64,000 nucleotides of DNA from Limnoperna fortunei (Eukaryota; Mollusca; Bivalvia; Mytilida; Modiolidae): positions 18,936,273 to 19,000,272 of the forward strand of contig OX104112.1 of NCBI GenBank assembly GCA_944474755.1, given 5' to 3'. This document shows, piece after piece, positions 1 to 64,000 of the stretch. Numbering within the stretch: the first letter of the stretch is position 1; each line of letters starts with the position of its first letter. The notes below the pieces were generated by a model. The model saw only the letters and a list, made by a program, of their open reading frames with translations, had not been told where the DNA came from and did not search any database. Position numbers and translations under genes: made by a program.

Positions 1-928
1 ATTAGTTTTTTTATTGTTTAAATATTAAAACAGACCTTTTAGATATTACTTTGTTGAAGATTCGTGACAAACAAGTACAACTGTAAACATATTTTAATAC
101 ATAATTATGTCATTCGATGTAAATTCCTCTTCTCAAGTGTAGCGTGCATTAAGTCTACCTATCGCATGTTTACACTATGTTTCTATGTGAGTGAAACATA
201 CTTGGTGATCAAGTAATGTCGTATAAAGCTATGGGGTTGATACCATTTAAAGTTATTATAAAATTTCTACAATTTTCATTCTTTAGTAGACTGACCATAC
301 AAATACATTTAAGTTCGTATTTCATATGTGTTTGTCATAGTAAAAAACTGTTGTTCGAGTCCATGTAAAAATTAGGCAAACTGACCATTTTGGTCCTGTG
401 TCAAATTTATTAAACGCTACCAATGCCATTTAAAAACTAAAGAAAAATACTTCATACAAAATATTGTAGAATTGTGAGTTTGTGCCAATATCAAAGATGA
501 TTTCACATCGTTTTCGCATTTAACACTCTGCAGGTAGGCATAGTATCTGCGAACAAAATAAATAAATAAAAAAAAGCAAAAATATAAAAATTTAACTGAT
601 TTTAGAAGATTACACAGGGTTAAACACAACTATATTTCATTAGTAATTTAACATTCAATACTCAATATTGTAAGTTACGTTCTTTAATTTTGACGTAATA
701 TTTCAACCGCTTGACCGATGTGGAAAAAATATTTCTCGTCACTAGTGAATTTGTTGTTCTCAGCAGTTGATTGGTTAAAAAATATTAACGTCACAATAAG
801 AACTCATGACGTCATAAACAAAACACCTTCCATTTACCGCTTATTCAAGTCACGAACGTAAAATTGGGGTTAGGAGAATTTGTACTTCGTTTCGCAAATA
901 TACTACTTTTTTAAATTAGAGAAACATA
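1..928. other. intergenic, no gene seen
   Basis: AT-rich sequence with only short chance open frames. I see no conserved protein signal, RNA gene or clear repeat here. Confidence 0.6.
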
Positions 929-1081
929 ATCTTACGTTAGTACTATTGGATTATCGGATTTCTCCAATCTCGATAGTTAAATTATGGCATTTTAAGTCCT
1001 CGCCAAGGCTCGGACTTAAAATTCCTAATTTAACTATCTCGATTGGAGAAATCTGATAATCCACTCGTACCAATGTAAGAT
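929..1081. repeat. long palindrome / foldback element 1
   Basis: About 70 nt at the left (929-998) reappear as reverse complement at the right (about 1013-1081), with roughly nine mismatches and one indel. The arms flank a short GC-rich apex (CTCGCCAAGGCTCG). The arms are AT-rich and start with ATCTTAC and end with GTAAGAT. This is the structure of a foldback or MITE-like element; no transposase is present. It lies just downstream of the LRR gene on the opposite reading strand. Its arm sequence is unrelated to the palindromes at 7990 and 8523, though the design is the same. Confidence 0.8.
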
Positions 1082-1157
1082 GCTATATTTAACAACTACA
1101 ATTCTTGCTCACATTTTAGCTTTAGTCATGTTATTTCCATTCGGAATCCAAGTTAAC

Positions 1158-2297
1158 TTATAATAATGTACAGCTGGCATCTTCGTAAGCAGCAATGTTT
1201 ATGTGTCTTCGTTCAAGAGATGAGTAACACTTTATTGCTGATAATCGTTCAGTATACATTGGAAATTTAAATATAACTTCTCCAATATAATTTTTATATC
1301 TTAGAAAGTTACAATTGCAATTCAGGGGATTATCTTTCAGATCAACAATTATTGGTACACTGTTCCTGATATAATTTATCATATTCGATGGAATGTTAGT
1401 AATTAAATTGTGAGATAAATCCACAAAAAGAGGCTCAGTTCGTCTTGGAATCATGTTAGACTGGGTTCCCAAAAAGTCAAAGGTCGTTACACTGTTGTGA
1501 GACATGTCTAAATATGTCAATTGCGGAAAAGATGCCCGCCATTCAACCAATTCTTGTGGAATGCGACTGTATCCATTATCGGAAATTAAAAATGTCTGCA
1601 ATTTGGGATAATCAGAATAAGCAGTCATTAATCGAAGAAACAGTTTGCTTCTAGATCGACTGGTTCTTTCATCAATATACCCTAAGTTTGGATACCGACA
1701 TCTGTATTTTTTCTGCTTTGCCTTTCTGATTAGTTCGTCACCGGCAGATAACAGCAAATGCTCATGGTGCTCAGAAAGCGATGCTGTGTTGTACTGAGGG
1801 AACGAGTACGTAATATTGCGCTTGACAATACTATAGAGAGTTTGTTGTCCACAATCATATTCCTGTGTTATCGGTTTGTAAATAATATCAAACACATTGT
1901 CTATATTTGATAAACAAACACAATCTACCAACGACAATTCCTGCATTTCATCCAAGATGTTGGTGGGAGTGTACAATTCCGAACCAAAACCTTCTAACTG
2001 ACACCCAGTCACCTTAAGCCGTATAAGTCCTCTAGCTTTCATTGGCCATGGTAGGTAAAATCGTCCAATGGGGCTGCAGGATACTTCCAACGAAACTTTA
2101 ACTGATGTTGGCAATCCTGATGTCCATTGTCTAAAATCAGTAAAATCAAGCAAGCTATCCACATATATACTGCATTTTCTAATTTGTTCTTGAACGTCTA
2201 AAGGACATCTTCTTTCGAAATATGGTCTTGACTGACAACAAACCAAAGTCACTATACTACAAAAAAGTACAATTTCGAACGAATCTTTGGTAAACAT
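1158..2297 (-). CDS. secreted leucine-rich-repeat protein, single exon
   Basis: A 379-residue protein read from an ATG at 2297-2295; the upstream TTG at 2312 is not a normal start. Residues 1 to about 22 form a signal peptide (hydrophobic run ending VCCQ before SRPYF). A Cys-containing N-terminal region follows. Recognisable LRRs lie at about 231-310, with LQTFLISDN, LTYLDMSHN and LFVDLSHNLI-type segments. A C-terminal LRR cap follows (NPLNCNC, then Cys at about 357 and 376). There is no transmembrane segment and no TIR domain, so this is an LRR-only secreted protein resembling a Toll-like receptor ectodomain. Such proteins are often pattern-binding or adhesion molecules; that role is inferred. 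A TATA-like box lies about 50 nt upstream. The frame is intact and apparently without introns. It could also be a truncated receptor, but the complete cap argues against that. Confidence 0.85.
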   Translation of the reverse strand: MFTKDSFEIVLFCSIVTLVCCQSRPYFERRCPLDVQEQIRKCSIYVDSLLDFTDFRQWTSGLPTSVKVSLEVSCSPIGRFYLPWPMKARGLIRLKVTGCQLEGFGSELYTPTNILDEMQELSLVDCVCLSNIDNVFDIIYKPITQEYDCGQQTLYSIVKRNITYSFPQYNTASLSEHHEHLLLSAGDELIRKAKQKKYRCRYPNLGYIDERTSRSRSKLFLRLMTAYSDYPKLQTFLISDNGYSRIPQELVEWRASFPQLTYLDMSHNSVTTFDFLGTQSNMIPRRTEPLFVDLSHNLITNIPSNMINYIRNSVPIIVDLKDNPLNCNCNFLRYKNYIGEVIFKFPMYTERLSAIKCYSSLERRHINIAAYEDASCTLL

Positions 2298-2344
2298 TTT
2301 CTTCTTTTCCAAATTGTGAATACACGAATTGACATCGTTTTGTG

Positions 2345-2353
2345 CTTATAAAG
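2345..2353 (-). promoter_or_regulatory. TATA-like box of the LRR gene
   Basis: On the minus strand the sequence reads CTTTATAAG, about 50 nt before the ATG at 2297. Transcription would then start near 2315-2322 and give a short 5' leader. A TGACGT half-site lies a little further upstream (about 2365-2372). The site is assigned by position and sequence only. Confidence 0.45.
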
Positions 2354-2397
2354 GACATGAAATTAAATACGTCATGAATCAGGAGAGAAATGCTCTT

Positions 2398-4434
2398 GAC
2401 TTTTTTTAAAGGCGTCGTGTAAACAATGGCCGTGAATTTTAACCGGATTCTAACGTGAATTAAATTACAACTGTTTCTTTAATATGCGTGAAGGTATTAA
2501 CAAAGATTTTCATGACCATATTTTTGTATAATTATTTGAATTCTAATTGAAATATATTTATGTTTGAAAAGCAAAATCAGCTATGTCGTTTTTTTATCAA
2601 TATTAACATTTTTAGTTTTAGTTTTTTAATGTTCTGTGTTTTTTCTACGTATTCTGATTAGAAAATAAAGACAATCATTACCACTAATACACACTTTAGT
2701 GTACAATGATCGTAACCAAGTGAGTAAACAACACCATGTTATGTTATGTCTTCTTTTTAAGTTGATATATATTATAAAAAATAAAAAGATTTTGTGTTTT
2801 TCATTTATTTTTTATCAATTCTTTGCATTTTCGGAAACCTTAATCCACGAATTTAATAACCAATTAATATGTAACTTTTCACCAAACCACGAAATTTTAT
2901 TCCTACAAAGAAAAGTACTTTCACACTTTTTAGAGAAGACACATAATTGTTTTCTGCCACTTTTAGAAAGTCTTTTTTGAAAGATGATACGGTCTTTATT
3001 TTTTTTATTTTATCTATACACAAGCTAACAATTAAGCCCATACATGTTTCCCAATACCGTATTTTGTAGCACGTCATATATGATAAAGTATCTGTTTTGG
3101 TTGTTTTCATTTGACGTATGTTATATATTGTAAGTAGTGAAAACATGTGAACACAAAAAGTAAAAAAAAAACTTGTGTTATATTATCTTTATTAATTATG
3201 AAAATGACATGCCCTGAATTAAAGTAAAAATGTGACACATTAAAAACTAGAGGAATGTAAGTTCGTCCCACATAAACATGTTGACAATTGAAGGGAAATA
3301 CCGACATTAAAAACATTTTCTAGTCATTTATTATGTCACGTGGTATGTTTATATAGAAAAACGTTGTGCTAAAAATAAAGGCAAATGCATAACTTCGATT
3401 AATCTAAGATAGATTAGTGCAAAAATATCTATTGAAAACAACCGTAAATCCAGTAGGGATATTAAGTTCTTCGATCTGTCGTAATACCTGGCATAAAAAA
3501 ATGATAGATCTCTTATAATGGGCCGAATGTCACTTTAAAGTAAAGCAGTACTGTTCATAGATTCCTATATGTCTTATAACTGCACGTAAGAGACTTAAGC
3601 AATGTACTAGGTGTTGATCTTTTTGGACTCGTCCTTAAATTTAATATTTTTTTTAAACATGCAAACATGCACTAATAATTTTGTATTCAATAAATATTGC
3701 TTTTTAATAAAAGAGGTAAATATGTTTATACTGATAGTATCAATCTGCAGCATTAGCAGCTTTACAAATACACCTTAAATTAAAATAAATCTGTTTCAAG
3801 TAGCTGTGGAACATACTAAAAATTTGGAATAATCAGTTATAAGGATTTTATAATATCCGCCAGTCGGGGCTTCCAATTTTGGTCTGTTATATCCCAAGCG
3901 TTTGTGATTTGCGATAAACCGAATAAAATAATCAGATATACGGATCTGTCGTTCCGTATGAGAGCAATTCCTAAAACAATTCTTATATTAAATTTAATTC
4001 CTCGGTGATTTGGGAAAAGGCGGTAGCGATTTAAGGTATATATAAGAGTTTATATTAAGGAATAATAGGCCTGGCAGGAATTACTTCCAGATGTTTATTT
4101 CAGCAAAGATCTTCTTTGAATTGAGCTTCTTCCGAGACGTTAAGCAAACATTAATTCATTCAATTATTTATTGACTTCGAACAGGATTTATGTCTACAAT
4201 TAAAAGCTATAGGTTGGTCGAGAATTTAAACTTAGCTAAGATACATACGAGTATTTATTTCGAGTTCATCCGATAATCATTAAAAACGATCAGCAAATAA
4301 TTAAAAAAAAATTCATATTTTCGGTAAATTTTTTCAAATATTTTATACCAAATTATTTTTATTAAATTTTTATGTCTATACAGATGAGTAAATGTCCTAT
4401 CAATTTAGGATTTTTTGGCAGGTCAGTTTCCAAT
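2398..4434. other. intergenic, no gene seen
   Basis: AT-rich sequence. Several short open frames on both strands (for example 2699-2980 and 2853-3146) have low-complexity Phe/Ile/Lys composition and no recognisable motif, and I regard them as chance. No RNA gene or clear repeat was noticed. Confidence 0.55.
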
Positions 4435-4985
4435 TGACAATTAATGACCTGGATATAGCCATCTCCGGCACTGAAAACATAACAGGTTCACAGATATAAC
4501 CTCATGTCATTCCCATTCACTACTGAACTTCATTTTTAGCCTGCAAATAAGGTTTGTGAACTAAGCCCCATTTTGATAAAACATTACATAAGATCTTATT
4601 TATTTTTATACAATCATATGTTCAAGCTAGGTGGAAATAGAGGGGCGCAGTGCCCCGCCCTAAAATCGCCCTTGCGCCCTGTGCCCCCATTCAGCGCCCC
4701 TCTGACCCATCGGCGAAATGTATCACACTAAAGTGTTCCAATTCATTATATTTTCTGAAGTTAAAATTAATTACAGTGTGTTTAGAACTAATACCTGGTA
4801 TATTAATTAGCCTATTGACACTTCCTGACGAATCTATATATACTTTTGATACGGTTTTACTTAAAACGTACGACGTTTTGTTCTTGAGAGTTATGCCTCA
4901 TGGCGTCGACAATGGTGTGGGAGCGGTGATTGTGGTTGACGTAGGATACACAGAACCCTTTGCTTGGAGATTGCGATATAGGTAA
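4435..4985 (+). repeat. dispersed repeat, copy A (with insertion)
   Basis: Blocks such as CACAGATATAACCTC, TATACTTTTGATACG and GTGATTG...GACG...ACCC reappear in the same order at 22675-22975. Copy A is about 250 nt longer. The extra part includes an out-of-character GC-rich stretch at about 4640-4705 (clusters of GCCCC, with GAGGGGCGC and GCGCCCCTC inverted to each other). No coding content was recognised; the open frame at 4650-4985 spans the repeat and is probably not a gene. Confidence 0.6.
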
Positions 4986-6159
4986 CTATTCAGATTTCTC
5001 AACCATAGAAAATGTAATATTCACAATGCCGCTAGGCGTAACAATTCAAAAGTTCAAAATTATGAACGTTTATGAAGCCACACTTAAAAACTTAAATAAT
5101 CTTTAAGGCATCCTGTATTTTCATTCATAAGTCTTTCAGTTATACAAAGTTTCTCACTTATTCCAGCATAATCTGTTACTAGATGTTATTCTAAAACCAT
5201 CATTAGGATCTTTTTTTTAAAAGTTTGACATACTAGTATTTGTTTACTGAACCTTTTCCAAAATGACCATAAACTTTCTCGGATACATGGTGATATGTAA
5301 GTGTTTATAGAAAACCAAAAAACACATTAAAGACAATAATCTTCTTTTTTGCTTAATAAAAAAAGATAGGGTAACAAAAGATTGATTTTAAATACGTAGT
5401 GCTAATAATAGTCAAAGTTAAAGTTTGCTTATACAATCTGTTGCTAAGATATACTTAATATTTTCTATGATATGTGATTTTATATTTCAAAATGAACTAC
5501 AAATATTTCAGTGGGTTTTACTTAAATTTATTAACTGGTATTCAAAGGTATTCAAAGGTCTTCATTGTACTCGAATCCAATCTTAATTGACAAGGAATGC
5601 CAGTTTTTTTACCGAAGGTTCAGGATATTCCCGGGAACATCGACTTCCTCCCAAAAAACATTAGATCTGAAAACTTGCCGGAGTGCCATCAGACACCATT
5701 AAAAAATAAAAAACAAACAGACTTTTAAAGTAGACATGCCATAAGAGAAGAGAAATTAGCTGAACTGTTGTTGTCATGGTTTATTACATGTAGTGAACAA
5801 AACACTTGTGTTCTGTAAAACCGAAAACATATTGTAAAAAAAAAAACAAATACATTTTTTGCTGTCGAAAACAACATGGTGAATTTTAATTGTACCCTGT
5901 TAACTGACTCGGCTCGAGTACAGATTTATCTGAAAATGTTTTTTTTTTAGTTTTTGGAAAAAAATATCAAAATTTCATGTACTTTAATTTTATTTCAAAA
6001 TTTTATAGGTATGGAATATATATCAACCAGCCTGAAAGATACATATAAAACGAGATTCTTTTCAATTTATAATGAATCCTTGTAAAAATGGTGGCAACAT
6101 GTAACATGAACACATAGTAGACACTATTTGTGCTTTTGTAATGAAGATTAATGATACAA
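4986..6159. other. intergenic, no gene seen
   Basis: AT-rich with several homopolymer runs (A10 near 5838, T10 near 5940). No gene, RNA or transposon signal was seen. Confidence 0.55.
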
Positions 6160-6480
6160 TCCATAGTTGTGATCTTAAACTTCTTGAATATGCAGTGTGG
6201 TATTTGTAAATGGGGATAAAATGTTGGTTGATAGTTTATAAGCAAATATATATTTTAAACACCTGATTTTGCATAAAAGCATGTGACATGTTGCCATCAA
6301 AGTATGTCTGGGTAAAAAGCATATTAAGAAGTTACACGTTAGGCAGGGTTGTTTTCTTTAGCTTTTTCAAAATGCAATGTCGTATTTTTAAATGGGGATA
6401 AAAACTTAGAATTTGAAATTAATATACATTTTAACAGCTGAATTTACCTAAAATGTTACGAAAATGTGTGAGGTTTGCAT
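6160..6480 (+). repeat. imperfect tandem duplication, about 182-bp unit
   Basis: A block with TGCAGTGTGGTATTTGTAAA then TGGGGATAAAA at 6191 recurs at 6373 as TGCAATGTCGTATTTTTAAA then TGGGGATAAAA. Diverged flanking sequence follows in both. It shows two copies of a roughly 182-bp unit. Confidence 0.55.
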
Positions 6481-6603
6481 TCATAATATTTGCGTTTTCA
6501 AATAAAAAAATGCAGTCCGGTTATTCATGTTTTGTTTGTCCCCAGTTGAAATGAAGAGACCAACTTAACAGACAAATAAGTTTACTGCCCAGAATTAAAT
6601 CCA

Positions 6604-6822
6604 ATGATTAGGATTAAAGTTTTAGAAATTGTGTGTAGCATAAATGCATTAACTCTTACAACTTCAGGCGTCACCACATTAGTTGTCGTAGAAATACTCA
6701 TAAACATTCTCAACACAAAACGTCATAGAGGGTGCTTTAGTAAAAACAATTATGCCAACGATACTAACAACAATGAAAGTGATAATGAGACGACCACAGG
6801 AAGCCACAGTTCGATCACATAA
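6604..6822 (+). CDS. small hydrophobic ORF, unknown function
   Basis: A 72-codon frame from an ATG. Residues about 5-36 are hydrophobic and could form one membrane segment (LTTSGVTTLVVVEILINIL). A basic turn (KRHRGC) and an Asn/Asp/Thr/Ser-rich tail follow. I do not recognise a family. It ends about 90 nt before a histidine-rich open frame in another frame, so the two could be exons of one small gene, but I cannot place a convincing donor. A chance ORF remains quite possible. Confidence 0.25.
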   Translation: MIRIKVLEIVCSINALTLTTSGVTTLVVVEILINILNTKRHRGCFSKNNYANDTNNNESDNETTTGSHSSIT

Positions 6823-6970
6823 GGGACACCTCTCAACTATCTCTTATACAACATCTCCACTGAAACCTGAAAAATTTCGGCAAGCCAGTTTGTATCGACA
6901 TTGAACTCCTGTGTCTTCCCTTCATTACCATAAGAGGCACAGACAGAGGGAAAAAGATCATGACCTCGCA

Positions 6971-7111
6971 ATGCAACAAGCCGCAGAATGGATAGAAAAG
7001 GAACACACAGTGGAGAAACTAGGAGAAAATGTTATAATACTGAGACATGAACATCATCATATACATGAACACCATCATCACCACCACTACCATCATTACC
7101 ACGAGGCATGA
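6971..7111 (+). CDS. histidine-rich small ORF or terminal exon
   Basis: An open frame that runs from about 6911 and includes an ATG at 6971 (46 codons from there). The N-terminal half is charged and Glu-rich; the C-terminal third is nearly all His with Glu and Tyr (HEHHHIHEHHHHHHYHHYHEA region). Such tracts can bind zinc, copper or nickel, or can arise from CAT/CAC slippage. A polypyrimidine stretch before an AG near 6934 makes a 3'-terminal exon plausible. An AATAAA lies only 7 nt after the stop. Function is unknown and expression is not shown by sequence. Confidence 0.3.
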   Translation: MQQAAEWIEKEHTVEKLGENVIILRHEHHHIHEHHHHHHYHHYHEA

Positions 7112-7117
7112 TGAGAA

Positions 7118-7123
7118 ATAAAT
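7118..7123 (+). promoter_or_regulatory. polyadenylation signal AATAAA
   Basis: AATAAA directly follows the stop codon of the His-rich frame. The spacing is very short, but the hexamer is canonical. Confidence 0.35.
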
Positions 7124-7989
7124 AGAATTCTGGGAAAGGGTAGTGCTGAAGACAATTAGATACAAAATCGTCATTGGAGGGTATAATTTGACAAAGTTGT
7201 ATTTGTGGTTTTTCTTATCTATTTATTTTGACAGTAAGGAATTAAATTAAACTTTTTAAAAATTTCTGTTCGTCTTATATAATTTTGAATTAAATTATAA
7301 ACAATTCAGTTCTTTAATAAGACAAATTTACTCTGAAATCAATACTTTTTATAAATACATGTTTCACTCTTTTGCAAGAGTTTATTCAGGAAGACCTGTA
7401 TTTTATAAGCGGTTTAATTTTTTTTGGTCAGAAAATGGCCACTAATTGAAATGCAGATTTAAAAGAGGAACTAATATATTGTTTGTTTTAGTTTATTGAC
7501 TTTGATGAGCTTTAAGAACCTGAGATATTATACAAATTTGAAAATGTATATACATGCATGTTTTCTTGGTTTTTTTACATATTTTAATGTCACCGCTCGC
7601 CATTTATTAAATATTTCTACATCTTATTGATCAGTTCTAACATTGGTAACCATGATATCATCGAATCAACAACTTTCTGGCGTATTGATAACGAGTTCAA
7701 AATAGAGATAAATCAAGACGCTGAAATGCAATTGAATCGTCTGGATGATCAAGATTACACAATTACTTGTGTCTAGAATAGTACTTGCGCTTCCCTCACT
7801 AATTTCTGCATCATCCATTTGAAGCGGAACGTCATGTTGACCTTCGTTTGTGTGCATGTAACACAATCTGTAGCTAACCACAGTGTATTTTGTTATGTTA
7901 ACAATACTTCAATTGAATCTGAAAGTAATTATCACAGAATTGTGTCATTCGTTTATTATTTCCGTTTATAATTATTCAAATATTATAGG
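7124..7989. other. intergenic, no gene seen
   Basis: AT-rich. The minus-strand frame at 7666-7881 has no recognisable motif. Nothing else was noted. Confidence 0.5.
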
Positions 7990-8126
7990 ATTAAACAATG
8001 TGTTTTAGGAAATTATCAATGTGTAAACTCCGGCGACTCACTCACAAACTAAGGACTTTATGTCAAGTTTGTGAGGGAGTCGCCGGAGTTTAAACATTGA
8101 TAATTTCCTAAAACACAATGTTTAAT
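7990..8126. repeat. near-perfect palindrome / foldback element 2
   Basis: A left arm of 61 nt (7990-8050) and a right arm of 61 nt (8066-8126) are reverse complements with about three mismatches, separated by a 15-nt loop. The arms include CCGGCGACTC / GAGTCGCCGG close to the apex. Weaker complementarity extends outward to about 7982-8135. The near-identity implies recent formation or active maintenance. No ORF lies inside. Confidence 0.9.
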
Positions 8127-8522
8127 CGTTATAATTCTGTGAAATAATAGTTGCGATTTTTAAAACAGCAAAAACAGTTACAGAAACCCATCTAGACTTC
8201 GTAAAATACCTAGGTCGGAAAGCGTAGGGATATGAAAATATATTACCAAAGGAATCGCTGTTCTGTAGATTTTGATAAGAAAAAAACAAAATGAAACACT
8301 AAATTGTATTTATATTATATTTTATTTCAAATCTCAATCGATTTAATTGGAAGTCATTGGGGCAAAGAAAACATTGTCCCCTCTCCCAGACGATACGCTA
8401 CTAGGACGCCATGTTGTTTACATTGGATACTGAAAGTAGTCCGCTCAGAGGAAATATCGATATATAAATTATCTGAGAAGACGCCATTTAAGTGTTTTTA
8501 TCCAATCAAAGCACTTAATATT

Positions 8523-8670
8523 ATAATCATACTGCCTTTGAACGAGGGTGTTAGGGTAGATTATCACATGAAGAAAAAATTATCACCCGAGACGGAGTCG
8601 AGGGTGATAATTTTTTCTTCATGTGATAATCTACCCTAAAACCTGAGTTCAAAGGCAGTATGATTTTTAT
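8523..8670. repeat. near-perfect palindrome / foldback element 3
   Basis: A left arm at 8523-8588 pairs with a right arm at 8602-8670 over about 66 nt with few differences. The loop is about 13 nt (GAGACGGAGTCGA). The inner 36 nt of the arms appear perfectly complementary. The frame at 8304-8639 runs across this hairpin and is therefore not credible as a gene. Confidence 0.9.
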
Positions 8671-8889
8671 TATACTGAATGCCTATTATCTAATGAAGAA
8701 ATGTAAACTACTACATAGATACTGTACAGAATCATATTTTTAATGGAAAATGCTTGTTAGACTGCTAGTTCTTTTTCCAAATAATAATTGCCTATTTTCC
8801 TGTATTTGTTGTGTATTTGACATGTCTACACGGAAAGACACGCGACCTGTAAGTAAATTTAGCTGATCATTTTCCAGATTGGCAATTTT

Positions 8890-9030
8890 CTTTCTGATAA
8901 TTTTTTATATCACTCGTAAACTTCGGCTGGAGCGGGTGATAATTTTCCAGTTCGGCAATCTCCGGTCTAAGCGGGTGTTAATTTTTGTTATATCACCCGT
9001 TGGTAGGAAATCACGAGGAATTAACACCCG
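8890..9030. repeat. degenerate hairpin repeats related to element 3
   Basis: GCGGGTGATAATTTTCC and GCGGGTGTTAATTTTTG are direct repeats, and AATTAACACCCG pairs with CGGGTGTTAATT. The GGGTGATAATTTT core is also the inner arm of the palindrome at 8523-8670, so this looks like a decayed relative. Confidence 0.5.
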
Positions 9031-9393
9031 TTGCTATAATGGGCGGTGCTAAAACGAGAATCAGTAGAAATTAACACATTGTTATCGTCCAATAAAAAGA
9101 CAGCATTTTTGCATGAAGTATAATAAAAATAAATTACAGCATGAATAGAATTATTGTTATTTGATTTCGTTTATTTGTAGTTTTTCACCAGTTGTCATTG
9201 TACAATACAAATATCAACGCTAATATTTGCCTGTTGTTGTATCAAAAATCGGTTTAAACTTGCTAGAATGCCAGTATAGTCCATGATTACCAGTAATTGA
9301 GACTCTTTGTAGCTTCACCAAGATAAAAAAAGAGCTACATTACTGTCTTTATTCTTTCGTCTAGAACCTCATGGAAACATTTATTTTCATGTG
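9031..9393. other. short intergenic stretch, no gene seen
   Basis: AT-rich sequence between the hairpin repeats and the LTR element. No feature was noted. Confidence 0.5.
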
Positions 9394-9397
9394 ATAC
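9394..9397. repeat. target-site duplication, left (ATAC)
   Basis: ATAC directly precedes the 5' LTR and is repeated directly after the 3' LTR at 17885. A 4-bp duplication fits Ty3/gypsy integration. Confidence 0.85.
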
Positions 9398-9440
9398 TGT
9401 TGTGACGCTCCTGGTAATAGCCAGACCAGAAATATACAAC

Positions 9441-9448
9441 TATATAAA
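9441..9448 (+). promoter_or_regulatory. LTR TATA box
   Basis: TATATAAA within the 5' LTR. Transcription would start about 30 nt downstream (near 9470), making U3 roughly the first 75 nt. The same sequence is in the 3' LTR at about 17756-17763. Confidence 0.6.
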
Positions 9449-9525
9449 CTACAGTAGAATCGGGATTGCATATATGAATACCTGAAGTGGACCTGTGAAG
9501 ACGATCGTCATACTGTCTTACTTCT

Positions 9526-9534
9526 CAGGTAATA
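9526..9534 (+). promoter_or_regulatory. candidate splice donor in 5' LTR
   Basis: CAG|GTAATA with the GT at 9529-9530, downstream of the predicted transcription start. It could pair with the acceptor at 16100 to make a spliced mRNA for ORF3. This is inferred from consensus only. Confidence 0.35.
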
Positions 9535-9570
9535 TTTGAATCTACCATATATACTCGCCATTCATTACAG

Positions 9571-9583
9571 TGGTGTCAGAAGT
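9571..9583 (+). promoter_or_regulatory. primer-binding site (tRNA-Leu type)
   Basis: TGGTGTCAGAAGT begins one base after the LTR end. It is complementary to the 3' end (..ACTTCTGACACCA) typical of a eukaryotic tRNA-Leu. It is the start site for minus-strand cDNA synthesis. Confidence 0.8.
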
Positions 9584-10251
9584 CGTAACGATTCCACATT
9601 TACATATATGCGACATATTTCAAATTATATTTTGATTTTGATTTGTTTCGCGGGTGGAAATATCATTTTTACCCCTCGCGATATTCATACGTGGAACGTC
9701 GATTAATTATATATTCATTATATTACAATAATATTGCATTTATATTTAAGTGCGATTCTGGTATTGTCGATTTTTTTTATTAATCTAGACGTCAGACTCA
9801 AAATATTTCTGACTATCCCCCCTTTTTTTCAAACAAGTAAAAAAATCCTCAGACAGTTATTATTCTTGTTGAAGTTGAAATAATAATACAGATAGATTTA
9901 TTAATTTTCTCTTCCATTTTACAGCCGATTTCATTCTCAAAAATCAATTTGTACGGAAATTGCTTTCACAGATTTGTGTATTGAAAATTGAAACCAACAA
10001 CCTTATGTGACAATTTTGTGCGTCAGATCGTCTGATGTCATTATTGTTTACAAGTATTTTGTTTATTCAATAGTTTTCTATCGGTATTTGAGGACAACTC
10101 GTTTTTTGTACATTTTGGTCAAAAACATAAACGTGAGCGATACTCATGTTGACTTTCTTTATGTGTTGATTTGTTAAGGCAAATACAATTGATCCCTTAC
10201 CTACAAATTGGTTTGAGCACTTTTCACGTATTTTGTCAGCAATAAACAGCT

Positions 10252-10377
10252 ATGTCGACGCCTATCGATATAAACACAGCAACATTCGAACAATTAAAAC
10301 AGATATCAGGTATCAGTGATAAGAGGGCAAACAAGATTATAAAAAAAAGACAAAAACAATATGCAAGCAGCTTATGA
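10252..10377 (+). CDS. leader ORF with helix-hairpin-helix-like segment
   Basis: A 41-codon ORF starting ATGTCG in the leader, overlapping the gag start by 17 nt in a different frame. Residues about 6-35 (INTATFEQLKQISGI, then KANK-like IIKKR spacing) match the ComEA-type helix-hairpin-helix pattern: an INxAxxxxL helix, a xxxGI turn and a second basic helix. That fold binds DNA backbone non-specifically. An A8 run at 10341-10348 lies just before the frame is lost, and one base fewer there would fuse this ORF to gag. It may be the true N-terminus of Gag in intact copies, a frameshift-controlled extension, or a uORF. Confidence 0.5.
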   Translation: MSTPIDINTATFEQLKQISGISDKRANKIIKKRQKQYASSL

Positions 10378-11713
10378 TAAAAAATTAGCAGATATCACTC
10401 TTGATTTCAAAATTAAATTAAAAAATACAGAGCATGAATATAATAAACAACATGAAAATTATGTTCAGCAACAAAACGAGAAGTACAATAAATTTATGAG
10501 GGAATTCAGAGACAGGGAAGAGATTTTATGTCAAGAGATCAAATTGCGAGACATCAGATTGAAAAAAATGGAAGAAGAAGCATCATCCGAGGGAGCCTAC
10601 GGAAAGCTCTCCGCAGACATCAATTCCAATAAATATCTAGAAACAATAAAGTCAGAGTCACAAGACTCGTGGAAGAAATCCACATATATAAGTAAATCCC
10701 TCCATTCAACAGACCAGGTGTTACCTAATAAATCAAGTGGCCCTTTACCTCCGAAAATGGCCACTTATGACGGCAGAAATGATTGGCGCCCATATTTTGT
10801 GCAGTTCAATCACATCGCCAATAGATACAATTGGACAAATCAACAGAGACTAGATAAACTAATAGAGTGTCTCAGAGATAAGGCACTTAAATTTTTCACA
10901 TCCAGATCAACAGCAATTCAGGAGGATTATCAAGCTATCTGCAAAAAACTGAATGAAAGATTCGGAAGTAGAGACCTCCCCCATATTGTCCGAAGGCAAC
11001 TTCAGGACCTTCGGCAACTGCAGGAAGAATCTCTAGAAGAGTATGCAGAGAGAACACAAGAAATGGCGACAGATGGTTACCCGGGAACTCCAGATGCGTT
11101 CATTCAGGTGGTGGCAATAGATGCGTTCCTAAAGGGCTGTTCCGATAAAAAAGCGGCTTTGACAGCTATGGATAAAGATCCAGATAGCCTAGACCAAGCT
11201 CTACAGTATGTCAAATGTGCCATCACGAACCAGCGAGTTATCTTGGGACAAAGGAAGCTTGATGTGGGCATAAAAAGGGTTACATTCCAAGAGTCTGATA
11301 CAGGAAATGATGAAGACTATGATGAACCAATTGATGATGAGACACAGCCGAGACCCAATATAAGGATCGTATACAAAAATGAGAATGCTACACCTGACAT
11401 TAGCAGATTGGAGGCCAGAATTAAGAAAACAGAAGACGACTTAAAGGAGACCAAATCGGCAATTACACAAATATTGGACATTTTAAAAGGCCGAACAAGA
11501 ACAGACAGGTCAAGGTCACCAAGCAGGACAGTTAACCCAGGACAGAGTCCGACGAGGGATGGACGCTGCTTCAATTGCGGCTTGGAAGGGCATTATATTT
11601 CTCAATGTGACAAGCCGAAAAATAGGTCACCACAGAGGTATAACCCAAGGCCAAGGTCTCCTTCACCTAACAGGGGAAGTAATCCGTTAAACTTCAACGG
11701 ACTGAAGATGTAG
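10361..11713 (+). CDS. gag: Gag polyprotein (capsid and CCHC nucleocapsid)
   Basis: 450 codons. Residues about 1-75 are highly charged and likely coiled coil. About 130-290 match a retrotransposon capsid domain (YDGRNDWRPYFVQF, then LERFG-like KKLNERFG, then the Leu-rich LRQLQEESLEEYAERTQ). A CCHC zinc knuckle lies at 403-416 (CFNCGLEGHYISQC, C-X2-C-X4-H-X4-C) inside an Arg/Ser/Pro-rich tail, as in nucleocapsids that package RNA. The stop is TAG at 11711. A slip site lies 19 nt before it, and the pol frame opens at 11683, so Gag and Gag-Pol are probably made by -1 frameshifting. The start used here may not be the native one (see the leader ORF). Confidence 0.9.
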   Translation: MQAAYDKKLADITLDFKIKLKNTEHEYNKQHENYVQQQNEKYNKFMREFRDREEILCQEIKLRDIRLKKMEEEASSEGAYGKLSADINSNKYLETIKSESQDSWKKSTYISKSLHSTDQVLPNKSSGPLPPKMATYDGRNDWRPYFVQFNHIANRYNWTNQQRLDKLIECLRDKALKFFTSRSTAIQEDYQAICKKLNERFGSRDLPHIVRRQLQDLRQLQEESLEEYAERTQEMATDGYPGTPDAFIQVVAIDAFLKGCSDKKAALTAMDKDPDSLDQALQYVKCAITNQRVILGQRKLDVGIKRVTFQESDTGNDEDYDEPIDDETQPRPNIRIVYKNENATPDISRLEARIKKTEDDLKETKSAITQILDILKGRTRTDRSRSPSRTVNPGQSPTRDGRCFNCGLEGHYISQCDKPKNRSPQRYNPRPRSPSPNRGSNPLNFNGLKM

Positions 11714-14700
11714 GCCAGTCTTTAGTCCACCCAAATGACACCGGAAGGCCACCACCTTTTTCAAATAAAAAGAATCCAGTTGAAGTTAAACTTTATCAGA
11801 CAGTAACTAGTGATGCTGAGGCAATGACTTTATACATCCCTGTCATAATACAACAAAAAGAGACAATGGCCGTTGTAGATACAGCAGCCCAAGTATCTGT
11901 CATCAGCTGGAATTTTTATTATACATTAATTTCAAAACCAAAACTAGTTGACACTATTATTTTAAGGGGAGCGGGGGAATTTTCAGAAATGAATGCTAGT
12001 GTCACAGACAAGATTGAGTTAAAAATAGGTAAATCTTCACTACAATGGAGTATGATAGTAGCTGACATTACAGATAATGTCATCTTAGGTATAGATTTCC
12101 TTATTCACCAAAAAGCTGTTATTAACCTTGCAGATTACACAGTACAGTTACACGGCCAAATAATTCCTTCTATAATGGTTTCAACTAAAGAAAAAAAGAA
12201 AATGAAAATCTTCAGAGTTAAATTGGCCGAAAAAATAGTGATACCACCTTGCTCAAATAAGCTGTCGTCCGTCGAATTTGATGAGATACCAAGTACTGAT
12301 ACCGTTATTCAGCCAACAAATTTTTTGAAAGGTCTGCTTATTCCAAATATGATTTGTCAGGGTAAAAAACAGGTACCTATAGTGATAAGAAATTTATCTA
12401 ACGTATACAAGACACTGAGAAAAGGATATCCAATTGGTATAGGAATAGAAGCGTCTGAAACTATAGAGGATGATGAGGAGGAAATGGACTTCAAGATAAA
12501 TAAAATAGATGTAGAGAATCAATTTCTCCCGGAAATAGAACAGTTGGAAAAACTGGAAAAACAACTTCCTGATCATATCAAAGAACTGTTTACAAGGTCA
12601 ATATGCAATCTTGACACCAGACAATCGATACAATTGGCAAAATTATTGTATAACTTTGCAGATATATTTGCAAAGGACGATCTAGACATTGGTCTTTTTA
12701 ATGGAAACATTACACACAGGATCGACACTCAGGATGCCCATCCGGTGAAGCAAAGAATGAGGAGAACACCTCTTGGATTTGAAAAGGAAGAAGAAGTTCA
12801 TCTTCAAGACCTTTTAGAGAAGGGTATTGTTGAACCATCGTCATCTGACTGGGCTTCACCTCCAGTTTTGGTAAGGAAAAAAGACGGTAAGTTAAGATAT
12901 TGTATTGACTATAGGAAACTAAACAACTTAACAGTCAAGGACGCATTTCCAATTCCGAAAATTGAGACATGTCTAGATACATTAAGAGGGAGTGTCTTTA
13001 TGTCCACACTAGATATGGCCTCTGGGTATTATCAGGTGAAACTAGATGACCATGATAAACATAAGACGGCTTTTATTACCAAATACGGTCTTTTTCAATA
13101 TACCAAACTTCCATTCGGATTATGTAACAGTCCTGCAACCTTTAGCCGAATGATTCAGTTAGTGCTGCAAGGTCTCACATGGAAAGAATGCTTAGCGTAT
13201 TTAGACGATGTGGTAGTTCTGGGAACTGATTTTGATAGTCATATGGAGAATCTTTATAAGGTATTCTCTAGATTTCGAAAATACAATCTAAAATTAAAAC
13301 CCAGCAAATGTAACCTTCTACAAACACAAGTTAAATTTTTGGGTAAAATTGTTAGCGAAAATGGAATCGCTGTAAATCCGGACAGTATTGTGGCAGTAAA
13401 AAAATGGCCCATACCAAAAGGTAAGAAAGATGTCGAATCTTTTTTGGGTTTTTCTAACTACCACAGAGACCATATTAAGAATTTTGCAGAAATAGCGGAA
13501 CCTTTGCACCAATTGACGGGACAGAAAACCGATTTTGCGTGGCACGAAAAACACCAACAAGCCTTTGAACAGTTGAAAGAAGCTTTATTGAATGCCGTTA
13601 TACTAAGCTTTCCAACACCAGATGATATCTTTATACTGGACACGGATGCATCAGAGAAAACCATTGGCGCAGAACTTAGCCAAGTACAAAATGGAGTAGA
13701 AAAGACAATTTCTTATGCCAGCAGAGTTCTTACACCAACTCAACGGAAATACTGTACCACACGTAAGGAACTATTAGCTATAGTCTGTTTTACAAGACAT
13801 TTCCGCCATTATTTATTAGGTCGGAATTTCATCATCAGAACCGATCACAATAGTTTAACTTGGCTGCTAAATTTTAAAAACATCGAAGGTCAATTAGCTA
13901 GATGGATAGAAGAACTATCACAGTATAATATGGTTATTCAACACAGATCCGGAAAAAAACACTCAAATGCTGATGGTCTGTCCCGCATTCCAGATGATCT
14001 CGTTGCCTGCAATGATTATAAAGCTGGTGTAAATTTGGAAGACCTACCATGCGGGGGCTGTGCGTTTTGCACCAGGGCTCGTAGGCAGTGGGGGACGTTT
14101 GAAGAAGATGTAGACTTTGTTGTCCCACTAGCAATCAGGAGACTGGCACCGGAAGTTGTGCAAAGTAACTGGTTATGTTCCTACTCTCCACAAGAACTGC
14201 TTGAAGAACAATTGAAGGACCCAGATTTGAAAACACTTAAGGACTGGACAATTCAAAAGCATATTCCTTCTGTACCCGAACTGAAATTGAGCAGCAAGGC
14301 AGTGAGACACTTTTGGCTGTGCAATTCACAATTAGAATTGAAAGATGAAGTGCTATACTATAGATGGGAAGATCCTGTGTGTCCGAAACTTTTGTTTATG
14401 GCTCCAAAACAGATGCAACCGGAGATTTTACATTACTGCCATGATATACGAATGTCTGGTCATATGGGACAGTACAAGACTTTAGAGAAGGTAAAAAACA
14501 TGGCAATTTGGTATGGCATGACACAAGACTGCAAGCTGTATGTACAGTCCTGTCAGGTTTGTAATAAAAATAAGAAACTGACTCGTAAAGCTAGGGCAGG
14601 GCTAGAGCAATATCATGCAGGTGTACCAATGGAGAGAGTTCATATGGACATATTAGGTCCTTTGCCAGTTACCCAGCAAGGAAGTAGGTATATACTTATG

Positions 14701-15000
14701 GTTGTTGACCAATTTACAAAGTGGTTGGAATGTTTTCCCATATCGTCACAGACAGCTGAAATTGTGGCAAGAACTTTAGTAGATAATTTCTTTTCACGAT
14801 TTGGCTGCCCTCTTGAACTCCATACAGACCAAGGAAAAAATATGGACGGAAACCTTATAAGACAGCTTTGCGAACTAATGCAAATCGCAAAAACAAGAAC
14901 GACACCCTATCATCCTTCATCCAACGGACAAATCGAGCGCTACAATAGAACACTTTTGCAGATTATAAGATGTTTCATTAAAAATAAACAATATAATTGA
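11683..15000 (+). CDS. pol: Pol polyprotein: PR, RT, RNase H, integrase (broken at 3' end)
   Basis: Open from 11683 (-1 to gag); the first ATG at 11824 gives 1058 residues. Numbering from that Met: aspartic protease with DTAA at 19-22 instead of DTG, and the ILGIDFL flap-end motif near 87-93. RT has D397 (LDMASGYYQ) and YLDD at 459-462. RNase H has D606, E649, D674 and D717. A Cys cluster CGGCAFC lies near 743-749. Integrase has H873, H880, C910 and C913 in the zinc domain, then D942, D1002 and E1038 (exact D,D-35-E). The frame stops at TGA 14998-15000 and resumes one base out of register in the next ORF. A single missing base has thus separated the catalytic core from the C-terminal domain. 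Confidence 0.93.
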   Translation, partial: SVKLQRTEDVGQSLVHPNDTGRPPPFSNKKNPVEVKLYQTVTSDAEAMTLYIPVIIQQKETMAVVDTAAQVSVISWNFYYTLISKPKLVDTIILRGAGEFSEMNASVTDKIELKIGKSSLQWSMIVADITDNVILGIDFLIHQKAVINLADYTVQLHGQIIPSIMVSTKEKKKMKIFRVKLAEKIVIPPCSNKLSSVEFDEIPSTDTVIQPTNFLKGLLIPNMICQGKKQVPIVIRNLSNVYKTLRKGYPIGIGIEASETIEDDEEEMDFKINKIDVENQFLPEIEQLEKLEKQLPDHIKELFTRSICNLDTRQSIQLAKLLYNFADIFAKDDLDIGLFNGNITHRIDTQDAHPVKQRMRRTPLGFEKEEEVHLQDLLEKGIVEPSSSDWASPPVLVRKKDGKLRYCIDYRKLNNLTVKDAFPIPKIETCLDTLRGSVFMSTLDMASGYYQVKLDDHDKHKTAFITKYGLFQYTKLPFGLCNSPATFSRMIQLVLQGLTWKECLAYLDDVVVLGTDFDSHMENLYKVFSRFRKYNLKLKPSKCNLLQTQVKFLGKIVSENGIAVNPDSIVAVKKWPIPKGKKDVESFLGFSNYHRDHIKNFAEIAEPLHQLTGQKTDFAWHEKHQQAFEQLKEALLNAVILSFPTPDDIFILDTDASEKTIGAELSQVQNGVEKTISYASRVLTPTQRKYCTTRKELLAIVCFTRHFRHYLLGRNFIIRTDHNSLTWLLNFKNIEGQLARWIEELSQYNMVIQHRSGKKHSNADGLSRIPDDLVACNDYKAGVNLEDLPCGGCAFCTRARRQWGTFEEDVDFVVPLAIRRLAPEVVQSNWLCSYSPQELLEEQLKDPDLKTLKDWTIQKHIPSVPELKLSSKAVRHFWLCNSQLELKDEVLYYRWEDPVCPKLLFMAPKQMQPEILHYCHDIRMSGHMGQYKTLEKVKNMAIWYGMTQDCKLYVQSCQVCNKNKKLTRKARAGLEQYHAGVPMERVHMDILGPLPVTQQGSRYILMVVDQFTKWLECFPISSQTAEIVARTLVDNFFSRFGCPLELHTDQGKNMDGNLIRQLCELMQIAKTRTTPYHPSSNGQIERYNRTLLQIIRCFIKNKQYN
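11686..11692 (+). promoter_or_regulatory. -1 ribosomal frameshift site G_UUA_AAC
   Basis: GTTAAAC is positioned in the gag frame as G TTA AAC, 19 nt before the gag stop. Slipping back one base moves ribosomes into exactly the frame of pol, which is open from 11683. GUUAAAC is a known functional slippery heptamer in some RNA viruses. I did not identify a downstream stimulatory structure. Confidence 0.6.
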
Positions 15001-15881
15001 ACCTTCATTTACAACAACTAGTAGCAGCCGTTCGGTCAACTAGAAACCGACAAACAGGATTCACACCAAATTTAATGATGCTAGGTAGGGAAGTTTTCCA
15101 ACCAATTGATGTACTTTTTGGCATGGCAAAGGTTCAATCTGAAGAAAAAGAAGTTCCGCAGTATATACTTGATCTAGTTGAAACTATGAACATGGCTCAT
15201 TCTATTGCAAGGGATAATTTGGATACGGCACAAGAACGACAAAAAAGGACATATGACTTGGTTAATAATCAGAACTCGTATGATGTCGGAGATGTAGTAT
15301 ATAAGCTAGATCAAGCAACAAAAGTTGGACAATCCTCTAAACTGAAATCCCCGTGGAAAGGCCCTTATGTAATAACCGAACTGAAAAGGCCAGTACTGTA
15401 TAAAATAAAGGACAGAAAATGCGAATCGTGGATACATCATGACAGAATAAAACTATGCCAAGATCGAGAATTTCCGGTTTGGATCAAAAGATTGCGGAAT
15501 GAAATATTAAAATGTAGTAGCAATTTAAAGGAAACCGATGATCCAAACGAAAATTTCAATATGTCGTCTCTGTTTAATGAGAACACTGCAGATGTGAGTA
15601 CGTCAGATCTTCTGGTGTCTCACATAGGTAGTGATAGTAATGTCATGGGTGCGCCAGATCTTCTGGTGTCTAATGATACTATTCAAGAGATGACAAGAAG
15701 TATGGAAGCAAGGAAGACTGTTAACAATTTAGATGAATTGAAAGATCTCTCGGAAAATCTGGACGACACTTTTATGTACCACATAGACAATGCACAAGGA
15801 ACGATAACAAATTCTTTAGAGATAAATGGGAAAAGAAACCGAAAACGTCCGTTTTATCTCAAAGATTATATTGAAGATTAA
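15000..15881 (+). CDS. Pol C-terminus: rest of integrase, GPY/F module
   Basis: This is the continuation of pol after the one-base break. It begins with the integrase core tail (LHLQQLVAAVRSTRNRQTGF, then TPNLMMLGREV). About 110 residues in there is the integrase C-terminal beta-barrel with the GPY/F motif (KSPWKGPYVI, then WIHHDRIK). The last 100 residues are acidic and of no known family, and hold two copies of an SDLLVS/PDLLVS segment. The first codon here has no valid start, so it is unlikely to be made alone. It stops 220 nt before the TatD ORF. Confidence 0.9.
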   Translation, partial: NLHLQQLVAAVRSTRNRQTGFTPNLMMLGREVFQPIDVLFGMAKVQSEEKEVPQYILDLVETMNMAHSIARDNLDTAQERQKRTYDLVNNQNSYDVGDVVYKLDQATKVGQSSKLKSPWKGPYVITELKRPVLYKIKDRKCESWIHHDRIKLCQDREFPVWIKRLRNEILKCSSNLKETDDPNENFNMSSLFNENTADVSTSDLLVSHIGSDSNVMGAPDLLVSNDTIQEMTRSMEARKTVNNLDELKDLSENLDDTFMYHIDNAQGTITNSLEINGKRNRKRPFYLKDYIED

Positions 15882-15984
15882 TATAAAATTGTTGGTACTG
15901 TACATAGAATTGTATATATAAACTTATATATTTACTTTTATATTTTGGGAGCTGTGTGTGTGTCAGATCTTCTAATGCCTCACA
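15602..15984 (+). repeat. short direct repeats in and after pol
   Basis: GTCAGATCTTCTGGTGTCTC-like units occur at 15602-15624, 15653-15672 and 15962-15984. A diverged relative (GTCAGATCGTCTGATGTCA) is in the 5' leader at 10022-10040. The first two encode the DLLVS segments. Their role is unknown. Confidence 0.6.
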
Positions 15985-16080
15985 GTTCCACTTTTCTGAT
16001 GGTTATCAATAAAATAAGAATATTGGTTGTGAGTTAGTAGATTTTTAGATTGTCAGTATGTAATAAATATATAATATTAA

Positions 16081-16101
16081 TATTTACACCTGTATTTTAG
16101 T
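16081..16101 (+). promoter_or_regulatory. splice acceptor-like site before ORF3
   Basis: TATTTACACCTGTATTTTAG ends at 16100, one base before the ATG of ORF3, with T-rich sequence and possible branch points just upstream. This is an ideal position for a spliced subgenomic mRNA that brings ORF3 next to the 5' cap. Confidence 0.45.
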
Positions 16102-17586
16102 ATGGATAAAGTCTTAGATGAGTTCATGTTTGTACCAGACTATGGTCCTTTTGACGATGAAATCCCTGAAAAATCGGATAAAATTAGGGCTAGTACTGAG
16201 AATTGGAAGAAAGGAAGAAGTTGCCCTGTATGTCCAGGCCGGTTTACCAACACTAGAAGACATGTATTACGGCAACATGTTCCTTGGTATGTGTCACCTT
16301 CAACGGCTTGTTGGCAGTGCAAATCACAGTATGGACAAGTATCATTATTAGATGGTCACATCAAGGAATTCCATGAAAATATAGATTTAGGTAGGCGGTT
16401 TAACGTTGACATAAATGGCATTGTGTGGGTGGAGATGATGAATGGGCTAATAGACGTACTTATCTCCAAAAATGGAGTCCAAGAACCTGTAGATTTATTG
16501 AGGTATGTAAATACTCACATAAAATTTGAGCCGAATTCAGCTCCAGTTTTTAATGATATGGATTTACCTTTCATTAACTTCTTCATGGAAGTCAATAATT
16601 ATGTACTCCAAAAACCGTTATCCGATCGCCTCGTATCTCCATTATCTGGTTTACACTCCTTATTACACTGGAGAGTACTTGCAATCTTGATAAGTAGAAC
16701 AGAAGATGCCAAAAACTTGATTTCATTAGAACAAAGAAAATGTTTGAAAAAGGAAGATAAAATAATACATCTTGTGGACTCCCATTTTCATTTTGACATG
16801 CTTGTGAAACAATCGAAACTAGAAAGATTGCCAGCACTATCTTGGATGTGGGGAGAAACTCATTATCAAATCAAACACCTCGTTACAAATTACTGTTATC
16901 CACACCATTGGCCAGATAGTCTCAAACGCTCTAGCGTAAGAGAGGACAGTAGGATTCATTTAACGTTTGGGATTCACCCTAGATTAATTAATTTGGAGAG
17001 CAGGAGAACCCTAGATTTTTGGTTGGAAAAGATGGAAGCACTACTAGAAGCAACGAGAGTTGTTGCGGTTGGGGAGTGTGGACTCGATTCCTCTGACTTT
17101 CCATCCGAACGAGAATTAAAAAGACAAACGGAATACTTGGAATTACAATGTAAAATGGCTCTGAAGAAGCGGTTACCGATTGTTATTCATTGCCGTGGTA
17201 ATAATTCAATTGACTCCTTGTGTTTAAACACTCTTACTAAAATACTTCCGTCCTCCCATCCTATCCACAGACATTGTTTTAATGGAAACTTACAACAATA
17301 CAAGAAATGGAAAAGCAATTTTGAAAATATCAAGTTCGGTATATCTCCGTTCATTCTTCAAGATGATAAATATCCTGAGTACAGAACCTTGGTGAGTGAA
17401 ATGGATTTAAATGACATCATCATGGAAACTGATGCCCCATATCTACACATTAAAGGACAAAAAACTGGTTCTCCCGTGTTAATTCAAGACATCCTGGAAA
17501 AACTAGGAAGCTTATTTAGCATGCCAGTGGAGGACGTTGCTAATGTAACAACTAAGAATGCTGTCGGACTTTATCGGATCAAATAG
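16102..17586 (+). CDS. ORF3: C2H2 zinc fingers fused to TatD-family nuclease
   Basis: 494 codons, intact, between pol and the polypurine tract. Two zinc fingers lie at the N-terminus: C41, C44, H54, H59 and C70, C73, H86, H91. About 130 residues of no known family follow. From about 221 there is a TatD metal-dependent hydrolase: D226-S-H228-F-H230, GIHP at 290-293, E325 in VGECGLD, H363 in VIHCRG, H391 in HCFNG, and D444 in METDAPYL. All expected metal ligands are present, so catalysis is plausible. TatD proteins are Mg-dependent DNases (3'-5' exonuclease, repair and DNA degradation). Carried inside a retrotransposon and joined to zinc fingers, it may act on cDNA or target DNA; that is inference. 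It probably derives from a captured cellular TATDN-like gene and is likely expressed by splicing. Confidence 0.93.
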   Translation: MDKVLDEFMFVPDYGPFDDEIPEKSDKIRASTENWKKGRSCPVCPGRFTNTRRHVLRQHVPWYVSPSTACWQCKSQYGQVSLLDGHIKEFHENIDLGRRFNVDINGIVWVEMMNGLIDVLISKNGVQEPVDLLRYVNTHIKFEPNSAPVFNDMDLPFINFFMEVNNYVLQKPLSDRLVSPLSGLHSLLHWRVLAILISRTEDAKNLISLEQRKCLKKEDKIIHLVDSHFHFDMLVKQSKLERLPALSWMWGETHYQIKHLVTNYCYPHHWPDSLKRSSVREDSRIHLTFGIHPRLINLESRRTLDFWLEKMEALLEATRVVAVGECGLDSSDFPSERELKRQTEYLELQCKMALKKRLPIVIHCRGNNSIDSLCLNTLTKILPSSHPIHRHCFNGNLQQYKKWKSNFENIKFGISPFILQDDKYPEYRTLVSEMDLNDIIMETDAPYLHIKGQKTGSPVLIQDILEKLGSLFSMPVEDVANVTTKNAVGLYRIK

Positions 17587-17698
17587 GTTTTACAAGTATA
17601 TTCTGCCTGTATATATGTTAGTGCATTTTTTACAGATGTTGGACTTGGATTTGTAAATATAATTAGTTTACTGTATTTTTATGACTTATCGGCTTCAC

Positions 17699-17712
17699 AA
17701 AAGGGGGAAGAA
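17699..17712 (+). promoter_or_regulatory. polypurine tract
   Basis: AAAAGGGGGAAGAA directly abuts the 3' LTR, as needed to prime plus-strand cDNA. Confidence 0.85.
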
Positions 17713-17884
17713 TGTTGTGACGCTCCTGGTAATAGCCAGACCAGAAATATACAACTATATAAACTACAGTAGAATCGGGATTGCATATATGAATACCTGA
17801 AGTGGACCTGTGAAGACGATCGTCATACTGTCTTACTTCTCAGGTAATATTTGAATCTACCATATATACTCGCCATTCATTACA
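17713..17884 (+). repeat. 3' LTR
   Basis: 172 bp, by eye identical to the 5' LTR at 9398-9569, followed directly by the ATAC target duplication. Confidence 0.95.
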
Positions 17885-17888
17885 ATAC
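17885..17888. repeat. target-site duplication, right (ATAC)
   Basis: Matches the ATAC just before the 5' LTR. Confidence 0.85.
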
Positions 17889-19661
17889 TTCCCTAATTTG
17901 CATATTTAATTTGCACACAGAAGTCTTTCAATAGTATTTTGTCTGTTACCAATGCATTTAGCTTTTATTTACAATTGGTTTGGATTATGGACAGGAAAAA
18001 GAGGGAAGTGGCCTTACATATACCAATAAAACTACTATCTATTATATTTACAGAACAAAAAAAAGACAAGTCTTTTGGTGTTATTAAAACTTTTGAAATA
18101 TTGTGCATGCGCGTGTTTTTTAATTGATTAACCGATAATACAAAATGGTGTTGCCCAATTAGGAATGGGGAGAAAATACAAATACAGAAAATATTTTAAA
18201 ATTGTGTTGCCTCCCTTTTTATTACTTTCAACTCAGCGTTGTTACTTTTTTCATGTAGATGCGAGAACATAGTTAGGAATGCTTTTTTAAATTTAGAATG
18301 TGTAATTCAGCTTTGTTATTGAATATTTCCAGTAGGAAAAAATTCCCACATGTTGGTTTCATGTTTTATCGCTTGCAAATTACACGAAAGTTACATTATC
18401 TATATTATATACATTTGTTGATGAAAATAAATATTTAATGAATTATCTGATTATTTTGCTAGTAGCAATTTAAATTGTTGTTATCTTAAATTTGTAGCCT
18501 ATTTTTGCATGAACTAGTTCGGAATATTAATTTTTTTAAACTCAATTCCAGATCTCATTTAATGCCCTAAAACGGAAAACAATTCAGAGTACATTAGCTT
18601 TTATAAGACGTATGTGTTACAGTTCTCGGAGGTACATGTAAATATCAATTATTTAATATATAATACTCAAGGTGACATTCATGCTGTGTTGAGTCCAAGT
18701 CTGACTGTTACGTTATATCGTTAACTTGCATATGTGTTACATATACAGTAAACGAAACAGCTTAGTTAAGGTTATCTTTTAAATGCTAGTTTAGCTTTAA
18801 ACAAATCCCAGTAGCCAGCTTGGTTTTTAATCAGTAGATATCATGGAAAATGAATGCAGCCATCAAAGTAGCTAGATTCATTTCCCGAGGGGTTTGGTGG
18901 GCCGTAAGCAGATCCAGGGCTGTGCCTCCAGAAGCTCTGATGAAATAGCTTCTTCTGGGTAATTTTAAATAGTGTTCAAACAGGTATTTTTTGTCAGATC
19001 TTAATTATTTGAACATGTTGAAATTCTAGGTACATGGTTTTCATAAATATTCTTTCGATATTACGCCCTATTTCATTATTTGTTAATTTGTCATTACTAT
19101 TTTTATATATATTAGCATTCCCATTTAACTATGAAAATATTGAAACATGTACTGTGTGTTTTGTGTCTTTCTCTTTCTTTCTTTCTTACGTATATTTAAG
19201 GGGGCGGGGGTGGTCGCCCGGTCAATATACTGAAGTAAAACACGAAGTCGAAACACAACAATAAAATATCCGTTGATTTAGTTTTCCCAATAGTTTTTTT
19301 AAAACCTATACTTTCTATTTGAATAAAAAAATATTTCAATGATAGTTAATAATAAAGTTTTTCTAGTTCGTGTTTCGTTAATAAAGGAATGCAATCCAAA
19401 TGACATACAAATATGATCTATGCATATTCTAGATAACTTATATTGCTAGGTTCCTACTTCGTGCTTTACCTCTGTTTTTAATAACTAGATATGTGAAGTG
19501 GTATTTAGATAGAGTGAACACACAAATTTTTTAATCACACAAATTGTCACAGTGTAGTATGATGGCATATTAAACATGTTTGACTAATTTATTTCTCGGC
19601 TGAATTCAATAAAACTACTGTCTTTCCGGACCTTTCTGGTTTACATGTATGTATGTAAAAG
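17889..19661. other. intergenic, no gene seen
   Basis: AT-rich. A small hairpin (CAGAAGCT ... AGCTTCTTCTG) lies near 18930-18958 and a short TTTC tract near 19165-19185. No gene was recognised. Confidence 0.5.
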
Positions 19662-19793
19662 ATGGCGGCGTCATCCAAGGACAAAATACGGCGTTGTTTT
19701 TGTACATGTATAGATGGACCATACGGAAAAGGTATTGTACGTTCACGTGCTATGAATGTAGCTTTATATTGGTTTATAAAATTAGCTGTATAA
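19662..19793 (+). CDS. candidate first coding exon, unknown protein
   Basis: An ATG in strong context (AAGATGGCGGCG) opens a 43-codon frame starting MAASSKDKIRRC and rich in Cys and basic residues. A likely donor, AAAAG|GTATTG, follows codon 23 near 19731, so the coding exon may end there. A TTCCGG motif lies about 40 nt upstream, as in TATA-less housekeeping promoters. The CpG content is above the surroundings. I could not find the following exons, and no family is recognised. The overlapping minus-strand frame (19589-19900) starts with a non-ATG codon and is less credible. Confidence 0.3.
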   Translation: MAASSKDKIRRCFCTCIDGPYGKGIVRSRAMNVALYWFIKLAV

Positions 19794-22674
19794 TAATCGT
19801 TTATAACACGTACAATGAATACTGATTGAATGGGTATGAAGGAAATATAGAGTTTATCTTTACGAAAGTGCATGTAATGACCATCGTAAGTGTCAGACAC
19901 GTTGATTACACAAAGATCTATCTATCTATTAATACTGCTTGACTCCCCTTTCGGGTATTACTAGCAGGTGAGCGTCAGTGCAAAAAAATAAAATATACAA
20001 ATTAAAGATGACAGGGGGCATCTAGGGACTATTGTTGGTGAATAAAAAGTCATGGGAATTTAATTTTTAGATTTAGTATTGGAATTTATAACGAGTTAAA
20101 AACAGGATGAAAACAGTGTTTTGCTATCTAGGCAGTGTTTAGTTTATTTAATGCCTGTTTGAAATGATCAGTATCAGGCTGCAGAACGACGGTGGTAGGT
20201 AACTGATTCCATAAAACAATAGTTTGTGGGAAAAAATGAGTATTTATATATTTATATTTAGATGCAAAAAGTAATGACGAACCGGTTTAGCTTTGTCGTA
20301 GGGAAAATGTATGAATAGGTGAATCGGGGACACCGGCGGCCTTGACAAGGATAATATTTAAATGGCAAGGGACAATAATATTTTAACATTCATCACAGAG
20401 ACAATAGCATTATATTAATTTTTTGTCATTTGAGTCTATAAATATACTAAACAGTGACAAAAGCCTGAATTAGATAGAAATATGTTTCTTGTTTCTAAAT
20501 AATTATTAAGGACATACATAATTCTCCGCTTGACAGTACAATTTATAGAATGTTTTGTTAATTCGTATTCCTGTTTAATACGTTGGTTATACTACATCTG
20601 GCAATATAATAATGGTTTGAGTTTAAATATCTGTTTTTATAGAAATATCCACGGGGGGGGGGGAGGGGGGTAACTAAGGATACTTTTAGGTAGAGGTCTG
20701 CAGAGGGAGATTTGAAAAGCCACCCTGTTCATATATTTTCGGATGTTTAAAACGGGACTCAATCATATATTAAATTAATAAATCAGACCTATTCATATAT
20801 TTTATTACTGCACATTGCTATTGACGAAATGGTCCATTCACTACCAAAATGATCAAGTGATGTTAATGGAACACTGTTTGTAAAATAACTGTGGTTACAT
20901 AGGCTTATGAGAATTGATAGATAATTTACAACTATACCCAATGACATATTTTTCAATTCAAAAAGCTACCCTTTCATATATTTTGGAGAGGTAAAAAAGT
21001 GACCCATTCGGGCCGCACATCGGTATTACCCCATATATACCAAATTACCCCTCTCCCGTGGAAATATCACGACAAAGGGGGGTCAATTACAGATTTACAT
21101 AACAGTATTTTCAAGGTTATAGCGAGCAGAGTCAGTAGCGTAGCTAGGGTCTGAATGATGCGAAAACCTTTTCGTCAATGAGAGTTGGGGCCGCTTTAGA
21201 CTCCATGCAGTGGGTCTATGGCCCCGGTAGTGGTACAGGCTGGGTGAATAGGCTAGAAGGGCGGGCGAATCCCACCAAAAGTTCAGAGACCTAGTACTTT
21301 CTATTTTTTGACATGTAATTACCCGTCACTGATCGCAGATGTAAGTTTTATGGTACCATGCTTGTAGAATGATAGAATGATCAGACACGTGATACCTATA
21401 AACACTTACAATTCGGGTTATACTAACGCCTAATTATTTGTATACAACACATGGGGACATTATGTACCCTGAGATAGTACATGTATTCAGAAGAAAATAC
21501 ACGTACATTTATTTTAAAAATAGCAAAATTTTACTTAAAATACATATCTTTGATTGAAATATTTGGGAGAAGCCTAAAAAAAAGCCTTTGACAATTAAAG
21601 AGAATACACATACACAACTGTATCGATAGTCAAAACTTGTCTGTAGACTATGCCGAATTAATAATAACAACATTTATTCTGGTCTTACAGATTATTGTGA
21701 TAAACACCGTAGTTTTTAAAGTAGAATGATGAATCTCGGGCATAGCTGTCAGGCGAGCACAAAAAAAATAAAGTAGATAAAATAAGCATGTTGGTGTGTC
21801 TAACGGCCAATGCAATAATGATTTGCCATAAAATCACCAAAAACACGTTTATGCGTCAAGACTGAACACCAAAGTGAGATTATATTACATATGTCAATGA
21901 CACACCACCTTGGACAAAATTGGGACTTGCATTTTTTAGTTATTCCATCTTTTACCTTTTTATTACGAAAAAAACAGTATAAAAAATGTAGAAACGATAA
22001 CCTATCCATGTTTGATACTATGCGTCTGTTGTTAACTTGTTACAAATCGTAAATGACTTTTGCTTCGAGAATTTTACATAATAAGTCAGCCATTTTTGTT
22101 TCAAAAGGGACCTTGTGTTGTTAACAAAGTTCGTCTGCTTTCGTAACGTTCAATGGTATTCGGACAACCCGCGAGACTTTTATCGCCTTGACTGCAGACG
22201 ACATTACCCGAAGGATAATGAATAGGCAACAATCGATTGTTCCTAATGTGCACTTCCGTTCTAATTAAAGTTTAGTATAGAAAATCGTCCCATCAAAATT
22301 TACAAAGTGCCATATTTCAAAACGCTGAATATCTCGATGATAATTATTGATTTCAAAAAGTACCCTTCCTGATCTACAAAAGGAGCATGAGCTGAACCAT
22401 ACGTGGTAAGCAATAGTCATTTGTCACGCAAAACCCCTCAATTAAATATTTCACTTGTAGTATAAATACCTTTGTAATTTTATCCCACAACATATCAGTG
22501 TGCATTTTTTTAAATTGACGTTTAGGCAAACCAGTTGTGCTTTTTGACATTATAAACTATAGTTAATCGATCACTGATACAAACTTTTATTGTTCTTTTA
22601 ATTTATAATAGCGTGTTCCGTGTTGCTTTAGTCTTTACCATCCACACGCCTTGATTGCATTTTGATCGACTTGA
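19794..22674. other. intergenic with minor repeats
   Basis: No gene seen. It contains a G-run (20653-20670). Near 21130-21150 a CAGTAGCGTAGCTAGGG string resembles terminal sequences common in invertebrate DNA transposons, but no matching second end was located. Confidence 0.45.
20653..20670 (+). repeat. poly-G tract
   Basis: G11-A-G6 run. It could form a G-quadruplex and is prone to sequencing error. Confidence 0.8.
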
Positions 22675-22975
22675 TTCATCTCGCTCTCCGGAATAGAGAC
22701 AATAACTGGTTCCCAGATATAACCTCTGCTTCACGTCATGCTCAGTTACTGCATTTTTGTAGTCTGTATAAGATGTTTGAAAACAAAGACCGTTGTATGT
22801 TTATAAAAGAGATCTTCTTTATTTTGAAATAGTCTATGTACTTTTGATACGTTTTTACATAAAATATACTGCTTTTGCACGCGAGGCTTATGTGCCTTGA
22901 GAGATGGCATGAAGCAACTATGCGGTAGAGGTGATTGCAGTGACGCATGATACCCAGAGTTCTTTGCGTGGAAAT
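22675..22975 (+). repeat. dispersed repeat, copy B
   Basis: It shares ordered blocks with 4435-4985 (CCAGATATAACCTC, GTACTTTTGATACG, GAGGTGATTGCAGTGACG, then CCCAGAGTTCTTTGCGTGGA). This copy lacks the GC-rich insert of copy A. No coding potential was recognised. Confidence 0.6.
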
Positions 22976-25483
22976 ATCATTTATCTATTAATTTTGTTGC
23001 GCCTTAAACTTGGCGCAAAAATAGTATAACTAACGAGATATATGGCACTCGCTGATAGGTACAAAATCCCGACGGGAACGAGATAAAAACGAGAACGCTG
23101 AAAAGATACGGTCTAACACAATAATACCAATTATTATTTTAACTTCATTCAATTGTGACTATAAGAGAATACGTTAAATTTCAATAAAGTCTAGTGTCTT
23201 AATTACCTAACTGTATTATCATGACAATGTTTGACCTTTTAAAAATATAAAAATCAATGTAACTCCTAGCAATTTAGTGGTCGCGATTTGTCATTTTTAT
23301 GAATTCATATTTAAAACACTTATGTTTGTTAATGCAAAAATAAAAAAGAATTTTAAAAAGTATGGGCGAATCAACCCGTATTTTCGTAATGTTTTATGTT
23401 TTGAATCTCTTAGATGAAGTAGCATGAATTATTTAAAAGCTCATCAGAGCTTATGTTATAAATGCATCTTGCCGTGACAGTTTGCCTATTAGTAAAATAT
23501 ACTTGACTTGGATTTTATTTTTGGGTAAAATTTTACTAGACATATTCTGAAGGACTATTGTTTTACAAATACTTAAGATTTATGAATTTGATAAAGTAAG
23601 TTTAAATTTAAATCCATTTTGCGAACATTTTATTTTGCTAATTTACATGGAGACAACTCCATTCTGTGATTTACTTTCTGTTTCTAATTTACAAGAGATA
23701 CTTTTAAAAAATGTTATTAATCAATACGAGTAATCGAGAGTTAGATTCTTTTATTGTTAATGACACAGAATAACATTAGGTAAGTAGGCACCTATTTGCT
23801 ATTCATTCCCAGTATTCTATTCCATATCAAATTTGGTTTCTATCCCATGTTTGAAGAGGAAAATAAAAAAAAATTCTTTTAATTGGGTGGCTACCTTTTC
23901 ACCTACTTATTGAATCAAAGGTGTGATGAACAAATGGTTTAATTAACAACGATGATATAAGTTGTCTGGGCTTCATCACTGGGTATAGCTTATACCCATG
24001 ACATCACATAGTTTGTCTTATTATAGACATCACAGAAAAAGCATATCAGACGGCTTTGTTTTTAAACTTACTGGGACTTATAGTACTTAATTTTTTAAGA
24101 ACAAATGAAAAACGATGATTTTAAATTAAATAAATCAATTTATTAACATATCAACATAGTGCCAGTTCCCAGAGTCTTGAATGGCGTATTGCGAATTGTC
24201 GTCTTTAGTGCGAGGAAATACATGTAGATTATACTATACAGATCTTATCGAAGCAGGACTAAAAATCGGATAGATGATTGTATTTTTTAATCCTAAATTC
24301 GCTAACGCTACCAAAAAATCCTTTTCTGACAACGTTAAAATGGCTAAGTTATTGATTTCAATCTGACGTCATCAAACGAGCTAACCGTCAATGAAAAGCC
24401 AATCAAAGGAATAAACTGAAACGTCACCAACGAACTTGTGACGTAAAAGATTCTTTGACTGAAAATAGTTCAAAATAGAGAATGCTTATCTCCGAGGTCT
24501 AATTCCAGACCCTTGATGGAAATGGCCGAGAGATGTTCCGATTTGGCTCGACAATCAATTGGAACACCTCGGTTATTGAAGGAAATGGCCGAGTGATGTT
24601 CCGACACTATCGATATATTCCAGTCCGTTGATTTACAGACAACTTGTTGGGCATAATCCAGGCATAAGAAACTGCACTGTGTGGCGTAATTTTTAAAGTG
24701 TTTACATGTTTTCCTGGTTTTCTCGGTCTAAAAATAGGGACCTAAAATATAATTGTTTGTGGTAGCGAAATTATAACAACATGAGCCCACGCAGCCGAGA
24801 CTAGTGTTGCATTAGATGTTAGGGGCGACGACTCTATGCAATGCAATGTGTTAATTCTATTTTGCACTATAAGTTTACAAAACAATATGTCAAACAAAAC
24901 GTAAAATATGTATCGGAATGTATCGAACGCGTGTTTCGACTTTTTAGCTTTTTTTCAGAATTGCATATAAAACATAAATATCCTATTATGTATTATATCT
25001 TCCTCCTTGTAAAGTAAATGCTAAGTTATATTAGGTGGTCTCGTTTTCAATTTGATCTTTAGTCTTTTTTAATATTTTTTTTCATATGAATGTGTATATT
25101 ACATGCAATTCGATTATATATTAGATTTGATTTTCACATTTATGTCATGTTTCAAATGCACAAATCAAGATTGTCATTAGTCAAAATTTACTGCTTCCTA
25201 TACGTTATCGAGATTCCACATGTTGATGATGTAATGAACAAGGCGGCACCTTTAATTGAAAAACTCTTCCGTATTTTGTTGCTACTGGACAGTAATAACT
25301 AAATACACCAAGTCACAAAGAATATGACATATTCTCGTTTTCTGTATATTTTGGAACGCTTGGTTTTTATAATCTTTTTTTAATTGTTTTCTCCTTATAA
25401 AGATGTAAAATCTAGTAATTTCATTTTTCAATTTTTGAGCTCATATTTTATTGTCTATTTTACGTAACTTTTAGCATTTTTCA
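22976..25483. other. intergenic, no gene seen
   Basis: AT-rich. It holds the short GC-richer repeat pair at 24518-24604, listed separately. No gene was recognised. Confidence 0.5.
24518..24604. repeat. paired GGAAATGGCCGAG..GATGTTCCGA repeats
   Basis: A 24-nt unit at 24518-24541 recurs at 24581-24604 with one difference. Between them GGAACACCTCGG (24561-24572) is roughly the inverse of the CCGAG..GTTCC part. This makes a mixed direct and inverted cluster. Confidence 0.65.
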
Positions 25484-25670
25484 GCTATATCGTGGCGGCA
25501 AGTTTGTATATGGGAAGAAGCCTGCGTACCGGAGAAAATCTCTTACGGTAGAAAAACTGGCAATTTTTGTCAATTAAGACTGGAGTCGAGCACGCAGTGA
25601 GACTGGAACCGACACACTCAGCGCTTATAGATACGTGATCAATAGTAGATGACTAACTACATAGTCCCTT
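25484..25670. repeat. dispersed repeat with GGGAAGAAGCC / CGGAGAAAA core, copy 1
   Basis: The ordered blocks TTTCAGCT, GGGAAGAAGCCTGCGTACC, GGAGAAAA, TGTCAATT, and then GAGCACGCAGTGAGACTGG are shared with 26310-26512. The 3' part resembles a reversed tRNA-derived box (ordinarily a GGTTCGAATCCC-type region), so it may be SINE-like. Confidence 0.5.
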
Positions 25671-26309
25671 ATTGTTAAGCTGAGGAAATTCTCAAACATG
25701 CCTTAAAGTAACTAGCTTTAAAGATGTTGCACACACAAATACCACCACTCCTGAAAATTACTTGTTGAAGTTATCTAAGTCACGTTTAGGTGTATACTTT
25801 ATATGTTATTGTTATCTATATTAATTTTTTCGTACGTTAGTTGCCAAGCATAATTTTGCTTGTTATGAATGTTTTTTATTGAATTTATTAACACACCACA
25901 GCTCACGTCTACACATGTTTCGTATTTTAGAATCTATCAACATATAAACTTTGACAGTTTCCTTATTTTAGAGTTGAAGATATGATTCATTCTAGACGTG
26001 AATCCAGCGTATCAGCCAATGAAATTCATAGTTAACAATGTGGTTGGCTTGATTATGAATGGCATATACAGTCCGAACAGGGACGTCAAGTTACATGACT
26101 TTTATAGAAATAAGAATTTGACCCAGGAAATCTTATTGACCAATGTATTATTGTGTTTTATTATTGTGTCCTTGCAATGAAAACCATTTGCATACAATTT
26201 TATACAAAAGGTGGGGGTTTTATGGAAGAGTACCATAACATAATAAAACACGGTATTGCTTTCATTATTATTGTTTGTTTAAATGGGTTTAACGAAATTT
26301 TCTGCATTT
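25671..26309. other. intergenic, no gene seen
   Basis: AT-rich. The frame at 25998-26180 has no recognisable motif. Confidence 0.45.
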
Positions 26310-26512
26310 TTTCAGCTTAAGCATAACGTCCAGTTTTCATTGTGAAAATAAACCCGGCATACCCGGGGAAAACCCCGAACTTCGGCAGGAAAATTGTTCA
26401 GCTTTGTCAATTGAGGTTGTATTACACCCTAAATTCAGTAAGTCTCAAACTTCAGTGCTGATAAACACGTGATCAAGAGTAAACTATCTTAACAACCCGA
26501 CCACCAAGGGCC
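26310..26512. repeat. dispersed repeat, copy 2
   Basis: Contains CCCGGCATACCCGGGGAAAA, CCCCGAACTTCGGCAGG, TTGTCAATTGAGG, GATAAACACGTGATCAAGAG, and CCCGACCACCAAGGGCCC at the end. It is a fuller version of the repeat at 25484 and is partly shared with 54835-54935. Confidence 0.55.
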
Positions 26513-27569
26513 CTTGTATTATTAATTGTCATTGGATGTAGTGTATTTAAACCGACATGAAAAAAGTTTCATGAGAGGTAAAAATATAGTTTATCTACAT
26601 TATCTGACGATAGGTCCAAACAAGAATAAGTATGTCAAATGAACTTCAATTAATAATACTGGTCAGACAGATAGCTAGTCGTCAGATTCTTTTAACCTGC
26701 AATCGTCATATTCAAGCAAATTAAATACATTGGCCTTATATGTCTTATGGTGTCATTAAAACGGTTAAAAGCTGTTTAAACTGGATCCCGGACCTCTTCA
26801 AACTGACATCGTAATTGATTCCTGTCATTAAAAAAGTCAAAGTTGGCGAACGCATTTAAATATATTGAATCTTATAACGCAATCGTTTATATTTTCAAAA
26901 GCTCTAGCGACTAAACAGTAAAGAGGGGCGTTATAATAACAGCATGGGTCAAGCCCTTGATCGACGTAAAATTAATTTCAGTGATCTTCTCAATTCACTT
27001 TGTGATAGTTTTTTGACGGTATCGACTTACGGATGAACAAAATCAATATGATCAGTAGTCAGATATTGATCAAGCGATGTATAATTCCGTAGAGCTGACA
27101 GTTATTCTGGTGCAGCTTAACACATTATGTTGGTCATCATGCCCAGTTGTTATAATACACATTATTTTGATAAATGTATGTGCAATATTTAATATGGAAC
27201 ATACAAATTAATCTTAAACTTGAAAGTTTTCCGCTTGATTATAAAAGATTCTGCATCGATCTTGTTTTTGCATCATGGGTAATTTTATTCTAGAATCAAT
27301 TTTTTTCACTTTGGCAACTATAGTGTAATAGCGTGTATTTATTTAAATAATATATTTTTTGGTGGACTTGGATTTAGGCGGATTTAATTCAATTCTATCT
27401 CTTAACAAAATCATTTACGATTTCTAGATCAATTCTAAACTAGTAGATATTGTGTATTCACAATGTTTATCTACTTCCGGTTACATACGCGAGGATTATT
27501 TAAGCCCATTTTTGTCAGTGAGATACTTGTATTCTCCGTAGCCTTTTTTTCTGAATGAGAATAACTAAT
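26513..27569. other. intergenic, no gene seen
   Basis: AT-rich, with nothing recognised. Confidence 0.45.
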
Positions 27570-30500
27570 TATGGTTGTGTGCACGAATAAATTACTATCG
27601 ATATTTTTGTTCCTTTCCTAGTTCAATCACCTGCTGTTACGTGGTCACATGTACTCCAGCAGTGGTTAAAAACGTGTCATTTTTTTCAGCCACCACAATT
27701 AATAAAACATAAATAATATGTTAGTCATGTCAACAGATATTGTAAACAAAGTTTAGAGAAAATAAAATCAATATAAAAATGTTGATGTTAATTTTGCAAA
27801 ACGTTAACCTACGATACAGTACAGAGCGTAATATTTATCCATAAGTCATGTGTTGTCTCCATGAATTCTGGCTCCTCCTCCAGTACAAATATAAATTGAC
27901 GATTGCTGAAATTGAGGTTAAACGCAATTCAAACAAACAAACCCTAATTTTCAAAGAGCCTTCGGCTCGGGCATTACCAATGTTTCAGACCATACCACTC
28001 TTCCTTGTGCAGTCATATTATGACAATGCCTTCTATATAGGCAACTATTGTATAATTAGTTCCTTTGTATACTGTATGACACACATATCATAGTATTTAT
28101 AGATTTACTTGTCATAGGCAATTTTTAGTGTTTGGCTTAAGTATGTGTTTTTTTTTGCTTTAACACCGACTGTATATTTTTGGAGTATTAAAGTTTATTA
28201 CCTGTTGTATTTTGCAGCAAAATAAACTGCCTGGATATTCGTTGATACAATTATTGCCCTTGGTGTCGCTTCGAGGCAAAGGTTGTAAAGCAAAATTGTT
28301 ATTTCACCATACCCAGTCAATAAATAATAATATTTTAGGAATGCATATATTCTAAATTTTAAGAATCTAAAATGCGAAAAAGCAAGAACAAGAATCTTTG
28401 TGATAGTTATTATCAACTGTTTATGGACATGTTGACCGCCTTGGATGATTTTTATTGGCAGTCAATATAACTGTTGACCTCGTTGGACGGTTTTCTTTGG
28501 TAAGAAACATGTTATCACAAACATTAAGTTAACGCCTAGAAAAACAAGACACCTTTAGCCTTCGAAAGAACAAAGAGAAAATATCAGTAAAATTGCTTTT
28601 AAAGCTAAAGAAAAATATTATTCTGAAAACTAATAAATAGCTAGTGCTAGCTCCTGAACACGCAAAAAAGCGAGTAGGGCAACAGTTTATAGATTCCGCT
28701 AAAAAATCACATTGTGACTGAAAACTTAGTCAATAACTGTATACTATGTATTCCTTGCATGTCAACAATGAGGTTTCTGGATTGAATCTCACTATGCGGC
28801 AGGGTATGCCTAGACTATATATTAGATTGGAGCAAGTTAACTAATACCAAAACTCATGAGTGCCACTTACAAATTAAAAAGCGTTGGTAAGAACTGACTT
28901 TTTAGCCCTTTGCAATGGCTCTAATGCGATAACGCATTTTTCCAAATCTGAAAATGGGGTTTGAACAGAGTAAGGACATGGTATTTTAGAAACACACAAC
29001 CCACTTTAGGTCCAAAACAGTCTTTTGATGACCACATCATAACTTACCCACTAACAAGACAACAAATCCTATCAGCCCCCTGGAAGAGCGCTAACTAGTT
29101 CTGTTTGTCAAAACCTACCTCATTACCAAGAATTTGAAAAACACAAAGCAGTCATACGATTAATAAGGCATATTATTATTGAAATCAGAAAAAGACGTAG
29201 AATCATAAAATTATGGTGTCGGCGTATTGTTAACTTAAGTTACATGTAGTAATGTCGAAGAGAAAAGATTTGCTCTCGTTAACCATTTTTGACACCCTGA
29301 TTCTAAAAAAATAGCAAAGAAAACCGACCGAACAACAAGAGCCAAAAGTCACGGGACAGTTACAAACTAGGATATATACTAATACAACAAAAAACCAAAA
29401 ACACAAAAAAAAAGAAAGCGAGAAACCCGAACCCATTAAACGAGTAAACAATGCCTGCTTTTAATTAGACACCCGTCGAGTTTCTCATTGACATGTCTAT
29501 GGAAAAGTCAAATCCAGGAATAGGAAACATTACATATGACAGCGAAAATGTAAGATCGTATTTAAGACACTGATTTCCCATAACGATCAATTAAGTCATG
29601 GTGACGACCATAGAACTTCTGGAGAGATAACATCTACCTAAGTACAACAAACCCTTGTTTGAGTAGTTTAGCAGTCAACAGCAGTGATCGGTCTAGAAAA
29701 TCAGAATACCGATCGTAGGATCTATAAGTTGTGAAATGTACACACCATACGCTGTAGCTGCTGGGATGTTGATGTCGATGAACGAGAAGTTGACAATTGG
29801 ATAGTTGAAGTCATCACGTAAGTCATAGAGTCTAGTTGGTAGTCTATTTCTAGAAGTAGGTCTAAATAAGAGGCTGACCTTAGTGTATTGGTGGTATCTT
29901 TAATTTCAAGCTCGCTAGGGTAAATTGAATGTAAAAAGTCGCCAAATTTAGCATTGTTTAATTAAAGATCTGGCTGGGTCAGTGTCTTTTCTTTCTTCTT
30001 CAGTAGGCCTTATAGGAATTCTGCCTCATAAGAGAAAACAAAACAGGTCGACGTGGAGAGGTGCACAATTAGTACCCACTAAAGGTACAGAATAATAAAT
30101 ATTATTTGTATGTAATATGTTTTAGAAAATTGTCAGTGTCCGTAATGAAGACACTCTTATGTATTCACTACCGGTTTCGTTGTTCTAATGAAATGAAATA
30201 TGTTTTCCTTACTTATCATTAAGATTACGCTTATAAAAAAGACACCAAAGGTTTCATTGAGTTAGAACGGAGGAATTGAATCATTTATCATTTTATTTGG
30301 CACAAAATATGACAGAAAACGAAGGTACTTCTTTTGTAAAATATTTAACAACGATTTCAAATATATGTTTTATATTCACAGTGTGTATACCTGTTTAGTC
30401 GAATCAACCAGGAAAAGAAACAGGGTGATTCCCCGGACGATTCCTGTAGCCTTACTTAGAAAACAAGTTCGTATCACGAGATGCGTCTCTGAGTTATTTT

Positions 30501-31500
30501 ATTGCTTTGCAGGTCATTTGGTCATCTCGTGACGCAAGTAGATATCATATGATAATGATCAAGAATGATGTCACAAATTTATATTATTTTTATCGTGTTT
30601 ATTATGTATATTTTTAACTAACATTTGCGAACTATTTGTGGATAATTAATAAAAAGTATTATTAGGAAATGACTGTAGATCAGTCGGGTTTTTTTGCGTT
30701 TCTTTGATTTGCAAAATTCTCCTTAAACTTAATTGTCTTCATCTCTGTACTCATAGTTAGAAAATGAACAAAGATATTTTGATCTGACTAATTTTATTGT
30801 ATATTGTTCTAGATGTAACAATGGTGAGTTAACGTTTAGTGCACAATTATTTGGGCCAAGAAACTGTTTTGGAAATACTGAACATGTATCTTTTAAAAGA
30901 ACGCAACATAATTCAACCAATAATGTATTGGTTTACCCAAAAACAGCTACACATTGTATAGGTTGCTACTTAAGTGCTTAAATCTGACAAATCACTAGAT
31001 GTCGCATAATTAAGCAGACATCATTTCTAGCACAAAACTCGAATATCCATGTATCGTGAGACATAATTTTAAAGGGGTATTTTCAGATAAATCAGTTAAC
31101 AGAAAAACAAATTGCGCAGACATGTGAGATAGGTTTGGTCCGCAGATATCTTTGCAAAAGTATAAGTTACACCTTGTACTTTATTTTTTTAATCAACTTG
31201 CTCTAAAAAGGCGATAAAGTACAGAACATTTGGATTATTTCTTGCGGACGAGGGTAAAAGAGGAATACCCAATTTGTCATACTTGTTCAATGCCTTTGCG
31301 AGAATATACATGTTCCGTCTATAACAGGTGTGTACCAATTTGTAGAAAATAATAGTAGCAGAGATGGAAATAAAAACACATTTAGATAAATGTTTTTTTT
31401 ATCTCCGACTCGAGACAATACTTTTATGGTACATAGAACAAAAATCAATTAAACACGCCACCTTTTTAAACGCCACTGTTTTATTTTCTTTACTTAGTTG
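27570..31500. repeat. segmental duplication, copy A
   Basis: Many ordered blocks match 32820-36290. Examples are AATAAATTACTATCGAT with GTACTCC.GCAGTGGTT near the start, GAAACAGGGT.ATT.CCCCG and GACGCAAGTAGATAT in the middle, and ATTGTTCTAGAT with TGTATCGT near the end. The copies are diverged by many substitutions and indels. Copy A carries about 1.1 kb between 28.9 and 30.3 kb that copy B lacks, including a LINE fragment. A hairpin (GAGCCTTCGGCTC) lies near 27957. No gene was recognised inside. Confidence 0.75.
29566..30060 (-). mobile_element. non-LTR retrotransposon remnant (RT C-terminal part)
   Basis: The minus strand encodes, with several frame breaks, the typical C-terminal RT stretch of some LINEs: SASYLDLLLEID, RLYDLRDDFNYPIVN, YGVYISQLI, then SDFLDRSLLLTAKLLKQGF and LQKFYGRHHDL. 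Frameshifts and stops show it is dead. The same family is found at 42705 and 58183. Confidence 0.75.
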
Positions 31501-32671
31501 GGAAGATGTACAATTCATGCAGTTTGCAACGTTGTGATGAAGAAGTGAGGGTTTGTAAAACACCTAATATTCAGATTGATCCGTAGAAAGGTTTTTCAGT
31601 TATGTAATAGTATATGTTTTATTGTAACTTATAACTATGGATGAATCAGACTCAGGATGAAAAAATGTTGGGAAAAATTTTCGCACCTTGCCTGTGTTGA
31701 TTGTATGCACTCAAGATATTTGTCGTTTGTAGGCGTAGTATGTTGATGTTCACCAGCAATCTCCGCAACAGAGGCTACATATCTGTTTATGTCAGAATTC
31801 ACCTCTCACAAAGGAATTTTAGCTCCCCCACATTATTAATTTGTTGGCTAGCCTCTATAGAAATATGATTAATCAAAAATAATCGATCAATTGATTTCAC
31901 ATTTTTAATATTATTTCATTCTTATTAAATACACTGATAAAGGTTAACTTAACTATAATCATGTTGATATAGAGATTATAAAAGTTAGGTATTGTCTGTA
32001 ATTTCCGGAATAAACAAATCGTGCAACCTAATTTACTTCTCAAATTCAAATTTAAATCTGGCTTAGCTGTCGTTGAAAATAAGTTAATCGTGGAACACTG
32101 AATTTTCTAGGTATTTTCTATAATCCGATTAGTTGGCAGAGTTTATACGGTACCTCAAGCTTTTGTGGACGAGCTGATATCTATAGCGTAATGTTACGGA
32201 GTATGGAACGGAGCGGAGATCTATAAAAGCTGTCAGTGATGGACTCCATTCTGAAAATGGATGTCTTGATAAGAGTAGTATTATCTCCATTTATTGCTTA
32301 TATCCCTAATGATTTTTGAGATATAGTGCTACCAAGACCTATGCTAACCCATGACCCTGACTTTCGACCTTGACCTTGACATTTTGAAATGTAATATATG
32401 TTACTGTAGATCAATTGGGGTGGTCAGAATTCTCCAGCAGGATGTGCGGTTTTAGAGAAAAAATTAAGAGTTGCGATAGTCAAAAACGCGTAAACATGAA
32501 GTCAATAAAATAAAAAAAAATATTTTGCATGTTGTATCATCGCCATATGTTAGCCGAAATCTCGAAAACTTCTGAATTTGAGAACTCGGTTTCCGAGTTT
32601 TTCTACTAACAAGGGTTTTCTTGTTTGGGCAGATAACTATGTTGCTAAAATTATATCGGTTTAAAAGCACA
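31501..32671. other. intergenic, no gene seen
   Basis: AT-rich sequence between the two duplicated blocks, with no gene recognised. An out-of-character run of CTTTCGACCTTGACCTTGAC lies near 32360. Confidence 0.45.

Positions 32672-32706
<35 letters not shown>
32672..32706. repeat. (AAT)n microsatellite
   Basis: About 11-12 uninterrupted AAT units, followed by imperfect ATA/AAT repeats to about 32765. Confidence 0.9.
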
Positions 32707-32707
<1 letters not shown>

Positions 32708-32819
32708 CATTATAATAATATAAATTATTATAGTAATAATAGTAATGATAACAATAATATTAATACAAAATAAAATACAAGAAGGTCTTTCCATCAAATG
32801 AGAAAGACCTCAATTACTA

Positions 32820-35800
32820 TTGTGCGCAATAATAAATTACTATCGATAAATCTTCCTTTACTAGTTCAATCACCTAATGTTACATAGTAACATGTACTCC
32901 TGCAGTGGTTGAAACTTGTCATTTTTTTCAGTAACCACAATTTATTGCTACGCAATATATATTAAACAAATAAAACGCAAGTCATTTCGACAGATACTGT
33001 AAACAAATTTCAGAAAAAAGTAAAAAAACAATAATTTTTATTAAGAGCTCATGTTCTTCTTTGTAAAACATTAACCTTGAATACAGTACGCAACGTAATT
33101 TTTGAACAAAAGTCATATTTTTTGTCAAGGAGATTTGGCCTATACTCAATTACAATATAAATTTGGCAATTGCTGAAAGTAGCGTTAAACACCATATAAA
33201 CAAACAAACGTAAATGTTTAAGGCTTTTATTTTTTCCCTGTTATTGCTCAAGGCAAGAGTTTTGGTCATTCTCTCAAACAATGAAATCTTGTATGAAATG
33301 TGCGGGTCTATAATGAGCAGTTGTGATTGTTCGTTTCGTGCGATCCAGAAGAAAGCCTAGCCCGATATTACGCTCCAGATGGTAATAGACACGAGAAATG
33401 TCAGGGACTTGAGGATGGTATATAGGTAAAACGATTTGAAAATAGAAAAAGAGTAAAAGACAATGTCAAAAGTGGTAAGTTGTATCCAATGCTAACAAGA
33501 AATCGCCTCTATAGTGCAAACAAACGTTACATTCATCCGTAAATGACCGATATTAAATTGGTATGTCTGAGCACATGAGCTTACGCGCACTTATCTGTCC
33601 TCGTTGCAATTTTAAAACCAAAACAAATATACGACGTTCTTGTTTCGGCGGTTTTAAATATGAAAACGAATATTAAACAATAGAGAATCTATATGAACGA
33701 TTTGAAAGTTATTCCAAGAAATATGTGCTTTCATCCGCTTTTATGAAAGCATTTGCAATCTTCTTTCGATCGCAAAATATAAAAATTCGATAATTCACTG
33801 TCTTTCTTAAAAAGGATTATCAAAAACCTGTTGAACTACTGGATAAAGATCATCAAAGTTACACTTTCCTTGTTGTAATGAATTGTTTGTGTCAATATTT
33901 CATAATAATTTATGATCGGTTATCTCCCCCATTGTATGCGTTTTTTGGTATTTGTTTAGTGTTGTATGTTTTTCTGAATCCGGATTCGCAATTGTTCCGT
34001 GACTTTCGGTTGTTGTGCGCTGGGATCTTTATTTTTTTTTTCATTTTGCAGCAGTTGTGTGGTAAATTCGATCTTACTGCTGTACAGAAGACTACCTGTT
34101 TAATGCGTTAAAATTGTGTAGCAAGTATTACAGTTAAAAATTCTTAACTATAAAATACATTTATATAAACACGGAAAGAACGGCGTAAATACAACAACAT
34201 AGCATTGCTAATATATGGTTTAACGTATTAAAACAATAATTCTTTGGTTACCTTTAATGAGCCATAATATAATTCAAAAACTTATATGTAGCCTCTGCCG
34301 CTTAACAAAAAATGTTGGGCAACAGTAAATGAATGGATTCAACAAATCAGATATAAAACAGAAATTCAGACAATAACTATATACTTTTTATCCTGTGCAT
34401 GTCAACACCAAGGTTGCTATATTGAATCTCACTGTGTGCCTCGACTTTAATTTCTGTTACAAGTACTGCAAGTTTTCCTGTCGAGAATTGGGTTTTCACA
34501 GGGAACTGCGGTTATCCCGAAATAAAAATGCTAACTTGACGCTACGACATATCTTTAAAATGCTAGTCGTTAAGCAGGATTTAAACAACAAACAACGAAC
34601 TAAACAAAATTCAACCTACCAATTGGTTTCAAAGAAGTTGTATGAACGAACCATATTCTATAGGGTGTCACTATCATATAATTTTCAAATATTTAAGACG
34701 GAAACAAGTTAACTTATAACAAAACTTCCGAGTGACACTTACAGAGTAAGAGACGTTTGTAAGGATTTACTTAGAACTGAAAAATGATGGGAAATGTGTA
34801 AGGATACGGATAAAATTGTAGAAGCGCAGGCGACTATATTTTTCAAACTTTTTTTTGAACTGAAAGCAAGATGATTACGTCAGATCTATAAATCGATAAA
34901 AGTCATTTAAAAGTGTGTCAATAGTACGGTACGACTGAGTTTCCCAAGGTGTATAATTTAACACACAGTAGTAGCACACACAACATATATATCCGATTAT
35001 ATCAAGTTGTCTATTATCGTAACTTAATTTAAGACACAATACAATTGAAAACAAAGGTGCTATTGTAAAATATTTAACATCAATTTAATAAATATGTTTT
35101 AAAATCCGTTTTATATTTGAATCAAATACGAAAAGAAACAGGGTTATTTCCCCGACAATCCTTATATCCTTACTTTGAAAAACACAGATCGCATTTTATT
35201 GTTTTGCAGGTTATTGGGTATTTATTGACGCAAGTAGATATAATATGATACGAAAATTTTTACAAAAGTTATTATTATTTTTATAATTATTTATTATCAT
35301 CCTGTTATTCTTTATATTTTTTTCTTATTACCAAGATTAAGGTCAGTGATTCTTTGTGTAACTTTGCCAAATTCTAATCTATACATATTTTTTTTCATTT
35401 CTTTACTCATACATAAAAAGATACATCTGAGTGAATTATCTATTGTTCTAGATTTAGAAATGGTTAGTTAACGTTTAGCGTCCATTAAACAAGCCAAGCA
35501 CTGTTTGGTAAATACTAAACTACTTAATAGAACAAGAACAAAAAATAATTCAAGCAGTTATGTATTGATGTACCCAAAACAGCTCCACCTTGTAATAGTT
35601 GACATGGCTACTTGTGTGCTTGCACTTCACAATTCACCAGTTGTTGCGTAATAAAGCTGCATAAACATAAATTATATCTAACACAATAATCGGATACACA
35701 TGTATCGTAAGCTCCGTAACTGTTGCTGATTGCAGCCGACATCTTTAAGCGATCTTTGAATATTGACCAAGCACTATTTTAAGGCGTATTTGCAGCATTT

Positions 35801-36290
35801 ATTAGTTACGAGACTAAATTCTTCGCAGACATGTGGAGGAGAAATGGTTTTTAAACGGGTATTTTCGCAAATCCACTTCCAAAAAATTAACCTGAGGAAT
35901 TACCATGAATACTTCATTTTTCCTAAATCAAATAGTTCTAAAAATGCACATAAAGTACTGAACATTTAGAAAATTTCTGGCAAAAGACAATAAAGGGGAA
36001 TACCCAGTTTATCATACTTTTCAATGTATTCGCGAGAATATGAACGATCTGTCTTTATAAATCAGTTGTTCCGATTTATAAATATATTAGTTGCGATGAC
36101 AATAAAATCATATTTAGATAAATGTTTTATTACTTTCTCTGACTACAGACAATGATTTTATGGTACACCGCACAAACAATCAAATACAAACACCGGAATC
36201 ACGAGTTAAATACTCTTCCCGCATGCGGTAGGTAACTACGTTACATACCATAAGTTTTTGAATGCCTCTGTTTTCTTTTATTTACTGCGT
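32820..36290. repeat. segmental duplication, copy B
   Basis: The diverged partner of 27570-31500, in direct orientation at an offset of about 4.6 to 5.9 kb depending on indels. It contains about 1 kb of its own sequence between 33.25 and 34.3 kb. The frames at 33878-34111 and 34395-34712 show no recognisable domain, and their counterparts in copy A are not conserved as frames, so I do not call them genes. Confidence 0.75.
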
Positions 36291-39200
36291 TAAACCATTT
36301 TTCGCATTTTTTCAACTATATAATGACTGTTTTTGTTTAGTTACTAAACGGGTTAGAAATCCCGAAAATTGATCTTTTGGGCACCTGACACCAGGTGGAG
36401 CTCCAAGTTGTGATACGTTGACTGAAAATGAATAATGTACTAGTATTTTGCGTATGTTGAGTTATAAGAGTAACGAGTCCATTTTAATGTAGAAAAGAGA
36501 AACATTTTTAATTGCTAATTTGTTTTATCCTGCGCCTACGTGACTGCATAAATTGCAAAGTACACGTGAAAGTATTCATTCAGTTCTTTTGTTGATATAT
36601 TGTGTGGTTTAAGGTGTGCCGTTTGCAAAGCTCATTTTTCAAATTTATGGCAAACTGCATGTCATCTTACGGATCTGTTGCCTTGTTTATTCAAGATGAT
36701 CTGACCTTTTGTAGAGAAGATCTTTTGGCGACAAATTTTGCGCATACTGATTAAATTGTTTAATACTTGAAGTTTTGTTTTAAGTCGATTGAGAGCACTA
36801 CCAACAATTTCTGACAAAGATTTGAGATCTATATTTATAAAGTAGAATCTACAAGTACAATATGTAAACCTGTTTATGGATTAAATTAATTGATTAGTTA
36901 AAAACAAAAATAAGAAAATTACCGAACATTCCTTGGTTTCTCATTTTTTCAAATCAGGAATAAATGTGGGTTCTTTTAAAAAAGAAAATTGACGAACAAG
37001 TTCGTAGGTTTTTGTTTCAAGCAGCTTAAAACAATTTATTTAGTGAGAAGCTAGCTCCCGGAAAAGTTGGGGGATAGTTTATAAAAATGCATGTTATCAT
37101 TTAGGACTTTAAAAAAAAATTGTTCTAATAGTTTACAACAATGATACAATCACAATGTAAACAAATTTGTTTATTTGTCCGAAAGGACATGTAAACATTG
37201 GGTAAAACAATGTGGTGATGTCGTTAATACAATGAAAACCTGTTGGCCTTAATTGCTCAGTATTATAAATACGATGTAATCCTAGACAAACAATACGAAA
37301 TCATAATTGGCAATAGTTCTTTCTATGTAGACTAAATAAGTTATATCTAGATGAATAACGTTACCCCGTTTTTATTTAAACCGCAAAAACCTGCAGTGTT
37401 TGTAGCTGTTAATGTGGTGTCAATCACAGATTGCTACAACAGAAACATGAAGGCTATATTTGCATACTAAACTTTCGATACTTGCATGATTTACGATATT
37501 TGGTCAGTGATTCATTCTCATCACCCGATGCTGATAGATTTTACTATAGTTTTTACATTATAATTTCTTGAGGTCACTTTCGGAAATGCTCTTCAGTACG
37601 CGTTTTTAAATTTTTTAATTGAAGAAGTTTATATGATCTACCTTATTATTTTGAATAATATAAATCTATCTGCTTTTTAATTCGGGGTTGGTAAACATAT
37701 ATTTTTTCGTTTTTACAATTTCTTTGCAATTTGGACAGTAATTATTGAACAGCTTGTTTGTTTCAATAATTTGATTAAGGGGGTATTGGACGAAATTTTA
37801 TGTAGCCCACCTAGTACCCAGCCCCATATAATGATAGCAGGTGATGTATGACTGCGTGACCTCAGATGATCATCTCTGGGGGAGCGCCATAATGTATATT
37901 TGAAGAAATCTTGTAATGTATATAGCACCGTTACATTTGTTGTATTTACATTTCTAATAAAATTAGCGTTGGTATAACCCTGCCATATTCCCTTAGACTG
38001 AAATATAACAAACATTTGTACATAATGTTATATTAGAGAGACATTAAATTAAATAAATTTATTTATGACTAGAAACGACATTTTATTAAGTTAGCATTAA
38101 ATAACTATTGCAATGAACAAAAACGAGGAGTCCGAAATGACATGTTAACATTTTTATTGCCAATATTTGTGTTAATGGTGTAGTTTTTCAAATACAATTA
38201 TTAATTACACATTGATTTTTGGAACAGTTATTATATATCCCGGTAGTACCCTCTCAAAAATCCAAATCTTAAATACTGTTCAAATTCACCAGAAGGCGAT
38301 AATAATAAAACAGAGGAAACCTGATCGTTTGGGAAGTGCATATATAAATCCTTAAACATTTTAAGCATTGTGACATGGTTTAACAGAAATACATTTAAGC
38401 ATTTCTAAACATTACATGTATCCATCTGCATTACCTTGTTAAAACTTGTTATTAAATGAATGTTTCGTGTAGGTTTTATTACAGTGTCAAACATAAAAGG
38501 AATTTCATCCCCCGGACCACAATCACTATTTCAACCCAAAAACCGGCAACAGAAAAGCTTCATAGTATCTTCTGTACTACGAATATTTTATACAAGTACT
38601 TGAAATTGAAATAACGTATCCTTTTCTTAGCTCCTGATTGTTAGATTATATATAACCAACGCATGTTCAACATTTTAACAAAAAAATCAATCCGCCCGAG
38701 CAGTCAATGATATTCTCTTACCAAATTGTTTTGAGATTTAAGCTCGCAGTGATGTTGCTTCTTTTTCTTTTTAATTCTTTTAATTTTCTTATTGTGTTTG
38801 TTTGTTTGTGTTGAGCAAGGATGCAGTATATCGACACAATATATAGTTGCATTATAATGTATTCAAATACATTTTTGAAACATATTAGGCATAGATGATG
38901 TTTTTTTCTTTATTACAAAAATACAAAGGCTGTTTTTGTTGGTTATAACAAAAATGACATTAAAACTTAAAAAAAACAACATATCCTAAGGAAATATATA
39001 TGTATCTATCTGCTTTATCAAATGATTAAACACTGTTTATTAGGAAATTTTCTATGTGTAAACATCATCTGCTCCTTTGTAATTGATCTAATTTTATCTA
39101 ATCAAAACATTTGTTTTAAATCAATTAGACCATGAATGGAATTATTTATGTATGAACATAAGGTATCGAAAAGATCCACAATACACATTTTTGAATTGAT

Positions 39201-40840
39201 ACTAAGTATGGAGTGAAATTGCATGGCAAATTTTGTCAGGGAAGTGTGGTGAATATATAAGTAAACATATGGTAAATTGCAGATTACGGTGTTAGTGGAA
39301 ACGTGGCTGCAATGTAGCACATGTTCCAACAAAAGGTATAAATCAAATTTTATTTAAACCAGTTAAAAAATGATCGACTTTCAGACTCTGTAATATCACG
39401 ACCACATTGATATTTTTTTTTAGAAATATCATTATTGAAAACAGAAATTGTACATTGGTTGCTATATTTAGGACAGCATATAGATTTTGTATCCATCTTG
39501 AGGCGAAACCAACATATTTTGCTCACCACAATTTAATCTTATTTACATTTTGTTGAAAGCTAGAAAAATTTTCTTCCAAAATTTCTTAATGTAACATTAA
39601 GCTCACTTATTCCAAAACGGTATGATAACGTTCATGGAAAACGCTTGGCATATCTTATTACAAATAACACATTTTCCCCAATGATGCAGAATAATTTCCC
39701 GAAACTTCCCGAAAACATTGGTTGCTATATTTAGGACTTGTTTTTAAAGGAATGCAGTTATATGCAGTTATTATTTCCCTGTTTAGGTCCGTGCATTTTA
39801 ACCAAAGGTTTAAAATATTGTCACTGAATAATCAATAAATACGTTTAATTAATATGAATCTTGAAACAATATTTATATTACAGAGATCTTGTTTTCATGT
39901 GTTTTTAACAAATAAAGTTTACCAGATTTAAACCTTTCCATGGCACATGGACTCACTCCTGCTTCTATTGGGGTGGGGTTCGTGTTACTGTTTTTGTCTT
40001 GTGTGTGTGTTAGTTTGGTCGTTATTCATCCTTTCGTTTAAATAAGGATTGTCTGTCCTTGACTTATCGTTTCCTTAATAGTCTTCAGTAACTTCTATTC
40101 TTTTTTTCTTTTTTTAATTTAAATTTTCAAATTAGAAATTTCAGAAATGCTCTAGTTGATAACAGCAAGGTGTTGTTGTTAAGAACAGATATCCACAAAT
40201 ACAAATATACCATAATAATCTCTAATTTTTATATTTACAGAAACACATATATCTGTAAATAAACCTATTGATCTATTAATATAATTATATTATGGATTCT
40301 TGAACTAACTAATTAGACACGATAATGAGTTCAATGTCAGATCCACGCTTCCGTACAACTGAACAAGTATAAACTAAACAGTCAGGGTCATCAATCTAGT
40401 ATCAATCAGTCAAAGAGTTGTGTTTATCTGGGCAAGTAAAGTAAAGGCACTATGATTGTACTGGTATGCTTATAGCTTGAATACAATAATACATGTAGCA
40501 AAACTGACAGAGGTTTGAACCATGAGGTACTTTCCAATATTTCAAAGGTACTCAAAAGGTTCAGACTACATACTTTTATGAACTATTTTTGGGGGTTCAC
40601 TAATTTCAGCTGGTAAACTAAATGACCTTGTGCGGTTAAAAGACCGCAAGTCTTAATTGTTTTTTCCAAGTGAGGGGACATTTTTTTATTCACAGTTGTA
40701 ACTAAAACTGGTTCTCCATATTATACTTCTGTAATCCAGCAAAAGCCTTTAAGTGCACTTATAGGCTGGTGTGGTGGCGAACAAGGCAGACCTGCAAATA
40801 AATAAAATATAAGTGCAATATTGCATGTATTTAATCAATC
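36291..40840. other. intergenic, no gene seen
   Basis: About 4.5 kb of AT-rich sequence. The minus-strand frame at 37713-38015 starts with a real ATG but has no recognisable motif, and I do not call it. No RNA gene or clear transposon was found. Confidence 0.45.
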
Positions 40841-40844
40841 AGCG

Positions 40845-40930
40845 TGGTAGAGCGGTAGGTTGTTATTTTTTATTTATCACGTTGTCTGTAAAAACTAAGA
40901 TTCAGGTTTAAATCTCACTGTGGGCAGGGT
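40845..40930 (+). repeat. tRNA-like SINE or tRNA relic
   Basis: TGGTAGAGCGG at 40845-40855 fits the pol III box A consensus (TRGYNNARNNG). GGTTTAAATCT at 40905-40915 is a weakened box B (GGTTCGANTCC). The spacing is compatible with tRNA-derived promoters. The tail AATCTCACTGTGGGCAGGG is echoed near 28780 and 34425, both in the duplicated blocks. No cloverleaf with good stems could be drawn, so it is not a functional tRNA. Confidence 0.45.
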
Positions 40931-42704
40931 GCGTTGTCATACAATTTTTGGGCACTTCAAAACGACAACATTTAAAAACGATATGAAACGGATTAAGAAA
41001 GACGATGCAAAACGAAACAGGTGCTATGTTTAGCCGCTGTACAAAGCTTAATTAAAGAATACTTCAAATTTCTGAACAAGATATACGATATATTATTGTT
41101 TGGATCTGTTTACGCCTAAGAACGGTTTTATGAATGGTGTTTTTCCCATGGAAAAATTCTACGACTTCAAGTCGAGTGCGCATAAGGTCTTAACCTGTGA
41201 TCATCGTAAGACCTGTCCTGAAACAATTTGTATAGTAAAAACGTCGAAGACGTCATGAAACTATTGGAATTTTAATGGCGTAAGAATAGGTCAAAGGCCA
41301 CGCAAGTTATGTCTTATAATATATGTTGCTTGATTTTATTTAACGAATGAGATTTCAGCTTACAAAGGAAATTAAATTATGCTTAAAATTGATGAAAAAG
41401 GGGTACAATGGTAAATAACTAAAATTGGAGAAAAGACTACCGAAGATAAAATGCAATTAATTGCACATCCTAATAATCTTGACGTCACTTGCGTGTCTTA
41501 TATACAAAGCCAGTTATACTGAGTCCATGTTAACATTTGGGTGATAACGAGGTAAACGTTTATAAAGAACGCTAGACTCCTTCGAAGGAAGGATATCACT
41601 GTTTGCTTATGTTTGTCCTGTTTGTGTATATAGAGGATGTTTGCATTCTTGAATGAAAGATGTTCACATTTAAATTTATTTCTTTTGAATGCAATAAGAA
41701 TAAAAAAAATTTAATGCCAACAAGTACTGACTTAAATTTTGTTGCAAAAATCGTGTTTTATCAACAAGTGTAAATGTAATATTCATCGAGACCCTAGGCT
41801 ATGTAAATATACATTGAGGATGAGAAACACCGATAGCAACCGCATATCAAAGTCAGTATCTATTTTAAGATGAATCAAACTAACACATCTTCCTCTATCT
41901 TGGCACATCTATTGACTGCAGAAGCGTCCATTGTTGTTGACAATAATTTTGTGTAACGCTAGACCACTTCTGTAGTGGACAAAAATAACAATATTTAATG
42001 TTTTAATCGATTCGTGCGATTTAACATGATAAAAAGTATTTCTTTTACCAATTGAAGACACACCAAATTATTTTAGGGCAATTATTGCTTTTAATAACAT
42101 GGTAAATATTTGTTAAATATGTCAAAGGCAAGTTCTTGATAAGGGGAAATAACATGGTTATCTTGTTAAAGAATAAATGTTTTGACATGTTTCAATGACA
42201 GATAGATGAATAACACTAGTATATTGAACGAGGTAAGTATCAAGATATACTTTGAAGTATGCATAACTTAAGTGTAAACATTGTCATTGTTATCCACTTT
42301 TTGGTTTTGTTTATTGTTGTCTTATGCGTTTGTCTGAAACAGGATTTATGTTTACATATTGATACGCCACGGTTCTTTGTTTGTTAACTTTTATTCGAAA
42401 TCTTAATAAATATTAGGTAATAGCTATGTATTAATGACCTCATCCGTCACAAGAAGGAGTTTAGAGACCAATCACAATGATTTTAACTTAGCTAAAATAT
42501 GTTCAATGTGCAATATAGGTGTTTGCAAAAAAGTAGATTAAAAATACTATTTAACATTGTATATTATACCTCCGATGGACACTAATTGAGCTCCTTCCAT
42601 ATCGCTGACTTTTTTGTAATCTTATAAAGACCCACTTCTATAAATAGACTCGGAAAACTACAAACTTGACCCTTCGACAATAACAATTGCTTAAACGTTT
42701 TAAT
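40931..42704. other. intergenic, no gene seen
   Basis: AT-rich; nothing recognised. Confidence 0.45.
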
Positions 42705-42905
42705 TATTAACCTCCCGTCATTTATGGCAACGCGCTAGCAGCTCCGGCGTAGCATGATGACATTGCAAAAAACATTATTTGTGCTAGGTCATGCGATCGG
42801 TACTCAGTTCTCAGATTGTTTAAATCGGGCACTGCTGTCGACCAAGCTACTCAATGAAGGGTTTGTTGTAAATAGGCTAATGCTATCCTTTCAGAAGGAC
42901 AATAG
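42705..42905 (+). mobile_element. non-LTR retrotransposon remnant (RT C-terminal part)
   Basis: The plus strand encodes LNRALLSTKLLNEGFVVNRL followed by MLSFQK. This is the segment downstream of YGVYISQLIR in the same LINE family as 29566 and 58183. An upstream stretch with NLPSFM and broken frames belongs to it. It is degraded. Confidence 0.6.
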
Positions 42906-44122
42906 CCTGCACCAAGAAGTAATTTATTGTAATTTGAAACCCATCTTTCAAATACGATCTGATATTTTTTCCTGAGGTATTGTTTCCTATTTCTGCATCA
43001 GACCTTTTTACATAACATGACCAGTTTAAAAGTAAAAGGAACACTGCTTAATAGTCGGGATTACTTTAATGCAAATACAGTTTTTATCAGGGTTCAGTTT
43101 TTAGTTTTTGCTTTTTTGGTTTTATGTCTAAATCCGTATTTATGATCGACACTTGACATTAAGATGTTGTTGTTCTGGAAGAGTTTCCAGTACATCCCCT
43201 GGTAGTGGAAAATAGGAGACCTGTCGTTAAGAGTTTGTCAGGAAAGCCTTGCCACAGACAGTAGGTAGAAGTGACGCGTATGAAGACCACTTATGTAGAT
43301 TTGTAAAACTTAATAGTAGCTGTATTAAAATGGTAAAATCTCTGTCCGCTTCTATCGAATTCTCCATAGTTTTCCAGTTGTGTTCCTGTTGGTTTACCCT
43401 TATCCGCTGATTTATTTTTGTTGACGTGTACATGTCTTTAATACAGATAAAACATTGCTCACAGGACGATAATAAATCAATCTAGTAAATAAATTTAACC
43501 CAGGGCTATAAATTTAAATTAATTAAAAGATATTATAACCTGGTCATATCTAATTGGTATGTGTATATGATGTGAATAATAGATAGCCAACTATTATTCT
43601 TAATAAATGTTGGGTCAGTTAGATAGGGAACAACATGTAGCTTTACCATATAATGATATACATTTTTCAAGAGTTTAAATTTCCCATGGTACACAATTAA
43701 CGTAAACCACACATCGCCCTTAGCAATACATCTAAAGTGTCCATTCAGGTCCGCAATTTGTAGTTCCGTATGGTCGTAATGCGCAACTTTCTGCCTTAAG
43801 GGTAATGCAAGTTAAGTTCAAATTGATCGAACTAGAATGAGTCGAGGTAAACAGTTTGTGATGCAATGCAAATGCATGGCGATATATCGGCATATTTAAT
43901 GTTGGTAGTGGTTTTCAATAAATATAAAAAACTTATTTATAAAGATCTCACTTTAAATGACTTAAAATTGACAGTTGGGTTAAACTGAAATGAAATTAAA
44001 CAGTCACTCAAGTGTAACATCTCTACAACTGTTGACTACGTTTAAATAACCATTTGTTTACATTACAACAATCAATACATATTTTTAACATGCACACTGA
44101 CATTTAAATTCATTTCTCAAAT
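42906..44122. other. intergenic; possible promoter region of the B-box gene at the end
   Basis: No gene seen. The last 100 nt precede the B-box ATG; no clear TATA box was identified. Confidence 0.4.
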
Positions 44123-44422
44123 ATGGCGCAGATGTCGTCAAGTAAATGTAAAATTTGTGATAACAATTTGGGAATATATTTCTGTTATGAGTGTCAACAC
44201 GTCTTATGCCAATCGTGCCGTACATTTCACGATAAATTCCCTGCTACAAAGAGGCACACAGTTACATATTTACATCGTATTGACTTTGCCTTACAGAATT
44301 TAAACGTATCTTGCAAAAATCACGGTCAGGAATTTGTTTATTTTTGTCAGAATTGTGAATGTTTAACGTGTGGTGTTTGCGTGATAAGCAATCATAAGGA
44401 TCACCTACTTCTATTGAATTAA
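44123..44422 (+). CDS. B-box (TRIM-like) protein, N-terminal block
   Basis: Opens at ATG in good context (AATATGGCG). Residues about 9-50 form a first B-box-type zinc module (CKICDNN, YFCYECQ, LCQSC, FHDKF, H at about 43). Residues about 62-95 form a second B-box (CKNHGQEFVYFCQNC, CLTCGVC, NHKDH). Tandem B-boxes without a RING, followed by a coiled coil, are common in bivalve TRIM-related proteins. The frame stops at 44420-44422, but the expected continuation resumes at 44424 in another frame. One extra base, or two lost bases, in about 44403-44432 would explain this. It may be a pseudogene, a real recent mutation or an assembly error. Confidence 0.75.
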   Translation: MAQMSSSKCKICDNNLGIYFCYECQHVLCQSCRTFHDKFPATKRHTVTYLHRIDFALQNLNVSCKNHGQEFVYFCQNCECLTCGVCVISNHKDHLLLLN

Positions 44423-44423
44423 T

Positions 44424-44824
44424 ACAGTGCAAAATATTCTCGAAATTGAAGAGGACCACCATAAATTTGTTAGAAGCGTGGAAAGTTTAGCCACTGAATT
44501 CCATAACATGATCGATTTTGTTGTCGAAACCAGTATAAACCTGGCAAAAGATAACCACGATTTGGGGATGCGGCTGCTTAATTTTACTCTTGCAAAATTG
44601 AAGAAATCAAAGGAAGAATACATTTTTGCAAGTCAGAAATATGAACAGATTCTAAACGAAAAACATAATACCACGTTTCTTTACCAAGAAAGAAAATTAT
44701 CGGCAGACATAGAAGAGCTTCAGCCAATTTCAGATATTCAGCAACCATCAAAAATAAAGGAGATTGATGCACAAGAATTTACTGCAGCTGTTATTGACCA
44801 AATATTGTTGAAACACAGTATAAT
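44424..44824 (+). CDS. coiled-coil continuation of the B-box protein
   Basis: Open frame starting TVQNILEIEEDHHKFV and running to 44843. It has long charged helices typical of the region after B-boxes, and an acidic, Gln-rich stretch in the middle (ADIEELQPISDIQQPSK). It has no ATG of its own and is out of frame with the B-box block by one register. A donor-like AT|GTATCA at 44824/44825 would leave phase 2, which matches the next exon. Using the stronger TA|GTAAAT at 44842 would create a stop at the junction. So the exon end is uncertain. Confidence 0.6.
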
Positions 44825-45542
44825 GTATCACAAGTTTGATTAGTAAATATAAATATTTTTAGTATTCTGTGACCCGTATCGAGGTACTATCATAAATTAG
44901 CCTAAATTAGACAAAATATTACGGGTTGTACATTCATCTTTTACAAAGCAACAATATAACTGATAATAACTATAGTTTTTTGTCAATCAAGTGTTATCTT
45001 GCTGAAAAGTACAAAGTTTCATTATGAGCTAATCAATGAACCTTGAAATTTAATGCTAAAACAAGTAGAAAACCATCAGATGAAGATAAAAATGAAGAAA
45101 CCGTAAAAAGTTGTCTAACATAAAAAGGGATCTTTGTCATGTATTTGCCTGACTATTCACGAGAGTTTTTCTGTCCAATCTAATTTCTGTTTAATGGAGC
45201 CAGTCGTGTTTTATGAAAACAGTTGTTAACAAACAAATACCTTGCGATTGATGGTACGATTGATACACGTGGTACATATTTGACCAAAATACAACATCTG
45301 TAGCTTTTTATTTAATACTTTTAGATTTAAAAAAGTATTTAGTTATATATTATAGGACTTATTGTTAAATTGTTCTTACAGTGACTATAAAGGTCAAATA
45401 TGCTGTTTCAAAGTCACATCATGGTAAAATCATATATACATTATATATGGTCTTAATCCGAATCGTACAGTAAAAATAATTAAATTTTATTGTATTTAAT
45501 GTCGTTAGTGTTTCCTTTAAATTACATCGTTGTTCGTTGTAG

Positions 45543-45686
45543 AATTTTTGAAGAAATTAAAACTGAGAACACAATATTCCAAGAAAAACTACAAAAGTCG
45601 ACCCAAAAATTGGAAAACGAAAACAAAGAACCGAAGAGGCGAATTAAAAAGTTGCCATTACAAGAAAAGAAAACCAATACTATTGA
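45543..45686 (+). CDS. coiled-coil exon, 144 nt
   Basis: Bounded by TTGTAG| and |GTAATT, phase 2 on both sides, length divisible by three. It encodes a highly charged helix beginning IFEEIKTENTIFQEKL and ending in a Lys-rich part (KKLPLQEKKTNTI). A coiled coil fits a continuation of the B-box protein. Its GA| end joins the first base of the next exon to form GAA. Without splicing it would hit TAA at once. Confidence 0.6.
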
Positions 45687-47956
45687 GTAATTACATGTAC
45701 CATTTTTCTTAACTGCATAACTCAACTGCTATATTACGTAAGGATGCAAGTACGGAAATCTTAAGCCTTAACACCAATATCCTGTTTACATTCAATTTAC
45801 TGAGCTTGATATGGACGAATTTGTAAACTATCTTTTTTTAAAATAAATAATTGTATCCGCCTTTGAAGCACCTAACTTATGATGCTGTTGTCTGTACTTG
45901 CGTCTTTCCAATTGTTTACTTTGTAAGCATGCTAGCAAATGTTTCTCCTAAGATATATATACAACGTATAGTCAAGTTTCTGTTTAACCCTTCGACATAT
46001 ACATATACGAGAGCATAATAATATCTCAAGAAAGTCAGATGAGTTAATGGTGCATATTTTGGGAAGTGTATCTTAATTGTAACTATGACACATAAACATA
46101 TTAAAGACTGATATCGTTGTAATTCGCTACTATCTCATATATATTTAACAAATAGATTGATAAATTCCAAGGAAATATCAAAGGGTTTGATGTTAAAAAG
46201 CTAAAAGTTTACATAAATTTTAATTTCCCACAAAAAAGGTATTTTCTTGCTCTATAATCAGAGATCCTGTTAAGTAAATGCCATATATCTTAAGTCTTGA
46301 GACAAATAGTTTCTCTCTCGTTATGTTTTTTCGTTGATATACGAATGTGAAATTAGAAATCTGAAAAGAAATGACGTTTTCATTAAAGGAGTTTTTGCCA
46401 ATCGTTTAATTGCACGTTCCCCTGTACAGATCTACTCCTTTTGTTGAACAATTCACGTTTTAGTAACTTTTAATATAGTATATTTCCCAGTGATTAAATG
46501 ATTAAATGCGAAAACTGTTTGGTGTTTCGCTCATTTTTATATCTTGAAATCGACATTGATTTTCCAATCATACGTTTCTAATTTCTCGTTATATGACGAC
46601 AATTCATCCTTATATAAATATCATACAATATAATATATACTGTAAGACTTATTTCCTAAAGAGATTTCCATGACAGAGAATTGATGTTCAATGAAATTGT
46701 GGATGCACGTTCGTAAATTTGTAGTTGTTATATTTGCCATGATAAAGTGGTTGATCATTTTGGGTCAGTCGCCCAGATAGTATAAGATATTTTCGATTTT
46801 CCCGATATCACTGATTTCGGTCGGTTTTCTTTGCTATTGTCCAATGAAATATTTTTCGGATTAGTTTTCTTTCGTCCGGCAAATTGTCAAAATTGCACAG
46901 TGGAAAAGTACGCGACATGCAATTGGTGTTTTATTACAAGTATATCGAAATAGTATATGGAGTTAATAACTCAAATTCGGAACAGTTATCTTTCGGATTT
47001 TTCATCCAAATCACCAAAAACTATTTTTGTTGCATACTTTTTGTAACTATAATAGATATAGGATCAATCATGGGTGGTTCATGTACTGATGAGACTAACT
47101 CAATGGATATGGTGAACAAAAAATGTTGAAAACGATCTAGATCTAGCTTCAGTTAATACTCACAAATCATTAGTTGTAAGCAACTAGGTTCTCCACCACT
47201 GGTGGTCACCTTTAGAAATTGGTCGCAAGGTTACAATCTAACTGCCATCATGAGCATTGATGAACATGTCATCATTCGTATCATTTAATATTCATATCAT
47301 CTAGAAACTTATAAAAATAGACTAAAATTGAATTCACGAAAAATGCTTGTGGCGTGAAGACCCAACTTTGTATTGACATTACAAGTTTTGACAAGTCCTT
47401 TAGAGGCAAAACTAATAAGGAAAGTTTTTGTCTGTAATAGGCCAAAACATTTAAATTATAAGTGATAATGACTACGGGCTTCCCATTGGTCATTTTGTGA
47501 ATTAAATATTACAGCTATTAGTGGTAAAGACCTATGATCTAAACTATTTGCTATCCTGATAAATAATAAAAAATGATGTTAAGATCAAACTAGAACAATG
47601 ACTTTGACATTTGACTTATTTTGTTATTATAAATTTCTAAAACTCTAAATAAAAGACGTAAAAACATGAAGACTCCTTATTGAGCTTTCAAAATATTCAA
47701 ACCAAAAATCGTAAGTACATAGGTCTTCGAAATATTTTATTTTGAGACATAATCTTCCCAAAAATTATCTAAATAGTTTATTGCTCGCTGAATGTTAATG
47801 TACACAATTTTGTTGGTTTCCATATAGTTTTATTTTTTGTGCTTTGCAGCCAATAAATGGAAAGTGTACACGGTATGCGACAAAAAATAATTGTTGTGGA
47901 CAGATTATTGTGATTATCACTGTTGTTGCAGTTTAATGCGTTAAATTTCATTTCAG

Positions 47957-47986
47957 ATCAAACAGCTCCAGTGAAGAAGGCTCCTC
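47957..47986 (+). CDS. microexon 1, 30 nt
   Basis: CATTTCAG|...|GTAAGTAA borders, near-perfect consensus. In phase 2 it encodes SNSSSEEGS, an acidic serine cluster fitting casein-kinase-2-type phosphorylation. It has a close copy at 50627. Confidence 0.65.
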
Positions 47987-48602
47987 GTAAGTAAATTATT
48001 GAGTATTAAGAAATAGTAAAGCAGCACACACTATGCACTTATAATTATAGTTATATGGAATTATTGTTACTACTTATATCATCAAATCAAAATATTTTAC
48101 GTTTGATCATTATTTTCCCTGAGAGTTCCGCTTAGGTTACTTCCACTTTGGGAACAGAACCACATCAAAATTGATAATAGTTTTGCAAACAGTTTCATGA
48201 TTATTTATTTAAGCAGTAATAATATCAATGCCCACTTACTTTATTGCGAATCTGTGCAATAACAGTCCACCGGTTGCTGATAAAGTATCCCGAAACTACC
48301 AACTTGAAGATAATGAAATTTATTACGCCATGCGCATTTTATCAATCAGATTACCCCATTTGCACTCAAAATCTACTTTAACAAATATAATGAAAGAAAA
48401 CAAGTATGATGTAATTATACAGTAATAAAAATGTTTTTATCCTCTATGAATTTTTTTGTGTACTTTTAACATTAACTGCCTAAAAGTGGCTTAATTTGAG
48501 ACAGAATAAAGCAAATAAAAACTGTCAATAATTTGTTGATGTCTAAAATTTTATGTAGTTCAAATGCTATAATTTTTACTATGTTTGTGCTTAATTTTCC
48601 AG

Positions 48603-48635
48603 GATAATTATAACACCACCACTACCATCATCTAT
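48603..48635 (+). CDS. microexon 2, 33 nt
   Basis: TTTTCCAG|...|GTAAGAAA borders, phase 2. It encodes IIITPPLPSS. The paralogous exon is at 51054. Confidence 0.6.
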
Positions 48636-50626
48636 GTAAGAAATTACTGATAAATACTCAACATCTTATTTATTTTGCTTTGTAATATGTTTGTTTTAAG
48701 TTCTACTGACTAGTCTTATTTCGAGAAACATGTCTGATGTTGTAATTCTGTAACATAGTATCTCTGATGACATTTATTTAATGTTATTATTGACTGATCT
48801 TGATATGGACAATTTTGTACACTTTAAAAAAAGTATATCCGCTTTCGAAACACCCGAAACAGCACCAACTAGGATGTTGTTGTCTGTACATGCGTCTTTC
48901 CTTCTGTTCATTTTGTAAGTTAGCTAGCAAATGTGTTTACAAAAGTTATCATTATGACTACTTTAATAAATAAAGTCCATTTGCGATATGAATCATATGA
49001 ACGAAACATATGCATATGCTTGAGCATAATAATGTCTCCAGTAACACAGATGAGTCAATGTCGTATATTTCTAGAAGATAATATTTGGGTATACTTGCAT
49101 TAAAACACCAATGGCATGTCGCGTACTTTTTCCACGGTGTACTTTAAAAAACAAATTGCGAAAGGAAGAAAAGTAATCCGAAAAGAAAAAACGAAATCGG
49201 TGTACGTTAACAAAGGAGTATCGAGATCAGCAAACTCGAGAATATTTTTCACAATCTGTGACTGGCAAACATAATGATAAACCACTTCATAATGGCATAA
49301 TAACCGAACATTGCGAGTTTTCTATGGACACTATAGCTTACTTCCTTAATAAAACTACAAGTCGTAAAGCTGAAAAATTTCCAAAAGTGGTGTTAAATAG
49401 CATTTAAACAAACAAATTTAATTTTGAAGACATTATGTGTAACAAGGCTCCGTTTGTGAGAAAATGGGCCTCTGACAACTGAAAAGATATTTTGGGATTT
49501 GCTGCAACGAAATGACACTAACTTTCAGTTCAAAAGCGATGCCATGAGCAAGTAAGTTACACATCATTTTGGCGTGAGGCGACAGTTTTGGTATCCCAGG
49601 ATCATTTGGATTGGCAATCCCCTTAAAAGATTTTTTGTCCTATACAACATCGAAAACCTTGTTATTAAATAATATCTTGAACCCTAATTCACAGAGAAAA
49701 ACTGACGAGTTTTCTAAAGGAATGATGGGATAACTTGATTACATATTGCCGAAAAAATTAGGGTAAACGTATAGGAGTTTTTGCAATTGAAAACTTTACT
49801 ACTTTCGTAATGGGGAATACTTACAAAACGTAAGTCGGTAGCACATAGGTTCCTTTCACCTGTGGTCATCGTAATACTTCACCTGAAAATTGTGTCAAGG
49901 TTAACGTTCAACGATGAATTCGGTCTTTGACATTAAACATTGTTTTCAAAATCCACCACAGATAAGTAAAAAACAAATTATTGAACACGTTTGGAACTTT
50001 TGTTGTATTCGGAACAAAGAGTTTTGTCCACTCCTTAATGTTAAAACTTCCATTGACGGTTATGATTAATACGTGAGGGCTAAAACATTACATCTGTTAG
50101 TCGTAAAGACCTATGTTCTAATCCATTATCTATCCTGATCTAACAATGGTGTTAAGGTCAACTAGAACAATGAACTTTACCTTAGATCTGTATTGTTATT
50201 ATAAATTTCAAAACTGTAAATATAAACTATTAAACACATGAAAACTATTTATTGGGTTACTCATATGGAAAGTTGTCTGGGAAAAACATTAATATGATAA
50301 GTTATAAATTCTTAACCATAAAACTACAAATGTGGTATTACTTTCAAGTACAGACATGGTTAAGCTACTAAACTATTCAAACCGAAAATCGTAAAGACGT
50401 TTGTCTTCGAATTATGTAATTTTGTGACATGTCCTTGAAAATAAAATAACATTAATTGTCTTTTGCTCGTTGGACGTTAATGTGCACAATTTTGTTAGTT
50501 TCTTTATGGCTTAATGTTTTGAGCTTGGTTGCATATTAAATAGAAAGTGTACAAGGTTTGCGACAAAAATTATTGTTGTCGACATATTGTTGTGCTCATC
50601 ATAGTTGTTGTTAAATTTCATTTCAG

Positions 50627-50656
50627 ATCAGACAGCTCCAGCGAAGAAGGCTTCCC
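50627..50656 (+). CDS. microexon 3, 30 nt (copy of microexon 1)
   Basis: CATTTCAG|...|GTAAGTAC, phase 2, encoding SDSSSEEGF. The flanking introns align with those of microexon 1 (CGACAAAAA.TTATTGTTGT upstream). Confidence 0.65.
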
Positions 50657-51053
50657 GTAAGTACATAATTTAGTATTACAAACAATTCAAGACGCATACC
50701 TTGTACTCTCATAATCACAGTTCTAGTAAATCAATATAAAAACACATCATTTGCACTAAAATCTTTGTGCCAAAACTGCTGTGTCAATATAATGAAAGAA
50801 AACAAGTATGATGTCATTTTATATTAATACATATATTTTGACCCTCATCAAATTAAATCATTTCAACAGAAACTAACAGCAAGCTTCTGTGAGACTTTTG
50901 TGTACTTATTAACATTAACGTCGATATTTGACTGCCTCGCTTAATTTGATGTCTTTATTTAAAAGACAGAATAAACCAACTATAAACTGTCAATAAATTG
51001 CTGATGTTATTTGTTGGAACTGTGAGAATATGAACGATTTTTTTTTATTTCAG

Positions 51054-51077
51054 GATATTTCCAACCCCACCACCTAT
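51054..51077 (+). CDS. microexon 4, 24 nt (copy of microexon 2)
   Basis: TTATTTCAG|...|GTAAGAAA, phase 2, encoding IFPTPPP. It is 9 nt shorter than microexon 2, still keeping frame. Confidence 0.65.
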
Positions 51078-51605
51078 GTAAGAAATTACTGATAAATGCT
51101 TTGCAACATTTTAATTGTTTTGCCTTGTAATTTGTCTGGTTTAAGTTCTATATGTTTGTAGCATTTATTTAAAGTTATCATTTGATATTTAAATCCATCA
51201 ATGTAAATCTATATAGACAAAACGAAACGTTGGTACGTTATACACTATCGCCCTAATTGTCCCTATTGCTGTTATGAAGTGCAAATAATTATGTTTAAAA
51301 ACTATGTATTATAATTATTGAAAACAAACACGTATGTTTTAATAATGTTTTAATAAACATGTTCTGAACTGTCATCAAGGTGAATCACTTTTACGAGAAG
51401 CTATAGCTACATCAGAGCAAATACTGCCTCTTAGGAGCCATGTGTAAACATTGACTTTAACGTCAACATCTGACCTTTTGAAACATCACTGGCTCAACAA
51501 TTGTTTTTACCTTAAATTTGATGCACATATAAACAGAAACTATTATTATTCGTTTTTACTGTCGGAATATTCAGTGAGATTTTTACTTGTTACTTTTTGT
51601 TTTAG

Positions 51606-51626
51606 GAAATCTGGACCAACACCTAA
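51606..51626 (+). CDS. microexon 5, 21 nt
   Basis: TTGTTTTAG|...|GTATGAAG, phase 2, encoding KSGPTPK once joined. If the intron is retained the frame continues as KYEACIL and stops. Confidence 0.65.
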   Translation, partial: EIWTNT

Positions 51627-52337
51627 GTATGAAGCTTGCATATTGTAACCTTCAAACCTTTTATATTTTTTATCACATTTATTTACATTATTAATTTCAT
51701 ATTACTATCTATCAATACAAACAATCTACTTAGCCTAATCGAATCGTTGATATGTTGTGGATAATTGCAATAATGAAAGTTAAAACCAAACTGTGTCGAA
51801 TTAAAGTATTCACCAATTCCTCGCGATTCCATAATAAATATTGTATTCCTACTTAGAAACAATGAAAACTCTTAAATATGAACAAATAAAAAAGACAACA
51901 CATAAATTAAAACCCGTTCAAAACATAATTGATAATGATATTATTACATGCGTCCATACCAGACAATATTGTGACGTAGACAGTTATTTTGGTGAACAAA
52001 CGTATTGTTTTTCTTTAACAATTACTTATTATACATGTATTATAATACAAAGCACTTGTGTGGTTGAATAAGCTTTTACAAATATATTTTGAACCCTCTT
52101 TACTGAGAAGCTATGGTAAAGCTTAACATGTTCGTTCTATGAGAAACTATTGCTGAACAAGTTGATATTAAATTCGAGACCTGACATTTTGCCACATGAC
52201 CTTATAGATAATTCCTTTACCTTGCATTAATTTGATGTTCACAAAGAGAAACTTAAACAAATATAAGCTGTCTATAATTATGTTATTGGTTTTATCTGAA
52301 TTTTGAATGATTTTTTACTTGTTATTTTTTATTTCAG

Positions 52338-52358
52338 GAAATCTGGACCAACACCTAA
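52338..52358 (+). CDS. microexon 6, 21 nt (identical to microexon 5)
   Basis: TTATTTCAG|...|GTATGAAG. The exon sequence is identical to microexon 5, and its whole 0.73-kb unit is nearly so. Retention would give KYEDCIL and a stop. Confidence 0.65.
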   Translation, partial: EIWTNT

Positions 52359-53070
52359 GTATGAAGATTGCATATTGTAACCTTCAAACCTTTTATACTT
52401 TTTATCACATTTATTTAAATTATTAATTTCATATTATTATCTATCTATACAAACAATCTACTTAGCCAAATCGAAACGTTGATATGTTGTGCATAATCGC
52501 AATAATGAAAGTTAAAACCAAATTGTGTCGAATAAAAGTATTCACAAATTCCTCGCGATTCCATAATAAATATTGTATTCCTACTTAGAAACAATGAAAA
52601 CTCTTAAATATGAACAAATAAAAAAGACAACACATAAATTAAAACCCGTTCTAAACAAAATTGATAATGATATTATTACATGCGTCCATACCAGACAATA
52701 TTGTGACGTAGACAGTTATTTTGGTGAACAAACGTATTGTTTTTCTTTAACAATTACTTATTATACATGTATTATAATACAAGGCACTTGTGTGGTTGAA
52801 TAAGCTTTTACAGATATATTTTGAACCCTCTTTACTGAGAAGCTATGGTAAAGCTTAACATGTTCGTTCTATGAGAAACTATTGGTGAGCAAGTTGATAT
52901 TAACCTCGAGACCTGACATTTTGCCACACGACCTTATAGACAATTCCTTTACCTTGCATTAATTTGATGTTCACAAAGAGAAACTTAAACAAATATAAGC
53001 TGTCTATAATAATGTTATTGGTTTTATCTGTATTTTGAATGATTTTTTACTTGTTATTTTTTTATTTCAG

Positions 53071-53091
53071 GAAATCTGAACCAAAATCTAA
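53071..53091 (+). CDS. microexon 7, 21 nt
   Basis: TTATTTCAG|...|GTAAGAAG, phase 2, encoding KSEPKSK. A diverged copy of microexons 5 and 6. Confidence 0.6.
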
Positions 53092-53770
53092 GTAAGAAGT
53101 CTGGTGATTTATGGTCTTTAACATAATTATTTTGTTGCCTAGTAATATGTTGGTTTTACTTCTACTGATAAGTCTTCTTTTAGAAAAAAAACACTTGACT
53201 GACGCTGGGAGCTTCATAATTTGTCACATTTATTAATTTAATAATTTCTTGTGTTAATTTTTCAATCAAAACATTTACTCAGCCAATTTAAAACTTTTGT
53301 ATGTTGTAAAATATAGCCTTAATGAAATTGAATGCAAATGACGTCGTAATAAAGTAACCAATATTTCCTATCAATTTCACAACATTTTTTCCTATACCAA
53401 GTAACACAGAACAATTATACTGTAGCCTTAAATAATCAAAACACAAGTCATGTTTCCTTTACATTTTAAGTGTTATACATACTTATATTATAATATTATT
53501 ACAGACAAAAACAAGTAATCATGCTTATGTATACAAAAATCATGTCCTTTAATAGGCTTTAGTGTACAATTTGACATTAACATAGATATGTGACCTTTTG
53601 CCACATCATTACCTTGACGATTCATTCACCTTGGTTAAATTTTAGGCTCATACTTACAAACATAAACAAATTTAAGCTGTCAATATTTTTGAAAATCTGC
53701 AATACTATTTGTTTTAACTAGTATTTGAATTTTATGCGAGTTTGTTTTTACTAGCTACTTATTATTTCAG

Positions 53771-53795
53771 AAAAGCTGGAGCCAAACCTAAGTAA
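53771..53795 (+). CDS. last microexon, ends in stop
   Basis: TTATTTCAG| then a copy of the 21-nt unit encoding KAGAKPK. The phase-2 reading runs straight into TAA at 53793-53795, so this is probably the terminal coding exon. The same GT position is present (|GTAAAA) but is weak. An AATAAA-like TAATAAAG lies near 54190. Confidence 0.55.
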
Positions 53796-53799
53796 AAAG

Positions 53800-56700
53800 A
53801 GGATAAATGGATCCACTAATTCCTAGCATTTTCAAAGCAACTTTTTTTATTCTATTCTGAAACAAAAAACAAAACAAAACAAAAACAAGAATACGTCTAC
53901 CTGAAATAACCAAAAACCAAAATAAGCTTGAAAGCTAGAGTACTTGCAACTGTAAACACATCACTTTGACTAATTAATGCCTGATTGCTGACGCATTGTG
54001 AAACGCCTACGGATCTCTGACTGATAGCTGACAATACATCGGTCGAAAATAATGAATCAGTAATTAAATTGGTAACCGTCAGCTATCAGTGCGATCAGTC
54101 GAATACAGAATCTATTATTTTATTATATGTAGATATAGGTCGATTAGGAATTTAAACTTTAAACGCTATATGTCATTAATATACTTTAATAATAAAGTGA
54201 ACGCATAATGTCAATAGAATAGTTAATACTAAATGTATCGTTCTGAACAGATTTTTCCTTATAATATGTAATAAAGCAATTATTTATTGTTAGAGGTAAT
54301 CATCTTAAAATTATCATCAAAATATAATTTTTATAGACGACATATATCGTCTTTGACAGTACGATACATACGGAAAGGTGTGAAAGTAACGTGCAATGTG
54401 TTAATGGCGTCGTCCACGAATTCTTACATTGACATCGTAATTAGAAATTAATCAATGAACACTTTGTTGTTTGTTTAGTATTGTTTCGTTTTTTTTTTAC
54501 TTTTTTTTTGTTTTTACTTTTTAAAATTTTTTTTTGCTTGTTGTTGTTGTCGTAACATTCAGTCTTACAAGTATTATAATAAAAAAATTGCACTAAATTC
54601 TAAATGTTATAGAAACAACAAGCAGATGTTTGCAGACAGCATATAACTTTTTATTAGAGTTATGAGCCTAATTAAATTGTCATCAAATCTGTTTGGTCAC
54701 AAAAAACAAATTCTTTCCGATGAGTTTCTGTTTTGTCTTTTCACGCAGTCATCACATAACCCAAGGGCAAAAATCTAGTATGACCAGTATGCTTACCGCA
54801 ACATTCAGACAATTTTCAACTATATCACGGTGTGCAATTTTTATTGCGAATGAAGCCGGAGTACTAGGGAAAACCCCCAACTTTCGGCACTGACCAAATT
54901 TAACTAAAGTTGTCTCATCAGGTTCGTAAGAACTGCCACATTTTTTCTGCAGCATTTATTGCTAGTTTTTAGTATCTATGATAACAGTGTTTGGGTAAAT
55001 ATCTTTATTAAAATGTTTAGATTTCGCAGTGTTGAGTGGCGAATGATCGCAAGGTACCCTATCGAAACACTACCATTTTGATATGCCAGTGTAAGCTTCG
55101 TGATGTAGAAAAGTTTGAGTTCTGTGACCATTTGGTAGGTCTTTTCAGTTGAATATTCTAGTAAATAATTTGTGAACCTAGTAATAAGGATCATTTTTTA
55201 TAACGCATAAATAAAACTTTTAGCGAATGTCATACCATCTTTATTTATATGACCATTTGTTATAAAAGAACACATTTTCAGTACTCTCAAAGTTCATCGC
55301 ATAAAGCTTGATAATAGACTAAATTTTGTAAATACTACCACAGTCTATTGAAAACCAACAATTAAAAATAATACAAATTATTAATGTTTAGTGAAATATT
55401 CAGTTCACAAGGGAGGTGGTCTATCTGAACCTAAAATGAAAGAAACTAATGTTGGTGATTGTTGATCTGCCTTCTGTCTCAATTACTTGAATTGTGTGAT
55501 TTGATATTGGTTTATCTTCCTTTTGTATATTAGAACCGTCAGAAGGCAATTCATCTTAAGAAATTAAATTCTAAAAATTGAACTTACTGCAAGTATTCGT
55601 TTCGTTTCAGAAATCATAGCTCAGAAATGGTGAACTTTACAAAACCAAATAAATGATGGTAAATTACAAAAAATGGTTGACTTTAAACTCAGATTTCTTC
55701 TAATGGGTTTTCAATATTTGCCGTATAAGTCATAGTTTTTATTTGAATTGTTAAAACATTAGTCTGTTCACCAAAGTTTTGTCATAATATACAAGTGCTG
55801 TGTAAACCTAAAACGACCTTACATTTCCGACAAACAATCTTCTATTATGATGCTCGAATTAAATATTAAATGTTTGATGTAGCTCCTATACAGATTGCTT
55901 AAGTTTTGGATTCCTCGGAGGGCCTTTGTGGGTAGACCAATTAAGTGGCAATCAGAGCTATCACAAGTCCTAAAACTATAGTAATGATGAAAAGAGTGAT
56001 TGATCGCTGAACTATTGACATATTACAGCTGGGAGAATACATTCAGGATAAAACGATCAGTATAAATAGTAAATAGTAAAGGAAGAAACACATACATTCA
56101 GATGTGCATCGTTCACTATATAAAATTGTAATGTTAGTGTTGCAGTTCAAAGAATAGTGCATAAGCTGTTATACATATAGTATTTGAAAATGGTGCAGTA
56201 ATGCAACTACACGTAAATCGAATTTATATAAAAAAAGAAATAAATAAACTCTTATTTTGTCTGGCGACAGCATTGAGCGTATGTACCCACAATAAACTCT
56301 AAAATAAAATCATATAACGGAAAAACTAAAATTCCGCTCCTTTCGCGCTTTTGGGTTACATCCATATATTTCCGTAGTCGATTTGTTCGTTTTGAATCTA
56401 ATATGACAAAGATGAAATACATTGTAAGATATGTGTATAAATTTGGAATAACAAGCTAGTCAAACAACTCTTTATACCACAAACGGTAATCATTTTTTTA
56501 TCCTTATAATCACATGATCTAAGGTCAAATGAACTTTATCTGAACGACGTTACGTGCGGCAACAATATCAATATACGAATGGATGTTTTGCTTGAATTAA
56601 ATTATATACCGACTTGACTCATATTAATTAACAACACATTTATAATCAAATAGCTCGCGAAAGGACTAAACTTATTTATCGAAAATGTGCGTACGAACAG

Positions 56701-57545
56701 TAAAATGTGATTACTGCATGTTATCAAAAACTGTTTTTTTTAAATAAAGTATAACTTTAAAATAATTCCTGTTTGGTTATATATTCCACTCACTTTTTCC
56801 TATATCTTAGCAAATAATCACGAACAATAACACCGTTGCATGCATTAAATAAAATAATAATTAGTGTTACCTTAGACATAACTTTCAATCTGTACATTAA
56901 GTGATCTTTGTTTTCTTACAAGCGTAACACTGAATTATATTAAAATTTGTGCTTGTAACAATGATAGTAATCAAAATACAACGTAGAATGAAAGCTACAG
57001 AAAGGCATAATACACACGTCATGTCGAATACTACAACTCAAATCAAATACTAGAAACTGTAACGCCTAAGACTCTTTAGAGTAAGATTTTCTAACTGCAT
57101 TTGTTCCGTCACTTTAGCCTGAAAATAACAAGTGGCAGTGTGTTTTGATTCTGATCTTTCAAAAACACATTTTCAATCATTTAAAATAATCCCCAGCTTT
57201 TTATGTGTTTGTGAACCTTTTCCACTAAATCTACAAAATAAATTTAAATCTTTTGAAAATAGACTTAATAATCCGCTTTTTTACAAAACCGTAACTGTCA
57301 ACAGATAAATAAAAACCTCTCTGACATGTAACCTATATGTATCCAATAAAAACATAAGGACCCCATGTGTCTTTCTAAACGTAGAGTACAAATCAGGTAA
57401 CATTTTACCTGAAACATTTATTATAATCTTCACTAAATTATAAATAACAATTTAAAGTAAAACTTGCTCCTTTTCTCATGATGCTGCTTTTATGTAAGGT
57501 ATCTGAATGCAACGGAAGATGTACATTTTAAAAAGATGCATGTAT
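53800..57545. other. intergenic, mostly without features
   Basis: AT-rich, with T-rich stretches near 54490-54540. It contains a fragment of the dispersed repeat at 54835-54935. The frames near 54693-55194 overlap that repeat and are not credible genes. Confidence 0.45.
54835..54935. repeat. dispersed repeat fragment, copy 3
   Basis: Contains GAAGCCGGAGTACTAGGGAA, then CCCCCAACTTTCGGCAC and a GTTGTCTCATCAGG tail. It is related to 25484 and 26310. Confidence 0.5.
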
Positions 57546-57551
57546 TTTATT
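57546..57551 (-). promoter_or_regulatory. polyadenylation signal (minus strand)
   Basis: AATAAA on the minus strand, about 27 nt after the stop codon of the exon at 57578-57742. Confidence 0.4.
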
Positions 57552-57577
57552 GGAGCAATATGCTTTAAAGTCAATTC

Positions 57578-57742
57578 TTAAAACAAATCGTTTTTCAGAC
57601 ATACACGGCGAAAAAGTACTGTCAGAATAGATAATATTCCGCCAGGAATTATGAGCTTGACATCTATTATTTCAAATGTTAAATCATTTAAAATCTTACA
57701 ATCATTTATTTCGATGACTTGCGGTTGAAACTCCCCCGTGAC
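57578..57742 (-). CDS. candidate terminal exon, possibly lipid-binding (BPI-like) protein
   Basis: On the minus strand TCTATTTCAG| opens a 54-codon frame ending in TAA, followed by AATAAA. It begins VTGEFQPQVIEINDC and then has a hydrophobic part (VKLIIPGGILSILTVLF) and a basic end. The pattern of a Cys, a strand, GG and a hydrophobic helix faintly recalls the BPI/LBP lipid-binding fold, but this is weak. The frame is phase 0 at its 5' end, whereas the nearest upstream exon I found (60227) ends in phase 1, so at least one exon between them is missing from my model. Confidence 0.35.
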   Translation of the reverse strand, partial: VTGEFQPQVIEINDCKILNDLTFEIIDVKLIIPGGILSILTVLFRRVCLKNDLF

Positions 57743-58182
57743 CTGAAATAGATAAGCTAACGTGTAAATAATAATAATAACAAGTTCCAGTAAAAATATT
57801 AAAATAAAAAACCATTATTAATATTTGGCCATAAGATACAAATGCATAGACTTAGTAGTGATGATATCAACAATATTATCCGCAGTTGGTGAGATTGAAA
57901 AAATTTTTTTTGGAGTTGTGCATACTACCATTATGTATTATTCGACAATCTAATAACAATCTTTGTTGCTGAATCACATCTTCAGCAATGCTTATTTGTC
58001 TTAAGCAAAAATAAGAAAAAATGTCTGCAAGAAGACTGTTTTAGAAAGGTCTTTGTTTGAAAACTCTGATACAAACTAAAATTTGATTAACATAATGGCA
58101 AATATTATCTATTGGCGTATTATATAAACATATTTAACATATTGCCACGTCAAGTACTATAAATATTTATTTTAGCAGTTAA

Positions 58183-58560
58183 TTATTTCAGGTGCATGAC
58201 AAGCCGACAAGCCTTTAGTTTAAACTTTGAACGGTCTAGAATATTGGAATACTGGTCGCCGTATCTAGCAAAACGTTGTGAAATGAGTTGTGAAATGTAC
58301 ACACCATCCGCCGAAGCTGCCGGGATGTTGTTATAAATGAACGGAAAGGTGATATTTGAAAGTAACATAAATCAACTTTGTTATAGATTGTAGTTCGCAG
58401 TTTTTAAAAGTAGGTCTAAGTAAGAGAAAAACCTAATTGTTATGGTGTTAAGCTTGCTTGGAATATCTAAAAGTAAAGATAGGTATGGGTTAGTTTTTTT
58501 TCTTCTTCAGGTCTTCTTAAAAGTCAGATAGGTAAGAGTTCAATAACAGGTCGGCCAAAT
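58183..58560 (-). mobile_element. non-LTR retrotransposon remnant (RT C-terminal part)
   Basis: The minus strand reads ITFPFIYNNIPAASADGVYI, then SQLISQRFARYGDQYSNILD and RSKFKL. This is the C-terminal RT segment of the LINE family also at 29566 and 42705. Upstream sequence to about 58560 aligns with 29880-30060. It is degraded and lies in an intron-sized gap of the tentative minus-strand gene. Confidence 0.7.
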
Positions 58561-60226
58561 AGTTGGAATGCCAACAGTCTGTTGAAAAACATGTCAGTAT
58601 AGAATATCGAAACATCAAAAAGATTTTCATCATATAACATTGGCGAAGAGATTCATATTTAAAATATCAATTAGGTCTGTTGAAATTTATAGTATCTACA
58701 TTTTATTTATGCTACTCCTGCAGTAGCAAGTGTTATGTTCAAAACGAGTAACAGTAGGCTATTTACTTTAAGGATGTTATTTAAATGTATGATATAAATT
58801 ATTTCGTTCATTAAATTTATTAGATTTAATGACGTTAAGATATCTGAGTTTGAATGTGTTTCAACGCCTGGACAAACTTTAAAATATTATGCGAAGTATT
58901 TGTTAACCTGTTTTCGCAAATTTATTTATTTATTCACATGAAGCATAATTTATTAAAGATCTTTTACTAACACGAGAGACAAATAATATCCAATTTCTTC
59001 AGTTTGGAAAGACTGCATCTGGTAAAGAAATGCAACATTTATAACGGTCTTTAGGCTATTTAATCAATGTTCGAAAAATACTCAAAATAAAGGACATTTC
59101 GTTTTGAATGCCTTAGCAAAACAATATTTAAGTACACATGTATGTTGTTAGGAACAAATGTGTTTTAGTCGAGTGCAGTGCCTGGTTTTTCAGTTTTAAC
59201 ATATTTAAATTCTTTTCACGTAAGGTCGTTTTGTTTAAATTAGAACATAAGTACCTATTAAGTATATTTCACATTTAACATGTACATAGTTGATATATTG
59301 ATTTGACCTCCGTCATGTCATAAACAAATCATTGACAATATAGTATTCGATAGTATGGTTGCATCAAATCATCTATTCTATTAGGTACCTACGCGTATAA
59401 AGGCGATTTTAACATTTTTTTAATTCTAAATACAAGAAAGGTTATTTTGCAAAGGTTATTTATATTACCAGTTTTACCAACGAACACAGATTGTTTATAC
59501 TGTTCAGAATAAATGCCATATTAAATCTTTGATGTTCTACAATTTATTTTTCCGTAAACATTGTATGATGCCCCATCAAAAGCTGTAAATTTGATAAAAA
59601 AGTAGCATTTCATTACAAATTGCACAATTTTTATTAAATTGTCCAATTTCGTCTCCCCGTTTCAAAAACTAATTATTGTATTTAGCATGAACTAGTTTAT
59701 CTTAAATATTTATCCCTCATCTGTATGCTACCGTTGACGGATCCGGGGACACGTTCTGTACATATTTATGGGTGTGGGAAGAAGCTCTTACATCGTTAAA
59801 TGTCTCAAAGAGAAACCGCTATTATTTTCCCGCTACATTGATGGCAATTGGGAAAAGATTTTCTTATACCTTTTAATAACCAGGCAGATGCAATTCAACA
59901 AATATTAAAGTTTATTTATGATATTCTTATGACAAAAAATCAGCCTGTAGATGTTACAACATGCGTACAAATGGTACAATTAAAACAGGCCTATTTTGCA
60001 AACCATCAGACAAACACTTTTTGTACATGTAAAATCAGATCTCCTGAATTGGTCAAACGAGCAATGTCATATATGGTTAATATCCTGCTTTCAGATATCT
60101 GAAATAAAGTTATTTATCTAAATATATCAGCTTAATAATAGATTATATTCAATCGATTCGAGGTGAATTTTCCTGAAACAAAAACAAATTGTGTCGCAAT
60201 TTGATTGTCTTAAATTATTGTCTTAC
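58561..60226. other. no clear feature; possible intron
   Basis: AT-rich. On the minus strand an acceptor-like TTTACAG| at 59583 precedes a short open stretch beginning FDGASYN (59582 down to 59521) that fits the phase of the exon at 60227. Its donor is weak, so I do not call it. The plus-strand frame at 59848-60102 begins with TTG and is unrecognised. Confidence 0.35.
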
Positions 60227-60322
60227 CTGGTATGCTCTTTATCGACATATGCGCTGAAATATCAACCGAAAATGAATTAAACTTAACTGACAAATTGTGA
60301 TGAACAACCTCTAATTTTGTAA
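60227..60322 (-). CDS. candidate internal exon, 96 nt
   Basis: Minus strand: TTCCTACAG|...CAG|GTAAGA, strong borders. Phase 1 on both sides, 32 codons open, beginning TKLEVVHHNLSVKFNSF and ending MSIKSIP. The alternating hydrophobic pattern suggests beta strands. It joins in frame to the exon at 61243 (G|TT gives Val). Confidence 0.4.
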
Positions 60323-61242
60323 CTGTAGGAATAAAATCGTAATTAGATCAGTATTAATGAGTTTGCAGTGTGATCTCTATTCATATTAATATCAAGTTAG
60401 TTTGCAAAAATCTACCAAAAATGCATCATCATTTGTTTGAATCACTCTGCCAAACATTCTGTCGTAACGAGTTTCCATAAAACAATTTTGAACAAGATAG
60501 AAAAGAAAATAGTTCTTTAGAATCACTTTTATGTGAAACAATACTTTGATAAAATGGTTCAGTAAATCCGCTCCGTTAGTTTATTATAGAAAAAGATTCT
60601 TAAATGTTACAATGTAAGTTATGATTATACTTTACTTTTGATCGTTTCGTTATAAACTTTGAAATTGTAACCTTTTAATGAGGTTTATTATTGTTATCGA
60701 CGAGGTAGAATAATCTATAAAGATCCAGACACACTCATATACCTCAAAAAAAGTTCCTTGAGAAACAATGGGCCATTCTGTAGTTTCACACAACAAATCT
60801 ACTTTAAAAAGGGAGATAACAACCTAAATAACTAAAAAAACGACATAGAAAAGTGATTTATTTTTTATTTGTTTTTTAAAGCACAAAAACCAAAAATGCC
60901 TTCAAATTATTTCTATAATTTATTGATATCGATAAGAATTTAGAGTTAAGACTTAAAACAAGTTGAAGTAAAATCAAATCTCATGTGTTAGACTAATGAA
61001 ATATACCTTATTCAAAAATAATTTTTTCAGAAATTTATATTTTTCGACAAATAAATTTCTGAAGTCGAATAAACAACCTATTGCTACATATAACAGCAGA
61101 TACATGTTCTACTGTTTAACAATCGATTTACAAAATAATAAATTATACTGGCGGCTATACTACAGAATTTGGACTATCTAAAAATATGAGCCAAAAAAGG
61201 ACTGACATTGGCATACACGGTTCAAAGTTCAACATCACTCAC
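60323..61242. other. no clear feature; possible intron
   Basis: AT-rich. A 35-nt stretch near 60750-60785 has AG/GT borders on the minus strand but breaks the phase, so it is not called. Confidence 0.35.
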
Positions 61243-61312
61243 CGTACTTCCGTATTATGACCTGACCACCCCTAACGCGAGGGCATTCCACCTGCTGACG
61301 CGCCGAGCAGCT
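61243..61312 (-). CDS. candidate internal exon, 70 nt
   Basis: Minus strand: TTCCACAG|...|GTGAGTGAT. 23 codons are open, encoding SCSARQQVECPRVRGGQVII and RKY, and ending in phase 1. Its base composition is much richer in GC than the flanks, which suits an exon. No family is recognised and the first exon is not located. Confidence 0.4.
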
Positions 61313-62182
61313 CTGTGGAATTTATTGGAACTGTGTACAAGTTTAATATTCTGTGTCTAATCAAACTTTCATGCTTACGTCCGGTATTTAATCACACCTC
61401 TGTTTGTTACAACCATTTTGGCAAAGCATTTTTTAATAAACTGGTGTCACAGTATATAAATATCCAAATTGAATGTGAAATAAAAAGAAAAAAGAGTTAA
61501 TAATAGGAAAAACAAAGGAATCAAACAATAATAGTTGTGGCACTAGGAAGAAATTGCCTTAAAGGGGTTATTTTGACAAATTATACATTTTTTATCTATT
61601 GAACTGTCATTTTATCAGGTCTTCACTGTTCGCTATTGTTTACAAATAAATTTATATATAAAAGTATAGAAATGAAAGTTTTGATATCGATCAAGTAATA
61701 TTACAGAGGACATCAGTCATACTAAATCTTATAATGAATTATAATTATAACGAATTTCATGGTATTGCCATCGGTTTTATCTACTTTTGCGGTTATGGCA
61801 TTGAGTACTTATATATTTCACGATTGTGAGGATGATTTGAATTTAATATTTAACTTGATGCGTAAATAGCTTCACAAATGCAAAATTGATTACAGATCAA
61901 GCGTGATTATAGTCAATCATTTTCTGCGGAAATAACTTCTTTTCCAATAATTGTGGTGAAGGAAGTCTAAGACATATATTTATACATAGACTTCATTCAA
62001 AATAGTCAAATATACAAAACATCAGGAGAATTAACCAGATTATGCTCAATATATTTTTTCCAGATATCAATTTTTGAATCTGAATAATGTCAGCTTTATA
62101 ATATTAGACAAGTAGCCAGACTGAATCATCCTGAAATAAGAACTTGGGTTCCTTTGTGGAGAATAATGAATAATTTGCTTAC
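61313..62182. other. no clear feature
   Basis: AT-rich. The plus-strand frames here lack recognisable motifs. Confidence 0.4.
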
Positions 62183-62206
62183 ATTTTCTCAGTAGACGTA
62201 TCACTC
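62183..62206 (-). CDS. possible 24-nt microexon
   Basis: Minus strand: TTTTATTTCAG|...AAAAT|GTAAGC. Both borders are good and the length is divisible by three. Two of the three frames are open. It might be an upstream exon of the tentative minus-strand gene, but no linkage can be shown. Confidence 0.25.
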
Positions 62207-62295
62207 CTGAAATAAAATAAAACAATTCAGAACTACTAACGAATAAACTGTGCCAATTAATAAACAATAACATTTTTATTTAGGTGAATATAAAC

Positions 62296-62312
62296 ATATA
62301 TATATATATATA
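62296..62312. repeat. (TA)n microsatellite
   Basis: About eight TA units, then TACATAC. Confidence 0.85.
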
Positions 62313-63627
62313 CATACAATGAACATTTAGTGAGATTAAATGGAATTGTAAGTATGATCTCTATTGGTATTATTATAACGTAAAGTTCGATATTTAATAA
62401 AAAATGCAACATATTTGAATCACACCTCAAAGAATTCTAAATTGACTGCTTTGTTGGTGTACACTAAAGTATACAATTGTACACAATTGTAAACAAGATA
62501 AACAAAACACATGTTCAGTATCCTGAAACTTATACATAAACTACATTTTGATATAAAATGGTGGCGAAATAGGTCATTACAGAAAGATTTTTTACATCCA
62601 CATCCGTAACGATATTTTTTCTGGGTAGTTAAAAAATTAAATATATGCAAGCCTTTCCTCTTAAACATTTAAAATGTAACTTGCTTGAATACACTTGCTG
62701 ACGACGAGGTAGTTATGCAAGATCTCCCAATGCTTGCTCGGCCATTGCTAGAGCCAGTCCACTGTAATCTGTCCATATCAGTCAGCATTCATGCCAACAT
62801 CAATGGATTTTGATCATAAATGATCGACAAGTGAGTCAATAAACATCAAGCTAATAAAAGCATGTATTGACCGAAACTTGAAGGGCCATGTCTAAAATGA
62901 TTTTAACTTTCGACGAGGATCTAAATAGACGCTTATCAATGTTAATATTGGTTTTTGAAACTAACAAGATAAGATAAAACAAAACAGCATCTTATAAGCA
63001 AATAAAATTGACATAAACATATGCGCTCGTCAATTTATTGAATACACGTGCTTTTTGTCAAAAAATATTGAGAAATCTTAAAATAATTGCATTGTTCCAG
63101 TTAAATAAGCGTATATGACTTCAAATTTCTAATTGTGACGTCACACTGGGCTCTATGCTTATTATAACCTTAATGTGTTCTCAAAGCGTATGAATAACCC
63201 CCTATTATAATATAAAATAGAAGACTAAGGTAGACAAGTCATTAAGTGTCTAACTAATGTAAGAGTGATATGCAACTTTATAAATGAACGTGATGCGTTG
63301 TCATAGGCTATTCAATCGAATTCTCGAACAGCCGGCAAATTAAGCGCGCTCAATAGGATTAGAGTTTTACGCAAGACTCTGCAAAAAAAAGAAATGCATG
63401 ATGGATTTTTCAAGATTTGAGTAGATATATTTTGGATAAAGCATTTACAATAACAAATACAGATATTCACTTAAAGGTTTTAATTGCAAAATTACAGTCT
63501 TTAGAGGCTGTTGAACGGAATTAAATTAACCACTGTCGAGAATACTTCCAGTCACGTTTAAATTAGAACCTGGCATGACCTCCTCGTTCTGCCGATATGG
63601 CTCTACATCTGTCAACGTTGCCTGCGG
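62313..63627. other. intergenic, no clear gene
   Basis: A Cys-rich minus-strand frame (62420-62668, with YGCGCKKSFCN) has no recognised family and is left uncalled. GAGCCAGTC-containing sequence at 62690-62770 (GTTATGC, then GAGCCAGTCC) is echoed at 63711-63760. Confidence 0.4.
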
Positions 63628-63991
63628 ACTGTTTGCGAGTTAATTTTTCTTAATACGGGTATTCCAACTGCAGTGGAATAGAAGATGATAAACCTTAATG
63701 TGTCTATTTCACGTGGAGTCATTATGCCAGGTCGCCACGGCGGTTATTGGTAGAGCCAGTCTGCAAAAATGACTTCAAAAGCCGGGAAATTTTGTGCTCT
63801 GGTTTACGTTTTTAGTTCGGAATGTTGGGACCCTCAAAATGTTGCATCATCAGGCTCTTTCGTCTGTATCAAGGGGGGGAGGGTGGGGGTCAAAACTGCT
63901 CCAAAATACGGCTTTCAATGTTGTTTGATGCCATATTGTCTAACTGTTTGCGAGCTGATTCTTCTAAATCCAGGTATTTCGACTGCAGTGG
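63628..63991 (+). repeat. direct repeat pair near the right edge
   Basis: CTGTTTGCGAGTTAATTTTT and then ACTGCAGTGG at 63628-63676 recurs, diverged, at 63942-63991 (CTGTTTGCGAGCTGATTC, then GACTGCAGTGG). A G-rich run with possible quadruplex potential lies between them (63873-63889). The repeat probably continues beyond the window. Confidence 0.55.
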
Positions 63992-64000
63992 CAACGTTTT

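Follow-up and report, generated by a model that had tools for sequence, protein, structure and literature searches.

Putative duplicated phase-2 microexons form the predicted tail of a TRIM-like B-box gene with a frame-shifted first exon in Limnoperna fortunei

In the 64,000-nucleotide stretch of the Limnoperna fortunei genome analyzed here (the window), a B-box exon, a coiled-coil exon, and a series of small pieces with lengths divisible by three lie on one strand and share a common phase. On balance, we narrowly favor the interpretation that this array is the C-terminal tail region of a RING-less TRIM-like B-box/coiled-coil gene (gene 1), spliced from duplicated phase-2 microexons behind a first exon that is frame-shifted. 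The coil and small pieces most likely represent exons of gene 1, and the tail is most likely a real microexon tail resembling those of the schistosome micro-exon genes (MEGs), although in gene 1 it is probably failing. As judged by sequence comparison, the duplicated units are homologous to one another, and the first exon is homologous to those of intact paralogs, relative to one of which it has a 92-nt shortfall.

The original prediction had proposed nine exon candidates with AG and GT borders, and all nine were confirmed, with an AG before and a GT after each piece and with the last one ending in its own stop. The chain begins on the plus strand with a coiled-coil exon of 144 nt (45543 to 45686), in phase 2 at both ends, which is the putative counterpart of 156-nt exons in the related genes 2 and 3. 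It continues through a 30-nt microexon, SNSSSEEGS (47957 to 47986); a 33-nt microexon of the Pro/Lys module family, IITPPLPSS (48603 to 48635); a second 30-nt microexon, SDSSSEEGF (50627 to 50656), which is the duplicate of the first; a 24-nt microexon, IFPTPPP (51054 to 51077), which belongs to a six-piece duplicated module; two identical 21-nt microexons, KSGPTP(K) (51606 to 51626 and 52338 to 52358); a further 21-nt microexon, KSEPKS(K) (53071 to 53091); and a terminal piece encoding KAGAKPK and a stop (53771 to 53795), the TAA of which overlaps a donor-like GTAA. The internal lengths of 144, 30, 33, 30, 24, 21, 21, and 21 nt were verified, each being divisible by three, and a single phase-2 frame, beginning IFEEIKTEN and ending TIESNSSSEEGSSIIITPPLPSSISDSSSEEGFPIFPTPPPMKSGPTPKKSGPTPKKSEPKSKKAGAKPK, stays open through the nine joined pieces to the stop. 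Scored against a simple consensus, all nine acceptors fall within the top 0.2 to 11% of AGs in the window. Among GTs, the donors that follow the 30-, 33-, and 24-nt pieces and the piece ending at 53091 fall within the top 2 to 7%; the donors at 45686 (top 35%) and at 51626 and 52358 (top 20%) are weaker. An alternative frame giving QTAPVKKAP-like peptides from the 30-nt pieces was rejected, as inspection by eye showed it to be interrupted by stops within the 33-nt piece and where the 24- and 21-nt pieces join. The earlier reading of the array as a modular protein tail holds with respect to a symmetric, same-phase, microexon-like chain behind a coiled-coil exon, but it had overlooked the host gene and the frame-shifting shortfall of 92 nt in that gene.

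At its 5' end (44123 to 44422, plus strand), the first coding exon of gene 1 encodes two B-box zinc fingers in 99 codons followed by a stop; the exon matches Pfam zf-B_box with an E value of 1e-15, and this part is 47% identical to intact gene 2 across residues 1 to 94. At the lesion (44405 to 44444), 40 nt are found between the same homologous residues that are separated by 132 nt in gene 2, a net loss of 92 nt that shifts the frame (tblastn anchors 44404/75544 and 44445/75411). Because of this shift, a stop arises at 44420 to 44422, so that the ATG frame of gene 1, as assembled, is closed at 99 codons, short of the tail; a full B-box-to-tail protein is not expected to be made from the gene's own ATG. 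The rest of the first exon (44445 to 44824, plus strand) is 39% identical to gene 2 residues 139 to 264, ends in a weak phase-2 donor (AT/GTATCA) at the position from which family members splice, and runs in frame into the coil exon and the tail; from 44445, the ten pieces are open for 243 codons up to the stop. When codon substitution rates were compared between gene 1 and genes 2 and 3, most pairs gave a dS that was saturated or could not be computed, and hence codon-position counts alone were used. Differences between genes 1 and 2 number 53/45/79 and 31/26/51 by codon position on the two sides of the lesion, position 3 being the most frequent on both. No recognizable coherent chain of other large exons appeared in a coding-score scan from 18 to 44 kb. 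An upstream tandem duplication, 27.5 to 31.5 kb versus 32.8 to 36.2 kb, was considered as a source of extra exons and dismissed, since its candidates (one of 25 versus 24 nt and another of 11 nt) do not include a conserved symmetric exon.

Gene 2, an intact paralog at 75825 to 75032, lies on the minus strand and is convergent with gene 1, and a further paralog, gene 3, lies at 211797 to 211003 (gene 2 versus gene 3, dN of 0.133 and dS of 0.536; Pfam zf-B_box E values of 1.4e-13 and 2.4e-13, respectively). The family has 145 matches in the genome. The first exon ends in a phase-2 donor in genes 2 and 3, and the same holds for all 20 further members, gene 4 included, that were hand-picked from the 145 matches and read for donor phase. 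Genes 2 and 3 likewise have a phase-2 coil donor, as does the second coil exon of gene 4, and in genes 2, 3, and 4, as in gene 1, a coil exon follows the first exon downstream on the same strand. Since both donors are in phase 2 across the relatives, the phase read from the raw sequence of the array is that of the family, which independently bears out the phase 2 of the original prediction. By place and phase, the counterparts of the 144-nt coil are the 156-nt exons of gene 2 (67118 to 66963) and gene 3 (191106 to 190951). Similarity in sequence is marginal, with 61 and 65 of 2,000 shuffles scoring as high as the comparisons with the gene 2 and gene 3 coils and a BLASTP E value of 2.4, and a genome search with the gene 1 coil misses the coils of genes 2 to 4, as does the reverse search.

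Candidate tail exons were also sought behind the related coils. Gene 2 has a candidate 24-nt phase-2 microexon, SDTSTEK (62183 to 62206, minus strand), of a kind expected by chance about once in the 17 kb scanned, and a weak candidate for a terminal exon (60127 to 60172, minus strand). Gene 3 has four copies of a 27-nt and seven copies of a 21-nt phase-2 candidate, which are spread over about 36 kb in repeats of 6.4 and 3.6 kb, and no candidate divisible by three was found in the approximately 3.8 kb past the second coil exon of gene 4. The tail of gene 1 matched the candidate tail of neither gene 2 nor gene 3, and single-source models of the gene 1 pieces found nothing significant in either gene. 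A combined model of pieces from genes 1 and 2 matched the 27-nt candidate exon of gene 3 (E value of 0.012); as single-source models do not, cross-gene tail homology is not claimed. Searches of the protein database gave no match: of 155 and 165 candidates, respectively, none passed the cutoff. That a molluscan branch of TRIM-like B-box genes grew schistosome-style microexon tails in parallel at least twice, in genes 1 and 3, with splicing yielding many tail variants of an innate-immunity-type scaffold, is a tentative suggestion that we regard as rather improbable.

Tandem duplication of intron-exon units is supported as the origin of the modules. Six of the eight small pieces belong to one duplicated intron-exon module, and the other two form a duplicated pair. 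The most recent event is a tandem duplication of an approximately 732-bp intron-microexon unit (51546 to 53099, plus strand), in which 51546 to 52366 and 52283 to 53099 are 94.6% identical; an older copy of the unit (53563 to 53800, plus strand) is 67.5% identical, and an older duplication of a two-microexon unit (47504 to 51150, plus strand), comprising parts of 47504 to 48055 and 48499 to 48705 versus 50083 to 50725 and 50964 to 51150, is 72 to 77% identical. Copies at 94.6%, about 75%, and 67% identity represent several stages of a single duplication series within the window, from which the growth of such arrays could be read directly. A single module model found the six pieces, all of which had been used to build it, at E values of 2e-16 to 2e-9. 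Flanking sequence of the 33- and 24-nt pieces matches that of the piece at 53071 (blastn E values of 6.6e-9 and 4e-11), and a model built from the four 21-nt pieces recovered the 24-nt piece at an E value of 0.096 and failed to find the 33-nt piece. Duplicate exons differ in length by 0, 3, or 9 nt, and four diverged pairs keep both AG and GT, for which about 1% would be expected from intron identity. The acceptor and exon make up the best-conserved 50-nt stretch of the 30-nt pair (46/50), and in the 33/24-nt pair the corresponding value is 31/50, below its average of 34. Between duplicates, exons show no clear excess of conservation over introns (26/30 versus 254/325 and 20/24 versus 148/192), and most exon changes alter the amino acid. 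Two signs of diversifying selection, in a 21-nt exon of gene 3 (4/21 variable columns versus 15/268 in the flanks; P = 0.04) and in the copy at 53071 (3/21 versus 35/774; P = 0.07), were weak and post hoc and were set aside.

Seven independent AG..GT pieces of such sizes had at least one open frame in 3.9% of trials, as against 30% for duplicated pieces; for eight pieces under duplication and divergence, the phase-2 frame was open in 12.8% of trials and some phase was open in 27%. Openness of the tail alone is therefore weak evidence (0.13 under the duplication null). At a strict threshold, phase-2-open candidates divisible by three occur at 0.56 to 0.68 per 10 kb per strand, the array itself being counted, and the 9 kb of the array holds 3 on the plus strand and 0 on the minus strand. 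At a relaxed threshold (2.5 to 2.9 per 10 kb per strand) it holds 10 and 1, respectively, and at the loosest setting it holds 13 and 10, without a clear excess. The array exceeds chance in part only, and what raises it above chance lies outside the interval of the original prediction: a homologous first exon upstream, and related genes with the same exon order and phase.

A rival reading is a tandem DNA repeat with fortuitous AG and GT borders, the small pieces of which were never exons: once duplication is given, one phase or another is often open, relaxed candidates are common regionally, and the coil of gene 1 only weakly resembles those of its paralogs. We nevertheless regard this as distinctly unlikely, because the pieces follow, on the right strand and in the right phase, a first exon with a donor phase fixed throughout its family, the borders persist in the four diverged pairs, and exon lengths vary in multiples of three only. 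Less unlikely, though still doubtful, is that gene 1 is now a pseudogene whose former exons are no longer spliced or translated. The frame shift, the weak donors of the first exon and of the coil (GTAATT), another decayed B-box copy with stops at 123530 to 123886, and the divergence of exon copies at the rate of introns all point that way; however, 44445 to 44824, the coil, and the tail contain no other stop, differences from gene 2 peak at the third codon position both before and after the lesion, and borders are kept in the youngest module duplication. It is a possibility to be taken slightly more seriously that the exons are real and all constitutively included, so that duplications lengthen the tail without isoform diversity. 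Nothing in the sequence indicates skipping, and tandem growth alone would explain the array, but we infer that the weak donors at 51626 and 52358 might favor skipping.

In the favored interpretation of a spliced tail of duplicated microexons, tiny phase-2 exons would have multiplied through tandem duplication of whole intron-exon units. Both ends of each exon after the first are in phase 2, so that the gain, loss, or skipping of any piece would leave the frame intact. Skipping would alter the number of acidic Ser blocks and basic Lys/Pro heptads after the coiled coil and, through it, how long and how charged the probably disordered tail is. Since gene finders are expected to miss exons of 21 to 33 nt, such tails may be absent from mollusc annotations.

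The scaffold resembles that of the TRIM (RBCC) proteins, in particular TRIM28, in which tandem B-boxes precede a coiled coil, as they do in gene 2. Residues 8 to 219 of gene 2 match TRIM28 (6h3a; E value of 9e-16), and gene 2 matches TRIM28, TRIM25, and TRIM5 chains over the B-box and following coil region; no RING finger was found among the Pfam matches of the first exons of genes 2 and 3, although one might be encoded by an exon farther upstream. Many TRIM proteins carry a folded C-terminal domain, in place of which gene 1 has the predicted microexon tail. Fast skeletal troponin T (TNNT3) has a run of exons near the N terminus of the protein. This run, exons 4 to 8, is alternatively spliced according to the passage cited (PMC2447309), but TNNT3 is an unrelated protein with fewer such exons than the array of gene 1. 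The B-box zinc-finger family OG708 is listed among the expanded bivalve orthogroups (PMC8382680), a B-box expansion comparable to the 145 matches found here; the likeness to the family of gene 1 is by description, and the table passage on OG708 (PMC8382680) is silent on exon structure and tails. Judged by title and opening abstract lines, none of the open-access papers listed names an array of microexons in a TRIM gene or in a mollusc.

Symmetric microexon runs are best known from parasitic flatworms, where they vary secreted proteins. In the literature cited, the MEGs of schistosomes and tapeworms are described as having tiny exons in runs, each exon a multiple of three nt in length, with long introns between them and frame-safe skipping, and VAL-6 is described as a composite gene, part of which has such a run, perhaps through recombination with a MEG (PMC4350168, PMC7653826, PMC10526429). 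As stated in one of them, MEGs have at least 7 exons, at least half of which are below 70 nt and divisible by three, with at least 4 such exons consecutive (PMC7653826); gene 1 as modeled has 10 predicted exons, with 7 internal microexons, all consecutive. MEG products are further described as having a signal peptide and being secreted (PMC10526429), whereas the run of gene 1 sits behind an N-terminal B-box and coiled coil, and the N termini of genes 1, 2, and 3, inspected by eye, enter the B-box directly without a hydrophobic stretch. MEG proteins are called verified in these sources, whereas the exons of gene 1 are predicted; the likeness is one of exon layout, very small exons divisible by three between long introns. 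If the interpretation is true, gene 1 would be a second case, in another lophotrochozoan and on a B-box scaffold, and would indicate that this design arises repeatedly.

The window corresponds to C2:18936273-19000272 in an assembly of 1.335 Gb and 285 contigs. Upstream of the predicted microexon array, positions 44123-44422 encode two B-boxes (Pfam E value of 1e-15), and open reading frames in the flanks revealed an intact paralog of this gene (gene 1) on the minus strand. The first exon of this paralog (gene 2), 11 kb from the window end in a numbering continued onto the flanks, encodes 265 residues and ends AG/GTAAGT at 75032; its coil exon lies at 67118-66963 (minus strand). The gene 3 first exon (211797-211003) lies 147 kb from the window end and shows 74% identity to that of gene 2 (dN of 0.133; dS of 0.536); the coil exon of gene 3 is at 191106-190951. 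Genome-wide, the gene 2 first exon gave at least 145 matches (144 of 1527 candidates were scored), and the third-best among those listed, gene 4 (C2:47056567-47057307), lies 28 Mb away. The gene 2 coil gave four matches, every one in genes 2, 3, or 4, including two coil exons downstream of the gene 4 first exon. A decayed B-box copy with stops at 123530-123886 (plus strand) was closest to gene 1 (56%, residues 1 to 94).

Nine pieces had been proposed to form a same-phase array, namely, a coil exon (45543-45686, 144 nt), pieces of 30 nt (47957-47986), 33 nt (48603-48635), 30 nt (50627-50656), 24 nt (51054-51077), and 21 nt (51606-51626, 52338-52358, and 53071-53091), and a terminal piece (53771-53795). 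Their coordinates and lengths were verified in the window sequence, and when chained they formed the single open frame described. The AG/GT borders were also in place, but their strength was uneven; acceptors ranked in the top 0.2 to 11% upon border scoring, and the donors at 45686, 51626, and 52358 were weak.

To assess the reading phase, the first-exon ends (121 bases each) of 20 family members, gene 4 included, were compared; these were hand-picked from the upper rows of the gene 2 first-exon matches, with the match extending to residues 261 to 265. A phase-2 GT was present at or near the aligned end in all 20 members and at exactly the same base in 15. The same phase, at a GTACGT donor, ends the coil exon in genes 2 and 3 as well as the second of the two in gene 4. 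The tail of these genes must therefore start in phase 2, in agreement with the phase that the original prediction had read from raw sequence. In gene 1, this frame stays open for 243 codons from 44445, running across what is left of the first exon, then the coil and the small pieces, up to a TAA.

The open chain is not strong evidence on its own. For seven independent AG..GT pieces of the array sizes, some frame stayed open in 3.9% of trials, and for duplicated pieces in 30%; when eight pieces were modeled with both duplication and divergence, phase 2 was open in 12.8%. A strict threshold gave a background, arrays counted in, of 0.56 to 0.68 symmetric phase-2-open candidates per 10 kb and strand, and a relaxed one 2.5 to 2.9. 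The 9-kb tail region of gene 1 held 3 candidates on the plus strand versus 0 on the minus strand (strict) and 10 versus 1 (relaxed); at the loosest setting the excess was not clear (13 versus 10).

The array bears marks of growth by duplication. A single model matched six pieces (33, 24, 21, 21, and 21 nt and terminal; E values of 2e-16 to 2e-9), having been built from all six, and a model limited to the four 21-nt pieces matched the 24-nt piece at an E value of just 0.096. By blastn, the regions flanking the 33-nt and the 24-nt pieces resembled those around 53071 (E values of 6.6e-9 and 4e-11). In the window plus 20 kb upstream and 30 kb downstream, nothing further passed the inclusion threshold of the six-piece model, the next-best place being 60187-60166 (minus strand; E value of 0.047). 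Apart from these, the two pieces of 30 nt form a duplicated pair of their own. A 732-bp unit (94.6% identity) represents the most recent duplication, the unit carrying the terminal piece showed 67.5% identity, and a two-exon unit at 47.5 to 48.7 kb has a copy at 50.1 to 51.15 kb (72 to 77%). Exon copies differ in length by 0, 3, or 9 nt. AG and GT were retained in four diverged pairs, for which intron identity predicts about 1%. The 30-nt exon with its acceptor (46/50) was the most conserved 50-nt stretch within its pair, and the 33/24-nt pair (31/50) was under the pair average. Exons were not clearly ahead of introns between copies (26/30 versus 254/325 and 20/24 versus 148/192), and the majority of exon changes alter amino acids; thus, the tail sequence itself gave no indication of purifying selection.

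The coil exon of gene 1 (144 nt) and those in genes 2 and 3 (156 nt) share their place, the phase at either end, and a coiled-coil character. By sequence, the link is marginal: shuffles scored equally high in 61/2000 and 65/2000 cases, BLASTP gave an E value of 2.4, and genome searches with the gene 1 coil and the paralog coil did not retrieve one another. Gene 2 has a candidate 24-nt phase-2 exon inside the window (62206-62183). Downstream of the gene 3 coil exon, a tandem array presents a 27-nt candidate four times and a 21-nt candidate seven times, and the joined pieces read open; these candidate phase-2 exons sit in tandem units of 6.36 kb (99% identical) and 3.6 kb (about 90%) within the flank at 140000-185000. 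Because about 0.6 such candidates are expected per 10 kb, repeat copies repeat the same candidate, and single-source models gave no significant cross-gene tail match, these putative paralog tails are leads only. Past the second coil exon of gene 4, approximately 3.8 kb yielded no 3n candidate.

Gene 1 itself is probably impaired. Between the same homologous residues it has 40 nt (44405-44444) versus 132 nt in gene 2, and this 92-nt shortfall shifts the frame, so that a stop follows the 99th codon (44420-44422). Since the modeled remainder holds no further stops and differences from gene 2 on either side are commonest at codon position 3, the lesion looks recent, or else the assembled allele is atypical. 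The gene 1 coil exon DNA has one genome match, and therefore a second allele was not found.

Elsewhere in the window, identical 172-nt repeats (9398-9569 and 17713-17884) bracket a Ty3/gypsy-looking retroelement with polyprotein ORFs (10343-15881) recognized by eye, and also a 501-codon ORF with a TatD-DNase domain (16081-17586; Pfam E value of 2.7e-41), possibly a captured host gene. Three palindromic stretches (8525-8665, 7982-8135, and 929-1081; 84 to 89% match to their own reverse complement) are perhaps small inverted-repeat transposons. An ORF at 1158-2345 (minus strand) had weak leucine-rich-repeat matches and, by eye, a look-alike about 91 kb off, past gene 2 (93720-93998, minus strand). 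Tandem segments at 27554-31456 and 32797-36193 (aligned pieces 66 to 79% identical), in which no symmetric exons were recognized, resemble by eye ORF fragments in the flanks near -4372 and 87929. In the flank, a long tandem repeat from -19999 to about -12340 has several frames open on both strands (TEDNARN/GIPGIVL-like).

Overall, the B-box/coil gene 1 likely has a true microexon tail, enlarged by tandem duplication, whose use would most likely be to vary tail length and charge by splicing. Gene 1 would work like a micro-exon gene; however, the signal peptide and secretion that mark such genes were not seen on inspection, and since the exons are also predicted only, gene 1 was not filed among them. 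Gene 1 is TRIM-like, although no RING was seen in the exon examined; for gene 2, Pfam found no RING, and the top solved-structure match was TRIM28 (6h3a; E value of 9e-16; residues 8 to 219).
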